DNA of 64,000 nt from Cucumis sativus. Its lineage: Eukaryota > Streptophyta > Magnoliopsida > Cucurbitales > Cucurbitaceae. The position numbers and the translations under genes were made by a program. The DNA is taken from assembly GCF_000004075.3 (NCBI RefSeq), contig NC_026660.2, forward strand, positions 27,841,498-27,905,497. Reading direction: 5' to 3'. Below the pieces are notes generated by a model. It saw nothing but the letters and a program-made list of their open reading frames with translations, had not been told where the DNA came from and did no database searches. Positions 1 to 64,000 of this stretch are shown one piece after another. Positions within the stretch are counted from its first letter, which is position 1. Every line of letters starts with the position of its first letter.

Positions 1-876
1 AGTTAGCAAGTGTAACTTAATGAAAAATTCAAATCCCAAACTTGAAATGGGCCGTTGAAAATTAGAAAAGGCCCAATCAAACAATGGTAAGAAAACAAAT
101 GGGCTGAAAAGAGAGCCCAAATCATAAATAGAAATCCTCCACCCACCACCTCCTTATTTCTCTTACACATCATTATTAATGACATTACATTATGAGTGAC
201 ACAAATAAATCAATGTCGTCTATAAATCCCAAATAATAATTTTAATGTTTGTAAAAATGATTTTCTATTAAATGAATAGTTAAAGAAAAGAAAAAGAAAA
301 AAAGGGGAGGGTTTGTGGGGGAGCATAAAGCAATAATGAAAATGCCAGGTTGGTGATTAGCATCAGAATCCAATCAGCTACGCAATTCTCGGACAACTTT
401 CTCCCTCCTTTGCTAGCTTGCATTCCTACCAAACACCCCAACCTTTACTTGTGGCACTTCCCTATTTTTATTTCCATTTCCATACTTTAAAAATAATAAT
501 CACAACCACTATACTAATCTAAATATTTTGACAATTAGATTGTACTACTGAGTTCATATAAGTTTCTGTTGTTTTCAATATAATTTATGTTTTTGGATAG
601 CCATACCTTTGTTGGGGCTAATGGGTCACTTTCCACTTAAATAGTAGGTCAAGGCATGAGTGATATATTTCTATTACTTACAAAATTTGATTATATTTGT
701 AAATTTTTTTGGTATGTGAATATGATGAATATATTTGGTAGGCAAGTGTATTTCAGGGCTTCTGTGTGTTGGAGAGTGTATGGGGCTATGAAGAGAAGGT
801 GAGGCCCAAAAAGAATGTGTGGGCTTGGGAATGGTAGTGGTGGCCCATAAAAGGATCCCAAAATTCGAGCAATGTA

Positions 877-890
877 CACGTGGGCACGTG
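877..890. promoter_or_regulatory. Paired G-boxes (CACGTG x2)
   Basis: CACGTG occurs at 877-882 and again at 885-890, two bases apart. G-boxes bind plant bZIP and bHLH factors, and a close pair with the flanking bases seen here resembles an ABRE-type element. A palindromic TGACGTCA follows at 984-991. Function is inferred from the motifs only; the target gene is not in view. Confidence 0.45.
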
Positions 891-983
891 GAGGGGTTTG
901 AGGAAATGAATTAAAAATAAAGAAGGGTGGGGGCCCAGAGGTATAGTTAGGTAAGACAAGAATGCTTCCTATGTGGAAGATGG

Positions 984-991
984 TGACGTCA
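984..991. promoter_or_regulatory. TGACGTCA palindrome (bZIP/TGA-type site)
   Basis: A perfect 8-bp palindrome of the CRE/C-box class bound by TGA and other bZIP factors. It is about 100 bases from the G-box pair, so the three sites may form one module. Without a mapped transcript this is a motif observation only. Confidence 0.35.
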
Positions 992-2347
992 ATAATAATA
1001 TTGGAAAATTAGTAACAACCAATACCCAAGTTATGACTTTTTATTTCATGATGGCTTTTGCGTTTGAGCATTTGATTCTTTCCAAACTCCATCCATTAGG
1101 ATTTATTATTATTAACAAAAAGAAAAAAACCCACTTGGTTTTCTTTTATTTATACTAATAATAATAGACATGAGGGGCAAAGATGTTAAGATTATTGTAA
1201 TAAATAGCAAGCAATAAGATTTAATTAGTTTGGTGGTGAATAATGAAAAAGAATCAAAGTTGACGGTACATTGTGTAGGGTAAAAGTGGGATTTGATTTG
1301 ACTGAATTTTAAATAATTGGAGTTCAACCTTCAATATAATACCTCAAATTAAACGTTTTGGAGTTTATTTCACCAAATAATACGTTTGGACTACAATTAA
1401 ATTGATTGAAAAGGCAATTTGATTTAAAATATAAATCCAAATCTTTGGTTGGAATTTTCTATTCTTAAAAAGCATTCTCAATCAAACTGAAATTTCTAAT
1501 TAATAATAAAAACAAACTGAACTTTTTTAAGAATAAAAAACCACAGGTAAAATCAACATATATGGTTTTGTAAACACAAGACGATTTGAGAGAAACTAGG
1601 GAAGATGAAAAGAGAAGGTGAAAGTAAGTTGAAGGAAAATTTAGAAAGGTTTGTTGAAATTAGGTACACTACAGTCCTACCAAACGTAAATTTAAACAGA
1701 GTGAGCTGTGAGTGACAGTGAATAAAAAGAAGAAAGGAAAAGAAGAACCCAAAAAGTGGTAAATTAAAGAAAGTAAAAGAGGTGTGTGTGTTTAATATAG
1801 TTGAGGTGACATTGATCGAAACATGGGGGCGGATTTTAAGAGCCAGCGGCGATGGCTGGGCGGAAAAAAGGCAGCCCAAGGGACCCATAAACCTCCCCGA
1901 TTGGCTCATAAAACATGACACCATTTTCTGTTCACTTCAATTATTTTGCCCTTTTGCTTTTCTTTTTTTAAATTTTGCTTTGTACTAAAATGGCTTTTTT
2001 AAAAGCCAGAAAAGCACTTCCCTTTCCTTAAAGCCTCTCCACTATCTATTTTACTAAAATCCAATTCACCCAATATATATACTTAAACCAAATTGTGTAT
2101 CAATTTAATGTCTTCTTTAAGAATTATACCACAAAAACAAAAAATTGAAGACAAAACCGCGTTTGACCTTTCTCAAATTCTTCTACCATTTGCCAGCCCT
2201 AGCCAATTTACTTCTTCTTCCACCCACAGCGTCCAACAAATCCCTTTGAACTTTTGTTTCTTCTTCTTCTTCTGTTTTGGGGTTGAATTTTGAATCCTTT
2301 TGTTTTTCGTTGTTCGATCTGATTTGGGTTTTCTTTGTTTTGCTTCC

Positions 2348-4321
2348 ATGGCGGAGATCAAGTTAATCTTGGCTCGCCCGATTCAATTGGCTGACCAAGT
2401 TACCAAGGCGGCTGATGAGGCCACCAGTTGTAAGCAGGAGTGCGCCGACCTCAAGGGTAAGACGGAAAGGCTTGCTACTCTTCTCCGTCAGGCGGCTCGA
2501 GCGAGTTCCGATCTCTACGAGCGACCAGCGAATCGGATTATCAAAGAAACTGAACAAGCTTTAGATAAAGCTTTATTGCTGGTGCTTAAATGCAGCGGCA
2601 ATGGCCTTATGAAGCGTGTTTTTACAATCATCCCTGCTGCTGCCTTCCGAAAATCATTCTCCCAACTCGAGAATTCCATCGGTGATGTCTCGTGGTTGCT
2701 TCGAGTTTCCGCTTCTGCTGAGGGTCGTGGCGATGAGTATTTGGGTCTTCCTCCAATCGCCGCTAATGAACCCATTCTAGGTCTTATCTGGGAACAGATT
2801 GCTATTCTCTCAACTGGGTCGCCGGAAGATCGAACTGACGCGGCGGCGTCGTTGGTTTCTTTGGCGAAAGACAGTGACAGATATGGGAAACGGATAATCG
2901 AAGAAGGCGGCGTTGGGGCGTTGTTGAAGTTGCTGAAAGAAGGTAAGGTTGAAGGTCAAGAAAACGCTGCAAATGCAATTAGGCTTTTGGGGCGCGACCC
3001 TGAGAATGTTGAAGCCATGATTCAGGCTGGTGTCTGCCAGGTGTTTGCGAAAATTCTCAAAGAAGGTCCGATGAAAGTTCAGGCCGTGGTTGCTTGGGCT
3101 ATATCAGAACTCGTTTCTAGTTACCCAAAATGTCAAGATCTCTTTGAACAACACTATATTATCCGTTCCCTTGTGAGCCATCTTGCGTTTGAGACTGTTC
3201 AAGAACATAGCAAATACAATATCACTGTCAATAAAGCCACCTCGATCCATGCTTTGGTATTGGCGAATAACGCCAAAACGAATAATGTTTATAAAGCTGC
3301 GGATGATGATGATCGACAGCTTCATAGTCGGATTCTTCATCCAATGGGAAATCGAACCCCAAATCAGATGCACGCTGTGGTTACCAACAGTATGAACATG
3401 CTCTCTGGTGGGGCAGTGCCGTCTACAACAGCAACTCCACAGCCAAGCCACATGGAAGGCCACAGCCTTAGCAGCAATGGAAAGCATATCATTCCACATC
3501 ATTCCCCTTACCTTCACCATGCTCATTCCGGCCCCAGCACGAAGGGCAGGGAACTCGAGGACCCAGCAACGAAAACCAAGATGAAAGCAATGGCAGCTAG
3601 AGCCCTTTGGCAGCTTGCCAAAGGGAATTTGACAATCTGCCGTAGTATTACAGAATCCAGAGCGTTGTTGTGTTTTGCAGTTTTACTCGAGAAGGGGGAA
3701 CAGGAAGTGCGGCATAACTCTGCAATGGCATTGATGGAGATCACTGCCATGGCTGAGCACGATCCTGAATTGAGACGATCTGCTTTTAAGCCGACGTCCC
3801 CCGCTTGCAGAGCAGTTGTGGAACAGTTGCTGAAGATCATCGAAAAAGAAGATGCAGATCTTCTCATCCCGTGTGTCAAATCCATTGGACATTTGGCGAG
3901 GACGTTCCGCGCGACTGAGAAGAGAATGATCACCCCATTAGTGCAGCTTCTTGACGAAAGAGAGGCCGAGGTCTCAAAGGAGGCTTGCATTGCTCTCACC
4001 AAATTTGCCTGCACAGATAACTTCCTCCACATCAATCACTGCGAGGAAATTATAGCTGCAGGAGGAGCAAAACACTTAGTCCAGCTAGTGTACTTTGGGG
4101 AACAAAGTGTTAAACTTGATGCAGTAACTCTATTATGTTACATTGCCCTGCATTTGCCAGATAGAGAGGAGCTTGCTCGGGCAGAGACGCTTCCCGTGAT
4201 CGAATGGGCGTCAAAACAATCTCAATTGACGCAGGACGAAGCACACGAAAGACTATTACATGAGGCCGCGAATAAGCTAGAGCTGTTTCAATCTAGAGGT
4301 CCAAGAGGAGGATACCATTGA
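2348..4321 (+). CDS. ARMADILLO REPEAT ONLY (ARO)-type protein, intronless, 657 aa
   Basis: The single open frame starts at ATG 2348 (MAEIKLILARPIQLADQV) and ends at TGA 4319-4321. A longer upstream reading would need a TTG start and I reject it. Residues about 1-140 are a conserved helical N-terminal region, and about 165-310 and 420-640 carry degenerate armadillo repeats (runs such as GGVGALLKLLKEG and AAGGAKHLVQLVYFGEQSV). Between them lies a His/Ser/Pro-rich linker at about 315-415. Length, lack of introns and layout fit the plant ARO1-4 family, which in Arabidopsis acts with ROP GTPase signalling in polar growth of pollen tubes and root hairs. Which ARO paralogue this is cannot be told from the sequence. 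No breaks are visible. A perfect hairpin lies about 290 bases past the stop. Confidence 0.93.
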   Translation: MAEIKLILARPIQLADQVTKAADEATSCKQECADLKGKTERLATLLRQAARASSDLYERPANRIIKETEQALDKALLLVLKCSGNGLMKRVFTIIPAAAFRKSFSQLENSIGDVSWLLRVSASAEGRGDEYLGLPPIAANEPILGLIWEQIAILSTGSPEDRTDAAASLVSLAKDSDRYGKRIIEEGGVGALLKLLKEGKVEGQENAANAIRLLGRDPENVEAMIQAGVCQVFAKILKEGPMKVQAVVAWAISELVSSYPKCQDLFEQHYIIRSLVSHLAFETVQEHSKYNITVNKATSIHALVLANNAKTNNVYKAADDDDRQLHSRILHPMGNRTPNQMHAVVTNSMNMLSGGAVPSTTATPQPSHMEGHSLSSNGKHIIPHHSPYLHHAHSGPSTKGRELEDPATKTKMKAMAARALWQLAKGNLTICRSITESRALLCFAVLLEKGEQEVRHNSAMALMEITAMAEHDPELRRSAFKPTSPACRAVVEQLLKIIEKEDADLLIPCVKSIGHLARTFRATEKRMITPLVQLLDEREAEVSKEACIALTKFACTDNFLHINHCEEIIAAGGAKHLVQLVYFGEQSVKLDAVTLLCYIALHLPDREELARAETLPVIEWASKQSQLTQDEAHERLLHEAANKLELFQSRGPRGGYH

Positions 4322-4612
4322 CAGGCAAGGTTTCTAATTTCTTCCGTGAGTTGAAATTTTTTCCATTTTTACACATTATTTTCGTTCGACTGTATGTATT
4401 AGATTCATTTTCCATCCACAATTGTTCAAAAAGTAATGTAATAATTAGTGAAAGTTGGTTGTTTGCTTCTTTGTATCCTTCATCTGCCTGTCATGGAGAC
4501 AAAATTTACAGGTTCCTCCATGGTTTGATTTCAAATGATCACATACCCTCTTTTTTTCATTTTCTTCTTGTCTCTTTTCCATCTTGTTTATAATAGAATT
4601 TAGATTGGATCA

Positions 4613-4655
4613 TTGGACAGCTGCATCAGCGTGCTGAAAGGATGCAGCTGTCCAA
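4613..4655. repeat. Perfect 15-bp inverted repeat with 13-base loop (hairpin)
   Basis: The arm TTGGACAGCTGCATC at 4613-4627 is exactly matched by its reverse complement at 4641-4655. It sits about 290 bases after the ARO stop codon, possibly in the 3' untranslated region or just beyond. The stem is GC-rich compared with its surroundings. It could be a 3'-end structure in RNA, a foldback-element scar or a small-RNA precursor; I recognise no known miRNA in it. Confidence 0.6.
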
Positions 4656-7100
4656 CGTAATAAATCACATTCGGTCTGAAAATGATTTTAACGAATCGAA
4701 CCTCACCTGAAAGTGAAAAAACATCCTTTTCCCTTTCTAAAAATTCATCACCGCCGTTCAATTTTGAAAGCTAATATGAAATGCTTCCAAACTCTTTACT
4801 TTGATTTGGTCGTCCAAATCCCCTGCTTGCCTTGTCTTGTACTATCCATCACACACCACATAATAAGTGGAGATTTGAATTATTAATCCTTTGGACGATA
4901 TTTATGTGTATTATTCACCCAGTCATATTCAGTTGACTTTAGGTGAGTTATTAGTCTATTATTTATTCACTTAGCTATGCTAATTTAGTTCCAGTACGGA
5001 TGAACATTCACATACGTTTCTATAATTTAATCAAACGTCACTTTTTTTTTCCCTCTTAATTATAAGCCATTGTCACTTTGGTTTTCACATATGTGACAAT
5101 GAACTAGTGTTTTTCATTTATATTACATTTTACAAATAGGAACCTAAAATAGCAATTTGATCCAAGATAAATATGACAATTGCTTTTCTAAACTAGTGAT
5201 TTAACCAAGTAAAATATAATGACAACCTCTTTCTTGCAAAACAATCATTTCAATAAAGCTTCATCACTATTAAATTCATATCATCACTTTATTAACTTTA
5301 TCTACTTTGGATGTACATGACAAGTAATTATTGTTAGTTGCCTTTTGTCAATTTGTTTCTTTTATTTTCATCACTCTTTTTAAACAAAAGCCAATACTCC
5401 CCAGACACACACATATATACACATAATTTTAATTTTATTCATACTTAATTTTGAAGTATTCATAAGGAGAACCAATCTCCTCATTAAGTTTATTGTTAGT
5501 TATTAATTTACATTAAAAGATGTTCTGAAACATAATAAAATTGTCGAAATTATTATAGCGAAAGTTTATTTTTTATGTGTTGATCGTCATAGACCCAAAT
5601 TTAATTATTTTCATTTTAGGATTTTGGAGCTTTTCTAATTATATTTATCTCTTATCCAATTATATTTTTGAAAAGTAAAATAAAAAGTAAGTCTTACTAG
5701 GTCTAAGTGAATTAATGAAAAGGAAGTCTTACTAAGTCGAGTCAATTAACGTGTAGCAATCTCATTTGACCACATATATTATACAAGAGTTGGTATGTTC
5801 ACATAAAAGGATATTATTGAGGAAAGTTGGAGCCCGAAAAGGGGTATATAACCCCACCATCACCAATAATAATAAATGGAAGACAAAGAAACAAAGTCAT
5901 GTGGTATGATTTGAAGCCAAAATTTGGCTAAGACATTATGGTCCCTTCATATTTCACTGTGTTTGGGTGTTTTTTCCAACTGTACTTTTAAGATTGGTAA
6001 AGGGCATTTTGAGGAAGCTTTCATCTACCAAAAATTTAATATTTCAGTTCATTCTTTAATCATAATGCACGTCCTTTTGTGTAATGAGCAAAGGTGAGAG
6101 TGTGAGATTTCCTTATCTCTATACAACAACTCAATCACTTTTCTTAGTGTCACTGTACAAATTTGACTACAACTATGAGAAGACAATCATTTACAATACT
6201 CTTCCGTTGTTTTTCTTGTAGAAAAAACAAAGATGATATCTATTGAGTTGCTATAACTAAATTCAAAACCAAATTAGTTCAAAAATTAATACTCTCAAAC
6301 TAAATTAAATTAAAGTTGTATCTAACACAGCCAATACATATATTTTAATATTTTGAACATCAAATAATAATAATAGTTACGTTACATCACATCTTGGATA
6401 TGGTAGATTCAATATAGTACCATTCCAAATTTCATTACAACCTTTGGGGTAGACCTATGATAAAAGATGAATATGAATTTTATAATTGTGAACCCTTGTC
6501 TTTGTCAGGCTTAGCCCCCACTTCACATATAATAGAAGCAATAATTTTTGGAGATCACTTGTCCTCTCTTTGGAGCTTCACATTTATAGGAAACAAGTGT
6601 GTATTTAAATTATATATATTTGAAAGTGAAAGAAGAGCAAATCCTATGGAATTGATTTAGTTGTTATTGGCATTGCACACAAGAATTTTCCTTCTTCTAT
6701 TTTTCTTTTTCCAACATCCAATTCTTCCTACATTTGACCCCATATTTCCTATCTTTCAATTTTACATGTGGAAATTTCTGATTGTAAACTCGGTATAATT
6801 CAATTGATTAAGATATCGATTATCCTCTTTTAGAAGTAAAATATTTAATATACTGAATCTAATTTTTATATGTACAAACATCACCCCTTGATATAAGAAT
6901 AGCAGGCCTAGGGCCAACCGAACGTTTCGTAAAATGGGCTACAACTGGCCCCATCTTAAACTTGACGAGCTGGGCTTCAGTTTTGGCTCAATCTGTTCAT
7001 GAGGCCTGTAATTGGGCCATCATGTGGTGCCATTGGCAAGCTTTGTTACCCGTTGGTTGTACAATTTGATCATATACTTTTGAAAATTTTAAGCACCGAT
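4656..7100. other. Intergenic, no gene recognised
   Basis: About 2.4 kb of AT-rich DNA without a coding frame I can support. A TATA-like segment (GGTATATAACCCC, about 5839-5851) has no recognisable gene after it. Several TGGGC/GGCCC motifs cluster at about 6905-7020, just downstream of the receptor-kinase pseudogene. Confidence 0.5.
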
Positions 7101-8790
7101 CTAGCGAGGACGAAGCACAGTAATTGAAACTTCATTGACTGATGGCTCAAGAGATGTGCTTTTCATGTGACCATCATTGGGTTTTACCACATTGTTAGCT
7201 TCTTCAATATTACTGTGCATAAAGAACGCCGGTTCCGAGGGCACAGAAAGAGTGAAAGAGGAACTATTAAGCATCAAAACCACAGAAGCCATTGTCGGTC
7301 GATCTACAGCATTTTCTTGAACACATAATAGTCCGATATGAATGCATCTCATCATTTCAAAAGTAGAACCATCTTTTAGTTTTGGATCTATCACGTTTAC
7401 CGGTATTCCTGCCTTCCAGTTTTTCCATGCCTGAAAAATTAAAAACGTTAATTTTAGTACTTGAAGTACTATACAATTTGATTTTTATATAACACCGAAA
7501 GATTGTTGTTTAGAATTGGTATATATAATCACAAAGCTGGTGAGATCTTCCACTTTTTTTCCATTGCGAAAACAAATATTTTTCTGGCCAAAACTAAATA
7601 CGTCTGATTTCACTGAAAATTGTCCATCCAATGCATACTCTGGAGCCATATATCCGCTGAATATTTATGGAGGTATTTTTAAAAATAATAAAATAAATTA
7701 AAATATTTAACCCGCTATATAGAATCTTGTATTATGTAAGAATATAAATGTTAATAAAATCTGAATTTTTCTACTATTAAACTACTTACAAATATTAAAT
7801 ATTACTTAATTTTTTTTATAGATACCTTATAAAAACGATAAAGTAATAAGACTATGGGAACTCGAACCAAGTGGCTCTCTTAAATCTGCCGGTGATTATA
7901 AGTATTTATAAATAATGGGATAAAAGCTAAAATTTTATTATATTTTGTTTAAAATGTGATGACAAAGCTGGAGTTTGTGTTGGAGGCAAAGATGGAAAGG
8001 GAACATTATCAGGCGACGGTGCGATGGGAGATGGAAGTATGGCGGCATAAATAGGAACAATCTCATAGTTGAGTTGGCAACTACCTGCCATGAATCTAGC
8101 CCCTAAACTTGCATTACAACAAGAAGGAAGAATAGATTGAAGCCGGATGAGGCATTTATCACAATCCAACGAACTCAAATCATGAAAACAATCAAGCAGC
8201 CCATATATGTCTATGTTACTGTTTGGGACCTTTTTTACTCCATATTCAGACTTGAGAGTTGGAGTCCCTGTTTCAGTTAGCTTTTGTCTCAAACCATTCA
8301 ACAACTCCCCAACTGCCTGATTAAACTCAATCGGGTCTGAGGCTTTTCCAGTGTTGAAATAAAGTATCCTGGCAGAAGTATCTCCTACGCCTTGAATAGT
8401 TTTGTTTGAGTAAAGAATTTGACAATCATGGTACCACCCTGCTGCTTCCATTTGGTTAGGACATGTTTGAGAAATCACATGGGCTGCGTTTTTCACACAA
8501 ATTGTACAATTTGCCGGTGGAACAGGGCCCCGGCAGAGCGCCATTGCAGTGACTCAGTTTGGTTCTTCTCCTTCGATGGCATAGAAACCTTTGTCGACCT
8601 GGGAATTGGTGGAGATGGATGCAAGAACAGTGTCTAGATTTTTCTTGAATGGACTGGTGTTGGTGTAGTTGCCTACGTTGGAACAATTGTGATGGAAAAA
8701 CTGTGGTTGGCTAACTGTGGTGGTGACTATCAATAACAATGTCTCTAACAAAATGAAAAGCAGTTTAAAACTCCAATTGGGGCGATCCAT
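7101..8790 (-). pseudogene. Cysteine-rich receptor-like kinase (DUF26/CRK) pseudogene
   Basis: Exon 1 (8790 down to 7927) encodes a signal peptide (MDRPNWSFKLLFILLETLLL...) and two DUF26 domains, each with the C-X8-C-X2-C motif (ALCRGPVPPANCTICV and LLDCFHDLSSLDCDKCL). It is interrupted by one in-frame TGA at 8556-8554. The codon there aligns with an Arg common in the family, so CGA to TGA is likely. The exons for the transmembrane segment, kinase N-lobe and catalytic loop are missing. A later kinase exon survives at 7656-7533 ([20 protein letters not shown]) but lacks about nine residues of subdomain IX after FSFG. The last exon (7430-7101) carries the C-lobe end (GLLCVQENAVDRPTM). The splice sites at 7657, 7532 and 7431 are still canonical. 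Intact CRKs are plasma-membrane defence and ROS-linked receptor kinases; this copy cannot make one. Confidence 0.9.
7927..8553 (-). pseudogene. Residual DUF26 reading frame of the CRK pseudogene
   Basis: Downstream of the premature stop, about 205 codons stay open from ATG 8544 through the rest of DUF26-1, all of DUF26-2 and a Pro/Ser-rich juxtamembrane stretch, ending at a stop at 7927. Without the signal peptide this product would not be secreted. If the upstream TGA were read through or were a sequencing error, exon 1 alone would encode a secreted two-domain DUF26 protein of about 287 residues. Its expression is unknown. Confidence 0.6.
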
Positions 8791-10049
8791 CTGTTGCTAA
8801 AAGGCTAAACCTACTTGAACTTCGTCTCTCAAATCTCTCTTTAATGTGTGGTTTGTGTAAACATACATAATAATAAGGATGATGATGGAGGAAAATTAAC
8901 GTTAGTTGTGTTGACTTTGAATAGTTGATCAATCAAAAGTAATCTCAAGTCTTCTCTTATGCGTTATATTATTCCATTGTAAAACTCTAACACGGAAACT
9001 CATTTAGGATAAATATCAATATTATTTGTGTCACACCGTCCAATTCAAATTAATATTTTTCAAAAGCTTTATATATATAAATGTCAAATCTATGTAAGGA
9101 AAGATGATAAAAGTCTATGAACTAATAATGTAAAATTACAATGGTTTTTGTGATTTGGTGTTCGGGGCTAGCTACTCGCCACAGAGTTGGCGGTAATCAA
9201 TGAAGTTGTTCGATAATGGTATAGTGGCAAAGTTGGGTGGTAACTACACAATGGCCCGAACAGGTTGTAAGAAAAAAATAGTGAAAATGTTTGGTTTATA
9301 TTTTATTCTTGCAATTTGTTTCTCTTTTCCGCCCACCATTATAGAATTTTTTGATTCATTATATACCTAAGGTAAATGTCTAAGTTAGTAAGTTTGGTTT
9401 AGATAGAAGAAAAAGGTTGAGTTAAAAGATAGAATAGTATTTATTACTCTGAGTTGGGTTTACAGCGGAAAAAGTTGGAGGTTAAACTGCGGTGTTAGAG
9501 GGATTAAAATTTTTGTATATTCATACAAACAGAAGAAAGCAAAGTTAAAGCAGAGAGAAGAATATATAGTGCATGTGGTGAAATATACTCATAAGGCAGA
9601 ATTTCACCATCTGCACATGTCACCAACTCACCAACTCTTCTAAATGGAATATACCATAATTCTACTTTTATTTTTTCTTCTCTCTACGTACTTATTATAT
9701 ATACACATAACAAGCCAGTGGTTAGTTTTTTTTTTTTTTCCTTTTTAAAGAAAAACTCTCTCATGAATATATATTGAATACAATATCACAATATAAGAAT
9801 TTATTAATTTACTTTTAACTCAAATAGAAACGAATTAAGTATTTTATATTTTATGATTTAAACTTCTAATATTATATATAATTGATTGATTGATTGATTT
9901 TGATGAGAATGTAAGTTTTATTTATTGTAAATTTTTTAATGGAATAATGAATATGAATCTTGGCTTCTTTTAAACTGCCCCTAACAGAACAATAGCGTTT
10001 GGAGTCACTTTTGAAGTTCATTTGAAGCTCAGTTGCTTCACATTTGGCT
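8791..10049. other. Intergenic region upstream of TLP gene 1
   Basis: AT-rich DNA without a recognisable gene. It must hold the promoters of both the CRK pseudogene (leftward) and the first thaumatin-like gene (rightward), which are divergent. A short ATTG/TGAT tandem tract lies at about 9882-9900. Confidence 0.45.
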
Positions 10050-11406
10050 ATGGCTTCCATTCATTTCTTCTTCTTATCATTCTCTCTCTTCTTCCACTCT
10101 CTCTCTCATTCTGCAACCATCACACTCCAAAACAACTGCACTCACACCATTTGGCCTGCCATTTTATCCGGCGCCGGAACCGCCCCTCTCTCCACCACTG
10201 GCTTCTCCCTCCTCCCCTCTGCCTCCTCCCTCCTCTCCGTCCCCACCTCTTGGTCCGGCCGCATTTGGGCTCGAACCTACTGCTCCACCGATCCCTCCTC
10301 CGGCCGCTTCTCCTGCGCGACCGCCGACTGCGGCTCCGGCTCCGTAGAATGCGGTGGGGCCTGCGCTGCCCCACCCGCCACACTCGCCGAATTCACCCTT
10401 AACGGAGGGGGCGGCTTCGATTTCTACGACGTCAGCCTCGTCGACGGGTTCAACATCGCGATGCAGATTGTAGCGGTGGGTGGAAAATCCGGCAACTGTA
10501 CGACGACGGGTTGCATTGAGGATTTGAACGGAGAATGTCCGGGGGAGCTGCGGGTGGTGATGAGTGGGGGGAACCGGAGCGTGGCGTGTAAAAGCGGGTG
10601 TGTGGCGTTTGGGAAAGCGGAATATTGTTGCAGTGGGGTTTATGCAAATCCGAACACATGTAAGCCCAGTAATTACTCCAAATATTTCAAGAACAACTGC
10701 CCGTTGGCTTACAGTTACGCTTTTGATGACGGTACCAGCACTTTCACATGCGTCTCAGCTAATTATGTCATTACTTTTTGCCCTTCCTCTTTCCCAAGGT
10801 ACCTCCTGCCTCCTCCTTCGTTTTTCACTCATTATATAATTACCAAATTATTATTTTTGGGTTTAATCACTCACCTAATCCATCCATCCAACCCCTTTAA
10901 AACATACTAATTGTAATTTGAACTTTAAAACAAGCATGGTACCTTATAAAATTAAACCACAAAAACGGGGTTGGGATTAAATGAAGTATAAAGATGAAGA
11001 AAAGGTTAGCTTAATGTTTTTTTTATATTTAGCTTTGCTTATTTATTAATAAAATTAAGTCAAATGGACAATGGTGATGTATTTTACTTTCGACCAATAT
11101 TTTATTGTGAAGGGGGCGATGAAGTTTTTTAATTTGCAAGATATAAAGATGATAATATGAAAATTGACATCTCAACCAATGAAAAGAAAAGTACTAAAAA
11201 ATAAATTCCAAATATTTATGCATTAATCTAATTTCAGATTTTTTTTTGGGTTCAGTTTGAAGGAATCTAGTGAACCACAACCACAAGCGGCTAACATTTC
11301 AGGTTGCCGGCGTCGCATTGCTACGTCGTCCTTAGCTATTTTCACCGCGGTGTGGGCGGCCGTGGCATCTTTTTCTTCTCTGCCAAAATTATCATTGAAT
11401 ATTTAA
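10050..11406 (+). CDS. Thaumatin-like protein (PR-5 family) 1, two exons, 299 aa
   Basis: Exons are 10050-10798 and 11256-11406; the intron is GT-AG and splits an AGT codon (phase 2). The start is ATG 10050; an upstream in-frame TTG is not used. Residues 1-21 are a signal peptide ending SLSHS. The mature part begins ATITLQNNCTHTIWPAIL and shows the thaumatin signature GRFSCATADCGSGSVEC, plus the acidic-cleft context (WART, LAEFTL, FYDVSLVDGFN) and a closing CPSSFP. The second exon adds a linker and a hydrophobic tail (IATSSLAIFTAVWAAVASF), suggesting a membrane or GPI-anchored form, although it ends in a short polar stretch. The family acts at the cell wall, often in defence and glucan binding. 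An unspliced read-through would give 286 residues. Confidence 0.9.
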
Positions 11407-12768
11407 GTGGCTAAATATAACCAATAATTTCTTATATTTTAAAGTAATTTTCAATTATTTAATTTTTTATTTTACGTAGTACAAATCCTGTGAAAACTCG
11501 TTATCATAATTTTGTGCCGCCAAATGATGGTTTTATTAACATATTTTAACACATAATTAACAAAAGAAAATTGGAACATAAAACCAAATGAGTTAACTTC
11601 TTTTAGATTTCAATATAAGAAAAGATTTGAGTGCATCTTTATATCTCCAAATTAAATCTACATTGCTAAAAAAAGATGACCAAATCTACAAATTGTAATA
11701 AGTAGAGTTATTAAATTAAAGCTTTTTGTATATTGTTTTTTTCTTATTTCTTTACAACTACTCAATATTCTTCAAATTGCGTGTAATTTTTCCAAATCTA
11801 ATATACGTTATACATATAAAATATCACAATCTTACAATGAAAATATATTTGTGTAAACTATTACGTTCATTATTTCATTACGACTCTTTTAGATCAATAT
11901 AGCTATTCACAAACAAATAGCATATCATTTTAACGTGTGATTGTCTTCCAAACCCATCGAATGAAACTACACTAACACAAGTGTTATAGGCTAATAATAA
12001 AACACTGATATAATATGTACACCAATTTATGTTAGCATATTTTTCGGAATTATCTAAGTGAGAACTTTTAATATATTAAAAGATTGAAATCAAATTGAAA
12101 GTTAACTAAAATAATAGTTTTGAAATTATTTTATTTATTGTTAGAGTATAAATTAATCCCGTTGATCTCTCTTTAGCTTTTGTAATAGTTTAGGGGTTAT
12201 CGAGTGGGCCCAGCCCAAATTATTTATTGGGCCATATGATGACATATTTGGGCGGCTACAACTTGCACTGTGGCCCATTTATTTTGCATTGCTCAGTCAG
12301 CTTTCAGCTACTTCTGTTTTTGCATACTTTACTCTTTCTTAAGGTTAGCATGAGTACGACATGTCGGATGTGGACACAAATCATTTGTATAATATAACAT
12401 GCTTCCAAATGCACATATAAATATTTTTATTTGCTTTTTTAGTTTCCCTAATTTAAATACCAACAAATTTCGTAACAATTAATGAAGGATTTTTCTCTTG
12501 TATGAAATTTCGATATTAACATTCCAAGTTATGAAAAACGAAAAGAAAAATATTCATCATACATAGTGTAGGCTCGTAAAGACATCGTAGAATCATATGG
12601 GAAGAGTTATTCTAAAATTAATGCCCATCAAACAGTATTTTTCAATAATACTTACATTAGACAATATTTTTGAACATGAAAAGTATTGGCGTCTATAAAA
12701 ATGATTATGGTATTTATCTTCTATTCGAAGTTACTTAATAAATTAGTAGTGAGGAAATTAGAATATAA

Positions 12769-12772
<4 letters not shown>

Positions 12773-12819
<47 letters not shown>
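12773..12819. repeat. (AT)n microsatellite
   Basis: An uninterrupted AT dinucleotide run of more than 40 bases. A shorter one follows at about 12920-12935. Such tracts are length-polymorphic and prone to assembly error. Confidence 0.9.
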
Positions 12820-12824
<5 letters not shown>

Positions 12825-14155
12825 GTTAAGAGGTTGAGAGTTGAGAATAGCACACCTTAGTTGCAACTTGAGGTAACATTTCTCAAGATAACAATTAATA
12901 AGATGATTGAGAATGATGTTATATATATATATATATTTAATGTTCTCTTCTTTATTTATTTATTTTATTAGAGAGATGAGATAAGGAGAATTATTTATTT
13001 GATTAAATCAAATAGTTTGAACATGCATGTTGGAGTATCTTTTGGCTTGCATGCAATGTCCTTTTACTTGTAAATTATATTCTAATATATTTTCTTATGT
13101 GTTGTTGGACAATCATTTGGTATTCTATTTTAAGACTAAAAATATAGTTTTAGATTTTTTTTTGTTTTAAAATATAATTATCGTATAGATACAAAGTTAG
13201 AAATCGGAAAAAAAAAAAAAAGACGTATGTTTAATTAATTTAATTCTTTTAATAAAACAAAGTTAAAGAACCAATAGAATTAGAGTCTTATTTAATTTTT
13301 GTTAATTGAAAATTTCTTCAAAGTATTTTAAACATGAAATAAATCCTTATTATTACTGTTTTTGTTATTATTTTGGGGGAATCTATGAGAAAAAAAGGTA
13401 TTACTTTCACTAACATTAAGCAAAAAGAAACAATGATAAATAAATAAATCAATTTTTTAAAACGCTATAATACAGTTACTTATCATGAATTATTTACAAA
13501 AAATAATTCATTTTCAAATGAAAGAAACTTTAAATATACTCACAAAATTAGCTAATAGAGAATATAAAATTGTATGTTCACATGGCATAAAACAGAACAA
13601 ATATTATGGACCATATTTTATATTTACTCTATTATTATCATGTTAGGTGAACTAATATCATGCAGACAAGTTAACATGTCTCAATTCTGGCTATACAAAT
13701 TCTATTCAATACATTGAATGTGTAATCAAAATTTTAAAAACCTAAATATCAATCAAAACATTTTCTCGATCAAAATATTAAATATGCAAACCCTAGCATT
13801 CGTATATAGAGAAAGAAAAAAGAAAAAAAGCAAGGTTTCAAAAGTGTAATTGAAATATTTTGTAGTTTACCGATTAAATAAACAGAACTTTACCATATAA
13901 AATTATTGTACCATAAATACTAAATTCTATTAGGTATTATGTTATAATTTTTTTTTCAAGGAGAAACTTACGACTTACCCTAAATTTCAGAAATCTCACA
14001 AAATAAATAAGATTAATGAAACATTGTTATGGATGAAATAGACATAAATCACAAAAGTGTGTATTAAACTTAAAGAAAGAATTAGCTTTGGGTGGATGAT
14101 GAGAGCGGGAGAGAGCACATGAGACGGCGCTAAAAACGCCTTTGAGGCACCCACC

Positions 14156-14169
14156 CACCCACGTGGGTG
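14156..14169. promoter_or_regulatory. 14-bp palindrome CACCCACGTGGGTG with G-box core
   Basis: A perfect palindrome centred on CACGTG inside a GC-richer island in otherwise AT-rich DNA. The arms GGCACCCAC (14146-14154) and GTGGGTGCC (14163-14171) also allow an alternative 9-bp hairpin. No gene next to it is recognisable, so its target is unknown. Confidence 0.4.
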
Positions 14170-17100
14170 CCATGTTGAATGGTGCGCAGGCAGTCGAGGT
14201 TTCTTTGCGGCATTTTGTCGAATAGATATTCGACGCTTTTTGGGTAAATTTGGTAAAAATGAGAATGGAAAAACAAAAAGAAAAAAAAAAAAAAGGCAAA
14301 GCAATGGGATTGGGAAATTGGCAGTCGAGTAGTAGGGCATCGTGCGTGGTACTGGTAGGAGGAAATGCAATTAGTGTCTTTTATACACAAAATGAAAAGT
14401 AGACTTATAATTTATAATTTGATCAAAGAATTTGGGTTTGCGTGCAAAAAGACCACTAAGTGGTTGTAAAAACTTGAATGAAAACAAATTCAATACATGA
14501 GGAAAACTTGGAAATGTTCAACTGTGCTATAAAATAACCAAACTAAATTATGTTGAATTAACCCTAAATTACAAGTTTACTTTCTAAAATTTTAATCAAT
14601 ACACCATCATAAAAAAAAATGTTAACTAAGCCAACAACATTCCACTTGTATGAAATCTTTGAATTGAAATTTAAAAAAAATATGTAAAATGAACGATATC
14701 ATATCATCACAAAATATATATACAAAGAGATAATTCATAATCCTAACCATCACATACACTTGAAACTGACAGTGGAAACAAAGAGGACAAAAACAAAAAA
14801 AGTGCTCCAAAGTTCAAGTTGTGTAGAGTGTTTGTTGAATAACATCAAATCGAGTTAGAGAAAGAAGAAGAAAAAAGGATGGTTTAACAACAACGGCCAC
14901 TTGCCACCTTTGAGGCCTCAAAATTTGATATATCATTCCCTAACTTTTGGTATCTGTCAAGCTGGATTGTTGCTGTAAATTACAATAACCCAACCGAACA
15001 GAAGATGGCAAATTGGCAATGGCACAAAAAAGTAGAACCCTCTTTTATAAATGTCTTCTTTTATTCAATTCTAATTTATCTTTTGAGAAAAAAAAAAGAA
15101 AGTGAAAAACAACATCGTACGTTGAATTGATTTGAAGATTTTATGTTCTTTTCGTTTAACAAATCACACTCTCTTTTTTCCAACTTACATGAACGTTCCA
15201 TTTTTAAAGTATCATCACATTATCATATCATATCACTTATTTTTAATCTTAAATCTTTTAATTTATGTATTATCAATATCTATTCATTTCACCACTTGAT
15301 ATTGATTTGATTTGACGATGAAGAAAAAAGTTGAAAGTCTTACCAAACTCAAGATTTAAGGATCACAAATTCAGTTTTTTTTTTTTTATATTGAATTAAG
15401 AATTTCAAACATAATTTTTACCTAGTGCATAAAACAAATTAAGAATTTTGAACACTTTTTGTTTTACAACGATGTCAATAAAAAAACTCACATGCTTGTC
15501 TTGTAATTTTTAAAATTAAATGTGTAACACAAAACTCAATTCCTTTGTAATGATTCAAGTGAAAGCTATACAAACTTAAGTTTAATGGATTATTTCATCT
15601 CCAAAGATACATTCTTTTAATTATTAGATTAATTTATATGATATTGACAAATTATAACTACTTAATGAACTTTATATTATATAATCCATTTCTTACCAGA
15701 TAAGGATTAACAGAAATAAATTCCCAGTAAAAAAATGGACTCAGAGATCAACTTAACCTGGGCATATAATTTTTTGGTTTACTAAGTAAATAATGAAATC
15801 CAAGTGAAGAAAAAAATGCATTATTGATATAAATACAAAAATGCATCTTTATAAAAAAAAGAATGAGAAACCCAAAAATAATACTGTCACAAGAATTTTA
15901 ATTCCCAATTGTTCAAAAAAAGAAAAATGCGTAAAGAAAACATTGGTTTTAAACTTATAATTATGTTGATTTTGCCACAACCAACATAATTCAAATATGA
16001 GTGTATTAATTTTGAAATCAAAGATTCAATTTTTCTAGCTTGACTTTAAGATACATATTTAGGGTTTTTTTTTCCTCTCTTTTAAGAAAATTAAATGATA
16101 GAATTTTTTTTATGTCTCATGATCAGTCCACCTTATTTTTTTCTTTCTTTTTACTCTTGGTAGTTTTAGATAATTTTAATTAGCTTTAACTAAGCATTAT
16201 TTGTAATCAATCAATGTGGCCAAAAGACCATATCCATCAACTTGCACAAATTTTACACTATCAAATCCATGGTCAAAGATTGAATGGATGTTATTGTAAA
16301 GATGTAGGTTTGAAATAATTGTATTAAAAATATTTGAATTTAAACCAATAAATTTTGTATATACACTCATCTCTTCCTCTGTTCAGGAAAAAAAAAAAAA
16401 ACTTAGATATGTTTTCTTTCTATTTTCTTTTATGAATTTGTGTATAACCAACACATCAGAACACATTCATAAGTATAAGTATAAACTCACTTTTTTTTTT
16501 TGTTTAAACCACAAGTAGGGTTTGAGAATAATTGAACTTCTAACTCTAAAAATATGAACAGCGTTGAGTTTTGTTCACCAAATCGATGGATATAGAGAAA
16601 AAGTTGTATCTTAAAAGGTACTTTGAATTGAGGGGAAAAAAGAAAGGAAAAAAGAAAAAAAAGGAAAGTAGAAAGAAGAGATATTATCTGTTAGGGAAAC
16701 TTTACACGCCAACGCCATAAATGTAGAATGGATATCATAAAACATTATTATTGTAATGAAGATGAAAGAGTGAAGGGAGAGCCCTTACCCCTACCCTACC
16801 TTCCACGTACATCATCTAATGGGTTCATGAAGTATACTTAAGTGTCGGCAAATCCCTTAGAAAACAAAAGAAAATATCAATAGAACTCTTTTCAATTCAA
16901 CAGTCATATATATATATATATATCGAGTTTTTCATATATTATACCGTCTCTTGAATGCTGAACCAATTAAATGGTTAGTAACACTCATTAGTTATGTGTT
17001 CAAGAAATTGTGAAGTGTAATTAGTTGAAATCTGTATGCATGTATTATGGTTGAGGTTGATTAAAAACAGGGTACGTATGATTTAAACAAAATGAAATCT

Positions 17101-17773
17101 GAGATGAGTAGAAATTATGTCGAAAGGGATGAAGAAGAAGTAAGAAAAGAGAGGGAGAGGGAGATGGAATTTAAGAGAGATATAAAGAAAAATGAGGGCG
17201 TTGACGGCGGAGGCTGCGGTTATTAAAAGCTTCGGCCGCCTGCTATTCCCCTTATCGCTCATTTCTCTTACGCCATTCCCATCAATTATGTAGCCCCCAC
17301 TTTTCTTTCTTTCTTTCTCATAATTCTTCCGATATGGTAAAAACTAATCTTAAAACTACTTCCACCACCACCAAAAATAAATAAATTGTATCACACAACA
17401 AAACAAAATATAGAAAAGCTCACTCATGTCACTTTTTTTTTTTTTCTTTTATATCATGAATATTAGAAGATAACTATTTTTGTAAATTTAAATTTTTTTT
17501 GTAAATTTAAAAAATGTTGTGTGATAGACTCTATTATCATATGTTTGTTTTGCTATCAACTTTTTTAAAAAAATTACTTCAAATTTATTTCAATTCTAAA
17601 ATTGAACTATTAAATTTATATAATTATATACATTATATTAATTATATAAGTTTAAGAATTCAATTTTTATAAAAAAAGGTTTAAAATTTGAGAGTTGGAT
17701 TTTAATACTTACTCAATTATTATTTTATTTTTTTTAATTTCAAAATTGTCAATTTATGCTAATTCACTCAATT

Positions 17774-17776
<3 letters not shown>

Positions 17777-17809
<33 letters not shown>
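17777..17809. repeat. Poly-T tract
   Basis: About 33 T in a row. This could be the poly(A) tail of a reverse-strand retroposed sequence, but I see no recognisable element body beside it. Confidence 0.8.
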
Positions 17810-17811
<2 letters not shown>

Positions 17812-19208
17812 TAAATTTGCTAATTTGAATTTGAGATGGCTAATATACAAACTAATAATTTGAATAAGTCAGTTAAATTTCACAAAATTGTATCTTCAAT
17901 GTTGTTTTTTTTTAAAAAAAAACTTACCAGCTTTGTATGATTTATGTGTTTAATTGTAGCTGCAACGTTGTTTTTCTTTAAAAGGAATGCACTATTTGCA
18001 CATTAGTTTAATAAAAGAGAGACCTATAATACGAACAAATCACTTATAAATACAATGAATTGAAGGGAATTTTAGAAAGAGTAATAATAACGAATAGACT
18101 AAATGAGTATTGTGTATACGAGGAGATACATGCACTTTAGACCTATTTAATCTCATGTTTAGAAAAGAATCAAACATGTCAAAGTGAGTATAGTGAACTA
18201 ACGTTCGAATGTTTTAGCTATCAAGAGATTTATAATGCGCGATTAAATAGTAAGATACCTATTAGAATCAATAAAAGTTATTGTTGGACCATCCACTCTA
18301 CAACGGTTGAAAAAAATTGTACTGTAAGAATATCCAATTTGTGTACTAAAATGAACTGAGTGGTTTTTTAAACCATTATCGTTGATGAGTATACGTATAA
18401 ATTTTATACATATATATTAACGATGCATTACTATTGTTAAGATAAATAAAAGTATGTATATTTTTTTTCGTCTAATAGGTATGAGAGATGGGTAGAAGTT
18501 TTAATATCCTCTCAACCATAAATTGATGTTATTACGTGGAACTATGCTTATTTGAGCGAGTGAATATATCACACAAACAAAAATTAGACTCAATTATAAT
18601 AAAAATTGGAAAGGGTGAGTGCAAGTGGAAGGATAAAATCCGAAATTTCCTAAAAATGAAGGAGAAGGAGAGTAGAGGAAAGTGGTAGACATTGGCCTTT
18701 TAAGTTGTAATATAAATTTAGAGACGTTCTTTAAAAAAAAGGAAATAAAGGAAAAAAAGATTGAATATGATTGGTCGGTGAGTGAGAGTGATGTCGGTGA
18801 TGGGGAAGTGAGCTTTCCTCTTTGATCGATCACGTTTTCGTTATAAATAACAGAGCATCGCCATGGCCAAGGTTCTCTCACCATACACTTTCTTTCTTTC
18901 TTTTCCTTTTTATTCCCTCTTTCACCTTCATTTTACCATTAAAACTTCTATATAATTTATAATTTAAAGTTTTTTTTTTTGCAGTAATCTCCATTGACTT
19001 CTTCAATATTCTTCATCTTTCATCCTTTATTTTCATCCCAAAAACGATCCTCTGTTTCCGTCATTGCTGTCTTTCACCATTTATCTTCCATCTCCTAACT
19101 TTAAACACCTCATACTTTGAATCCCACTTCATAACTTTCATTTTTAACCTTACCCATTCTTTCAACTTCGTTGAATCAACCAATTGTTTCGGTAGAATCA
19201 TTCAGTCA

Positions 19209-20506
19209 ATGGGGACGCTCTGCTATTTGAGACATTCTTCTCCCTTATTCTCCACCTTGATTGTATTTCTTCTTCTCAGAGGTAAATTGAACCTTCTAAT
19301 TCCTTTTGTCCATTTGAATTCTGGTTAATTGCTTGTTTTTCACAATTTTACGGTATCTTGTCTGAATTGGTTTAATCGGGTTACTCTGTTTTTTTTAAAA
19401 AAATAATCTTTCTGTGTTTTACAGAGGTTTCCAGTGCTACATTCACGTTCGTTAACAAGTGTGATTACACCGTCTGGCCGGGAATTCTCGCCAGTTCCGG
19501 CAGCCCGAAACTCGAAACCACCGGTTTCGAGCTCAAAGCGGGCAATTCTCGCTCTTTGCAAGCTTCAACCGGCTGGTCCGGTCGGTTCTGGGGCCGAACC
19601 AATTGCAAATTTGACGACTCCGGGCGTGGCAACTGCAACACCGGCGACTGCGGCTCTGGAGAGATAGAGTGCAACGGCGCCGGTGCTACGCCTCCAGCAA
19701 CGTTAGCCGAATTCACACTCGGGTCTGGTTCGCAGGATTTCTACGACGTTAGCCTAGTCGATGGCTACAATCTGCCGATGATCGTGGAGGGAACCGGGGG
19801 GTCCGGCACGTGCGCGTCAACCGGCTGCATTACGGACCTGAACCAACTTTGCCCGGCTGAGCTGAAGGCGGAGGCTGGCGGCGCGTGTAAAAGTGCTTGT
19901 GAAGCATTTGAGACGCCGGAGTACTGCTGCAGCGGGGAGTACAACTCGCCGGCGACTTGCAAGCCGTCAATGTACTCACAAATGTTTAAATCGGCGTGCC
20001 CTAAATCGTACAGTTACGCGTATGATGACGCCACCAGCACATTCACTTGCAACGGAGCGGACTACACCATCACATTTTGCCCTTCTTCCCCAAGGTAACA
20101 CTAAATCAATACTCTATAATCCTCCAATTTAATATTTTTAGTAAGTTCCTAAACTTTCACTTGTTTTTTTTAATGATAAATTTGTATACTATCGTACATA
20201 AAATCAAAGTTTTATTATCTGGAAAGTTCTACAAATATTGAAAATATATGTTTATTTGAAAATGACAGTCGAAAGTCTTCAAAAGATTCGCCATCAACCA
20301 TACCGGAGTCAGATACAGAGACCGAGTCAGAACCAGGGTCAGAATCAGAACCGGGAACAATACAAGGAGCAGCTTTGAGTAGTTCTTGGCTTGCAAATAT
20401 GGCAATTGGAGGAGACTCATCCATTGGAACAAAACCAAGCTTGGCATTTCAATATGCTTCAACTTTGATATTCAATTTGGTTCTATGTTTGGGTCTTCTC
20501 TCATAG
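19209..20506 (+). CDS. Thaumatin-like protein (PR-5 family) 2, three exons, 326 aa
   Basis: Exons are 19209-19281, 19425-20094 and 20269-20506, and the coding length is 981 bases. Exon 1 encodes the signal peptide (MGTLCYLRHSSPLFSTLIVF...). The mature protein begins near ATFTFVNKCDYTVWPGIL and carries the signature GRGNCNTGDCGSGEIEC, the acidic-cleft context (WGRT, LAEFTL, FYDVSLVDGYN) and CPSSP at the end of exon 2. Exon 3 encodes a Ser/Glu/Pro-rich linker with repeated ESEPGSE-like motifs, then a hydrophobic C-terminus (ASTLIFNLVLCLGLLS) typical of a GPI-anchor signal. The second intron sits at the same place and phase as that of the TLP at 10050, so the two are tandem paralogues. This copy has an extra intron after the signal peptide. 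Likely a cell-surface, wall-associated protein. Confidence 0.92.
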
Positions 20507-22868
20507 TAGAAGATGAAATGATGAAAGAGATGATGAAGAGAAGGAAATTAAAAGAGAATTAGTTGAGGAAATCCCATATTGTAAAACATTAAGTAGAGAA
20601 TGTAGGAAACTTTATTATTTTGATGTATGTACAAAATTTAAGGAAAAAAGATTGATGCTTTTTTCATTTAGAGATAGGGAGAAATTAAAATAATAATAAT
20701 AATAAAAGGAATTGATTTGGGTTTAGGATTTGTTGAATTTGGATGAAACTGAAGATTGAAAGGTAAAATATTTAAGTGGGAATTTGGAATATGAGAGGCA
20801 GAACCATAAAGTTAACTCCTTTACTTCTTTTTTCAAATATTAACAATTAAAATATATAAAATTAAGAAGAAAAAAAACTTTATGACAACACCATAATCAT
20901 TTTTTTTTTTGGGTGTAAAGTTGGCAAATTGGCCTACACAAAAAGTACCCAACTATATTTTACAAATAAGTAATTAAAGTAGCAAAATTTGTCCAAGAGG
21001 TTATTTTAAGAATAATTAAAAAAACAAAATATTTAAAAAATCACTTAATAACAAAAACCTATTAAACATAGTTTTATTATTTTTTATAATTATTCTCTCC
21101 AATATAGACATAAATAATGTAAATGTTAGACTTTTAAGTTTTTTTTAAATGTCTATTTGGTACAACTTCGATATAGAAGATTTGAATCTAATATTTTTTA
21201 TTCTAAAAAAGATACAAATATGAGTTAAGTTAAGTTCATATTAGTAAAAATTATTTCAACGTTTAAATATATATAAAACTTAATTGTTTATTATTTCATG
21301 AGAATTGGCTTCTCATATTTAGTTTTCATAAGTTTTTCTTTCTTTCCTAAATTAAACTTCTTAAAATTATTCTATATATTCCTTTTTCCATTTGATTCCA
21401 CCAAAATAAACCAATAACTTAAAACAAGTTCTTTTTGAATTATTACAAAATATAAGTTTGAGATGAGACACATCAAAGTAGAAGTAAAATATGATTATAT
21501 TTAATTATTTTTTGCTAAAAACATTTCAAACATACATATTTTTTTAATATGATGAGCCATTATTTTCAATAAAGTACGTAACTATCCAACTATACATTAT
21601 TAAAACTATTTTTAAAAGGGTTGAAAACATATACTTTAGCATTCTTAAAATTATCTCACAATTCGTAATAATCTATACTCAAAGAACTTATTTTTCATGA
21701 AAAATCAAATAATTATATATCTTTTTGAATGAATAATCTATATTTTAAAAGATGGGTTAATAGTAGAGTTTGAAATAATTGAATGATGAGTTTTAAAAAA
21801 AAGAAATGAATGGGAGGGGGAAAGCACATGCATTGCATAGCATAGCATAGCCTAACAATGGCTAAATGGTATTTGATAGGATGGCATTGGCATATGAATT
21901 TTGAATAAATGAAAGATTCTTCTCATCACTTTGGTATCTCTACTTTATACCTGAAAACCCACACTCAATGTCCCCCAACACTTCATTTTTATATATATAT
22001 TCCACACACACATTCATTAGTTTAATGTGTATTTAGAATGAGAGGATATGTTTAATCAATCGATTTAGTTTGTTTGCCTTTTTTAATACTGATTTGTATA
22101 TACACTAGCTTTCTTCTACCTCTTAATTATTTTTATCAATGTGTTAGAGTAGAGGTTTTTTTTTTATTAATCGGCAAAGAATGACTATCAATTTTCAACC
22201 CTAAATTTTGATATAATGTATCTATTTTGTTGTAAAGTTTTGATTTCATCAATTTATTAAACTTTAAATTTGGTCGATTGTTTTAATTTTAACCTTAAGT
22301 TTTGAATTTCATCCATTTGAGCATGAAGTTGTATCAAATGTGTCATTATCTATTGAGTTTATATTTGAATTGACGTAGCTTACTTATTACAAGTTAGGTG
22401 GAGATGTAATCATGAACGTTTATGATAATAAAAAAGACATTTTATTTGTTGAGCTATGTTCAAATCGATGCAACTTTTCTTTCATAATGTGAGGTGGAGA
22501 TAAAATTATTGATCTTTTTTTTTTAATTTTATAAAGTATCATATCTACTATATGTCCAAATTTACGCTTACCTTTTATGTGACCTATGATTTTGACGCGA
22601 ATATGATGCAATTTGTTTTTGTGTGTCTACTGGGGAATTAAGACGAGGGGATTAGAGGAAGGATTCTTGAACAAGTTGGTGTGAGGAAGAAGCATAGGAG
22701 GGGAAAAAAAGCATAAATAAAAAAGCAAAGATGGAAATGTTCTTTTCTTTTTTCTTTCCTCTTCTTTTTGATTGGAGATAAGAGAGGAGGAGAATTGGAG
22801 GCTGTTCTTCAGTGGGAACTCCAACTTTTTTCTATGTCTCTTAATCTATTTTATTGCTAAGTCCACAA

Positions 22869-22870
<2 letters not shown>

Positions 22871-22908
<38 letters not shown>
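22871..22908. repeat. Poly-T tract (~38 bases)
   Basis: An uninterrupted T run followed by short TA repeats (22923-22935). It may be the tail of a reverse-oriented retroposon. No element body was recognised. Confidence 0.8.
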
Positions 22909-22911
<3 letters not shown>

Positions 22912-23632
22912 GTAAAAAAACGTATATATATATATGTAAAAGAGAAATTAATTCTAAAACCAAAGGAACATGTTCTTCCTTTTTCAGTCATATCAATCAA
23001 TTTCCTCTCTTTTCATTTAGTCATATTCAATTTACCTTTTTATTTTGTTTTCTCCTCATGATATTTAATTTTCCAAAATATCTTACTGTATTAATATTCC
23101 TCAATTTCATTCCATCAGAATATTTGATATTTCCGAAAATTCTTTTCTATTTTTTTTTCAAATCATTGGCCGTGTTTGTGTATATTTGTAGATGCATTTA
23201 GTTATTTCTTTCTCCTTTTTTAGTAGAAATTTATATCTCTTAGTTAATTAGCATAATGATGGTGTTTTCATAATTTTAATCCAATCACTTTAATACAAGA
23301 GAAAACGCAAATGCAAGGTGTACATAAAAAATTAGAATGAAGGTGTATAAAATAAAGGAAATACAAAAGTTTGCAAAAAAAAAAAAACTGATATCTATAG
23401 AAGAAATGATTATAGAAGTCTCACATAACGCAACCTAGCTTGTCAGAATATAGTAATAGTTGTTCGCAAGATGTCAATTCGAATATGAGATAAGACACCA
23501 ATTAACATCCTAATAAGTGACAAACCAATATTTTGGTTTTACAAATTGTTCAACTTACCAAAAATAAAATTAACCATTTCAAATTATACATAATAATCAA
23601 CTCAAAATATAGATGCATTTATTCCAAATTGA

Positions 23633-23686
23633 ACATCTCACACCAAATTCTATAATTAGACATCTCACACCAAATTCTATAATTAG
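23633..23686. repeat. Perfect 27-bp direct tandem duplication
   Basis: The unit beginning ACATCTCACACCAAATTC occurs at 23633-23659 and again identically at 23660-23686. It is a recent small duplication in non-coding DNA with no visible function. Confidence 0.85.
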
Positions 23687-24885
23687 ATTCTTTAAAGAAT
23701 ATATATAAGATGACAACGTTACTTTTAACAAATAGTTAACAAAAATCATATTCAATTTACATTAGTTACAGTGTAAACAGAGTAGAGTAAGATTGAAGAT
23801 TAAAAATTTCATAACAAAAAGATAATTGGCCATCTAAAATTTCTTCTTCATCTCTTAAAAAAAATATTTTCTAGGAGAAGTATGAAATAGCTCAAAATTG
23901 ACCTAGTTGCTTCCCTAAAAACATCGTTCTTTGAGCTGGCTCCAAGAGAGGTCACTTTGGACCAAAGATGGTGAAACAAAGACGTTTTCACTTAGCTATA
24001 ACAATGTAAATGTTATTCTTGAATGTATAAGAGATGAATGCCTCGAATTTATATCTAGTGGTTATTAGAGACATTCAGAAACATTATATTGTGACAAAGT
24101 CATTGAATAATTTATCATATTCTACTTTCCCGTTAATCCAATAAAATATTGGAAAGGAAGAATTCAATCAACCACTTAATTTCACTTGAATGATGTAATT
24201 TGCCCCATCCAAATTATAACCAATGGCTTTGGTTGCTGACAATTGACATTGTTGCATCCGTCTTTCTATAGTGTGGAAGGGTCATTTCTCATTCTAGTGG
24301 AAGGCAATATACTACAATGGCTTTCGGCATTGTTTGCATACAAACTAATTAATTTCAAGTAAAGTAATCTATCTTCGTCAAAAGCATCCAAACACTCTCA
24401 CTACCAACCATCCACAATGCCAAAAATTAATGCAATCAACACTATTTTAACATATCAATAATCCCACTATATGAGCATATATGAAATATGAAAAGCCAGA
24501 GAGCAATTTGTTTCGTGGAGGATTTTGAGGGTCTGAGTTTGAATGGATTAGAGTTCAAATGTTTGAGATTTTTACATTACAAAACTAACCTCTTTTTAAA
24601 AAACAAACTATCTAGACAATACAAAGAATATTGGTGGCTTTATACTACTGAATGCAAGGGAGTCTATGGGTTTAGAGTGAGGTAGCTACTATTTGGCGGC
24701 CAGTTTATTCTAGACTAAGAGGTTGGTTTTAGAAACTAAACCAACATAATTTTTCTAATTCTAAGTTCTAACTCATAAAGTTAACTAACTAGCATTGAAA
24801 AAGAAATATAAAAAACTAAAGTGATATCCACATTCTAACTTTCACACTATACAAACAACCGGTGAGTTAAGCATCTCCTAAAGGA

Positions 24886-25346
24886 TTAGACAAGACAACC
24901 TTTAAGGACGATGCCTTGGCTGTAGGACCATAAGCTTAAGGGCATCCATATGAGACACCACCACCCCACCAGTTTGGGGTGAAATGTTCCATCCCTAAAC
25001 ACAAAGTACAAATAGCAGGCCCATAAAGATCAAAACAGCATCAAGAACACTAGATAACAAACAGTTGAAGAGGCTCCGCCAGTGACTGCAAGCAAAAACC
25101 TTGTTTCCAAGCCAAATCAGAAGAGTAGCTATCGGACTGGCTAAAATAAACTATTTGATAGATTGATAGGCCACAAGAGGTTTGGCCAGAACGAAGAAAA
25201 ATCATAAAAGGAGATGGTTGTTGGAACAACTCCTATGGGTTGGGCTACCGGAAGCGAATACTGTTTCACTATATACATCCTGGGAGTGGTCAGCAAGAGA
25301 CACCCATAGACATCACAAGCTGCATAATTATCGTTGCACCTAACAC
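24886..25346 (-). pseudogene. Decayed last exon of an oligopeptide transporter (OPT) gene
   Basis: Read on the minus strand, pieces line up in order with the last exon of the intact OPT gene at 30812. It opens after a CAG acceptor (25347-25349) with VLGATII (intact gene VVGTVVS). Next come a frame with LLLTTP and KQYSLPVAQP (intact WLMATIP and [10 protein letters not shown]), then SPIATLLIWLGNKVF (intact [12 protein letters not shown]), LLSSVLDAVLIFMGLL (intact [16 protein letters not shown]) and a WWGG...YGCPL end. These pieces lie in different frames with stops between them, and two blocks of the exon are deleted. It is a dead paralogue in the same orientation about 6 kb from the live gene, with the calmodulin methyltransferase between them. 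Upstream OPT exons were not found to the right of 25349. Confidence 0.75.
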
Positions 25347-25349
25347 CTG

Positions 25350-26406
25350 ATAAAGTAGTCCTTTCTTCTTCATAGGATTTCGGAACAAATAAAAGAATAT
25401 GAGTATTTGAGCAGAGTAAGCAAGCTAAGTCTTTTACAATTATTTGTCCGTTAAAAAATGTTTTAGTTTGGTATTTGATCAAATCAACTTTGACCTTTAA
25501 ATTTTTTAGTATTTTTTATGTTATATAATAACTACTACTTTTATTAAGAGTAAAAATGAAAGAATGCAAGGGCATATATAAAAACCAAAGCCCACAAATA
25601 AAGGTAATACTTTGTTAGAAGAGTTAGATTTGTAGTTAAAATTAAGGATTGTTGAAGCTTTAGGAAGATGCTTTATGTGAATGGTTTTATGGTGTTGAGC
25701 TTTATTTTGCATGAAATTTGATACTTTCTCCTTTGGTGCCAGAACTAAGTATTTTGGCTTCTTAGCTTTGGGTTAGATAAGTTGGTTTTTCCTGGGTGAG
25801 ATAAATGTAGTCATTTTATGGTCAGAAGTGCAGGTTCTGCTGTGGCTAGAATCGGCAAGTTGATTTTCGAACAATTTCATATTTGGGCTCTGATAAAGGG
25901 AATAACTAAACTTTGTAAGTTCAAATTCAAAAAATCAAAGTAAAGAAATTAAAACTTCAATATGGAAATTCACTCACTTCTAAATACAATGGAATAAAGA
26001 TTGAATAATGAATACTCTTTTTCTCTCTCGTTTAGTATGGAGAAGAAAGTATGTTGGAAGGTAACATGAGCCATAACATTTCTCGAGAGGTAGACAGTGG
26101 CTAATCCAAAAAAATTGTTGATGGAGGGCTTTATACAAAAAATGTAAAAAGATTGTAAAGAGAGACTTAAATCTGGGTCTAGAGGGGCAGAAACTAGCAA
26201 TTTTGATATTATGGCAATTTGTAATATAAAGAACATAAAGTTGAAGAGGGGCTTGAACCCTATGAGTCTTAACCAAATTCGCCCAGGGGGGAGGGTCTTC
26301 ATACATTAACCGAGTATGAGACTTTCCAAGAAATGTGATAGGACAAAGTGTCTCATAGACAATAACTAAGTTTTTTTTTAAAGAAAAAAAAATCTCAAAG
26401 TATATC
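25350..26406. other. Intergenic, no gene recognised
   Basis: Mixed AT-rich sequence. The open frames here resemble no known protein. If the OPT pseudogene ever had more exons they would lie here on the minus strand, but none can be recognised. Confidence 0.4.
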
Positions 26407-26548
26407 AAAAAGTTCTAAGATTGTCAACATGAGCTTTGCTCAACTGGCACCTGTATGTTCCTGTGAACAAGAGATCTCAGGTTCAAATCCCCATCCCTGC
26501 ATTTATTACAATACCTTTGCAAAAAAAACAAAAAAAGTTCTAAAATTG
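26407..26548 (+). mobile_element. tRNA-derived SINE with 17-bp target-site duplication
   Basis: The body at about 26424-26531 has an A-box-like GCTCAACTGG (26438-26447) and a B-box GGTTCAAATCC (26480-26490), as in a Pol III promoter, and ends in an A-rich tail with poly(A) character. It is flanked by direct repeats AAAAAGTTCTAAGATTG (26407-26423) and AAAAAGTTCTAAAATTG (26532-26548), 16 of 17 identical. That is the hallmark of LINE-assisted retroposition. At about 108 bases the element is short. The SINE family was not identified with certainty. Confidence 0.8.
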
Positions 26549-26961
26549 AAGTTGTATTTCAATCCTAAATATGATTTGATAAAACAAAATTTAACAAACA
26601 GAAGAAAATATATTTTACAGGGAGGGAAAGGGCTTCTAGGATAGCCTACATATTAAAACGGGCCCAAATCAATCACAATTGCTTATCAGAGCCATATCAT
26701 ATTTAATAACAGGTACTCAACAATTTCAACTAAAATAAATGATAAGTTTGATCCTTACAGAAGTAGGAAGGGTCCTGCTTTGCCATTCTTCTGCTTCGGC
26801 ATCGTCCTTTTGATAGAACAGAAGAGCTTTGTTCACTCTAATGCATGGAAACTAAGAATTATGAACGCTTTGTCTATATATCAAGGTGGGTGGATGAGAG
26901 GGTAACTTCTTGGTGACTAAATGGGTGGGGAAAAGGTGGAAATATAATGGACAATAAGAGT

Positions 26962-29546
26962 TCAGAGAGTAATTCTGACCAATAGTGGATAGCAATGATC
27001 TTTTTCATATCCAGGCCAGGAGTCATCACCATTAGAGAATTTCTCGTGTAGTTTCCAAACTTCAGCATCATACTTCTCTGTCACACTGAAATGCAGGCCA
27101 TTGGCTTTGATTTCCTCTAGAAACTTCATGAGTGAGTCACCTCTTTTGGGGCTGAAAAATATAGCTTCTGATGACTCCGCTTTCTTCAACAAGGACATGA
27201 CCGTTCGAGCAAGACCTCTATGGTATTCTTTAAAAAAAGTGCTGTTTAAAAATTATGAATAAAAATGGACGTAAATAACTACGACAATGAGAGGAGTGAG
27301 AAGAATAACGTTGTTCTGTAGAAGGCTTCTTTGGCTTAATCAATCCAAGACTTTTCGTTGATAAAAGTTGTAAAGATCAAAAAATAATTAAAATCGTTGA
27401 GAGGAGGAGTTTTTGATTCATGTGCATAAATGATTTTTTTTTTCAAATACATGATAAAGAAGATAAAGGAGTATCAAGGGCACTAGTCTTCCTTAGATTT
27501 AAATCGACGAAACATTTATGGTAAGGTATTGGATTGAGATTGAAAGGACATAAACTTACCAGTCACTGGCGATAATGAGATCAAAACTGTCGGATATATT
27601 TGAGACGTTTTCCTGATTCCAATGCAACGTCAAAGAATCCACTCTGGTGCCACCAAATGCTTTAGAGTTCATTGCTATATTATGCTGAATATCTAGGTGC
27701 TAGAGTAGGAATCATCAAGTCTAAGGGAAAAAGGTGCTAATGCTTTACCAAACTTGTAATCACAGAAAATAATAGATTTCACTGCTGATAAAAAGAAAAC
27801 CACTAGAATATAGAAAGAATTATTGAGGATACATTCAACTACTTGAGGATTTCCGTCTGTGATAACCACTTCTGATGCTTCTGTACTTGCAGCAACAACT
27901 AATCCAGCCAAGCCATAGCCAGATCCAAGTTCAATAACTCTCTTACATCTGTAGAATTGGATTCAAAGGGAAATCCCAGAAGATCATTTAAAATATGGCT
28001 TTACTTGAAAGTACCCATTGAAAACTTAATCCCTCCTAACCACAGGCCTGTGATAGGTATCAAGCATCCAGAGAACAGAGACCGTATCTTAAGCTTCAGA
28101 ACTGAAAAGGTTTGTTAGAAGGGGATGTGCAACATTGTTGAACTAACCTAAATAGGTCCGAATGCAACAAACAGAAGTAAGCAAGAACATCTTCTGATGG
28201 CCAATGACCTGTGCAGGAAAATTCGCCCATCAGACTAGACGTACAGCTAAAAATAAAATACACTAAATGAGCAAGAAGAACAAGTGTCTGTTCAGCAGTG
28301 TAATCAATCAGGGCTAAAGCACTGAACCTTACTAAAATGGTAAGTGGACCTGAGAAGAAAATCATAAAAACCTTTCATTCAATTTTTTATTTTAAAAAAG
28401 GTCATACTATATTTATGTCTAGATTTTAAGATTAACTTCGTTATGCAAAATATATTTTCAAATATTTTATTTTGATCACTTAACCTTTCTACGAAAAACT
28501 TGTTTTGATCCTAGTCAAAAACTTGTGCTGCATTCAACAAAAAATTTGTATGGAACCGTTACTTACATTCCAATCCACATGTATAGGTTCTGGTAGTGAA
28601 TTTGAAAACAAACATCTCACAATTTATATTAAATACTAAACGACAACAAATTCCAAAATAGATTTGCAAACTTGAGAAATCAAAACATAAAATCTCAAAC
28701 AATAGCACACAAAAAAAGTACCAAGATTGCACAACGACAATCAATTTGAACTTTGCGACAAATTTAAGACATTCCGGTCGAACTCAGTCAAATTTACAGA
28801 ATCACCTACGTGATCTTGTTCTATCCGACGGACCATACTTATACCTACAGGCCGACAAACAAGAAATTGGCAAGTATTCCACTACAGTAATATTTAATGA
28901 ACTAAAACAAGTAAAACCTAACATTTTCGATGAGAGAGAGAGAGAGAGAGAACTAACAAACAAGTCCGGTGTTGTCAATTTCATACTTATTACAGATCTT
29001 GAAGTCATCAAGGTCGGCAACATCGTCCATTCTTTGCCTGTATAAGCATTCCACGACCAGTAACAATAATGTACGATATGCTTGGAACTGTTCAAATTTT
29101 CTACCAACAAAATTGAAACGAAACGAAACGAAATAAAAGGAAAACAAGTACAGAGTATATTATCGGGAGCTGACTTGAGGAAAAGTTTGGAGGCTCCATC
29201 AATAGGCAAGGTGTAGCACACGCGTCGATCCCGACGGTGATCGTAGCAATGAGATACAGCAAAACCACCCGCGCCTTCGTCTTCAATGTCGTCCGCTATA
29301 GATGAGGGAATCAAATTGAAGCCGTTTTTCGTCCTTCTAGAAATATGCTCAGTGTCGATTTCAGACTGATCCTCTGTCGAAACAACGAAAAGTTAAATCG
29401 GAAGTGAATATCTGTAAACAGTGATGGAGCAGTGAATGAAAAAGCAAAAGGATACCACTGCGGGAGGAAGAACGAGGAATAAGCGCTTGCCGGAGAATTT
29501 TCCATCTCAGAGAAGAAGCCTTGAGGATTGGTTTATTGGTATCCAT
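26962..29546 (-). CDS. Calmodulin-lysine N-methyltransferase, seven exons, 319 aa
   Basis: Exons in transcript order: 29546-29456, 29373-29175, 29037-28958, 28208-28148, 27948-27833, 27692-27560, 27241-26962; total 960 bases. All introns are GT-AG; the donor after exon 2 (GTCAGC) is weak. The protein starts MDTNKPILKASSLRWKILRQ. It holds a class I SAM-binding motif VIELGSGYGLAGLV at about residues 148-161, the acidic VVITDGNPQVVE strand, LIIASDCTFF, and the C-terminal block ending DDSWPGYEKDHCYPLLVRIT, which is characteristic of plant CaM KMT. The enzyme trimethylates one calmodulin lysine using SAM; in Arabidopsis it affects root growth and stress responses. The assignment rests on remembered similarity along the whole length. 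A (GA)n tract lies in intron 3. Confidence 0.92.
28931..28950. repeat. (GA)n microsatellite in intron 3 of the calmodulin methyltransferase gene
   Basis: A pure GA run of about 20 bases directly next to the donor of exon 3 (the exon ends at 28958 on the minus strand, so the tract starts about eight bases into the intron). Length change here could influence use of that donor. Confidence 0.8.
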
Positions 29547-30221
29547 TTTTTGCATCTCTTCCCGCCACCGCAATGCGACTGAACAACCGATAAACTTCGG
29601 TCACCATGTGATGCCAAGGGATGGTTAGATCCGACGGTTGAGAACGAAACGACGTCGGATTGGAAACAAGTATTCCATTTTGTGCACTTCACCCTTTTCA
29701 TAATATTCCACCTAACAAATTTTACATTATATTCTTTTTTACTCCATTTTTTAAAACAATTTAATCCTTTTTGTATGTAAGTTAAGAGTGAAATCAATGG
29801 ACATTGAGTATAATTGAATTCAAACCTTCCACTTTCATAATGAAATCTCACACTTTGCCCAAATAACGTTGGCTTGGTTAAACAAAAATTATAATCTCTA
29901 GGTTGAATTAACTTTTTCAACTATGAGAAAAATATAATACTCTTCAAACTTTTAATTTTCTCTTCAATATATCAACTTTTCAATTTTATTAGTCTTCTAC
30001 TAGAGTTTATAATACAATTAGGTTTTTGTTTGACATAAAATTTAATTCATGTGGCAGTTAATCTTTTATAACAAATTTTAGTTCCTTTTCTATTGAATAT
30101 ACAATTTGAATTCGTGTAGTTCCTTTTCCATTGAAATTTCTTTAATAAAGTTTATTATTATTATTAATTAACCAATTTTGATATAAAAATAACTTGATTT
30201 ATTTCAAAAAATATATAAAAA
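29547..30221. other. Promoter side of the calmodulin methyltransferase gene
   Basis: About 100 bases of GC-richer sequence directly upstream of the start codon give way to AT-rich DNA. No other gene is seen. The open frame 29507-29920 on the minus strand has no recognisable similarity. Confidence 0.4.
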
Positions 30222-30690
30222 ATAAAATTAAACATAAGAAGTAAAAAAAAAAACTAAAATTAAACAAAATAGCAGCTTGTAGTATCCAGTCAGTGTTAGG
30301 TATTATTAACAATAAAAGTAGTTAGACTGTTATTTTCTGTTGTATTAGTTGTATTAGTTAATCTGTTATTTTCGGTTGTATTAGTTAATCTGTTAGACAG
30401 TTATCAGTTGCTGCCAAGCATCTATAAATACCAAGCTTGGTTGATGTAAATATCTTCGACATTATGAAATAAAGAATTTACTACAGTCAGTAAATCTTTT
30501 CTCCCAAATTCTGCTTCTTCTGTTATGGTATCAGAGCAGGTGGTCTAGGGAGGTCCTGTGTTCAAGCCCCTGCATTGTTGTTTCCTCCCTAATTAAACAT
30601 AAAATTAAACATAAGAAGTAAAAAAAAAAACTAAAATTAAACAAAATAGCAGCTTGTAGTATCCAGTCAGTGTTAAGTATTAGTAGTTAC
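30222..30690 (+). mobile_element. Copia/TRIM-like LTR remnant with duplicated flank
   Basis: An LTR-like segment starts at about 30294 (TGTTAGGTATTA) and has a TATA-like CTATAAATA (30422-30430). It runs to a primer-binding site TGGTATCAGAGC (about 30526-30537), complementary to initiator methionine tRNA, then a short leader ending at about 30595. The AT-rich flank at 30222-30293, plus the first bases of the LTR, occurs again at 30601-30690, where the LTR copy has a 12-base deletion. This looks like partial tandem duplication of flank plus LTR and not a normal two-LTR element. There is no coding sequence. Confidence 0.65.
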
Positions 30691-30811
30691 ATTCTCCTCC
30701 CATTAGAACAGACTTAGGACTATTTCCTATATGAATCAACTGATTTTCTTTTTCAGCTCAAAAATAAATATCAATGAACTATATTACATTGAAACTCACC
30801 ATTACCAGCAA

Positions 30812-33800
30812 CTAATAATGGACAGGACAATCTTTAACAATGACTCCTGGTGCCGTAGGGCAGGAAGCCAACGGACAAGCATCTGAATCTCCACCCCACC
30901 ATTGAAGAGATATATGTTGCATTCCCAAACAAAGGTACAGAAGCACACCCATGAATGCCAATCCAGCATCCAGAGCTCCTGATAGCAAATAGTTATGGCG
31001 GCTCCACCACCCACGGTAATGCCGGTAAGCAACAAAGCCTGAAGCAAATCCTATTACAATCCAGCTCGTGTAGTTTACTGCAGTGGCTGGTGGCATATTC
31101 ACCACTGCACCGAGGAGCACCGGCATGGTGATCAGCTTGATCCAATTCTTGTCTGGGAAGGCCTTGTGTGCTAGCCAAACCAAGAGAGGAGACACTGCTC
31201 CAGCTAAGAAAAACCAGTTTAATGATCCATATTGGCCTTGATCCCCGAAGATTCGACGAGGACCAACAAGGCCCCAAATGACTGAGGCGTCGTAGAATAC
31301 ATGGTCACCGGGACATGTCCATGGACTGCCTGCTGGAAGCTTGGCTCGGTCGCATATGTTGGGGATTGTTGCCATAAGCCACCAGGCTGTTCCCAAGTGC
31401 GTCACTGCCGATACCACTGTTCCAACGACCTGATAAAAGGGTTAACGAGAAGGGTGAATGTTAAAACAACTCACAGTTCAGTTTTTTGGGTTTTGGTTCA
31501 TTTCGATCCTAAATGTTAGTGTAATATACTTACAACTTTAATTCCTTTTGGTCCTTATCTTCAAAATGTCTATTTTGTGACTCTACCTTTAAAAAGTAAA
31601 CCGTTGAAAGTATAACTAGAGTCGAGAGTACATGAAGTAGTATTCTACAACAAGAGAACTGAATATTGGTGTCACAGTTCTAGTGCTAACCTGTGCAATG
31701 AACATTTCTCTCGGAGGAATTTTCATGTAATGCCCGAGTTTGAAATCTTGCAAAAATGTGATTGCCTGCTTCATACTTATGTATCCATAAACTTTAAAGC
31801 ACATATTAGCAACAGGGTAGCCAGGATACAAGTAACCGATAATGAATTCAGTGATTACGTTTAATGACGGTGCCTGTTGATCAATAAATTGAAAGTTTAA
31901 ACAACAATGTTACCAGCCTTTTGTATAGCTCATAAACGCATAGAAATTTAGTAGATATCATGGAATGATACCTGATTTGTCAAAGCAGTGATAACTCCAA
32001 CCGGGAGAGTGAAAAACATCGCAAGACCACAAGCAATCAGAACGCCCCACCATGGCAATTGGAGCTGGTTGTTATAGTACTCGCATATGAAAATTGTGAC
32101 TGAAATGTTAACTACAAGAATGCACATGAACCACGATTCAGGAACTTGATCATACTTTCTCATCAACTTTGTATGTACATCCATCAGCTTCTCTTGCAAA
32201 GCTGACCTGCTTAATCTCCATATGTCTCTGCACTGACAAGAACAAATCAGCACGAATCAAATCGAAACCCATTCCCTGTTAGAAGTTCTTGAATTTCGCT
32301 CTAGGGAATGTGATCAAAATCAAGTTTGAAAGATCGCCAACCTCCCATGGAAGAGTAAGACGTGAACAATAGTGGCAGCAAGACAGGCAAAGTTGACACC
32401 ATAGTAGAGAGCAAGGAAGGTACTAAAGCGGAGTGGACCTTCGCGGTTATAAGCATCCACATCAAGACGGAAGTTGGGGTCAATTATAGCAGAGATATTG
32501 TAGTTTTGGCCAGCGGAGGTAAATAATCCATCAGAAAAAATGGGGAATGTCTTAGCATTAAAGAGATCAAGCCAATATGCTAACGGGGTCCCAAGGTAAG
32601 TGACAATGGCAAAACCAGCAGCAACGTTAACAGTGGCAAACCATGGACTGGCAAGAGGGCTCCCAAGATAAGCTGATATGGTGGACCAATCGAAACCAAA
32701 GGCACCGATGCCTAAGCCACGCAGCCCTGAGCCAAGCTGTTGGGCGATTATGGATGTGGGGAACACCCAACAGAGCCAGGACATTGATGTCAACATGGGA
32801 AAGAGATAGCCAGGGAAAATGTAATAACCAAAGCTGCAAGTGAAGGCAACGACAAAGAATTGGTTTCTGCTTAATTTCCCTTTTGGTCTCTCTTCTTTTT
32901 CGTGCAATGCCCTACAATTTCACGGCGATAGCGAACGGTTCGATTACAAGAAAACCAAAGTGCACAATGGGTACCGTTAAATCGCCATTAAACAAAAACT
33001 TAACAAAACGAAACTGGCATTACAAGTATTCATAGTTCAAACACTGCTAATTACAAATTGGAAGCCTAATATATATTATCAATACAACCATCATATTTAA
33101 TCATGCATTCATATTCTTATCAAGGACTAACCTGAAGAGGGATACTTGAACCAGATTTTGTGGCCACCACATGGCGGCCGGCTCAACCAAATATCGCCGG
33201 AAAATACCAGCCCAGCCAAAACCAAGCACTTGAGTGGTCAGCACGACGAGCAACGCTAGAAAGAAGGTGAGTTCCTTCTTGTAGAAGATCTTGATTGCAC
33301 TGACGACATGAATTGCATAGACAGTAGAGGCGCCGGAGTTTGCAAAGATGGTGATGAGGACATGTTCTTTCTGATTGAATGGTCCTGGATTGAGAGTGAA
33401 CTTCCATTTCTTCCCTTCGAAGAATACTTTGTTAGTTAGGGCGGAAGCCAAGAAATGGCCAATGGGAACCACCGCTATTTGGGCGGAAATTGAGGTAACT
33501 GGAAGAGGCTCTTTCCGATAGTAGAAGAATTGATTGAGGAAGGACAGAAGCATACACGCGATTATCCCCAAAATCCACGTCCTGAAAGTGAACGTGGGAA
33601 GTGACGTATCGTCGGTGACCGGAACTGTAAGGGCAACTTGCTCCACAGGAGAATTTTCGACGGGATATGGATCCTCCGACGATGAAGAAACAGAGGTTGA
33701 CCCCGACGCACGCCATTGAGTGATCTGTTTTTCCTGTACTGCACACGAGGAAAAAGGTCAAGTTAGGCCTTTGGAGAAAATTAACAGACCAAAGCAGAAA

Positions 33801-33851
33801 CGAATTGGAGGTCATACTTAGAGGATCCAAAATTTCATGGTCGTCGGCCAT
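30812..33851 (-). CDS. Oligopeptide transporter, OPT family, six exons, 755 aa
   Basis: Exons in transcript order: 33851-33818, 33738-33132, 32911-32342, 32227-31972, 31873-31691, 31429-30812; total 2268 bases, with GT-AG introns throughout. The start is ATG 33851 ([11 protein letters not shown]). A longer in-frame extension has only a TTG start. The family motifs NPG (about residue 127) and KIPPR (about 540-544) are present, with numerous hydrophobic segments between about residues 62 and 735 and a C-terminal cysteine-containing tail ([14 protein letters not shown]). Plant OPTs are proton-coupled carriers of small peptides, glutathione or metal chelates at the plasma membrane; the substrate cannot be read from sequence. 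It looks intact and of normal family length. A dead paralogue of its last exon lies at 24886-25346. Confidence 0.94.
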
Positions 33852-35276
33852 CTTCTCCTCCCCGCCAAAATCATGCAGGTTCAATCGAAGCTCGTGGTGC
33901 TCTTGTAGCCACGAAATCGACTCTGCTTCGATATGGCTGCGTTGACCAAACAATATTGAATGAGAGAGAAGTATCGAAGATAGGAGATGATAAAGGGTTT
34001 GTTGGAGGTCCGGTTTTGATCAGAAGAAGAAGTTGCAATGGTTGATGTCACCGGCGAGGGAGGAAATGGCCATAAGGCGTTTCCCACCGGCGATGGTGCC
34101 TCCGTGCCAACTCCGATGGGAATTTGAAAAGAACGGGACCCGCCAATCCTTTTTAATGAATATTTACGGATTTGTGGTTTAATTCAGAGAACGAGAAATA
34201 GAGAATTTTCAAACGAATTATAATTATCATAAATTTGTTTGGGGGACAATTATTTCTAAAGTTTCAAACATAGGCCTACTCTAAGTCAATTCAATTCGCA
34301 TTCATAAAGAAAAAAGGAAAAGGGAAGTAGATATTTTCTTGTGTTTTTCTTCTTTTTCTTTTTTCATATTTAAAGTGGTTTTAAGAAAGAAATAGTAATT
34401 CAAATGCATGATAGATTATAGAAATTTGTAAATATCAAAAACTGCTGGAAAACCTTTATAAAATATATAAAATATAGTATATTTTCATATTTCACCCACG
34501 CTAATAAATTGAGTCTTATATCTGTAGTCTACTATTTATAGTTTATGAAATTTTACTATATTTTATCCACTTTTTTATTTGAAAATGAATCATACAAATT
34601 TATCTCATGAGAGAATTTAGTTTACCTATTGTAAAAATATATCACCTTTTCAACGTATTTTTTTCCTTCATTTATGGATGTCAAAAATAATAAAAATATC
34701 CATAAAAACAGTTTGTATATATGATAGTTGTAAATATAATATTTATATTAATTAAGTATATAGTAACATTTTAAATAAAATTGTAAATATAGAAAATTTT
34801 GTTAAAATCAATCTATTATTGATAGACTAAAAGTTTCGCTCATAAGACCATTTTGCAAGCTCTAAACCCTAATCACACTATGCATTAAGCATAATTAAAA
34901 TGCGATATAAGGTTTGATGATTTTTTTAAAATTTAATTGGTGGTAAAAGTTGGAATATTGCCTGCTTGTCCCAACTCAAACCCAAGTTTTTTTAAAAAAT
35001 ATTTTATTATTTAACCTTTCTTTTTTTTGTTAATACTAACACTCACAAAAACGTTTTGAAATTTACATATCACATTTTACAACAAAAAGAAAAAGTGAGA
35101 AAAAGAAATTAAACAATTTCACATAATGTTTAAAAAACTAATATCTTAAATGAAAATGATAGAAAAAAAAAAGATAAGAAAAAAAGGTAAGATTATTACA
35201 TATATAACTAACGTAACTAAAATGAAGTATTTATAAAACTAATATACCATATTTATTTGTTAGGTCTTTTAACGGG
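33852..35276. other. Intergenic between OPT gene and transposon island
   Basis: The first 250 bases are GC-richer and probably hold the OPT promoter and leader. The rest is AT-rich with no recognisable gene. Frames overlapping 33881-34087 are not supported as coding. Confidence 0.45.
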
Positions 35277-35999
35277 ATGTACAAAAGTTGGATAAACATT
35301 AGGGATAGATTTTCACTTGAATACAAAGAAGAAGTTTTTCAACTTTTAGAGGCTGCAAAACATCACACAAATAATTATGAAAAAATAAGATATCCATGCA
35401 ATAAATGTATGAATTCAAACTAGGACTTCTTAAAATGTGTGAGGCGACATTTATTAACCACTGGAATAGTCTCATCTTATATAAACTGGGCGTATCATGG
35501 AGAACCATTTACCTTGAACATAGGTATACAAACATTTAGTGAATGAACGAGTAGTAGTTATCCAATATATAATTGATGAAGAAACTACCAATAACCCAAT
35601 AGTTGATGGAGGAACAAGCAGTAACCAGTTAATGAAGAAAATGAAATCTTGAATATGTTGTATGATTTACAAGTTGGTATTGAACAAGTAGAATAGAGTG
35701 AGGAATATCTAGATTTAGAAGAAGACATAACAAACAACGTATTTAATGAGTTATTAAATCAAGCAAGTTGTCAGCTATACCCTAGGTGTTCTGAATTTTC
35801 GTCACTAAATTTTTTGGTTAAAATGATGCACGTCAAAGTTTTCAATGGTTGGAGCAACAAGTCATTCGATATGATGTTAGAGTTAATAAAACGTGTGTTT
35901 CCAATGTGTGGAACTAACATCCCTAGTTCGTTCTATGAAGTCAAACGACAATTGTGTGATTTGGAATTGTGTGATCTTAACGATCCAACACTGAATTAA
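35277..35999 (+). pseudogene. CACTA (En/Spm) transposase remnant
   Basis: From ATG 35277 the frame encodes a transposase-associated domain (MYKSWINIRDRFSLEY, then YPCNKCMN), hits a TAG at 35421-35423, and continues with RRHLLTTGIVSSY and NWAYHGEPF. After another degraded stretch, 35740-35999 encodes the typical TNP2-type segment FNELLNQASCQLYPRCSEFS, then NGWSNKSFDMMLELIKRVFP and SSFYEVKRQLCDL. Stops and small indels separate these blocks. The catalytic domain and the terminal inverted repeats are absent, so it is immobile. It abuts a plant-mobile-domain fragment at about 36030. Confidence 0.8.
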
Positions 36000-36030
36000 G
36001 CTGCTGAATTTCATTCTGGTACCTCGGGCC

Positions 36031-36303
36031 CAGGAGCTACGACAAGCCTGTTGCGCAAAAGCAAAAGAATGCATCACGCTCCAAATCTACTCAGAACCCA
36101 AATGACTCGAAGGTCCAATCTCGAGAATGGTCCTCCAGAGAAAACATGTTATTTACAGAACTTGGCATAAGGGACGATCTGAAGGATGCGACATATTTAG
36201 CCGCTTTTTTATCTTGTTGGTTGTGCCTCTTTGTGTTTTCGAAGAAGGGATCATTTTTTCGCCCTAAAGGGTTTAAGATTGCAAGCTCAATGGCTTACGG
36301 GTC
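36031..36303 (+). pseudogene. Plant mobile domain (PMD) fragment
   Basis: The plus strand encodes SYDKPVAQKQKNASRSKSTQ, then SREWSSRENMLFTELGIRDD and ATYLAAFLSCWLCLFVF, followed by GSFFRPKGFKIASSMAYG. This is the conserved start of PMD proteins, a family of genes and transposon passengers. It is cut off at 36303, exactly where the Copia sequence begins. The matching C-terminal part of such a protein is found in every unit of the array at 40.7-46.9 kb. This is probably the other end of the same antisense frame of the Tat element, separated by the Copia insertion and a deletion. Identification is from memory of the family. Confidence 0.6.
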
Positions 36304-36391
36304 TGAGAAAAACTCATCATAGAATATAAGCAGCTGTTTCTAAAGCATATCCCCAAAAAGAATCTGACATCTGAGAAAAACTCATCATAGA
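36301..36391. repeat. 21-bp direct repeat marking the Copia truncation junction
   Basis: A 21-base segment beginning TCTGAGAAAAACTCATCATA occurs at about 36302-36322 and at about 36372-36392. The right-hand copy is inside the integrase frame; the left-hand copy sits at the junction to the PMD fragment and creates the stop. This is typical filler DNA from templated end-joining. Confidence 0.75.
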
Positions 36392-38248
36392 GCGAACCAT
36401 GTCTAACAAGGTCCGATTTCTTCTTTCTGATACACCGTTCTGTTGAGGTGTACTAGGTGCAGAGAGTTGTGACTGGATTCCATTTTCTATTAAATAGTCT
36501 CGGAATCGTAAGTCCATATACTCTCCACCTCGATCTGATCGAAGTATTTTTATTGTTTTACCTAATTCGTTTTCTACTTCAGCCTTATATTCTTTGAACT
36601 TTTCAAGACTATTAGACTTATGATGTATTAGGTAAATATGACCATACCTTGAATAATCATCAATGAAGCTAATGAAATATTCATATCCACCTCGAGCTTT
36701 GACATTCATTGGTCCACAAAGGTCCGAATGTACGAGCTCTAAGGGTCCTTTGGCTCTTAGACCTTTTCCAGTAAAAGATCTCTTGGTCATTTTTCCTTCA
36801 AGACAAGATTCACAAGGAGGTAAAGTATTATTTTCTAACTGACTTAGAAGCCCACTTTTAACTAATCTCCCAATCCTATTGAGATTTATGTGACCAAGTC
36901 TTAAGTGCCATAAATAGGCATTAGAAGAAACTTTTTGTCTTTTATTCTGAGTTTCAGCTGTTCTGAATATTTCAGTATTTAAGACAAAATTTGCTCTGGT
37001 TGGTCTTAACTTATATAAGTTGTCTTCAAGTATAGCAGAACAAACTAGAATACCTTTATAGAAAACGAACGCTTCATTAATTTCAAAAGATATTCTATAC
37101 ATTTGTTCCAAAATACAAGAGATAGATATTAAATTTCTTTTCATTTGAGGTACATATAAGACATTCTTAAGTATGACATATCTATCTCTAAAAAACAACT
37201 TTAAATCTCCCACTGCTGAAGCTGAGACCATCTCTCCTGTTCCAACCTTGAGAGTGATCTCGCCTTCTGAAAGCTTTTTCCAAGAACTATTTTCCTGAAA
37301 TGAGAAGCAAATATGGTTAGTGGCTCCTGAATCTAGTATCCAGGTACAATTTTCATATTCCACTAAACATGTTTCTACAACTAGTAAATCATATTTACCT
37401 TGTGTTTCCTTCTCTGCCTTTTTTTCTGCAAGGTATTTTGGGCAGTTTCTTAACCAGTGCCCGTTTTGGCCACAATGGTAACACTTACCTTTTTCTGCAC
37501 CTTTCTTACCCTTGTTCTGTTTGGGAGTCTTTCCCTTTCCCTTCTTTTTTATTTGAGCATTAGGTTTTGAGGGTCCAGCTTTGGTTTTAGAGGACGATCC
37601 TCTTATAAATTTTCTTTTTGTGGTAGCAACATTTGCTTCCACTTGTTTTCCTTTACCCATAGTAAGGTTTTGGAATCGCTGGAGTTCATTCAGAAGGGTT
37701 GTCAAGTTAAATTCTATCTTGTTCAAAGACGCATTCGTTTGGAATGGAATGAAGCTCTTCGGAAGAGACTCTAAGATAAAACTAACTTGATTAACCTCTT
37801 CGATGGGACCACCATTCACTTCAGCGATGTTGAAGTGCATCATCATGTCCAGAACATGTTCTCTAACAGAGGTCCCTTCCTTCATACGCTTAGTGTAAAT
37901 GTATTTGACTGCCTCGTGTCTTAAGGACCATTCTGGTTGCCCAAACATTCCCCTTAATGAATCCATAATCTCTTTAGCCGTGGCTAAGGATTCATGTTTC
38001 TTTGCCAATACATCAGACATGCTGGCAAGAATGTAGACACGGGCTTTTTCATTAGCTTTTATCCATCGATCATATGCATCCCGACTAGTTCGGTTAGCAT
38101 TAGAGGCAGGGTTTTGAGGACATTCCTCAGTTAAGACAAATCTTAAATCGTCAACCACTAGTATTGTGTTAAGATTTGATTTCCAAGCCGCATAATTATC
38201 GCCATTAAGTTTTTCGGAAGCTAAAAGTTGAACTATTGAGCTATTCAT
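36317..38248 (-). CDS. Copia Gag-Pol (gag, zinc knuckle, protease, integrase), truncated
   Basis: An open frame of about 643 codons from ATG 38248 (MNSSIVQLLASEKLNGDNYA). Order of domains: Copia gag (about residues 5-210), CCHC knuckle CYHCGQNGHWLRNC (about 260), aspartic protease motif WILDSGATNHIC (about 305), GAG-pre-integrase LWHLRLGHINLNRIG (about 445), and the integrase core with HSD, FIDDYSRYG and NGVSERRN, which supply the D, D and E residues. It ends abruptly after FWGYALETAAYIL, where duplicated filler DNA brings in a stop. No internal stop or frameshift is present, so the element is young or the frame is recent. It cannot transpose by itself without RT and RNase H. Confidence 0.9.
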   Translation of the reverse strand: MNSSIVQLLASEKLNGDNYAAWKSNLNTILVVDDLRFVLTEECPQNPASNANRTSRDAYDRWIKANEKARVYILASMSDVLAKKHESLATAKEIMDSLRGMFGQPEWSLRHEAVKYIYTKRMKEGTSVREHVLDMMMHFNIAEVNGGPIEEVNQVSFILESLPKSFIPFQTNASLNKIEFNLTTLLNELQRFQNLTMGKGKQVEANVATTKRKFIRGSSSKTKAGPSKPNAQIKKKGKGKTPKQNKGKKGAEKGKCYHCGQNGHWLRNCPKYLAEKKAEKETQGKYDLLVVETCLVEYENCTWILDSGATNHICFSFQENSSWKKLSEGEITLKVGTGEMVSASAVGDLKLFFRDRYVILKNVLYVPQMKRNLISISCILEQMYRISFEINEAFVFYKGILVCSAILEDNLYKLRPTRANFVLNTEIFRTAETQNKRQKVSSNAYLWHLRLGHINLNRIGRLVKSGLLSQLENNTLPPCESCLEGKMTKRSFTGKGLRAKGPLELVHSDLCGPMNVKARGGYEYFISFIDDYSRYGHIYLIHHKSNSLEKFKEYKAEVENELGKTIKILRSDRGGEYMDLRFRDYLIENGIQSQLSAPSTPQQNGVSERRNRTLLDMVRSMMSFSQMSDSFWGYALETAAYIL

Positions 38249-38260
38249 GCTGAAAAACAA

Positions 38261-40260
38261 ACATATTCTTTTTTAGGAAAAAACTATAATCATAAAAAAT
38301 ATCCAATCTAATTTAGCAATTACTAATAATGTACCCTTTCATTATTTGTATTTTGCAACAATATTTCAAAGGTTTAGAACAACCTTCTCCGAAGGGTAGT
38401 TGATTATTCCTCCTTTGAACCAAGACAATCTTGACTAGATGCTATCTCTAGAATAACTGCTTATTCTTTATAGCACTTAGTTATCGCTACTTTAGTCAAG
38501 AATATACTAACAACTTAGTAATTCTTGTAAGTGTTACCCACCATTTTCAGATTTCATAGATTAGAATCATTTATGAAAACTAATCTGAGAAAAACCTATC
38601 CAGATTTGGAGTTCGCGGTGTTCCGAATCCTATAATACAACCCTCCGAAGGGAACGTCGCTCCAGGGCAGACAAGCAGGCATATTATAGAAATCTCACGG
38701 TGCGACCTAATGGAAGAGACCGTGGGATGTGCTGCCACAAATCCCTCACCCACTTACTATGAACTACTTCCCCTATTCACCTTGATTTTGATCCATGCAA
38801 ACACTCTCCGAAGGGAGGCCGCTCCTATGCACGGCACAAAGCCCTGCATGGACCTCACGGTGTGAACTCTTAGGGACACTAGAGCTAAAATACATTATTT
38901 TTCTCTAGTTGAAGTGTTCTAAAGAAAAAAATAGGGTAATCCAAGCTTCAAGATTTATATTTAGGCTAACTTAAACAAATCTTAAGTCTAGATAAAACAT
39001 CCAAGTATAACCATTATACAGGATTTTAACCTATGATGTCTAGGTGAAAAACCATTTTTATTACCTCACACCTCTCACGAATGCTCATAAAACTAGGTTA
39101 ACTAGGCTCAAGAACTGATTACGATCTCCAGGTAGGAGGTGTTCCGTAAACCGTCAACTTAAGAACCTCCAACCTTAGTCATCTTATCTGACTTGTTGAC
39201 AAGATTGAACCAGGTGAGCCTTTTGTAACCAGTTTTACAAGATATCGACCTATTTCTATGAAAAATGGAAGATATGTTTAACCTAAGTGAGCATGCATTT
39301 AATCTTTATTATTGATTTTAAAAGTCTAATTTATTTTATAACACTTAAAAAAACTTTTAGACTTAATCAATCATTTTATCAATATATAAACTTATATAAA
39401 CAATCAATTAATATGGATTTTAATTTATTTAACTTTAATTAAATCATATTTAATTAAATTAAATCAAACAATAATTAATTAATTTGATTAAATCATATTT
39501 AATCAAGAATAACTTAATTAATTAAATATATTAATTAATTTCCATATTAATCAATTAACATGCATACAATACAATATAACCTTTATATCATACATTTTAA
39601 TGCATGAACATGTTAACCTATGGTGGGATTTTAAATCTATATGACATTCAAAATGCACATACAAATTTAAAGTAATTTAATCATACATCACATGCATAAA
39701 TAAAAAAAAACACCCTAAAATGGACTGATTTTTGGCTCCTAAATTAAGCTAAGTACTAAATTATTACATAATTAATTTGGTGTAGTACAGAACCACTCCC
39801 AAAAACTTCGAACCGGCTGAAAAACCAACTGAAACCGCTTGAACCGGCCCAAAAACCAAATTTATTGGCTTGAACCGGCCCACTTAACTAAACAGGCCCT
39901 GGCGCACACGGGTCGGACACAGGCGGGCGCGAGGGCGAAGGCGGGCGCGTGCGGGTCGCGAAGCGGGTCAAGGCGGGTTTTCGGGTCTGTGACCTTCTTT
40001 TCTTCATTTTTTTTCAATTCTCTCACCCGGTTGAACCAGTTACAGCCTAACTTCAACTCTAATGACTTTTTTTATTTTAAAAAAAAATTACAAACACTTT
40101 GCAACAATAAAAATAAGCCATTAACAAGGCTAATTACAATAATTAGAACAAAAACACTTAATCTAGAGCCAAAATCATAATATATCTATTTTAGTTCAAA
40201 CAAAAATTTATCTAATAAATATGAACCCACCACATGCAATTGGGTAAAAATGAAGCATGC
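38261..40260 (-). other. Long untranslated leader of the Copia element
   Basis: About 2 kb between the primer-binding site and gag without a conserved open frame. It has repeated short blocks (CTCCGAAGGGA near 38643 and 38807; TCTCACGGTG/CCTCACGGTG near 38693 and 38865), a very AT-rich part at 39300-39560 and a GC-rich patch at 39890-39990. A packaging or translational role is possible but not shown. Confidence 0.5.
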
Positions 40261-40272
40261 TCTGATACCATA

Positions 40273-40657
40273 TGATAGAACTAAGTCATGCACAGCGGAA
40301 AAAAATCGAATTTCGACCCTAATTGCCACAATTAACATGTAACCATAAACTAATCAAATTAGGGTTTTAAGAAATATTACCTTTGAAGCTTTCAAAAGGT
40401 TTGATATCTTCTTACCAATTCTAACCGAGACCACCACTAGTACTCAACTACTATCCTCTAGACAAAGAACCGAGTTGTGGGACCCAATTTTGTTGTAGAA
40501 AGTAATGGAGATAAAATGGGATTGAAAGTTTTTTTTTCTTTTGTTGAGATGATGAAAATGATAAAAGAGGCAAAAGTCCTTCAACATTTGAAAACACCTC
40601 TATTTATAACTTAATTACATGAAAAAATGCATGCAATTCATTTGCCAAATCTCAACA
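40273..40657 (-). repeat. Copia 5' LTR
   Basis: Bounded by TG at its minus-strand start (40657) and CA at its end (40273), and followed by the tRNA-iMet primer-binding site after two bases. A TATA-box-like TTATAAATAGAGG on the minus strand (about 40598-40610) fits an LTR promoter. No second LTR is in the window. Confidence 0.75.
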
Positions 40658-40710
40658 CCTTTTTTATAACATAGGAATCAATGCACAACGTAGTTTAATG
40701 TTTTTTTTTA

Positions 40711-41948
40711 CAAAACAAAATTAAGTATAAAACTTCTTGAGAAATTTATCGGTGATTGGGCCAATTCGTAATCCTTCTTGATCGATGATTTTGTATGCTC
40801 CAATTGTGAAAACTTTTTGACGATGTAGGGTCCGTCCCATTTATATGTGAATTTATTTCTCATATGTCTCGTCGTGATGATAGGTCTTCTTACTGCAAGC
40901 ACTAACTCACCAAGAAGGACATGGCGGAGCATAAAGGGGAGAGTGACAGCAGCAAAAGTGATCGTCATTGGAAAAGACCTTTGAAGAAAGGGAAGACATC
41001 AGGTGATGAATCTTGTGGAAGGGGCTCGAGTGCTATGGGAATTCCCGATGTCCCACCATTGCTTTGCATCTTTTCCTTCTTTAATACTTTTCTTTTACTG
41101 TTCATCTTCTTCGTGAGCGATTTATCTATTGCTTATTTCTGCAATCACCTTTGGACGATCATCTTGAAGGACTTATAGATATAGATAGTGATGAATCACT
41201 AACTGGTTCTCATATGACTGATACGGCCATTGAGAAAGTTGGTATTTCGAAGACACCAGCTGCAAAACCAGCCGAGATGATTTGTTGAGACAAGATGAAA
41301 GTGGATGGCAAAGACATCGAGAATCCTCCCTTCAGAGGAGGTGCCTGTCCTACAGTGCCTTCAACGAATGTTACATCTATGACTGAACTTAAAGTGAACC
41401 TTAAGCTGCCTATATACCATTTTTATAACATAAGGATCAAGTCATAACGTAGTTCAATGGTTTTTTTTCATGTGACTGAACTTAAAGTGAACCTTAAGTT
41501 GCCTACGTACCCTTTTTATAACATAGGGATCAAGTCATAACGTAGTTCAATGGTTTTTTTTTCATGTGACTGAGACTGAACTTAAAGTGAACCTTAAGTT
41601 GCCTACGTACCCTTTTTATAACATAGGGATCAAGTCATAACGTAGTTCAATAGTTTTTTTTTTTTTTCATGTGACTGAACTTAAAGTGAACTTTAAGCTT
41701 CATACGTACCCTTTTTATCACATATGGATCAAGTCATAACGTAGTTCAATATTTTTTTTCATGTGACTGAACTTAAAGTGAATATTAAGCTGCCTACGTA
41801 CCCTTTTTATAACAAAGGGATCAAGTCATAACGTAGTTCAATGATTTTTTTTCATGTGACTGAACTTAAAGTGAATCTTAAGTTGCCTACGTACCTTTTT
41901 TATAACATAGGAATCAAGTCACAACTAGTAGTTTAATGTTTTTTTTTA
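40711..41948. repeat. Array unit 1
   Basis: The minus-strand pol end is at about 40720-40918, the plus-strand PMD-like part at 40921-41370 and the six-copy subrepeat block at about 41381-41948. It differs from the others by AAGTATAAAAC where they have AAGCATAAAAC, and its last subrepeat carries the extra bases in CACAACTAGTAGTTT. It is next to the Copia LTR on its left. Confidence 0.9.
41381..41948. repeat. Subrepeat block: six ~93-bp units (representative copy)
   Basis: Each subrepeat begins near TGACTGAACTTAAAGTGAA and continues through CTACGTACC, TTTTTATAACATAGGGATCA, CATAACGTAGTTCAATG and an 8-13 base T run. One copy has an extra GACTGA. Subrepeats differ from each other at several sites, but position by position the blocks agree between the five large units, so the six-copy block was amplified as one piece. 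Equivalent blocks lie at about 42619, 43858, 45092 and 46328. Confidence 0.9.
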
Positions 41949-43184
41949 CAAAACAAAATTAAGCATAAAACTTCTTGAGAAATTTATCGGTGATTGGGCC
42001 AATTCGTAATCCTTCTTGATCGATGATTTTGTATGCTCCAATTGTGAAAACTTTTTGACGATGTAGGGTCCGTCCCATTTATATGTGAATTTATTTCTCA
42101 TATGTCTCGTCGTGATGATAGGTCTTCTTACTGCAAGCACTAACTCACCAAGAAGGACATGGCGGAGCATAAAGGGGAGAGTGACAGCAGCAAAAGTGAT
42201 CGTCATTGGAAAAGACCTTTGAAGAAAGGGAAGACATCAGGTGATGAATCTTGTGGAAGGGGCTCGAGTGCTATGGGAATTCCCGATGTCCCACCATTGC
42301 TTTGCATCTTTTCCTTCTTTAATACTTTTCTTTTACTGTTCATCTTCTTCGTGAGCGATTTATCTATTGCTTATTTCTGCAATCACCTTTGGACGATCAT
42401 CTTGAAGGACTTATAGATATAGATAGTGATGAATCACTAACTGGTTCTCATATGACTGATACGGCCATTGAGAAAGTTGGTATTTCGAAGACACCAGCTG
42501 CAAAACCAGCCGAGATGATTTGTTGAGACAAGATGAAAGTGGATGGCAAAGACATCGAGAATCCTCCCTTCAGAGGAGGTGCCTGTCCTACAGTGCCTTC
42601 AACGAATGTTACATCTATGACTGAACTTAAAGTGAACCTTAAGCTGCCTATATACCATTTTTATAACATAAGGATCAAGTCATAACGTAGTTCAATGGTT
42701 TTTTTTCATGTGACTGAACTTAAAGTGAACCTTAAGTTGCCTACGTACCCTTTTTATAACATAGGGATCAAGTCATAACGTAGTTCAATGGTTTTTTTTT
42801 CATGTGACTGAGACTGAACTTAAAGTGAACCTTAAGTTGCCTACGTACCCTTTTTATAACATAGGGATCAAGTCATAACGTAGTTCAATAGTTTTTTTTT
42901 TTTTTCATGTGACTGAACTTAAAGTGAACTTTAAGCTTCATACGTACCCTTTTTATCACATATGGATCAAGTCATAACGTAGTTCAATATTTTTTTTCAT
43001 GTGACTGAACTTAAAGTGAATATTAAGCTGCCTACGTACCCTTTTTATAACAAAGGGATCAAGTCATAACGTAGTTCAATGATTTTTTTTCATGTGACTG
43101 AACTTAAAGTGAATCTTAAGTTGCCTACGTACCTTTTTTATAACATAGGAATCAAGTCACAACGTAGTTTAATGTTTTTTTTTA
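41949..43184. repeat. Array unit 2
   Basis: Same layout: pol end on the minus strand, PMD-like frame from 42159, subrepeats at about 42619-43184. The short plus frame (85 codons) stops in the hydrophobic stretch, as in units 1, 4 and 5. Confidence 0.9.
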
Positions 43185-44422
43185 CAAAACAAAATTAAGC
43201 ATAAAACTTCTTGAGAAATTTATCGGTGATTGGGCCAATTCGTAATCCTTCTTGATCGATGATTTTGTATGCTCCAATTGTGAAAACTTTTTGACGATGT
43301 AGGGTCCGTCCCATTTATATGTGAATTTATTTCTCATATGTCTCGTCGTGATGATAGGTCTTCTTACTGGCAAGCACTAACTCACCAAGAAGGACATGGC
43401 GGAGCATAAAGGGGAGAGTGACAGCAGCAAAAGTGATCGTCATTGGAAAAGACCTTTGAAGAAAGGGAAGACATCAGGTGATGAATCTTGTGGAAGGGGC
43501 TCGAGTGCTATGGGAATTCCCGATGTCCCACCATTGCTTTGCATCTTTTCCTTCTTTAATACTTTTCTTTTACTGTTCATCTTTCTTCGTGAGCGATTTA
43601 TCTATTGCTTATTTCTGCAATCACCTTTGGACGATCATCTTGAAGGACTTATAGATATAGATAGTGATGAATCACTAACTGGTTCTCATATGACTGATAC
43701 GGCCATTGAGAAAGTTGGTATTTCGAAGACACCAGCTGCAAAACCAGCCGAGATGATTTGTTTGAGACAAGATGAAAGTGGATGGCAAAGACATCGAGAA
43801 TCCTCCCTTCAGAGGAGGTGCCTGTCCTACAGTGCCTTCAACGAATGTTACATCTATGACTGAACTTAAAGTGAACCTTAAGCTGCCTATATACCATTTT
43901 TATAACATAAGGATCAAGTCATAACGTAGTTCAATGGTTTTTTTTCATGTGACTGAACTTAAAGTGAACCTTAAGTTGCCTACGTACCCTTTTTATAACA
44001 TAGGGATCAAGTCATAACGTAGTTCAATGGTTTTTTTTTCATGTGACTGAGACTGAACTTAAAGTGAACCTTAAGTTGCCTACGTACCCTTTTTATAACA
44101 TAGGGATCAAGTCATAACGTAGTTCAATAGTTTTTTTTTTTTTCATGTGACTGAACTTAAAGTGAACTTTAAGCTTCATACGTACCCTTTTTATCACATA
44201 TGGATCAAGTCATAACGTAGTTCAATATTTTTTTTCATGTGACTGAACTTAAAGTGAATATTAAGCTGCCTACGTACCCTTTTTATAACAAAGGGATCAA
44301 GTCATAACGTAGTTCAATGATTTTTTTTCATGTGACTGAACTTAAAGTGAATCTTAAGTTGCCTACGTACCTTTTTTATAACATAGGAATCAAGTCACAA
44401 CGTAGTTTAATGTTTTTTTTTA
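43185..44422. repeat. Array unit 3 (longer plus-strand frame)
   Basis: Same layout, but with three single-base insertions relative to the other units: CTGGCAAGC (about 43368), ATCTTTCTTCG (about 43580) and GTTTGAGAC (about 43761). The second and third open the plus-strand frame from 85 to 155 codons (43396-43863); the first shortens the minus-strand frame. Confidence 0.9.
43396..43863 (+). pseudogene. PMD-like C-terminal reading frame in array unit 3, 155 aa
   Basis: Reads MAEHKGESDSSKSDRHWKRP, GRGSSAMGIPDVPPL, then a hydrophobic stretch from a probable unspliced or inserted segment, then SPLDDHLEGLIDIDSDESLT and EKVGISKTPAAKPAE. The start and end parts resemble the C-terminal region of PMD-type proteins common in plant genomes. 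The frame is antisense to the gypsy element that carries it. In the other four units single-base differences break it. Translation is unproven; it is more likely a captured, decaying passenger frame. Confidence 0.5.
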
Positions 44423-45656
44423 CAAAACAAAATTAAGCATAAAACTTCTTGAGAAATTTATCGGTGATTGGGCCAATTCGTAATCCTTCTTGATCGATGA
44501 TTTTGTATGCTCCAATTGTGAAAACTTTTTGACGATGTAGGGTCCGTCCCATTTATATGTGAATTTATTTCTCATATGTCTCGTCGTGATGATAGGTCTT
44601 CTTACTGCAAGCACTAACTCACCAAGAAGGACATGGCGGAGCATAAAGGGGAGAGTGACAGCAGCAAAAGTGATCGTCATTGGAAAAGACCTTTGAAGAA
44701 AGGGAAGACATCAGGTGATGAATCTTGTGGAAGGGGCTCGAGTGCTATGGGAATTCCCGATGTCCCACCATTGCTTTGCATCTTTTCCTTCTTTAATACT
44801 TTTCTTTTACTGTTCATCTTCTTCGTGAGCGATTTATCTATTGCTTATTTCTGCAATCACCTTTGGACGATCATCTTGAAGGACTTATAGATATAGATAG
44901 TGATGAATCACTAACTGGTTCTCATATGACTGATACGGCCATTGAGAAAGTTGGTATTTCGAAGACACCAGCTGCAAAACCAGCCGAGATGATTTGTTGA
45001 GACAAGATGAAAGTGGATGGCAAAGACATCGAGAATCCTCCCTTCAGAGGAGGTGCCTGTCCTACAGTGCCTTCAACGAATGTTACATCTATGACTGAAC
45101 TTAAAGTGAACCTTAAGCTGCCTATATACCATTTTTATAACATAAGGATCAAGTCATAACGTAGTTCAATGGTTTTTTTTCATGTGACTGAACTTAAAGT
45201 GAACCTTAAGTTGCCTACGTACCCTTTTTATAACATAGGGATCAAGTCATAACGTAGTTCAATGGTTTTTTTTTCATGTGACTGAGACTGAACTTAAAGT
45301 GAACCTTAAGTTGCCTACGTACCCTTTTTATAACATAGGGATCAAGTCATAACGTAGTTCAATAGTTTTTTTTTTTTCATGTGACTGAACTTAAAGTGAA
45401 CTTTAAGCTTCATACGTACCCTTTTTATCACATATGGATCAAGTCATAACGTAGTTCAATATTTTTTTTCATGTGACTGAACTTAAAGTGAATATTAAGC
45501 TGCCTACGTACCCTTTTTATAACAAAGGGATCAAGTCATAACGTAGTTCAATGATTTTTTTTCATGTGACTGAACTTAAAGTGAATCTTAAGTTGCCTAC
45601 GTACCTTTTTTATAACATAGGAATCAAGTCACAACGTAGTTTAATGTTTTTTTTTA
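44423..45656. repeat. Array unit 4
   Basis: Same layout; PMD-like frame from 44633, subrepeats at about 45092-45656. Differences from units 2 and 5 are confined mainly to the lengths of T runs in the subrepeats. Confidence 0.9.
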
Positions 45657-46891
45657 CAAAACAAAATTAAGCATAAAACTTCTTGAGAAATTTATCGGTG
45701 ATTGGGCCAATTCGTAATCCTTCTTGATCGATGATTTTGTATGCTCCAATTGTGAAAACTTTTTGACGATGTAGGGTCCGTCCCATTTATATGTGAATTT
45801 ATTTCTCATATGTCTCGTCGTGATGATAGGTCTTCTTACTGCAAGCACTAACTCACCAAGAAGGACATGGCGGAGCATAAAGGGGAGAGTGACAGCAGCA
45901 AAAGTGATCGTCATTGGAAAAGACCTTTGAAGAAAGGGAAGACATCAGGTGATGAATCTTGTGGAAGGGGCTCGAGTGCTATGGGAATTCCCGATGTCCC
46001 ACCATTGCTTTGCATCTTTTCCTTCTTTAATACTTTTCTTTTACTGTTCATCTTCTTCGTGAGCGATTTATCTATTGCTTATTTCTGCAATCACCTTTGG
46101 ACGATCATCTTGAAGGACTTATAGATATAGATAGTGATGAATCACTAACTGGTTCTCATATGACTGATACGGCCATTGAGAAAGTTGGTATTTCGAAGAC
46201 ACCAGCTGCAAAACCAGCCGAGATGATTTGTTGAGACAAGATGAAAGTGGATGGCAAAGACATCGAGAATCCTCCCTTCAGAGGAGGTGCCTGTCCTACA
46301 GTGCCTTCAACGAATGTTACATCTATGACTGAACTTAAAGTGAACCTTAAGCTGCCTATATACCATTTTTATAACATAAGGATCAAGTCATAACGTAGTT
46401 CAATGGTTTTTTTTTCATGTGACTGAACTTAAAGTGAACCTTAAGTTGCCTACGTACCCTTTTTATAACATAGGGATCAAGTCATAACGTAGTTCAATGG
46501 TTTTTTTTCATGTGACTGAGACTGAACTTAAAGTGAACCTTAAGTTGCCTACGTACCCTTTTTATAACATAGGGATCAAGTCATAACGTAGTTCAATAGT
46601 TTTTTTTTTTTTCATGTGACTGAACTTAAAGTGAACTTTAAGCTTCATACGTACCCTTTTTATCACATATGGATCAAGTCATAACGTAGTTCAATTTTTT
46701 TTTTCATGTGACTGAACTTAAAGTGAATATTAAGCTGCCTACGTACCCTTTTTATAACAAAGGGATCAAGTCATAACGTAGTTCAATGATTTTTTTTCAT
46801 GTGACTGAACTTAAAGTGAATCTTAAGTTGCCTACGTACCTTTTTTATAACATAGGAATCAAGTCACAACGTAGTTTAATGTTTTTTTTTA
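45657..46891. repeat. Array unit 5
   Basis: Same layout; PMD-like frame from 45867, subrepeats at about 46328-46891. Its subrepeat block runs directly into the element body on the right. Confidence 0.9.
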
Positions 46892-46901
46892 CAAAACAAA
46901 A

Positions 46902-47504
46902 TTAAGCATAAAACTTCTTGAGAAATTTATCGGTGATTGGGCCAATTCGTAATCCTTCTTGATCGATGATTTTGTATGCTCCAATTGTGAAAACTTTCAA
47001 CGAATATTTCACGCTTTTAAGCTCAGTGCGAGTTGTGAAGTCATAACCCGCATTTGTCATCAATTTATATGCTTTTGGGTCAAATCCCTCAGTCATTCGT
47101 CTTTTTGGAAAGAATGCCTTTACGTTTTTTTTCTCAAATCTTTTTCTTAGGTTGTCGATCTTCTTCGTATACGGCTTGGAATACAAAGAGAAAGTTTGAG
47201 CAAGTCCACCATATTGAGTTTTGATGGAGTTTGCAATCATCTCCTCCAATTGCTTGACAGACAGAGATGCAATTGAAGTTGAATTTTGTGGTTGACTTTC
47301 TTGCACAATTGTCTTCCCTTTGTTAGCATTCTTGACAGTATGTGTGTGACTCCATTCAGCAGCGTCACGACTCTTAATATGATTCTTTAGCGATTCAATC
47401 TCGTAGTCTTTCTCTTCAAGTGCCTTCACAAGCATGTTGACCTGCTTTTCAAGCTCTGTCATTCTATTTTCGTTTGTATCCACGCCAGTCAACATAATTG
47501 ACAT
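46902..47504 (-). pseudogene. Chimeric gypsy gag-pol frame, 200 codons
   Basis: One open frame made of three separated parts of a Ty3/gypsy polyprotein. First is the start of gag (MTELEKQVNMLVKALEEKDY, then SVKQLEEMIANSIKTQYGGL and FSLYSKPYTKKIDNLR). Next is a middle piece before RT (FEKKNVKAFFPKRRMTEGFD, PKAYKLMTNAGYDF). Last is the end of pol (VFTIGAYKIIDQEGLRIGPI ending KFYA). The core of gag, protease, RT, RNase H and most of integrase are missing, yet both junctions keep the frame. It is a non-autonomous deletion derivative. The sequence resembles the Tat-like gypsy family I know from cucurbits. Confidence 0.8.
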
Positions 47505-47811
47505 TATAAAAGATGAGGTACCTCCCCATTTGGGTGTTTAGAAGATGTGTTTCTGAATCACAGAATTTTCTTTAATTACAATTCCACCTTTTAGTAGACT
47601 GAAATTTTGTTCCCAAATATTCTTTGCGACTTTGACGGGTGGCATATCTTCAGATGAATGAAATCTCCTTGAGCGGCTATGAGTATTTGGTCGCTTACTG
47701 ATGTCGCCTAGAGCTTTGAAAGTGTTTCCTTAAAATGTCATGCTTTCTTTCGAGATGTTCTTTAAAAGAGAGAGATAAAAGGTAGAGATAATCCTACTGG
47801 GCGCGTCAAAA
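47505..47811 (-). mobile_element. Gypsy gag leader region and primer-binding site
   Basis: The minus strand encodes a gag-like N-terminal part (ALGDISKRPNTHSR, then MPPVKVAKNIWEQ and GGIVIKENSVI). It is in-frame interrupted by a stop at about 47538, then shifts into the 200-codon frame. At 47790-47810 the minus strand reads TTTGACGCGCCCAGTAGGA, in the position and of the kind expected of a gypsy primer-binding site directly after the LTR. Confidence 0.65.
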
Positions 47812-48412
47812 TGTTCACACGAGATTTCGAAAAAATGTAATTCACAAAATTGAACTTTGATATATTGATGAATATTATAAATACAATATCTAATATTTAG
47901 ACTTTTGATGTTTTCTCTCGAATACAAGTTAACAACTTAAGGCTTCTCGATCTTCGATCTTTAGAATGTTGTAGTTGCAAGTCGATTTGAACTTCGATCT
48001 TCTGAAATCTAAAAAAAATTAATCTTCAAGTCTTCAATCTTTCAGAAGATATTGATCTCGAGGTTGATATAGATTTACACGTCTTGAGAACTTGTAGAAG
48101 TTTGAATATTCAATTCTTCTTTCAATCCAAGATCTTGGATGACAAATGTCTCTATTTATAGAGAAATTTCATGAGTTTTAGGTGGACTTGAACCCATTTG
48201 TTTGTTGAACTCGGACTTGAACTCATTTGTTTGTTGGACTTGGACTTAAACCTATTTGTTTGTTGGACTTGGACTTGAGTTCATTTGTTTATTGGATCTA
48301 AATTGGATTTGGTTGAATACACATATCCAAAAATCCAATAAAAAAATAATTATCACAATATTTGGTGTGATGATGTGGTAAAATTTAATTGACTAAAATT
48401 TCATACTCTAAC
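47812..48412 (-). repeat. Gypsy (Tat-like) LTR
   Basis: About 600 bases. The minus-strand end is ...TGTGAACA at 47812. The start is at about 48412 (GTTAGAGTATGAAATTTTAG, the expected initial T being part of a mutated edge). A TATA motif CTATAAATAGAG (minus strand, about 48149-48162) fits an LTR promoter. It contains a four-copy minisatellite at 48183-48294. The partner LTR is not in the window; CACTA and Copia sequence lie where it would be. Confidence 0.7.
48183..48294. repeat. ~28-bp minisatellite inside the gypsy LTR
   Basis: About four imperfect copies of a unit like GGACTTGAACTCATTTGTTT plus GTTGGACTT. It lies upstream of the TATA motif in the element's orientation, in the region where LTR enhancers usually lie. 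Confidence 0.7.
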
Positions 48413-48908
48413 GGTCATGTTTCTTTAAATTTTGAAAAAACAAGAACAAAATAACAAAAGCAACTATATGTTTCTTTATCTAAAGAAGAGGGAGAAAAAG
48501 CAACAAAAACATTACAATACCTGAGATCGGAAGCTGAATATACAAATCATCAAATGTGTTCAAAGAAAGGAAAAAAGAAATGGTTAATAAATGCAAGGGC
48601 ATGGACAAAGTTAATTTCAATTAAATAAGTTTCCTGCAATCAATCTCTATTAAAAATAACAATAAATAAATAAGGTGTCAGAATAGAGCCAAAGAAAAAT
48701 GAAGCAATACAAATATGGTCTCACACTCTATTGGTTAACATTATAATATGAAGTTTTAAAAAGGGGTATGGCTTAGCTTAATTTTGAATTGACTTAATTT
48801 GATGAACGATTGTGTAATAAATATTATACCTTTCTTTTTCACGTCTCAAGCACTGTCCAGCAAAGTTGATTAAATTATCAAAATCCCCAATTAACACCAG
48901 AATGAGAT
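48413..48908. other. Short intergenic stretch between gypsy LTR and methyltransferase gene
   Basis: AT-rich; it probably includes the 3' untranslated region of the RNA methyltransferase gene. No gene is seen. Confidence 0.45.
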
Positions 48909-51900
48909 CTAACCACGTGATTCACGCTTTTTTATTCCGCTTATCTTCAAGAATTTCGCTACAAAAAGCCCACTTGTCTGTGATGTCAAAGGATCAAAGC
49001 GTAAGGTTTTTGGTATTCCTCCGCTCTTACATGGCCAATTTCTGGCAACTTCTATCTCCTGCAACTCTAAAGGGTCGGAAAAAGAGGAATGAATGTCAGT
49101 CATAGGCCAGTTTGGAATGAACTTTTAAGTACTTTAAAACCTAGTAACCACTAGTCGTAGAGCTTGTTTGGAAATGAATTTCTACGAGTGTTTTTGGTCC
49201 AATGAGTTGAGAAGCAGTTAAAAAAATAATTGAAAAGTTGGACGTGTGAACTTCACTTCTTGTTTGGGTTAAATAGTTTGTGAGTCTCACCGGTACTAAA
49301 CCTCAATTTTATACTTTGTCAACTCCTTGTATCATGAGCTTCAACAGTTTCTAACTCCTTCAAGCTCATTATTCTATTATCTTGCTCTAAACACTGCTAA
49401 GTACTTAAGAAAAATGTTTTTAAGATTCGAGTCTTGTCAAAGTTTAAGAAATATTAGTCTCATTCGTGAAATGCCAAATACTAGAGAAAACCTTACCTGC
49501 GGAAGCATTATCCTTGAGAAACTGTTCCACCACATCCTCGTTCTGTGCTACGGTCAGACTGACCACAAGAAAGATTACAGTTTAGTGTATGTCACGCATG
49601 TGTATGTGTTTTCTTCTTGATTTTTATATTATTTTGTGTGAAAAAAAGCTGCAGCCAGTGGAAAGAACCTGCAAGTGCTGTAGACAAGTATCCCACCAGA
49701 TTTGAGCAACCTAAAACCATTGGCAAGGAGTCTTAACTGCAACAGAACAAAAGACCAACATATCATTCAAGACAATTGTACATTTAAGAATTCTTTTTAT
49801 AGACAAAATGTCATTCAGAAGCTCTGAGTACAAGAAGAAAATTTAAGTAGTTTCCAAAGATGTTCTCTCTTTTCTTCTTTTTTTTTTTTAACCGTAAGTA
49901 CCCTAACTAGTTTACATACACTTTGACCATTATATAAATGAATTTCTCATGAGACAACCTGTCTAACCCAACAACATGTAGGTATCAAGGAAACTCGTAA
50001 AATATTAATTCTTACGTAAGTGGTCACCATGGATTGAAGTCATAACCTCTTAACCCCTTATTGAGTGCTCCTTTTTTACCATTCGGCTAATCCATGATGG
50101 TTAAGATGCTCTCTTTCTATTAGTGAAGACTTTTCCAAACTTAAAGCGAAGGCAAGAGAGAGAAGATATTAATCACATTATTCCGAAGTTTTAGATTTAA
50201 TAAGATCAAGGTGTCATCACATACTTGCCAGTGATAAGGAAAGGTAATCTATTATCCAACTATTGCCATTTTCATTTCTAATGCACGGACATCTAGTTTT
50301 AACATCTATGTTCTTTTAAAATTTAGCAAAAGACTGGGAAGATCCTAACAGTCATGCCTTATAGAGTCTGATTAACTTTACGAGTACCTGAAGTACAGTC
50401 AAATTATCTGTTCTCTCAGCGTCCAATACTCTGCGCTGAAACGATGTCCAACCCCAACTTTCAAATTTCTGGATATGCTTTATAGAGCCATCATGAGTGC
50501 ACTCGGCATCCACTAGGACCTAATAAATGTCAACATCATCAATCCAGAAATTCACAGGACAGTACCAAAAGCACAAGAATGACAATTCTTAAAAAAAAGG
50601 AGAGGTGGAGAAGTAGGGAGGACAATAAGCAAAGCTCACCCTATCATACCCATAGCTCAACAACTCATTTTCTGGAGGGCTTCGGTAAATTTCACTCTTA
50701 GTGAACCCAACCACACCAGATTTCAGCCCATAAAAGATGAGTTCTGGATCCTGACCGCTCTGAACTAACTCCGCAGAAACAGTTTGTTTTGCTTTGGCTG
50801 TTTTTTTCCTTTCCTTCCAAGATTTTCTGGAGGTCCACTCCCTCAATCTGTCAACGCTATCTTCTAAGGTAGATTCACCTACATGAGACTAAACAGATCA
50901 TAACTAATTAAAGAAACAGAAAGATGACTAGTGAATAGTTGCTCGTTACAATTTAATAATAATGATAAAGGTATTTAACGACAAGTGGTTACCAAATTTA
51001 GACTCTGAAGTAACATTCACGGGAGTGAGAGAAAACGTTGCTCCATCAGCAACAAAAAGTCGGCAAATATCACCAAGAGCATATTTTTGCAGCATTGTTC
51101 TACAAGCAGCTAAACGATGCTGTGAAACATCTACTCCGGTTACAGAACCCAAACCATCAAGAAGGTCTACGATCATGCAAAGTTTGGCCCCTGAATGTAA
51201 TGACACGCACATGTGAGAACTAGATGACTGAATGATTAGTTATTCAAATATCTAATAATAAGTTGCACCAAACTTATTGTTCACTACACAGTGTGTTACA
51301 TTAAATGAACATTTAACAGTGTGATACATAGACATTAATTTTATTCATTCGGGTAACTGAAACACTAAATTCACTTGCTCCACTCTAATTCAAATCTTGA
51401 GTTAAGACCATACTTTTGCTGTTCATCGTTATCAAAAAAATATGTGTATTTATATTTTATATGAATGGCCGGAAATCCTTTTCCTTTAACAACTTTTACA
51501 GTTAAACTTTCTAGACTATGCATCTATTGACGCCTTCCCCATTCAAGATGCTTCCAAATTTAAACTGAGTAAACGAAGGTCCCTTCTTTTAGCCTACATA
51601 TTTTACTGATTGAGACATGAGAGGATCAAAAGTTCAAGTCTAGAACTTTTCATCCTTGGGGACCTTGCCCGTCACTAATCCAGCTTGGAATTTTGAGACT
51701 AAACGTCGCATAGAATTCTCAAGGTTGTTTATTTTATTTGAATGTGATTAAAACTGATGTAGGTATAGCACGGTTAAAATAGGTCCCCTGAGGTCCTGAC
51801 TTAGTTGTCAACATTGCGAGGAAGAAAAAACTTTCCTGTCTATTCATATCCATTCTAAAAATATTAAATTGTTGGTGATTATACAATTTACACTATCGTT

Positions 51901-52924
51901 ATTGTCCTCCTCCTTAGATGAACCTAACAATGAAGTTGGTAGCAATTTGACTGTTTTACATCACTTTGATCTACACATTGTGCATACTCTGCGGCGCGTG
52001 TATAACTAACTATTCATCAAAAAGCCAGAAAGAAGCATTACCTGGAGCTGCACAAAGATCGAGAACATGGTTTCCCGGTAAAATGTCCAAGGCAGTTACA
52101 GCAGCACCGGAAGCTGCATCTATCCCATATATCTGAATGAAAAAACAAATGGTAAATATTTATATTATACTTTATTTTTAATTGGTTATTGCCACCTATG
52201 CCAACTACACTTTGACTGTCTATTTATTGGGCCGTTTCATCGTTGAATGAAGTGCAAAGTTGCAATAGACAAATGTGCAAATTAATTTACTCTTCCATTT
52301 ACAACAATTATGGTATCAAAGAAGAAAAAAAAAAGACTCAGAATCAAATGTACAACATCGAACATTCAGAATCCAATTACATCTACGTTAGGCAGCAACA
52401 TTAAATCCTGGAGTTATTCACTTCCTCGATCCAATTTACTGAATTGTATGAAAAAAATGCCAAAAGGAAAACTGATATAAGCAACTCTTTCCCACACGTG
52501 CATTATTCGTAAGCAATAACTTACAGATAAAAATTTCACAAATCCCGAATTACCAAGGACCCAAAGCTGATGTTGAATTTCCTCACCTTTCCTGTTTTGT
52601 AAGCATGAGAACCAGCAATTTGCACATCAGGCGGAAGCGAATAGAATCCAGGCAGCCAACTGACTTTCTCAAGCTTGCACTTGATCTCGTCCTCTATCTC
52701 CTCGACATCGGCTTTATAACCAGGCTTCAACCTTGCCATTGAGACAAATTAAACAAAACGGATAACCAAAAACATAAACCACCAATTGGAATTAATTGAG
52801 CATCGAAGTACCTGACATAACGAGGAGTGGAATCAGTAGCGGAGTAAATGGAAGGGTCCAGACCATTCTCCTTAAGAAAATCAAGAAACGCCGCTGGCAA
52901 CGGCGATGTAGAAGGTTCCTCCAT
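48909..52924 (-). CDS. NSUN/RsmB-type RNA (cytosine-5) methyltransferase, nine exons, 401 aa
   Basis: Exons in transcript order: 52924-52812, 52731-52587, 52132-52042, 51190-50993, 50878-50640, 50519-50388, 49736-49669, 49558-49497, 49066-48909; total 1206 bases. The start is MEEPSTSPLPAAFLDFLKEN. SAM motif I is VLDLCAAPGAKLCMIVD (about 109-125), followed by VTGVDVSQHRL. Motif IV reads VDAECTHDGS (Cys about 269) and motif VI VYSTCSLTVAQNEDVV (Cys about 328); these are the release and nucleophile cysteines of the RNA m5C family. There is no PUA domain. The protein resembles a plant NOL1/NOP2/Sun member of unknown target, such as Arabidopsis At5g66180 (from memory). A tRNA or rRNA substrate is inference. 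Intron 6 holds an Au-like SINE. Confidence 0.92.
49943..50104 (-). mobile_element. Au-like SINE in intron 6 of the RNA methyltransferase gene
   Basis: On the minus strand the sequence runs ATGGATTAGCCGAATGG (A-box-like), then GACTTCAATCCATGGTGACC (B-box region), CTTACGTAAGAATTAAT, ACGAGTTTCCTTGATACC and GTTGTCTCATGAGA. This succession matches the common plant SINE often called Au as I remember it, with scattered substitutions indicating age. Target-site duplications are not clear. It is transcribed as part of the intron in sense direction with the host gene. Confidence 0.6.
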
Positions 52925-55431
52925 AGATTAGGACTATAAGGCAAAGCCGAAATCAATGGAAGAAAGAAAGTGGAGAGGATTTGAATCTTGAACTAGGGTT
53001 TACAACGGTCGCGGCGATTCGTAGAACTGGGAATGTGGGTTTTGAAACCGCGTTTCCGGGACGCGATTTTGTGTCACTGTTTCGTCCCGTGAAAGCCCGC
53101 CTGCTACTTTTCCATTTTTATTTATATGCAATATGCCAAAGTTAATTAGTAGAGTGAGGGAGGGTTTCGGGCCGTTTTTTAATTATTACAGCCTCCTAAG
53201 TTTATAATAGTTGCAACACATTTCTAAAATAACAAAATAAATTAAAATATTTACAAAATTTATATTCTAACAGTTTATTATATGATAGAATTTGTTATAA
53301 ATTTTAAATATTTTGTAAAATCTGTTGTTTTTAAAAAAAATCTAATAATTTATGTTGTAGAGTAAATTATCTAGTAATAGTATATTTAGATGTAAATTAC
53401 TTTTTGTTTGAGAAAAAAATATTCAACATCTAATAGAAAGAAAAGGATTATGAACTAAATTTGTACTAAATTGTATTTTACATAGTAATAACTAATAAGT
53501 AGTTATTAACATCTTAAATAGTCATTCCTCTTAATGTTCTAATGGTACATTAATTTTAGTTTATAAATTCGTTTGAATGGTATAAATAACTATGATTATA
53601 AAATTCGTTTTCATTTAAAAATTGTTATATAATTGATTTAAGATAAAAACATGTTAGATTTTCAAAACTCACTTCATATACCACTGTACATATTTGTGTA
53701 CCACTATATATATTCGTCTCGAACAAATATAGCTTGTGCTTGCAATGGTGGTAGGGCTTGAATTATAAGAACAATAAAAATAAAACTAGAGTTTATGTGT
53801 TCACTTATTTCTGCTTGTTAACATTTTCATCCATATTTATATATAATTTTTAGTTTGACTTTAATGGTTTTTATTGTGACCGAAGACAATAAATTGTCAT
53901 TAATATAAATATTATATAAATAATTAGCACTTTATCACACTTATAGTTTTTAAAGTATTTATTTATTAATTTTATAATATTTTGATAAAAATATTTACAA
54001 AATATATTAAAATATTGTAGACAAAAATGTATGATATATTTCTATCCTATCTGTTATAAGTAAATTGTGTTATTTGTAAACATTTTAAAAGTAGTTTTCT
54101 CTACCAAAGTATATATTTTGCATTCTTTTATTGATTTTTATATACAATTTTATCAATATTCTTATATGAAATTAAAACATCAACAGATTCATCGATGTCA
54201 AAGTTTCAAATATTTGTTGTCCATAACCAAAGTTGAATTCTATACATTTCCACTTTATTTTTAGAATCTTAATTCAAATTAAAACGTTGAATCCCTAATC
54301 TCATTTTGATATCTTTTTAGGGAAAAAAATTAAATTACTAATTTTCTTCTTCTACTTTTACATATTCAATTTTCCTTTTAATATTTTAAATGAACCTTAA
54401 GATAATATATAAAGTGAAGAATTGTAAAAAAAAAAAAGACAAAATATTTAAATTTGATGGCAATATAATTTGAATTTTAAGGGAAAAATAAAAAAAAATG
54501 AGCGACTTTCCAAAATATTTACTAATTTATAACAAATTTTATCACGGATAGTAAGTTTGTAAATATTTTAATTTATTTTGCTATTTAAAAAAATGTCACT
54601 AATTTTAGGTATAAAGAGCTTGTTATTTATTTTATTTAGTATTTTTCAAAACCAACTTCCAATCTCTATTTAAATTTAGTTATTCAATTACGTTTACTGT
54701 ATTTTATTAAAAAAGTAATAATAAATATTCATCCAAAAAGAAAAACTATCTCTACCCATTTTTAAAAATAACAAAATAAAATATAATATTTATGTACTAG
54801 CAAAATTTTAGAATTTTGAATTTATCCACTAATAGATTTATATCACTGTCTATAAACAAAGTAAATCATCAATATATTAACATATCATTTTTTATTAGAG
54901 ATGGAAAACGAGACATTTTTATATATATATCACTAACAATTTTTTTTGTTATATTTAACCATGTTTGGCTTTAAATAATTACACTGTTAAAAGGTTTAAG
55001 AGTGAAGAAATGTGAATGATTCCTCAGAAAAAAAGAATGTCAAAATAGAATAACAAAAATAGAAAAGTAATGAGGCGTGAATGGAAGGAAGAAAGTTAAG
55101 AAGCAAAAAGCAACAAAGTAAAAGCGAACCCAACCCGTGACTTGAACAAAACATACACCTATAGACAAAAATAACAAACATAACACACCACTACACAAGA
55201 AAGAGTCCAAATTAAATTCACACAAAACGACTGAAATCAAATCTTCAACAATATACCAAAAAGAATTAAACCTTTACAAAATTAGGTTCGTCATTATCAC
55301 AAGCAATCCATCAAATCAAACCCAATTAATTAAAGTTGGCCGACTATGTAAATGCCCACACCAATCTAAAAAGTTACACTATCAACAAAAAATTTAAAAT
55401 TAGGAATCCGATTCATCGTTTTCCACTGCCA
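52925..55431. other. Intergenic region between divergent genes
   Basis: The first 200 bases are GC-richer and form the promoter side of the RNA methyltransferase gene. From about 53170 to 55300 the DNA is very AT-rich with no coding similarity. Frames near 55000-55240 on the minus strand are Phe/Leu/Ser-rich artefacts. Confidence 0.5.
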
Positions 55432-57821
55432 ATGAAACAAGCCAATGCCATCATTCTTCAATTGAGGAAGTGGAGTCATCTCCAACCCAATCCCACTCCC
55501 TCTTTTTTCTCCGGCAGGTGTTGCAAAACGACATGTCGTCCTACAAACCAGCAACGATCGGAATCATATCTCACTATAAAAAGAAATTTCAACGTTCTTC
55601 TTCGCCATCAGAATTTACCGGCTGTTTCCGCCGCCGTTCTTCTCCCGCCGCAGTCTCCAACTTTAAAAACCGCCCACGGATTTCGAACCGCCGGAATTCG
55701 CCCTCCAATCATGGGCTCCCTCGATAGGTCTCCAATCTCTTTATTATAATAATTTCAACCTTTTACTCCCCCTACCGTTTCCATCTTTTTTATTCCAATG
55801 AATGCTAATACGATTCTCCTTCTTCCATTTGGATTTCTTTTCTGTTTTCTCGTTTTCAGCAGTTCCGATTCCGGAATCGTCACCGTCGACGTCAAAACTG
55901 CCGATAATCTGCTCCATTCCGGCTACGCTTTTCTCGACGTCAGGTTGATTTTGTGTTGGTTTTTTTCTTGGTATATTTCGGTTGATTTTGCTGAGATTAT
56001 TGGTGTGGATTTTGGTTAGGACTGTTGAGGAGTTTAAGGAAGGGCATATGGCGACGGAGAGGATTGTTAATATTCCATATCTGTTAAATTCTCCTAATGG
56101 TGAACTATTTTTAATAATCGATTCCATATTCCCTTGATGTTCCCTTCTTTTTTTTTTCCGGTAAGGTGACTGACATTTGCGGCGGTGATATGTTCAGGTA
56201 GGGTGAAAAATGCTCAGTTTCTGGCGGAAGTATCGGCCGTATTTAAGAAAGACGACCGCCTCGTCGTGGTAACTTCATTTCTCTCTTAAAAAGCTTTTCC
56301 ACTATTTCTTTAGTATGTTTTCTTTTCACTAAATATTAGTTAAATTATGACTCCAATCTCTAAAAATTCCTATCTGTCGTCCATGTTAAATCCAAAAAGC
56401 ATCCATAAAGTATAAATTACATTAAGAAAAAACGTACCAAGTGTATGTCACCTAAATATCTAATCAACCAAATCTCTCTCTCTATATATATTGAAGTGTA
56501 CGCATGATGAATTAATTAGAATTTAGAAGAATGGTTGTAAATGAAAAAATTGGGTTTATACAAATTATTGTGTCTATATATTTTTTATAGATAAAATTTA
56601 AAAAATTAATACATTTTATAAATATTCTGATTTCGACTATATCTGAAACGTCTCTACAAAATTTAATATTTGAAATGCTATTTATTTAGCAAATTTAGAG
56701 AATTATTAAAAATTAAAGATTTGAATGAAGTAGGTAACATTATTGTTCCTATACATTTAAATTCAATTGATTTATTAGAGGTAAAATATTACATAACCCT
56801 TTTTTTTCATTTAATATATCGTCTGTCGTTAATTTTTTTAAAATTTAATATTTAATCTATTGTTAACTTGTTAATTGTAGATACATATTGTAAATGATTT
56901 ATATTTTGAAGATTTGAAAATTTAAATATCACTGGAACGTGTGTTTTAAAGATTAATGATATGTGGATGGTTGAGCATTTAAATTATAATAAAATTTGGA
57001 AATGGTCATGGTAGTTAAAAAATAGAGGAGGCTTGATATTATATACTATTAATTAGTCAATTGACATTAGATTATATATTCAAGTAATTGTTATAATCTA
57101 TTTCATCCCATCTCATTGAGTTGAGTCTTTACAAAATCAAAATTTATCCATTGTCGTGTCAATTTTTATGCACAATGTTGCAAATGACGTTAGGTATAGC
57201 TTCCAATTTGTGTACATTGATTAAAATATAAGGGTATAGCTAATTAAAATTCCATCTTAGATTTCTTAGTATTTTGTGGATTTTAAACCATGATTTTAAT
57301 AGGGTTGCCGGAGTGGTGTAAGATCATTGCTCGCCATTGAAGAACTCCAGAATGATGTAAGTTATACGCAAAATATTACTTTGATAGCTATTAGTTGGAT
57401 TTTATTTCATATATAAATTAAGAATCTGTAATTATTTTCATACAATCTTCAATATGCTTAATTTTCATGTTTTTTTTTACATCCCTAGATGGTTTTTTAA
57501 AAGCTAAATTAAAATTTTATCAAACTTAAAATTCATCCAATAATAGTCTATATCTTATGATATAGTTAGAGTGTCTTGTAAATAAGATTTTGATTAAATT
57601 TTAAATTTCATCCAAACTAGAAAAACTGAATTGACCATGAGCATTTAACTGATGGATGAATTATATGACGTGAATTGAGATTGCAGGGTTACAAACACTT
57701 GAAAGATTTAGGTGGAGGACATCTAGCTTGGTTGGATAATGCATTACCGGTAGCTAACCCAATCGAGAAGCTAACAAATGATCCAAAAGTAATCGAGGAT
57801 CGTAAAACTAATGAACTGTGA
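55432..57821 (+). CDS. Single-domain rhodanese (thiosulfate sulfurtransferase, STR16-like), six exons
   Basis: Exons: 55432-55727 (start uncertain), 55860-55943, 56020-56099, 56198-56268, 57303-57356, 57687-57821. From ATG 55432 the protein has 239 residues. From the second in-frame ATG at 55711 (MGSLDRSS) it has 146. The rhodanese domain runs from VTVDVKTADNLLHSGYAFLD through TVEEFKEGHM and NIPYLL to the active loop VGCRSGVRS, with the catalytic Cys in exon 5, and ends GGGHLAWLDNALP. The first exon upstream of 55711 is Ser/Arg/Pro-rich without acidic residues near its end, as in a plastid transit peptide. The closest plant relatives are group STR14-16/SEN1 (plastid or cytosolic sulfur transfer). 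Intron 4 is about 1 kb. Confidence 0.88.
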
Positions 57822-58764
57822 TATGACCTACATGCTTGTGATTGTGTTTGATGCATATGTTTGTATTCATAATTTGCATCAAATCATTATTAATGTAACA
57901 TCTTCCGCGATGAATAAACTCTTTTTCATCTTTAATTTTCTTTGTAGTTTAACTTTTCCGTTGCTATGATATTTATGAATCTATTATTCTACATCGATCA
58001 AAGTATAGAATATAAGAAACTTCTCTAAGTTATCACCGAGCTAATATTTTATTTTATAGCGATATACATGATTTAGAAATTGGGTAAGATTGAGATTGAG
58101 AAATACGTTTTGAACCAACACAAAAACTTGTTGAGTTGGTTATCTAAAAAGTTTCAACCTGACTTCCAACGTTATTTAGATATTAGTTATTTTCATAATA
58201 TATTTAAATCTAACTAAGTGGAAGCTTTCTCATGACAATTTTTGTTTGTAATTACAAGTTGATGAACCTTTTTAATCACGCAACTCTCGGTTAAGATTTA
58301 AGGTTTGTTTGTCGAGTGATATTTGTTTTTACCTCTTTTTGTTTTTCTCCTTTTTAAATTTTAAAATTTATGTCAAAATTAATTTAGTTCAACTGATGTA
58401 ATAAACTCTCCCATGTTAATTCAATACGTTTGAAACAAAAAAAAGAAAAGAAATCCAAAGTTGTTTAAAATATATTTTCCATGACTTATTTTATATCACA
58501 TTCAAACGGGGAAAACTGTCCACACGAAGACGACGCCGTATCAAGTAGTTAGTTTTCTTTCTCGAATGTCCTTTTGGCCCGATCAGTCTATCAAAGAAGA
58601 CTATTACGTGGGGTCTTGTGATTCGTTTTAGAGGACCAACCTATCACATTGCGAAGCACCAGATTGGATCCCCTTTGGCTCAGCGAACAAGCAAAGGTTT
58701 GCAGGGAAGATCGAAGTGTTGCGTTAGCGCCAGATTCATCTTTCGTAGTTCTACCTCTTCAACG
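57822..58764. other. Intergenic, RPN10 promoter side
   Basis: 3' untranslated region of the rhodanese gene, then about 600 bases of AT-rich DNA, then from about 58500 a GC-richer segment likely to be the RPN10 core promoter and leader. No other gene is seen. Confidence 0.5.
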
Positions 58765-61700
58765 ATGGTGCTCGAGGTTTATTCCATCTTTCAATTTCTG
58801 TTTTTCCTTTTTCAATATTTGATTTTGCTTAAAGTTGCCGAGTTTTCATTCTCTAAATTTCAGGACGATGTGATTTTCCTGCTATTGTTTTTCGCAAGTT
58901 AGGGTTTTACTAATGTGACTTTCGTTGTCTCGATTGACTCAGGCGACTATGATCTGTATTGACAATTCCGAATGGATGCGTAATGGCGATTACGCTCCTT
59001 CAAGATTTCAAGCTCAAGCAGATGCCATCAATCTTATTTGTGGAGCTAAGACGCAGGTAACTGATCTTGAACTCGTCTCTTGATTTCTCCTAGTTGGCGG
59101 GAGTCTCTAGAATTGAAGAAGATTCTGCATTATTGATCAATTGGGATTCTGTTGCATTTTCTTATTTTATCATCTGAACACCGCATGGTGGCTGCTCACT
59201 CCCTCTGTAGCTCATGATTTCGGGTCAAATTTTGTAGCGTGTCTGGTTATGTACATCCACATTCAGACAATTGTTCTGTTAGAAGAAGTGCCATCGGAGG
59301 CTTTTTGTATTTGGAATATGCTTCTAGTGACAAGTCTCTGTATGTTTCTCCAATGATTGCTATTCTGATTGTGAATGAACTTGTTTATGCTCTGACAGTC
59401 TAATCCAGAGAATACGGTTGGGGTTCTCACAATGGCGGGAAAAGGTGTTCGTGTGCTGGTTACGCCCACCACTGACCTGGGCAAGATACTGGCATGCATG
59501 CACGGTTAGTTGCATTTGTTATAGTTCTTGTAGTTTGTGGCATTGCGACCTACCACCCACCAGATACCAATCTGCTGTCATTGAGTATTGCCATTTTTCT
59601 GTTTTTCTTCCTCATTTCTTTTGTTTTCAATATAAAAATCGGGGCTCCTTTTGAATGATGGTTTAGGATTCAATTTCTTATATTTGTATCGTTATCGAGT
59701 GGAAGTCACACCAGTTTCTCTTGGAGTCCTGGTTATTTCTGGACTTCAAAGCATTATATTGTTGGATAGTAATTGCCTAGTTCATATTGCTTTCTTCTAC
59801 AATGTATTAGTCTTAGTCTATCTCTGTATATTTTAAGTCATTGAAACTATCCCAAACGTTCAATATAGGTTTGGAGATAGGGGGTGAGATAAACCTAGCA
59901 GCTGGCATCCAGGTGGCTCAGTTGGCTCTTAAGCATCGTCAGAACAAAAAGCAGCAACAAAGGATTATAGTTTTTGTTGGCAGGTACGTGCTTTTAATTT
60001 TTTTTACCCTCTCAAGCATAGGGGTGTTTATGCTTAGGTTAGATTTGGTTGAATGATGTTTTGAATTACACGTTCGCATAACCCTCGCTGATTGGTGAAC
60101 CTCACAATAGCCTGTAATGATTATACTCTGTTGGCTCCAGTAATTTGGGCTATTCACCCTAAATACAAATCTAATTTATTTTTAAAAAGAAACTATGCAG
60201 TATCAAGATGAAAACTGATGAACTAACAATTTACTCAAACTGTCAGAAATCACGTAGATTTGATGTCCACACTGATATTTATTACCATCAACGTAGAAAT
60301 GTAATTTTAACTTTCCAAAACTAAGTTCTTAATATATTCTAATTTATCATTACTCAATGTCTGATGCAGTCCTGTCAAACACGAGAAAAAGTTACTGGAG
60401 ATGATTGGAAGGAAGTTGAAGAAGAACAATGTGGCCCTTGACATTGTTGATTTTGGCGAAGAAGATGATGGCAAACCTGAGAAACTGGAAAGTCTTCTGG
60501 CAGCTGTGAATAGTAATGACACCAGTCACATTGTTCATGTTCCTGCTGGTCCAAATGTGCTCTCTGACGTACTCATCAGGTTGGGTTTTGACTCTGTTCT
60601 ATTTCAAGATCTTTTGTATTTTTTGTGTTATAACACACTTCTTATTCTGATTTTATGTTTTCGAATTTGATTTCAGTACTCCTATCTTTACTGGAGATGG
60701 CGAAGGTGGAAGCGGTTTTGCAGCAGCTGCAGCAGCAGCTGCTGCCGGTGGCGTATCTGGTTTCGATTTTGGGGTTGATCCCAACTTAGATCCTGAACTT
60801 GCCCTTGCTCTTAGAGTTTCAATGGAAGAGGAGAGGGCCAGACAAGAGGCAGCTGCGAAAAAGGCTGCAGAGGAGAATACAAAGCAAGAAAAAGGAGCTG
60901 AGCAGCCATCTGGCTCACAGGATGCAACTATGACCGAGCGCTCTGGCCTTGCGACTAGTGATGCTGAAAACAAGGCTGCTGATTTAATGGTCAGTATAGC
61001 TGAAAATTGTATTGTATTACTGCATGTTTTTATTTTATTATTATTATGGTCAATGATCCGGTGCATTCTGGGTTGTATCTATCTAGATGCTCCTCATCTC
61101 TTCACCACACAAAAACAAGATTAAAACTTATTTTTTAAAAACGTAATTTTTATTTTACTTTTGTGTGGTGGAGCATTCGGGATGCACCCAAGTTTTTTCC
61201 TATTATTATTTTGCTTGACTTGTCTTCTAAAATCTAACTGTTCAGAGTAATATGATTTTAACCTTTAGCCTCTGAACAGATTGATCCCTTTCCTCTATTC
61301 TAATTTGAATATCTTCACTACCCTTTGCAACGTATGTAATTGCCAGAAAGTTTAAAACAATTCTTATTATTTGAGATGATTCTGGATTATAGGATGATGA
61401 GAATGCACTGCTACAACAAGCCCTTGCTATGTCAATGGATAATCCTTCTGGTACCAGTGACATACGAGATATTGACATGTCAGAAGCAGCATCAGACGAT
61501 CCTGAGTTGGCACTTGGTTAGTCTTTGGTGTTTCACACTTTCACCTTTTCCCAATTTTTAGGTTTTCATGACTCATGAGTGCATACTTGTCTGTTTTATC
61601 TCCGTCTACCATCTTTTTATTACTGGAGTTTCTAAAGAAAACTTCTGAAAAGGATTACCAGACTATCGAATAGGCTGCATAAAACTACTAATTTTTTGTG

Positions 61701-63253
61701 ACCTGTTGGTGATTAATAAGAAATTAAGAGTAACGGACTAGAGGAATCCAATGTTCCATTATGATAGTTGACCGTTGAAGAAGCTCAAATTAAGAATAAC
61801 TTGCCTCTTTTCAAGAGTGTTGAGCATTTATTAGCAAGATAGACAATTAGACATTGTACAAGTAACTGCGGGCCTAACATTTGTTAGACTTATATTTTTA
61901 CATTTAGAACAATAAATTTTGGAAACATAATACACTATGCTTATTTTTTATGCACGTCTTTGAACTGATGGTATTATTTAGAAAAAATGTATATCTTAAT
62001 GCTGAGTTCGTTGCCTGGATTTTCTATAAGTGATGTGCCATGTTGTGTGGTATCCATATTGTAATTCTTAACTTGATGGTTAGACTTGATAAATATATTT
62101 TATACATGTGTCCATACAAAACCATCTATCTGATAGTTGGCTTGCAGCTCTTCAATTGTCTGTGCAGGAAGGCTCCAGTGATTCGTCAAGCCAGACAGAT
62201 ATGAGTAAATTGTTGGCCGATCAGTCTTTTGTGTCTTCTATTCTTGCTTCGGTATGTTTATATAACTTCAGCTTTTCTCCCTCAGTTTTCTTTTCTATAT
62301 TGAGAAATTTAAGCTGCTCGTTTTGGTTTTTCCTGCTTCTAGTCAAATACTAACAAGATTTTTTCTCCCCAGCTTCCCGGCGTAGATCCAAATGATCCCT
62401 CTGTAAAAGATTTGCTTGCTTCCATGCAAAGCCAAGCAGAGGTGAGTCGTGTAAACTTCTGCAAATCTAACCTGATTAAGTTGCAAAGATAGTTGTTTTT
62501 ATCAGAGGGCGTGGTAAAGTAGTTTAGAGCCCCTTTTATAACCATTTTACTTTTTATTTTTAAAATTAAGCTTATAAATGACTCTTTATTAAAAAAATCA
62601 AGTAGTCTTTATTTTTAGAATTTGATTAGAAAGTTTGGTTTTTATAAGAAAGTGAAAATGATAATAGGAAATTGGGAGCAAACAAGCATACATTTCAAAA
62701 ACGGAAAACTAAAATCGTAGCCTTTGCTTGATATAACCATTTGGGTTTAGTTTCACGAGTTTCATTTTTATTATTCAAATTTGAAAAATGAGACAATAGA
62801 CACTACTTTCACCTATTAATTTCTTTATTTTATTTCATATATTTAGTTAGAAAAGATGTAAATCATGGTAGAGAAGTTGTTGGATTACAAGTACAATTTT
62901 CGAAAACCAAACTCTAAACAGTTATCAAAAGACAGCTTTATAAGCTCTATCTTCACAATTATAAAACTAATGGTTATAAAATGAGTCGAAAGTTATTAAC
63001 TAACATTCACGATGTGTTATAGTACTACACCATCATTTTCCTGAATAAGACGTCACCTTTTGTCTTTCAATTAGATGTGTTGACCCTTCTATCTTTCGAA
63101 TATATTGCATTAACTAAAGATTTTCGACAATAACTAGTCAATGAAGACATGAATAAATGAATTTAAACAAAGAATTTTCTTTTACACATGCGTCATTGTC
63201 GGGTGCAGGATAAGAAAGACGAAGAGAAATCATCAAAGGAAGACGAGAAATGA
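58765..63253 (+). CDS. RPN10: 26S proteasome regulatory subunit RPN10 (PSMD4/MCB1), ten exons, 403 aa
   Basis: Exons: 58765-58776, 58943-59056, 59399-59504, 59869-59983, 60370-60579, 60677-60989, 61393-61516, 62148-62251, 62373-62441, 63209-63253; total 1212 bases. Residues about 1-190 form the VWA domain ([20 protein letters not shown], then [19 protein letters not shown]). It is followed by an Ala9 tract and three ubiquitin-interacting motifs: [14 protein letters not shown] (about 225), [14 protein letters not shown] (about 293) and [13 protein letters not shown] (about 326). The tail is Lys/Glu-rich ([13 protein letters not shown]). RPN10 sits at the base-lid interface of the 19S particle and captures ubiquitin chains. 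In plants it also acts in ABA, growth and proteasome autophagy. Length and the three motifs match plant orthologues. The first coding exon is only 12 bases. Confidence 0.96.
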
Positions 63254-64000
63254 GGTATTTCAAGTTGGATTTGCAGCCAGAATTCACAAATGTCTAGGAA
63301 GATGACTACTATCAAATTCCTCACCATTCTCACCCGTTTCTAAATTGTTATCTTTTGATGGTAAAATATACGGTATCATCAGCAGTGTGCCTTCCTCCAT
63401 TCTGGATCTTCATATCTTGTTCATTGTCAAACGAAGGCCGTACAAGTCCTTCATTGTGAGAGTAGGAGATATCCAGCTGCTTCCTCCGAACATTACTTTC
63501 CTTTCTACTTTTCACTTCCTCATTCAACACATTTTGTTTATTCAATGAAAGTCATATGTTTGTCAGAAACAAAATAGGTTTGACTATAAGTTATATCTTA
63601 AGTTAAAAGTTTGGGCTTTGTGTTTATTTGAAGTTAGACGTTTTACTCCATATTTAGTCCAACGAATTCGTTCATACATCAACATCAATTTCACTTTTTA
63701 TTAAACTCCTTCCACTATAAGTTCTACGTCTCAACAATGGTTTAGATTTCACCATTCTGCCACTTCTCTCGAACAAGTTCTTAAACTTAGGTAATAGCTA
63801 ATTTTGGCTCTCATTAGAGAGCGTAGATTTTACTGGAAGTGACAATTTCTTTTAGATATTTATTATTAATGATATAATATAAATACGTATTTTAAATAAA
63901 ATAAATTGGTATTTTTCAATTAGACCCCTTTCTACAATAATTCTTTGGTTCATATCTGCACGTTTTCCTTCAGAATTAAATTTTGTTCTCTTCAAAGTCG
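63254..64000. other. RPN10 3' region and right edge
   Basis: The first ~300 bases are probably the RPN10 3' untranslated region. The rest is AT-rich, with no gene recognised up to the window edge. Confidence 0.45.

Follow-up and report, generated by a model that had tools for sequence, protein, structure and literature searches.

In the passages of Vondrak et al. 2019 (PMC7004042) that concern FabTR-58, the subrepeat arrays of this repeat are interlaced with Ogre sequence at fixed intervals in numerous reads, and array expansion is placed mainly in primary constrictions. For maize, the sections of Sharma et al. 2013 (PMC3648361) on retrotransposon-derived repeats describe CRM1TR units of ~700 to 820 bp with one to four internal repeats of ~100 nt, and propose illegitimate recombination followed by gene conversion as the origin of CRM1TR and CRM4TR. 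Here we describe an array of this general kind in cucumber (Cucumis sativus). It is 6.3 kb long, is built of units >99% identical to each other, and lies ~27.88 Mb along the 31.1-Mb chromosome C6 (31,125,843 bases), that is, ~90% of the way. The window, meaning the whole stretch of 64,000 nucleotides that was analyzed, is C6:27841498-27905497. We consider it about 75% probable that the array arose in place, through tandem duplication of a Tat-like insertion that was old and decaying, followed by unequal exchange or conversion. A literature search found no description of this locus, and one may still exist. To the left of the array lies an OPT transporter gene (Pfam match, ORF 30812-31417), and an Rfam search of window positions 40600-48500 gave 0 matches.

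Table 1. Features of the array and its surroundings (positions in the window, except for the last row)
Feature	Position	Strand	Basis or remark
Parent remnant, antisense-ORF part on the side of the lost 3' LTR	35999..36304	+	Order and orientation as in relatives
22-bp filler at Tat/copia joint	36302..36323	.	Identical to 36370-36391, inside the copia fragment
Internal copia fragment (leader, gag, integrase start)	36323..40660	-	Pfam gag_2, gag_pre-integrs, rve
Partial edge unit	40658..40913	-	Subrepeat tail and pol end; joined to copia fragment; 3 substitutions relative to sister units
Unit A	40914..42151	-	Antisense-ORF segment, six subrepeats, pol end
Unit B	42152..43388	-	Self-comparison, TRF, alignment to relatives
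Unit C	43389..44625	-	Self-comparison, TRF, alignment to relatives
Unit D	44626..45859	-	Right end is junction J, placed against relatives
Unit E	45860..46996	-	Last ~97 bp of pol-end segment absent through deletion D2
Subrepeat blocks, units A to D	41380-41947, 42618-43183, 43857-44421, 45092-45655	-	TRF
Subrepeat block, unit E	46326..46890	-	6 × ~93 bp, TRF
Post-gag piece	46997..47148	-	Between deletions D2 (46994-46996) and D1 (47144-47148)
N-terminal gag part	47144..47504	-	In-frame fusion to pol end across D1 and D2
5' LTR of parent	47815..48408	-	Inner edge by eye; outer edge where homology of several copies ends
Domains of relative L043	RVT_1 in ORF 5092-5571; RT_RNaseH in 5886-6395; rve in 6742-7611		Pfam; positions in L043

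Self-BLAST of the window revealed repeats lying head to tail from 40657/40658 to 46997, offset by 1234 to 1238 bp and 99.4 to 99.6% identical. Cut at the unit-unit junction, this array comprises a 256-bp partial unit, four whole units of ~1.24 kb, and a shortened fifth. TRF placed one block of six subrepeats of ~93 bp in each of the five units. For the alignment of units, rows were cut at 40657, and row 1 therefore opens with the partial edge unit. There were zero substitutions among rows 2, 3, and 4 (~1232 aligned bp), one in row 5, within a T-run, and three in row 1, all inside the edge piece; altogether, rows differed by 0 to 4 substitutions per ~1232 bp, and the remaining differences were one- or two-base changes in length, with copy number and homopolymer lengths taken from one assembly. 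The subrepeats of unit E, set against these near-identical units, were 83.7 to 94.6% identical in pairwise comparison (mean, 88.6%), and the inner repeat level is therefore older than the outer one. A preliminary description of this DNA had claimed five head-to-tail units of ~1236 bp, six ~93-bp subrepeats in each, and a two-level satellite array. Its units hold, with the partial unit and the shortened unit E as amendments, and so do its subrepeats, in all five units, and its two levels: diverged monomers in fixed order recur in near-identical multimers, as in a higher-order repeat. "Satellite," a term for long arrays or high copy number, says too much for five copies at a single locus.

Read on the minus strand, each unit runs from the pol end through the subrepeats into part of an antisense ORF, collinear with relatives in the same genome that bear gag, RT, and integrase; both the composition proposed earlier for the amplified block (pol end, antisense region, and subrepeats) and its derivation from a full-length Tat-type element agree with this collinearity. 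Junction J (45859) connects a point in pol with a point in the antisense ORF through about one base of homology; in relatives, the two points are separated by ~1.6 to 1.7 kb. Deletion D3 (46317-46327), between the antisense ORF and the subrepeats, corresponds to ~0.8 to 0.85 kb in five relatives. Genome searches covered the 226.6-Mb assembly of 88 contigs (chromosomes C1 to C7 total 210,974,704 bases). With 30-mers of the two junctions, allowing ≤3 mismatches and no indels, J was found at four places and the D3 junction at five, all at this locus and nowhere else in the assembly; J of unit C holds an extra base, so that the J pattern misses that unit. Other copies likewise yielded no kilobase units in their pol-3' regions, with no two outside places within 5 kb, in a pol-end search limited to the best 40 of 100 candidates, from which rarer cases may escape.

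A single subrepeat was present in each of six distinct relatives (L043, L044, L045, L047, L051, and L066); over the antisense segment, L048 does not differ from L047, and L046, L052, L053, and L054 were left out of this count, having no subrepeat match over 70 bp. The more distant L049 and L050 (a subfamily at ~80%) carry eight subrepeats each; subrepeats may therefore have multiplied on more than one occasion. The best outside matches were 82% for the antisense segment by BLAST (83 to 86% over ungapped columns against seven relatives), 82% for gag plus LTR, and 92% for the pol end. All counts of relatives are lower bounds, as similarity searches scored best candidates only, and any absence elsewhere in the genome applies within the reach of those searches.

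The lineage of the element was read mainly from L043, whose domain order is that of Ty3/gypsy, with RT ahead of integrase; the window copy has lost these domains. L043 also has a long region between pol and the 3' LTR with antisense ORFs past the pol end (8392-8928, 8944-9342, and 9533-9877), and the remnants in the window follow the same order. A second RNase H domain is a hallmark of Tat elements. In L043:5886-6395, RNase_H (E value, 0.0015) and RVT_3 (E value, 0.0021) both stayed below the curated cut-off. Archaeal RNase H is named among Ogre domains in the part of Vondrak et al. 2019 (PMC7004042) that treats them, and, in a statement ascribed to Neumann 2019, an extra ORF of 57% of Ogre elements carries a plant mobile domain (PMD). 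PMD matched L043:9533-9877 with an E value of 4e-5 and 23.4 bits, below the cut-off of 34.9, and did not match either of the two window pieces tested. From its sequence we call the element Tat-like Ty3/gypsy, a label that does not distinguish among Tat, Ogre, and Retand; the earlier "Tat-type" survives in this wider form through the Ty3/gypsy order and the antisense pol-3' region of L043.

The right end of the array had been described as continuous with the pol terminus, gag, and LTR of one element, and it is, the LTR reaching ~48408 (Table 1). The post-gag piece is 82 to 88% identical to L043, L044, L045, L046, L052, and L053 near the breakpoints. Both D1 and D2 keep the frame and yield a 200-amino-acid ORF (46902-47504), an outcome that we read as chance; no alignment across D1 was found in other gag-plus-LTR places (best 40 of 579 candidates). 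The ~97 bp that D2 deletes from pol are present in the inner units, and D2 therefore followed the first duplication. The LTR contains 29-bp repeats (48183-48296) that several relatives have too. A second LTR copy to the left of the array was not found within the window. Parent sequence flanks the array at left and right, instead of on the one side claimed: the remnant at 35999-36304 is 83 to 86% identical to six of seven antisense-ORF places (L014, L015, L016, L017, L018, and L020), with no match in L019, and corresponds to positions beyond the relatives' antisense-ORF segment. Both flanking parent parts lie in one orientation. The preliminary description had missed this left remnant, the broken copia fragment, and the two deletions behind the gag fusion.

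The 4.3-kb copia fragment at the left edge sits between two Tat-like parent remnants and is broken at both ends. On its left, copia copies begin to match at 36323; the 22-bp stretch beside this point exactly repeats copia sequence 68 bp away, and we read it as templated filler. On its right, 39 other places cease matching at 40660, and all eight copia copies compared continue together for at least 1.49 kb beyond that position; a ninth, L042, stops earlier. Array homology begins at 40657, giving a 4-bp overlap (40657-40660) at the joint. A copia element with a natural end at 40657, inserted into a subrepeat, was considered and rejected, since copia copies run past that point; the joint is therefore a breakpoint. 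The coding part of the fragment (36330-37300) is 98 to 100% identical to 39 other places (best 40 of 276 candidates) and the right part about 95 to 98%, high identities that mark a young family. Two histories would fit this structure: a copia element that inserted here and was truncated by a deletion at each end, or a fragment taken up at a break. The breakpoint alters our reading of a later event and leaves the array itself unaffected.

The antisense frame of 155 amino acids in the preliminary description is open in unit C only, one of the five, so that the antisense-ORF region stands as part of the unit and the intact frame does not. Three one-base insertions occur in unit C and in none of its four sister units; the two that lie in alignable sequence are also missing from all seven relatives aligned. 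We rejected the frame as a conserved gene, since it is open through these insertions alone and the antisense pieces of the window had no Pfam match, and we rejected unit C as keeper of the ancestral state, since the relatives lack both alignable insertions. Private insertions of this sort are expected where short-read polishing cannot place reads, and, with units near-identical and differing mostly in homopolymer length, they raise the question of whether the array was expanded or collapsed from long noisy reads, with a true unit number that is smaller or larger. We regard such an assembly artefact as unlikely: the PacBio subread N50 of 10.8 kb stated for cucumber 9930 v3 in the portion of PMC6582320 consulted, provided that this is the assembly analyzed, exceeds the length of the array, different variants lie in different units, and parts of the same element are joined at both flanks.

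Substitution rates of 1.3e-8 and 7e-9 per site per year were used for dating under a star approximation. The single substitution in the 6104-bp array interior would then correspond to 13,000 to 23,000 years (one-sided 95% upper bound, 60,000 to 111,000 years), and the 14 to 18% divergence from relatives to ~6 to 15 million years per branch, pre-insertion time included; the parent is known with one LTR only, so its insertion is not directly datable. Set against each other, these values indicate either an array far younger than its lineage or very recent homogenization. Near-identity could come from ongoing homogenization of an older array, and "recent" would then date the last exchange and not necessarily the birth. 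Unequal-exchange models predict an excess of substitutions at array edges. The edge piece has such an excess (P = 0.0002, or 0.004 if an adjacent pair is taken as one event; post hoc), and none of its three substitutions is more than 70 bp from the copia joint; the excess fits exchange models, and error-prone repair at the joint explains it equally well.

Under in-place duplication, the old Tat-like Ty3/gypsy insertion would have lost most of its coding DNA by deletions at short homologies, one ancestral subrepeat in its pol-3' region would have grown to six, and D3 would have brought the subrepeats beside part of the antisense ORF. This composite segment may then have duplicated head to tail at J, where about one base of homology is suggestive of end joining, and, with two copies present, unequal exchange or gene conversion could have made and homogenized the five units. 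D2 later trimmed the right-hand unit, and on the left side one or more repair events probably removed more Tat DNA and left the internal copia fragment. The units resemble one another far more closely than the parent resembles its relatives, a point absent from the preliminary description, so the array speaks for rearrangement of genomic DNA in a fossil and not for an active element.

An extrachromosomal circle carrying one unit, amplified by rolling circle and returned by homology, would yield identical units at once, and extrachromosomal circular DNA has been proposed in the literature as a source of satellites (PMC2543021; Sharma et al. 2013, PMC3648361, in the parts consulted); we regard it as very improbable here, as it has left no direct trace and the flanking parent segments, in their original order, are already explained by simple in-place duplication. 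Template switching between co-packaged RNAs at reverse transcription, with the 1.24-kb repeat inserted ready-made, takes up a mechanism that Macas et al., according to Vondrak 2019 (PMC7004042), hypothesized for short 3' subrepeats, and draws on the subrepeat arrays of the related-subfamily elements L049 and L050, but it is very improbable given units 0 to 1 substitutions apart outside the edge against best outside matches of 82 to 92%, unit junctions confined to this place in the 30-mer search, and the cutting of a unit by D2 after duplication.

In-place duplication, as we favor it, suggests that no more than a dead Tat copy is needed for an array to be born, without transposition, and that this can take place outside centromeric regions. 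Satellites are usually studied after loss of the parent; here, breakpoints can be placed and a cutting relation orders some events. Two steps that are often merged are separated, namely, an older growth of subrepeats and the amplification of a kilobase unit in genomic DNA, apparently much later. A bolder reading, which we offer only tentatively and think somewhat doubtful, is that this is a higher-order repeat less than ~100,000 years old, that it lies in gene-bearing DNA far out on a chromosome arm, and that it owes its start to DNA repair in a dead element and not to a living one. If that is true, the number of units may still vary among cucumber accessions, and the passage from one copy to an array could be open to direct observation. 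This small two-level array illustrates a possible beginning of satellite DNA.

Such intermediates had been called rarely visible in the preliminary description, which is overstated, as FabTR-58 (PMC7004042) and CRM1TR (PMC3648361) are published precedents in the parts of those papers cited here. FabTR-58, from the Ogre of Lathyrus sativus, is similar in having several short subrepeat arrays of one orientation spaced regularly in Tat/Ogre sequence; it is described from numerous reads of an Ogre-rich genome, with long arrays mainly in primary constrictions, whereas the cucumber array is one locus in a small genome, ~90% along its chromosome, with breakpoints placed against relatives. The maize CRM1TR and CRM4TR, as portrayed in the relevant sections, share tandem units of ~700 to 1370 bp from one Ty3/gypsy element at one or two loci, with other retrotransposons inserted in the arrays. 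They differ in deriving from the LTR-UTR segment of a centromeric retrotransposon (CRM), in being pericentromeric, and in having many more units, whereas the cucumber unit is made of the pol end, subrepeats, and antisense ORF of a Tat-like element, without LTR. In Retand/Tat elements, in the account of Vicient 2025 (PMC11963269) as far as drawn on here, the region between pol and the 3' LTR likewise holds tandem arrays as well as antisense ORFs. These 3' tandem repeats match the lower repeat level only; we infer that the upper level is a later genomic event. The cucumber array is thus of the same kind as FabTR-58 and CRM1TR/CRM4TR, and what it adds is a low-copy case on a distal arm, with the parent on both sides and an order of events that is partly readable.

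Where the Tat remnant, which is the left-hand piece of the old Tat-like Ty3/gypsy parent, meets the copia fragment that separates it from the array, a 22-bp stretch is duplicated exactly. This duplication looks like templated filler, a product of end-joining repair. The copia fragment itself is either what remains of an insertion after trimming at each side or a piece captured in break repair.

A piece of another repeat, with 85-86% identity to two places on a different chromosome (C7), lies 34 bp away from the Tat remnant. The OPT transporter gene, the extent of which is partly assumed, would have its 5' end toward the transposon cluster. The left flank also holds a 91-bp direct repeat, the copies of which are 96.7% identical.

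Features of the left flank, the copia joint and unit C (window positions)
Feature	Position	Strand	Remarks
Direct repeat	30215-30305 and 30592-30682		
OPT transporter gene	30812-33953	-	Domain match found only in ORF 30812-31417; further ORFs to 33953 assumed to be part
Piece of another repeat	35205-35964		
Exact duplication	36302-36323 and 36370-36391		
Copia piece	36323-40660	-	Both ends broken; family young, many-copy
155-aa ORF	43396-43863		

Among the five units of the array, the 155-aa ORF is open in unit C only, because of three one-base insertions there, which are possibly unpolished sequencing errors.

Elsewhere in the genome, tandem arrays of several kinds occur in the related ∼80% subfamily, at L049 (locus positions 1190-5155, with periods of 113 bp [×10], 157 bp [×5.4], and 91 bp [×8]) and at L050 (1539-4527). 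Repeat loci on chromosome C5 recur ∼753 kb apart (L047 and L048 at ∼8.09 and ∼8.84 Mb; also 7.79 and 8.54 Mb), and the antisense segment of the unit is identical within one such pair, L047/L048. This recurrence suggests duplication, either of a large genomic segment or in the assembly.
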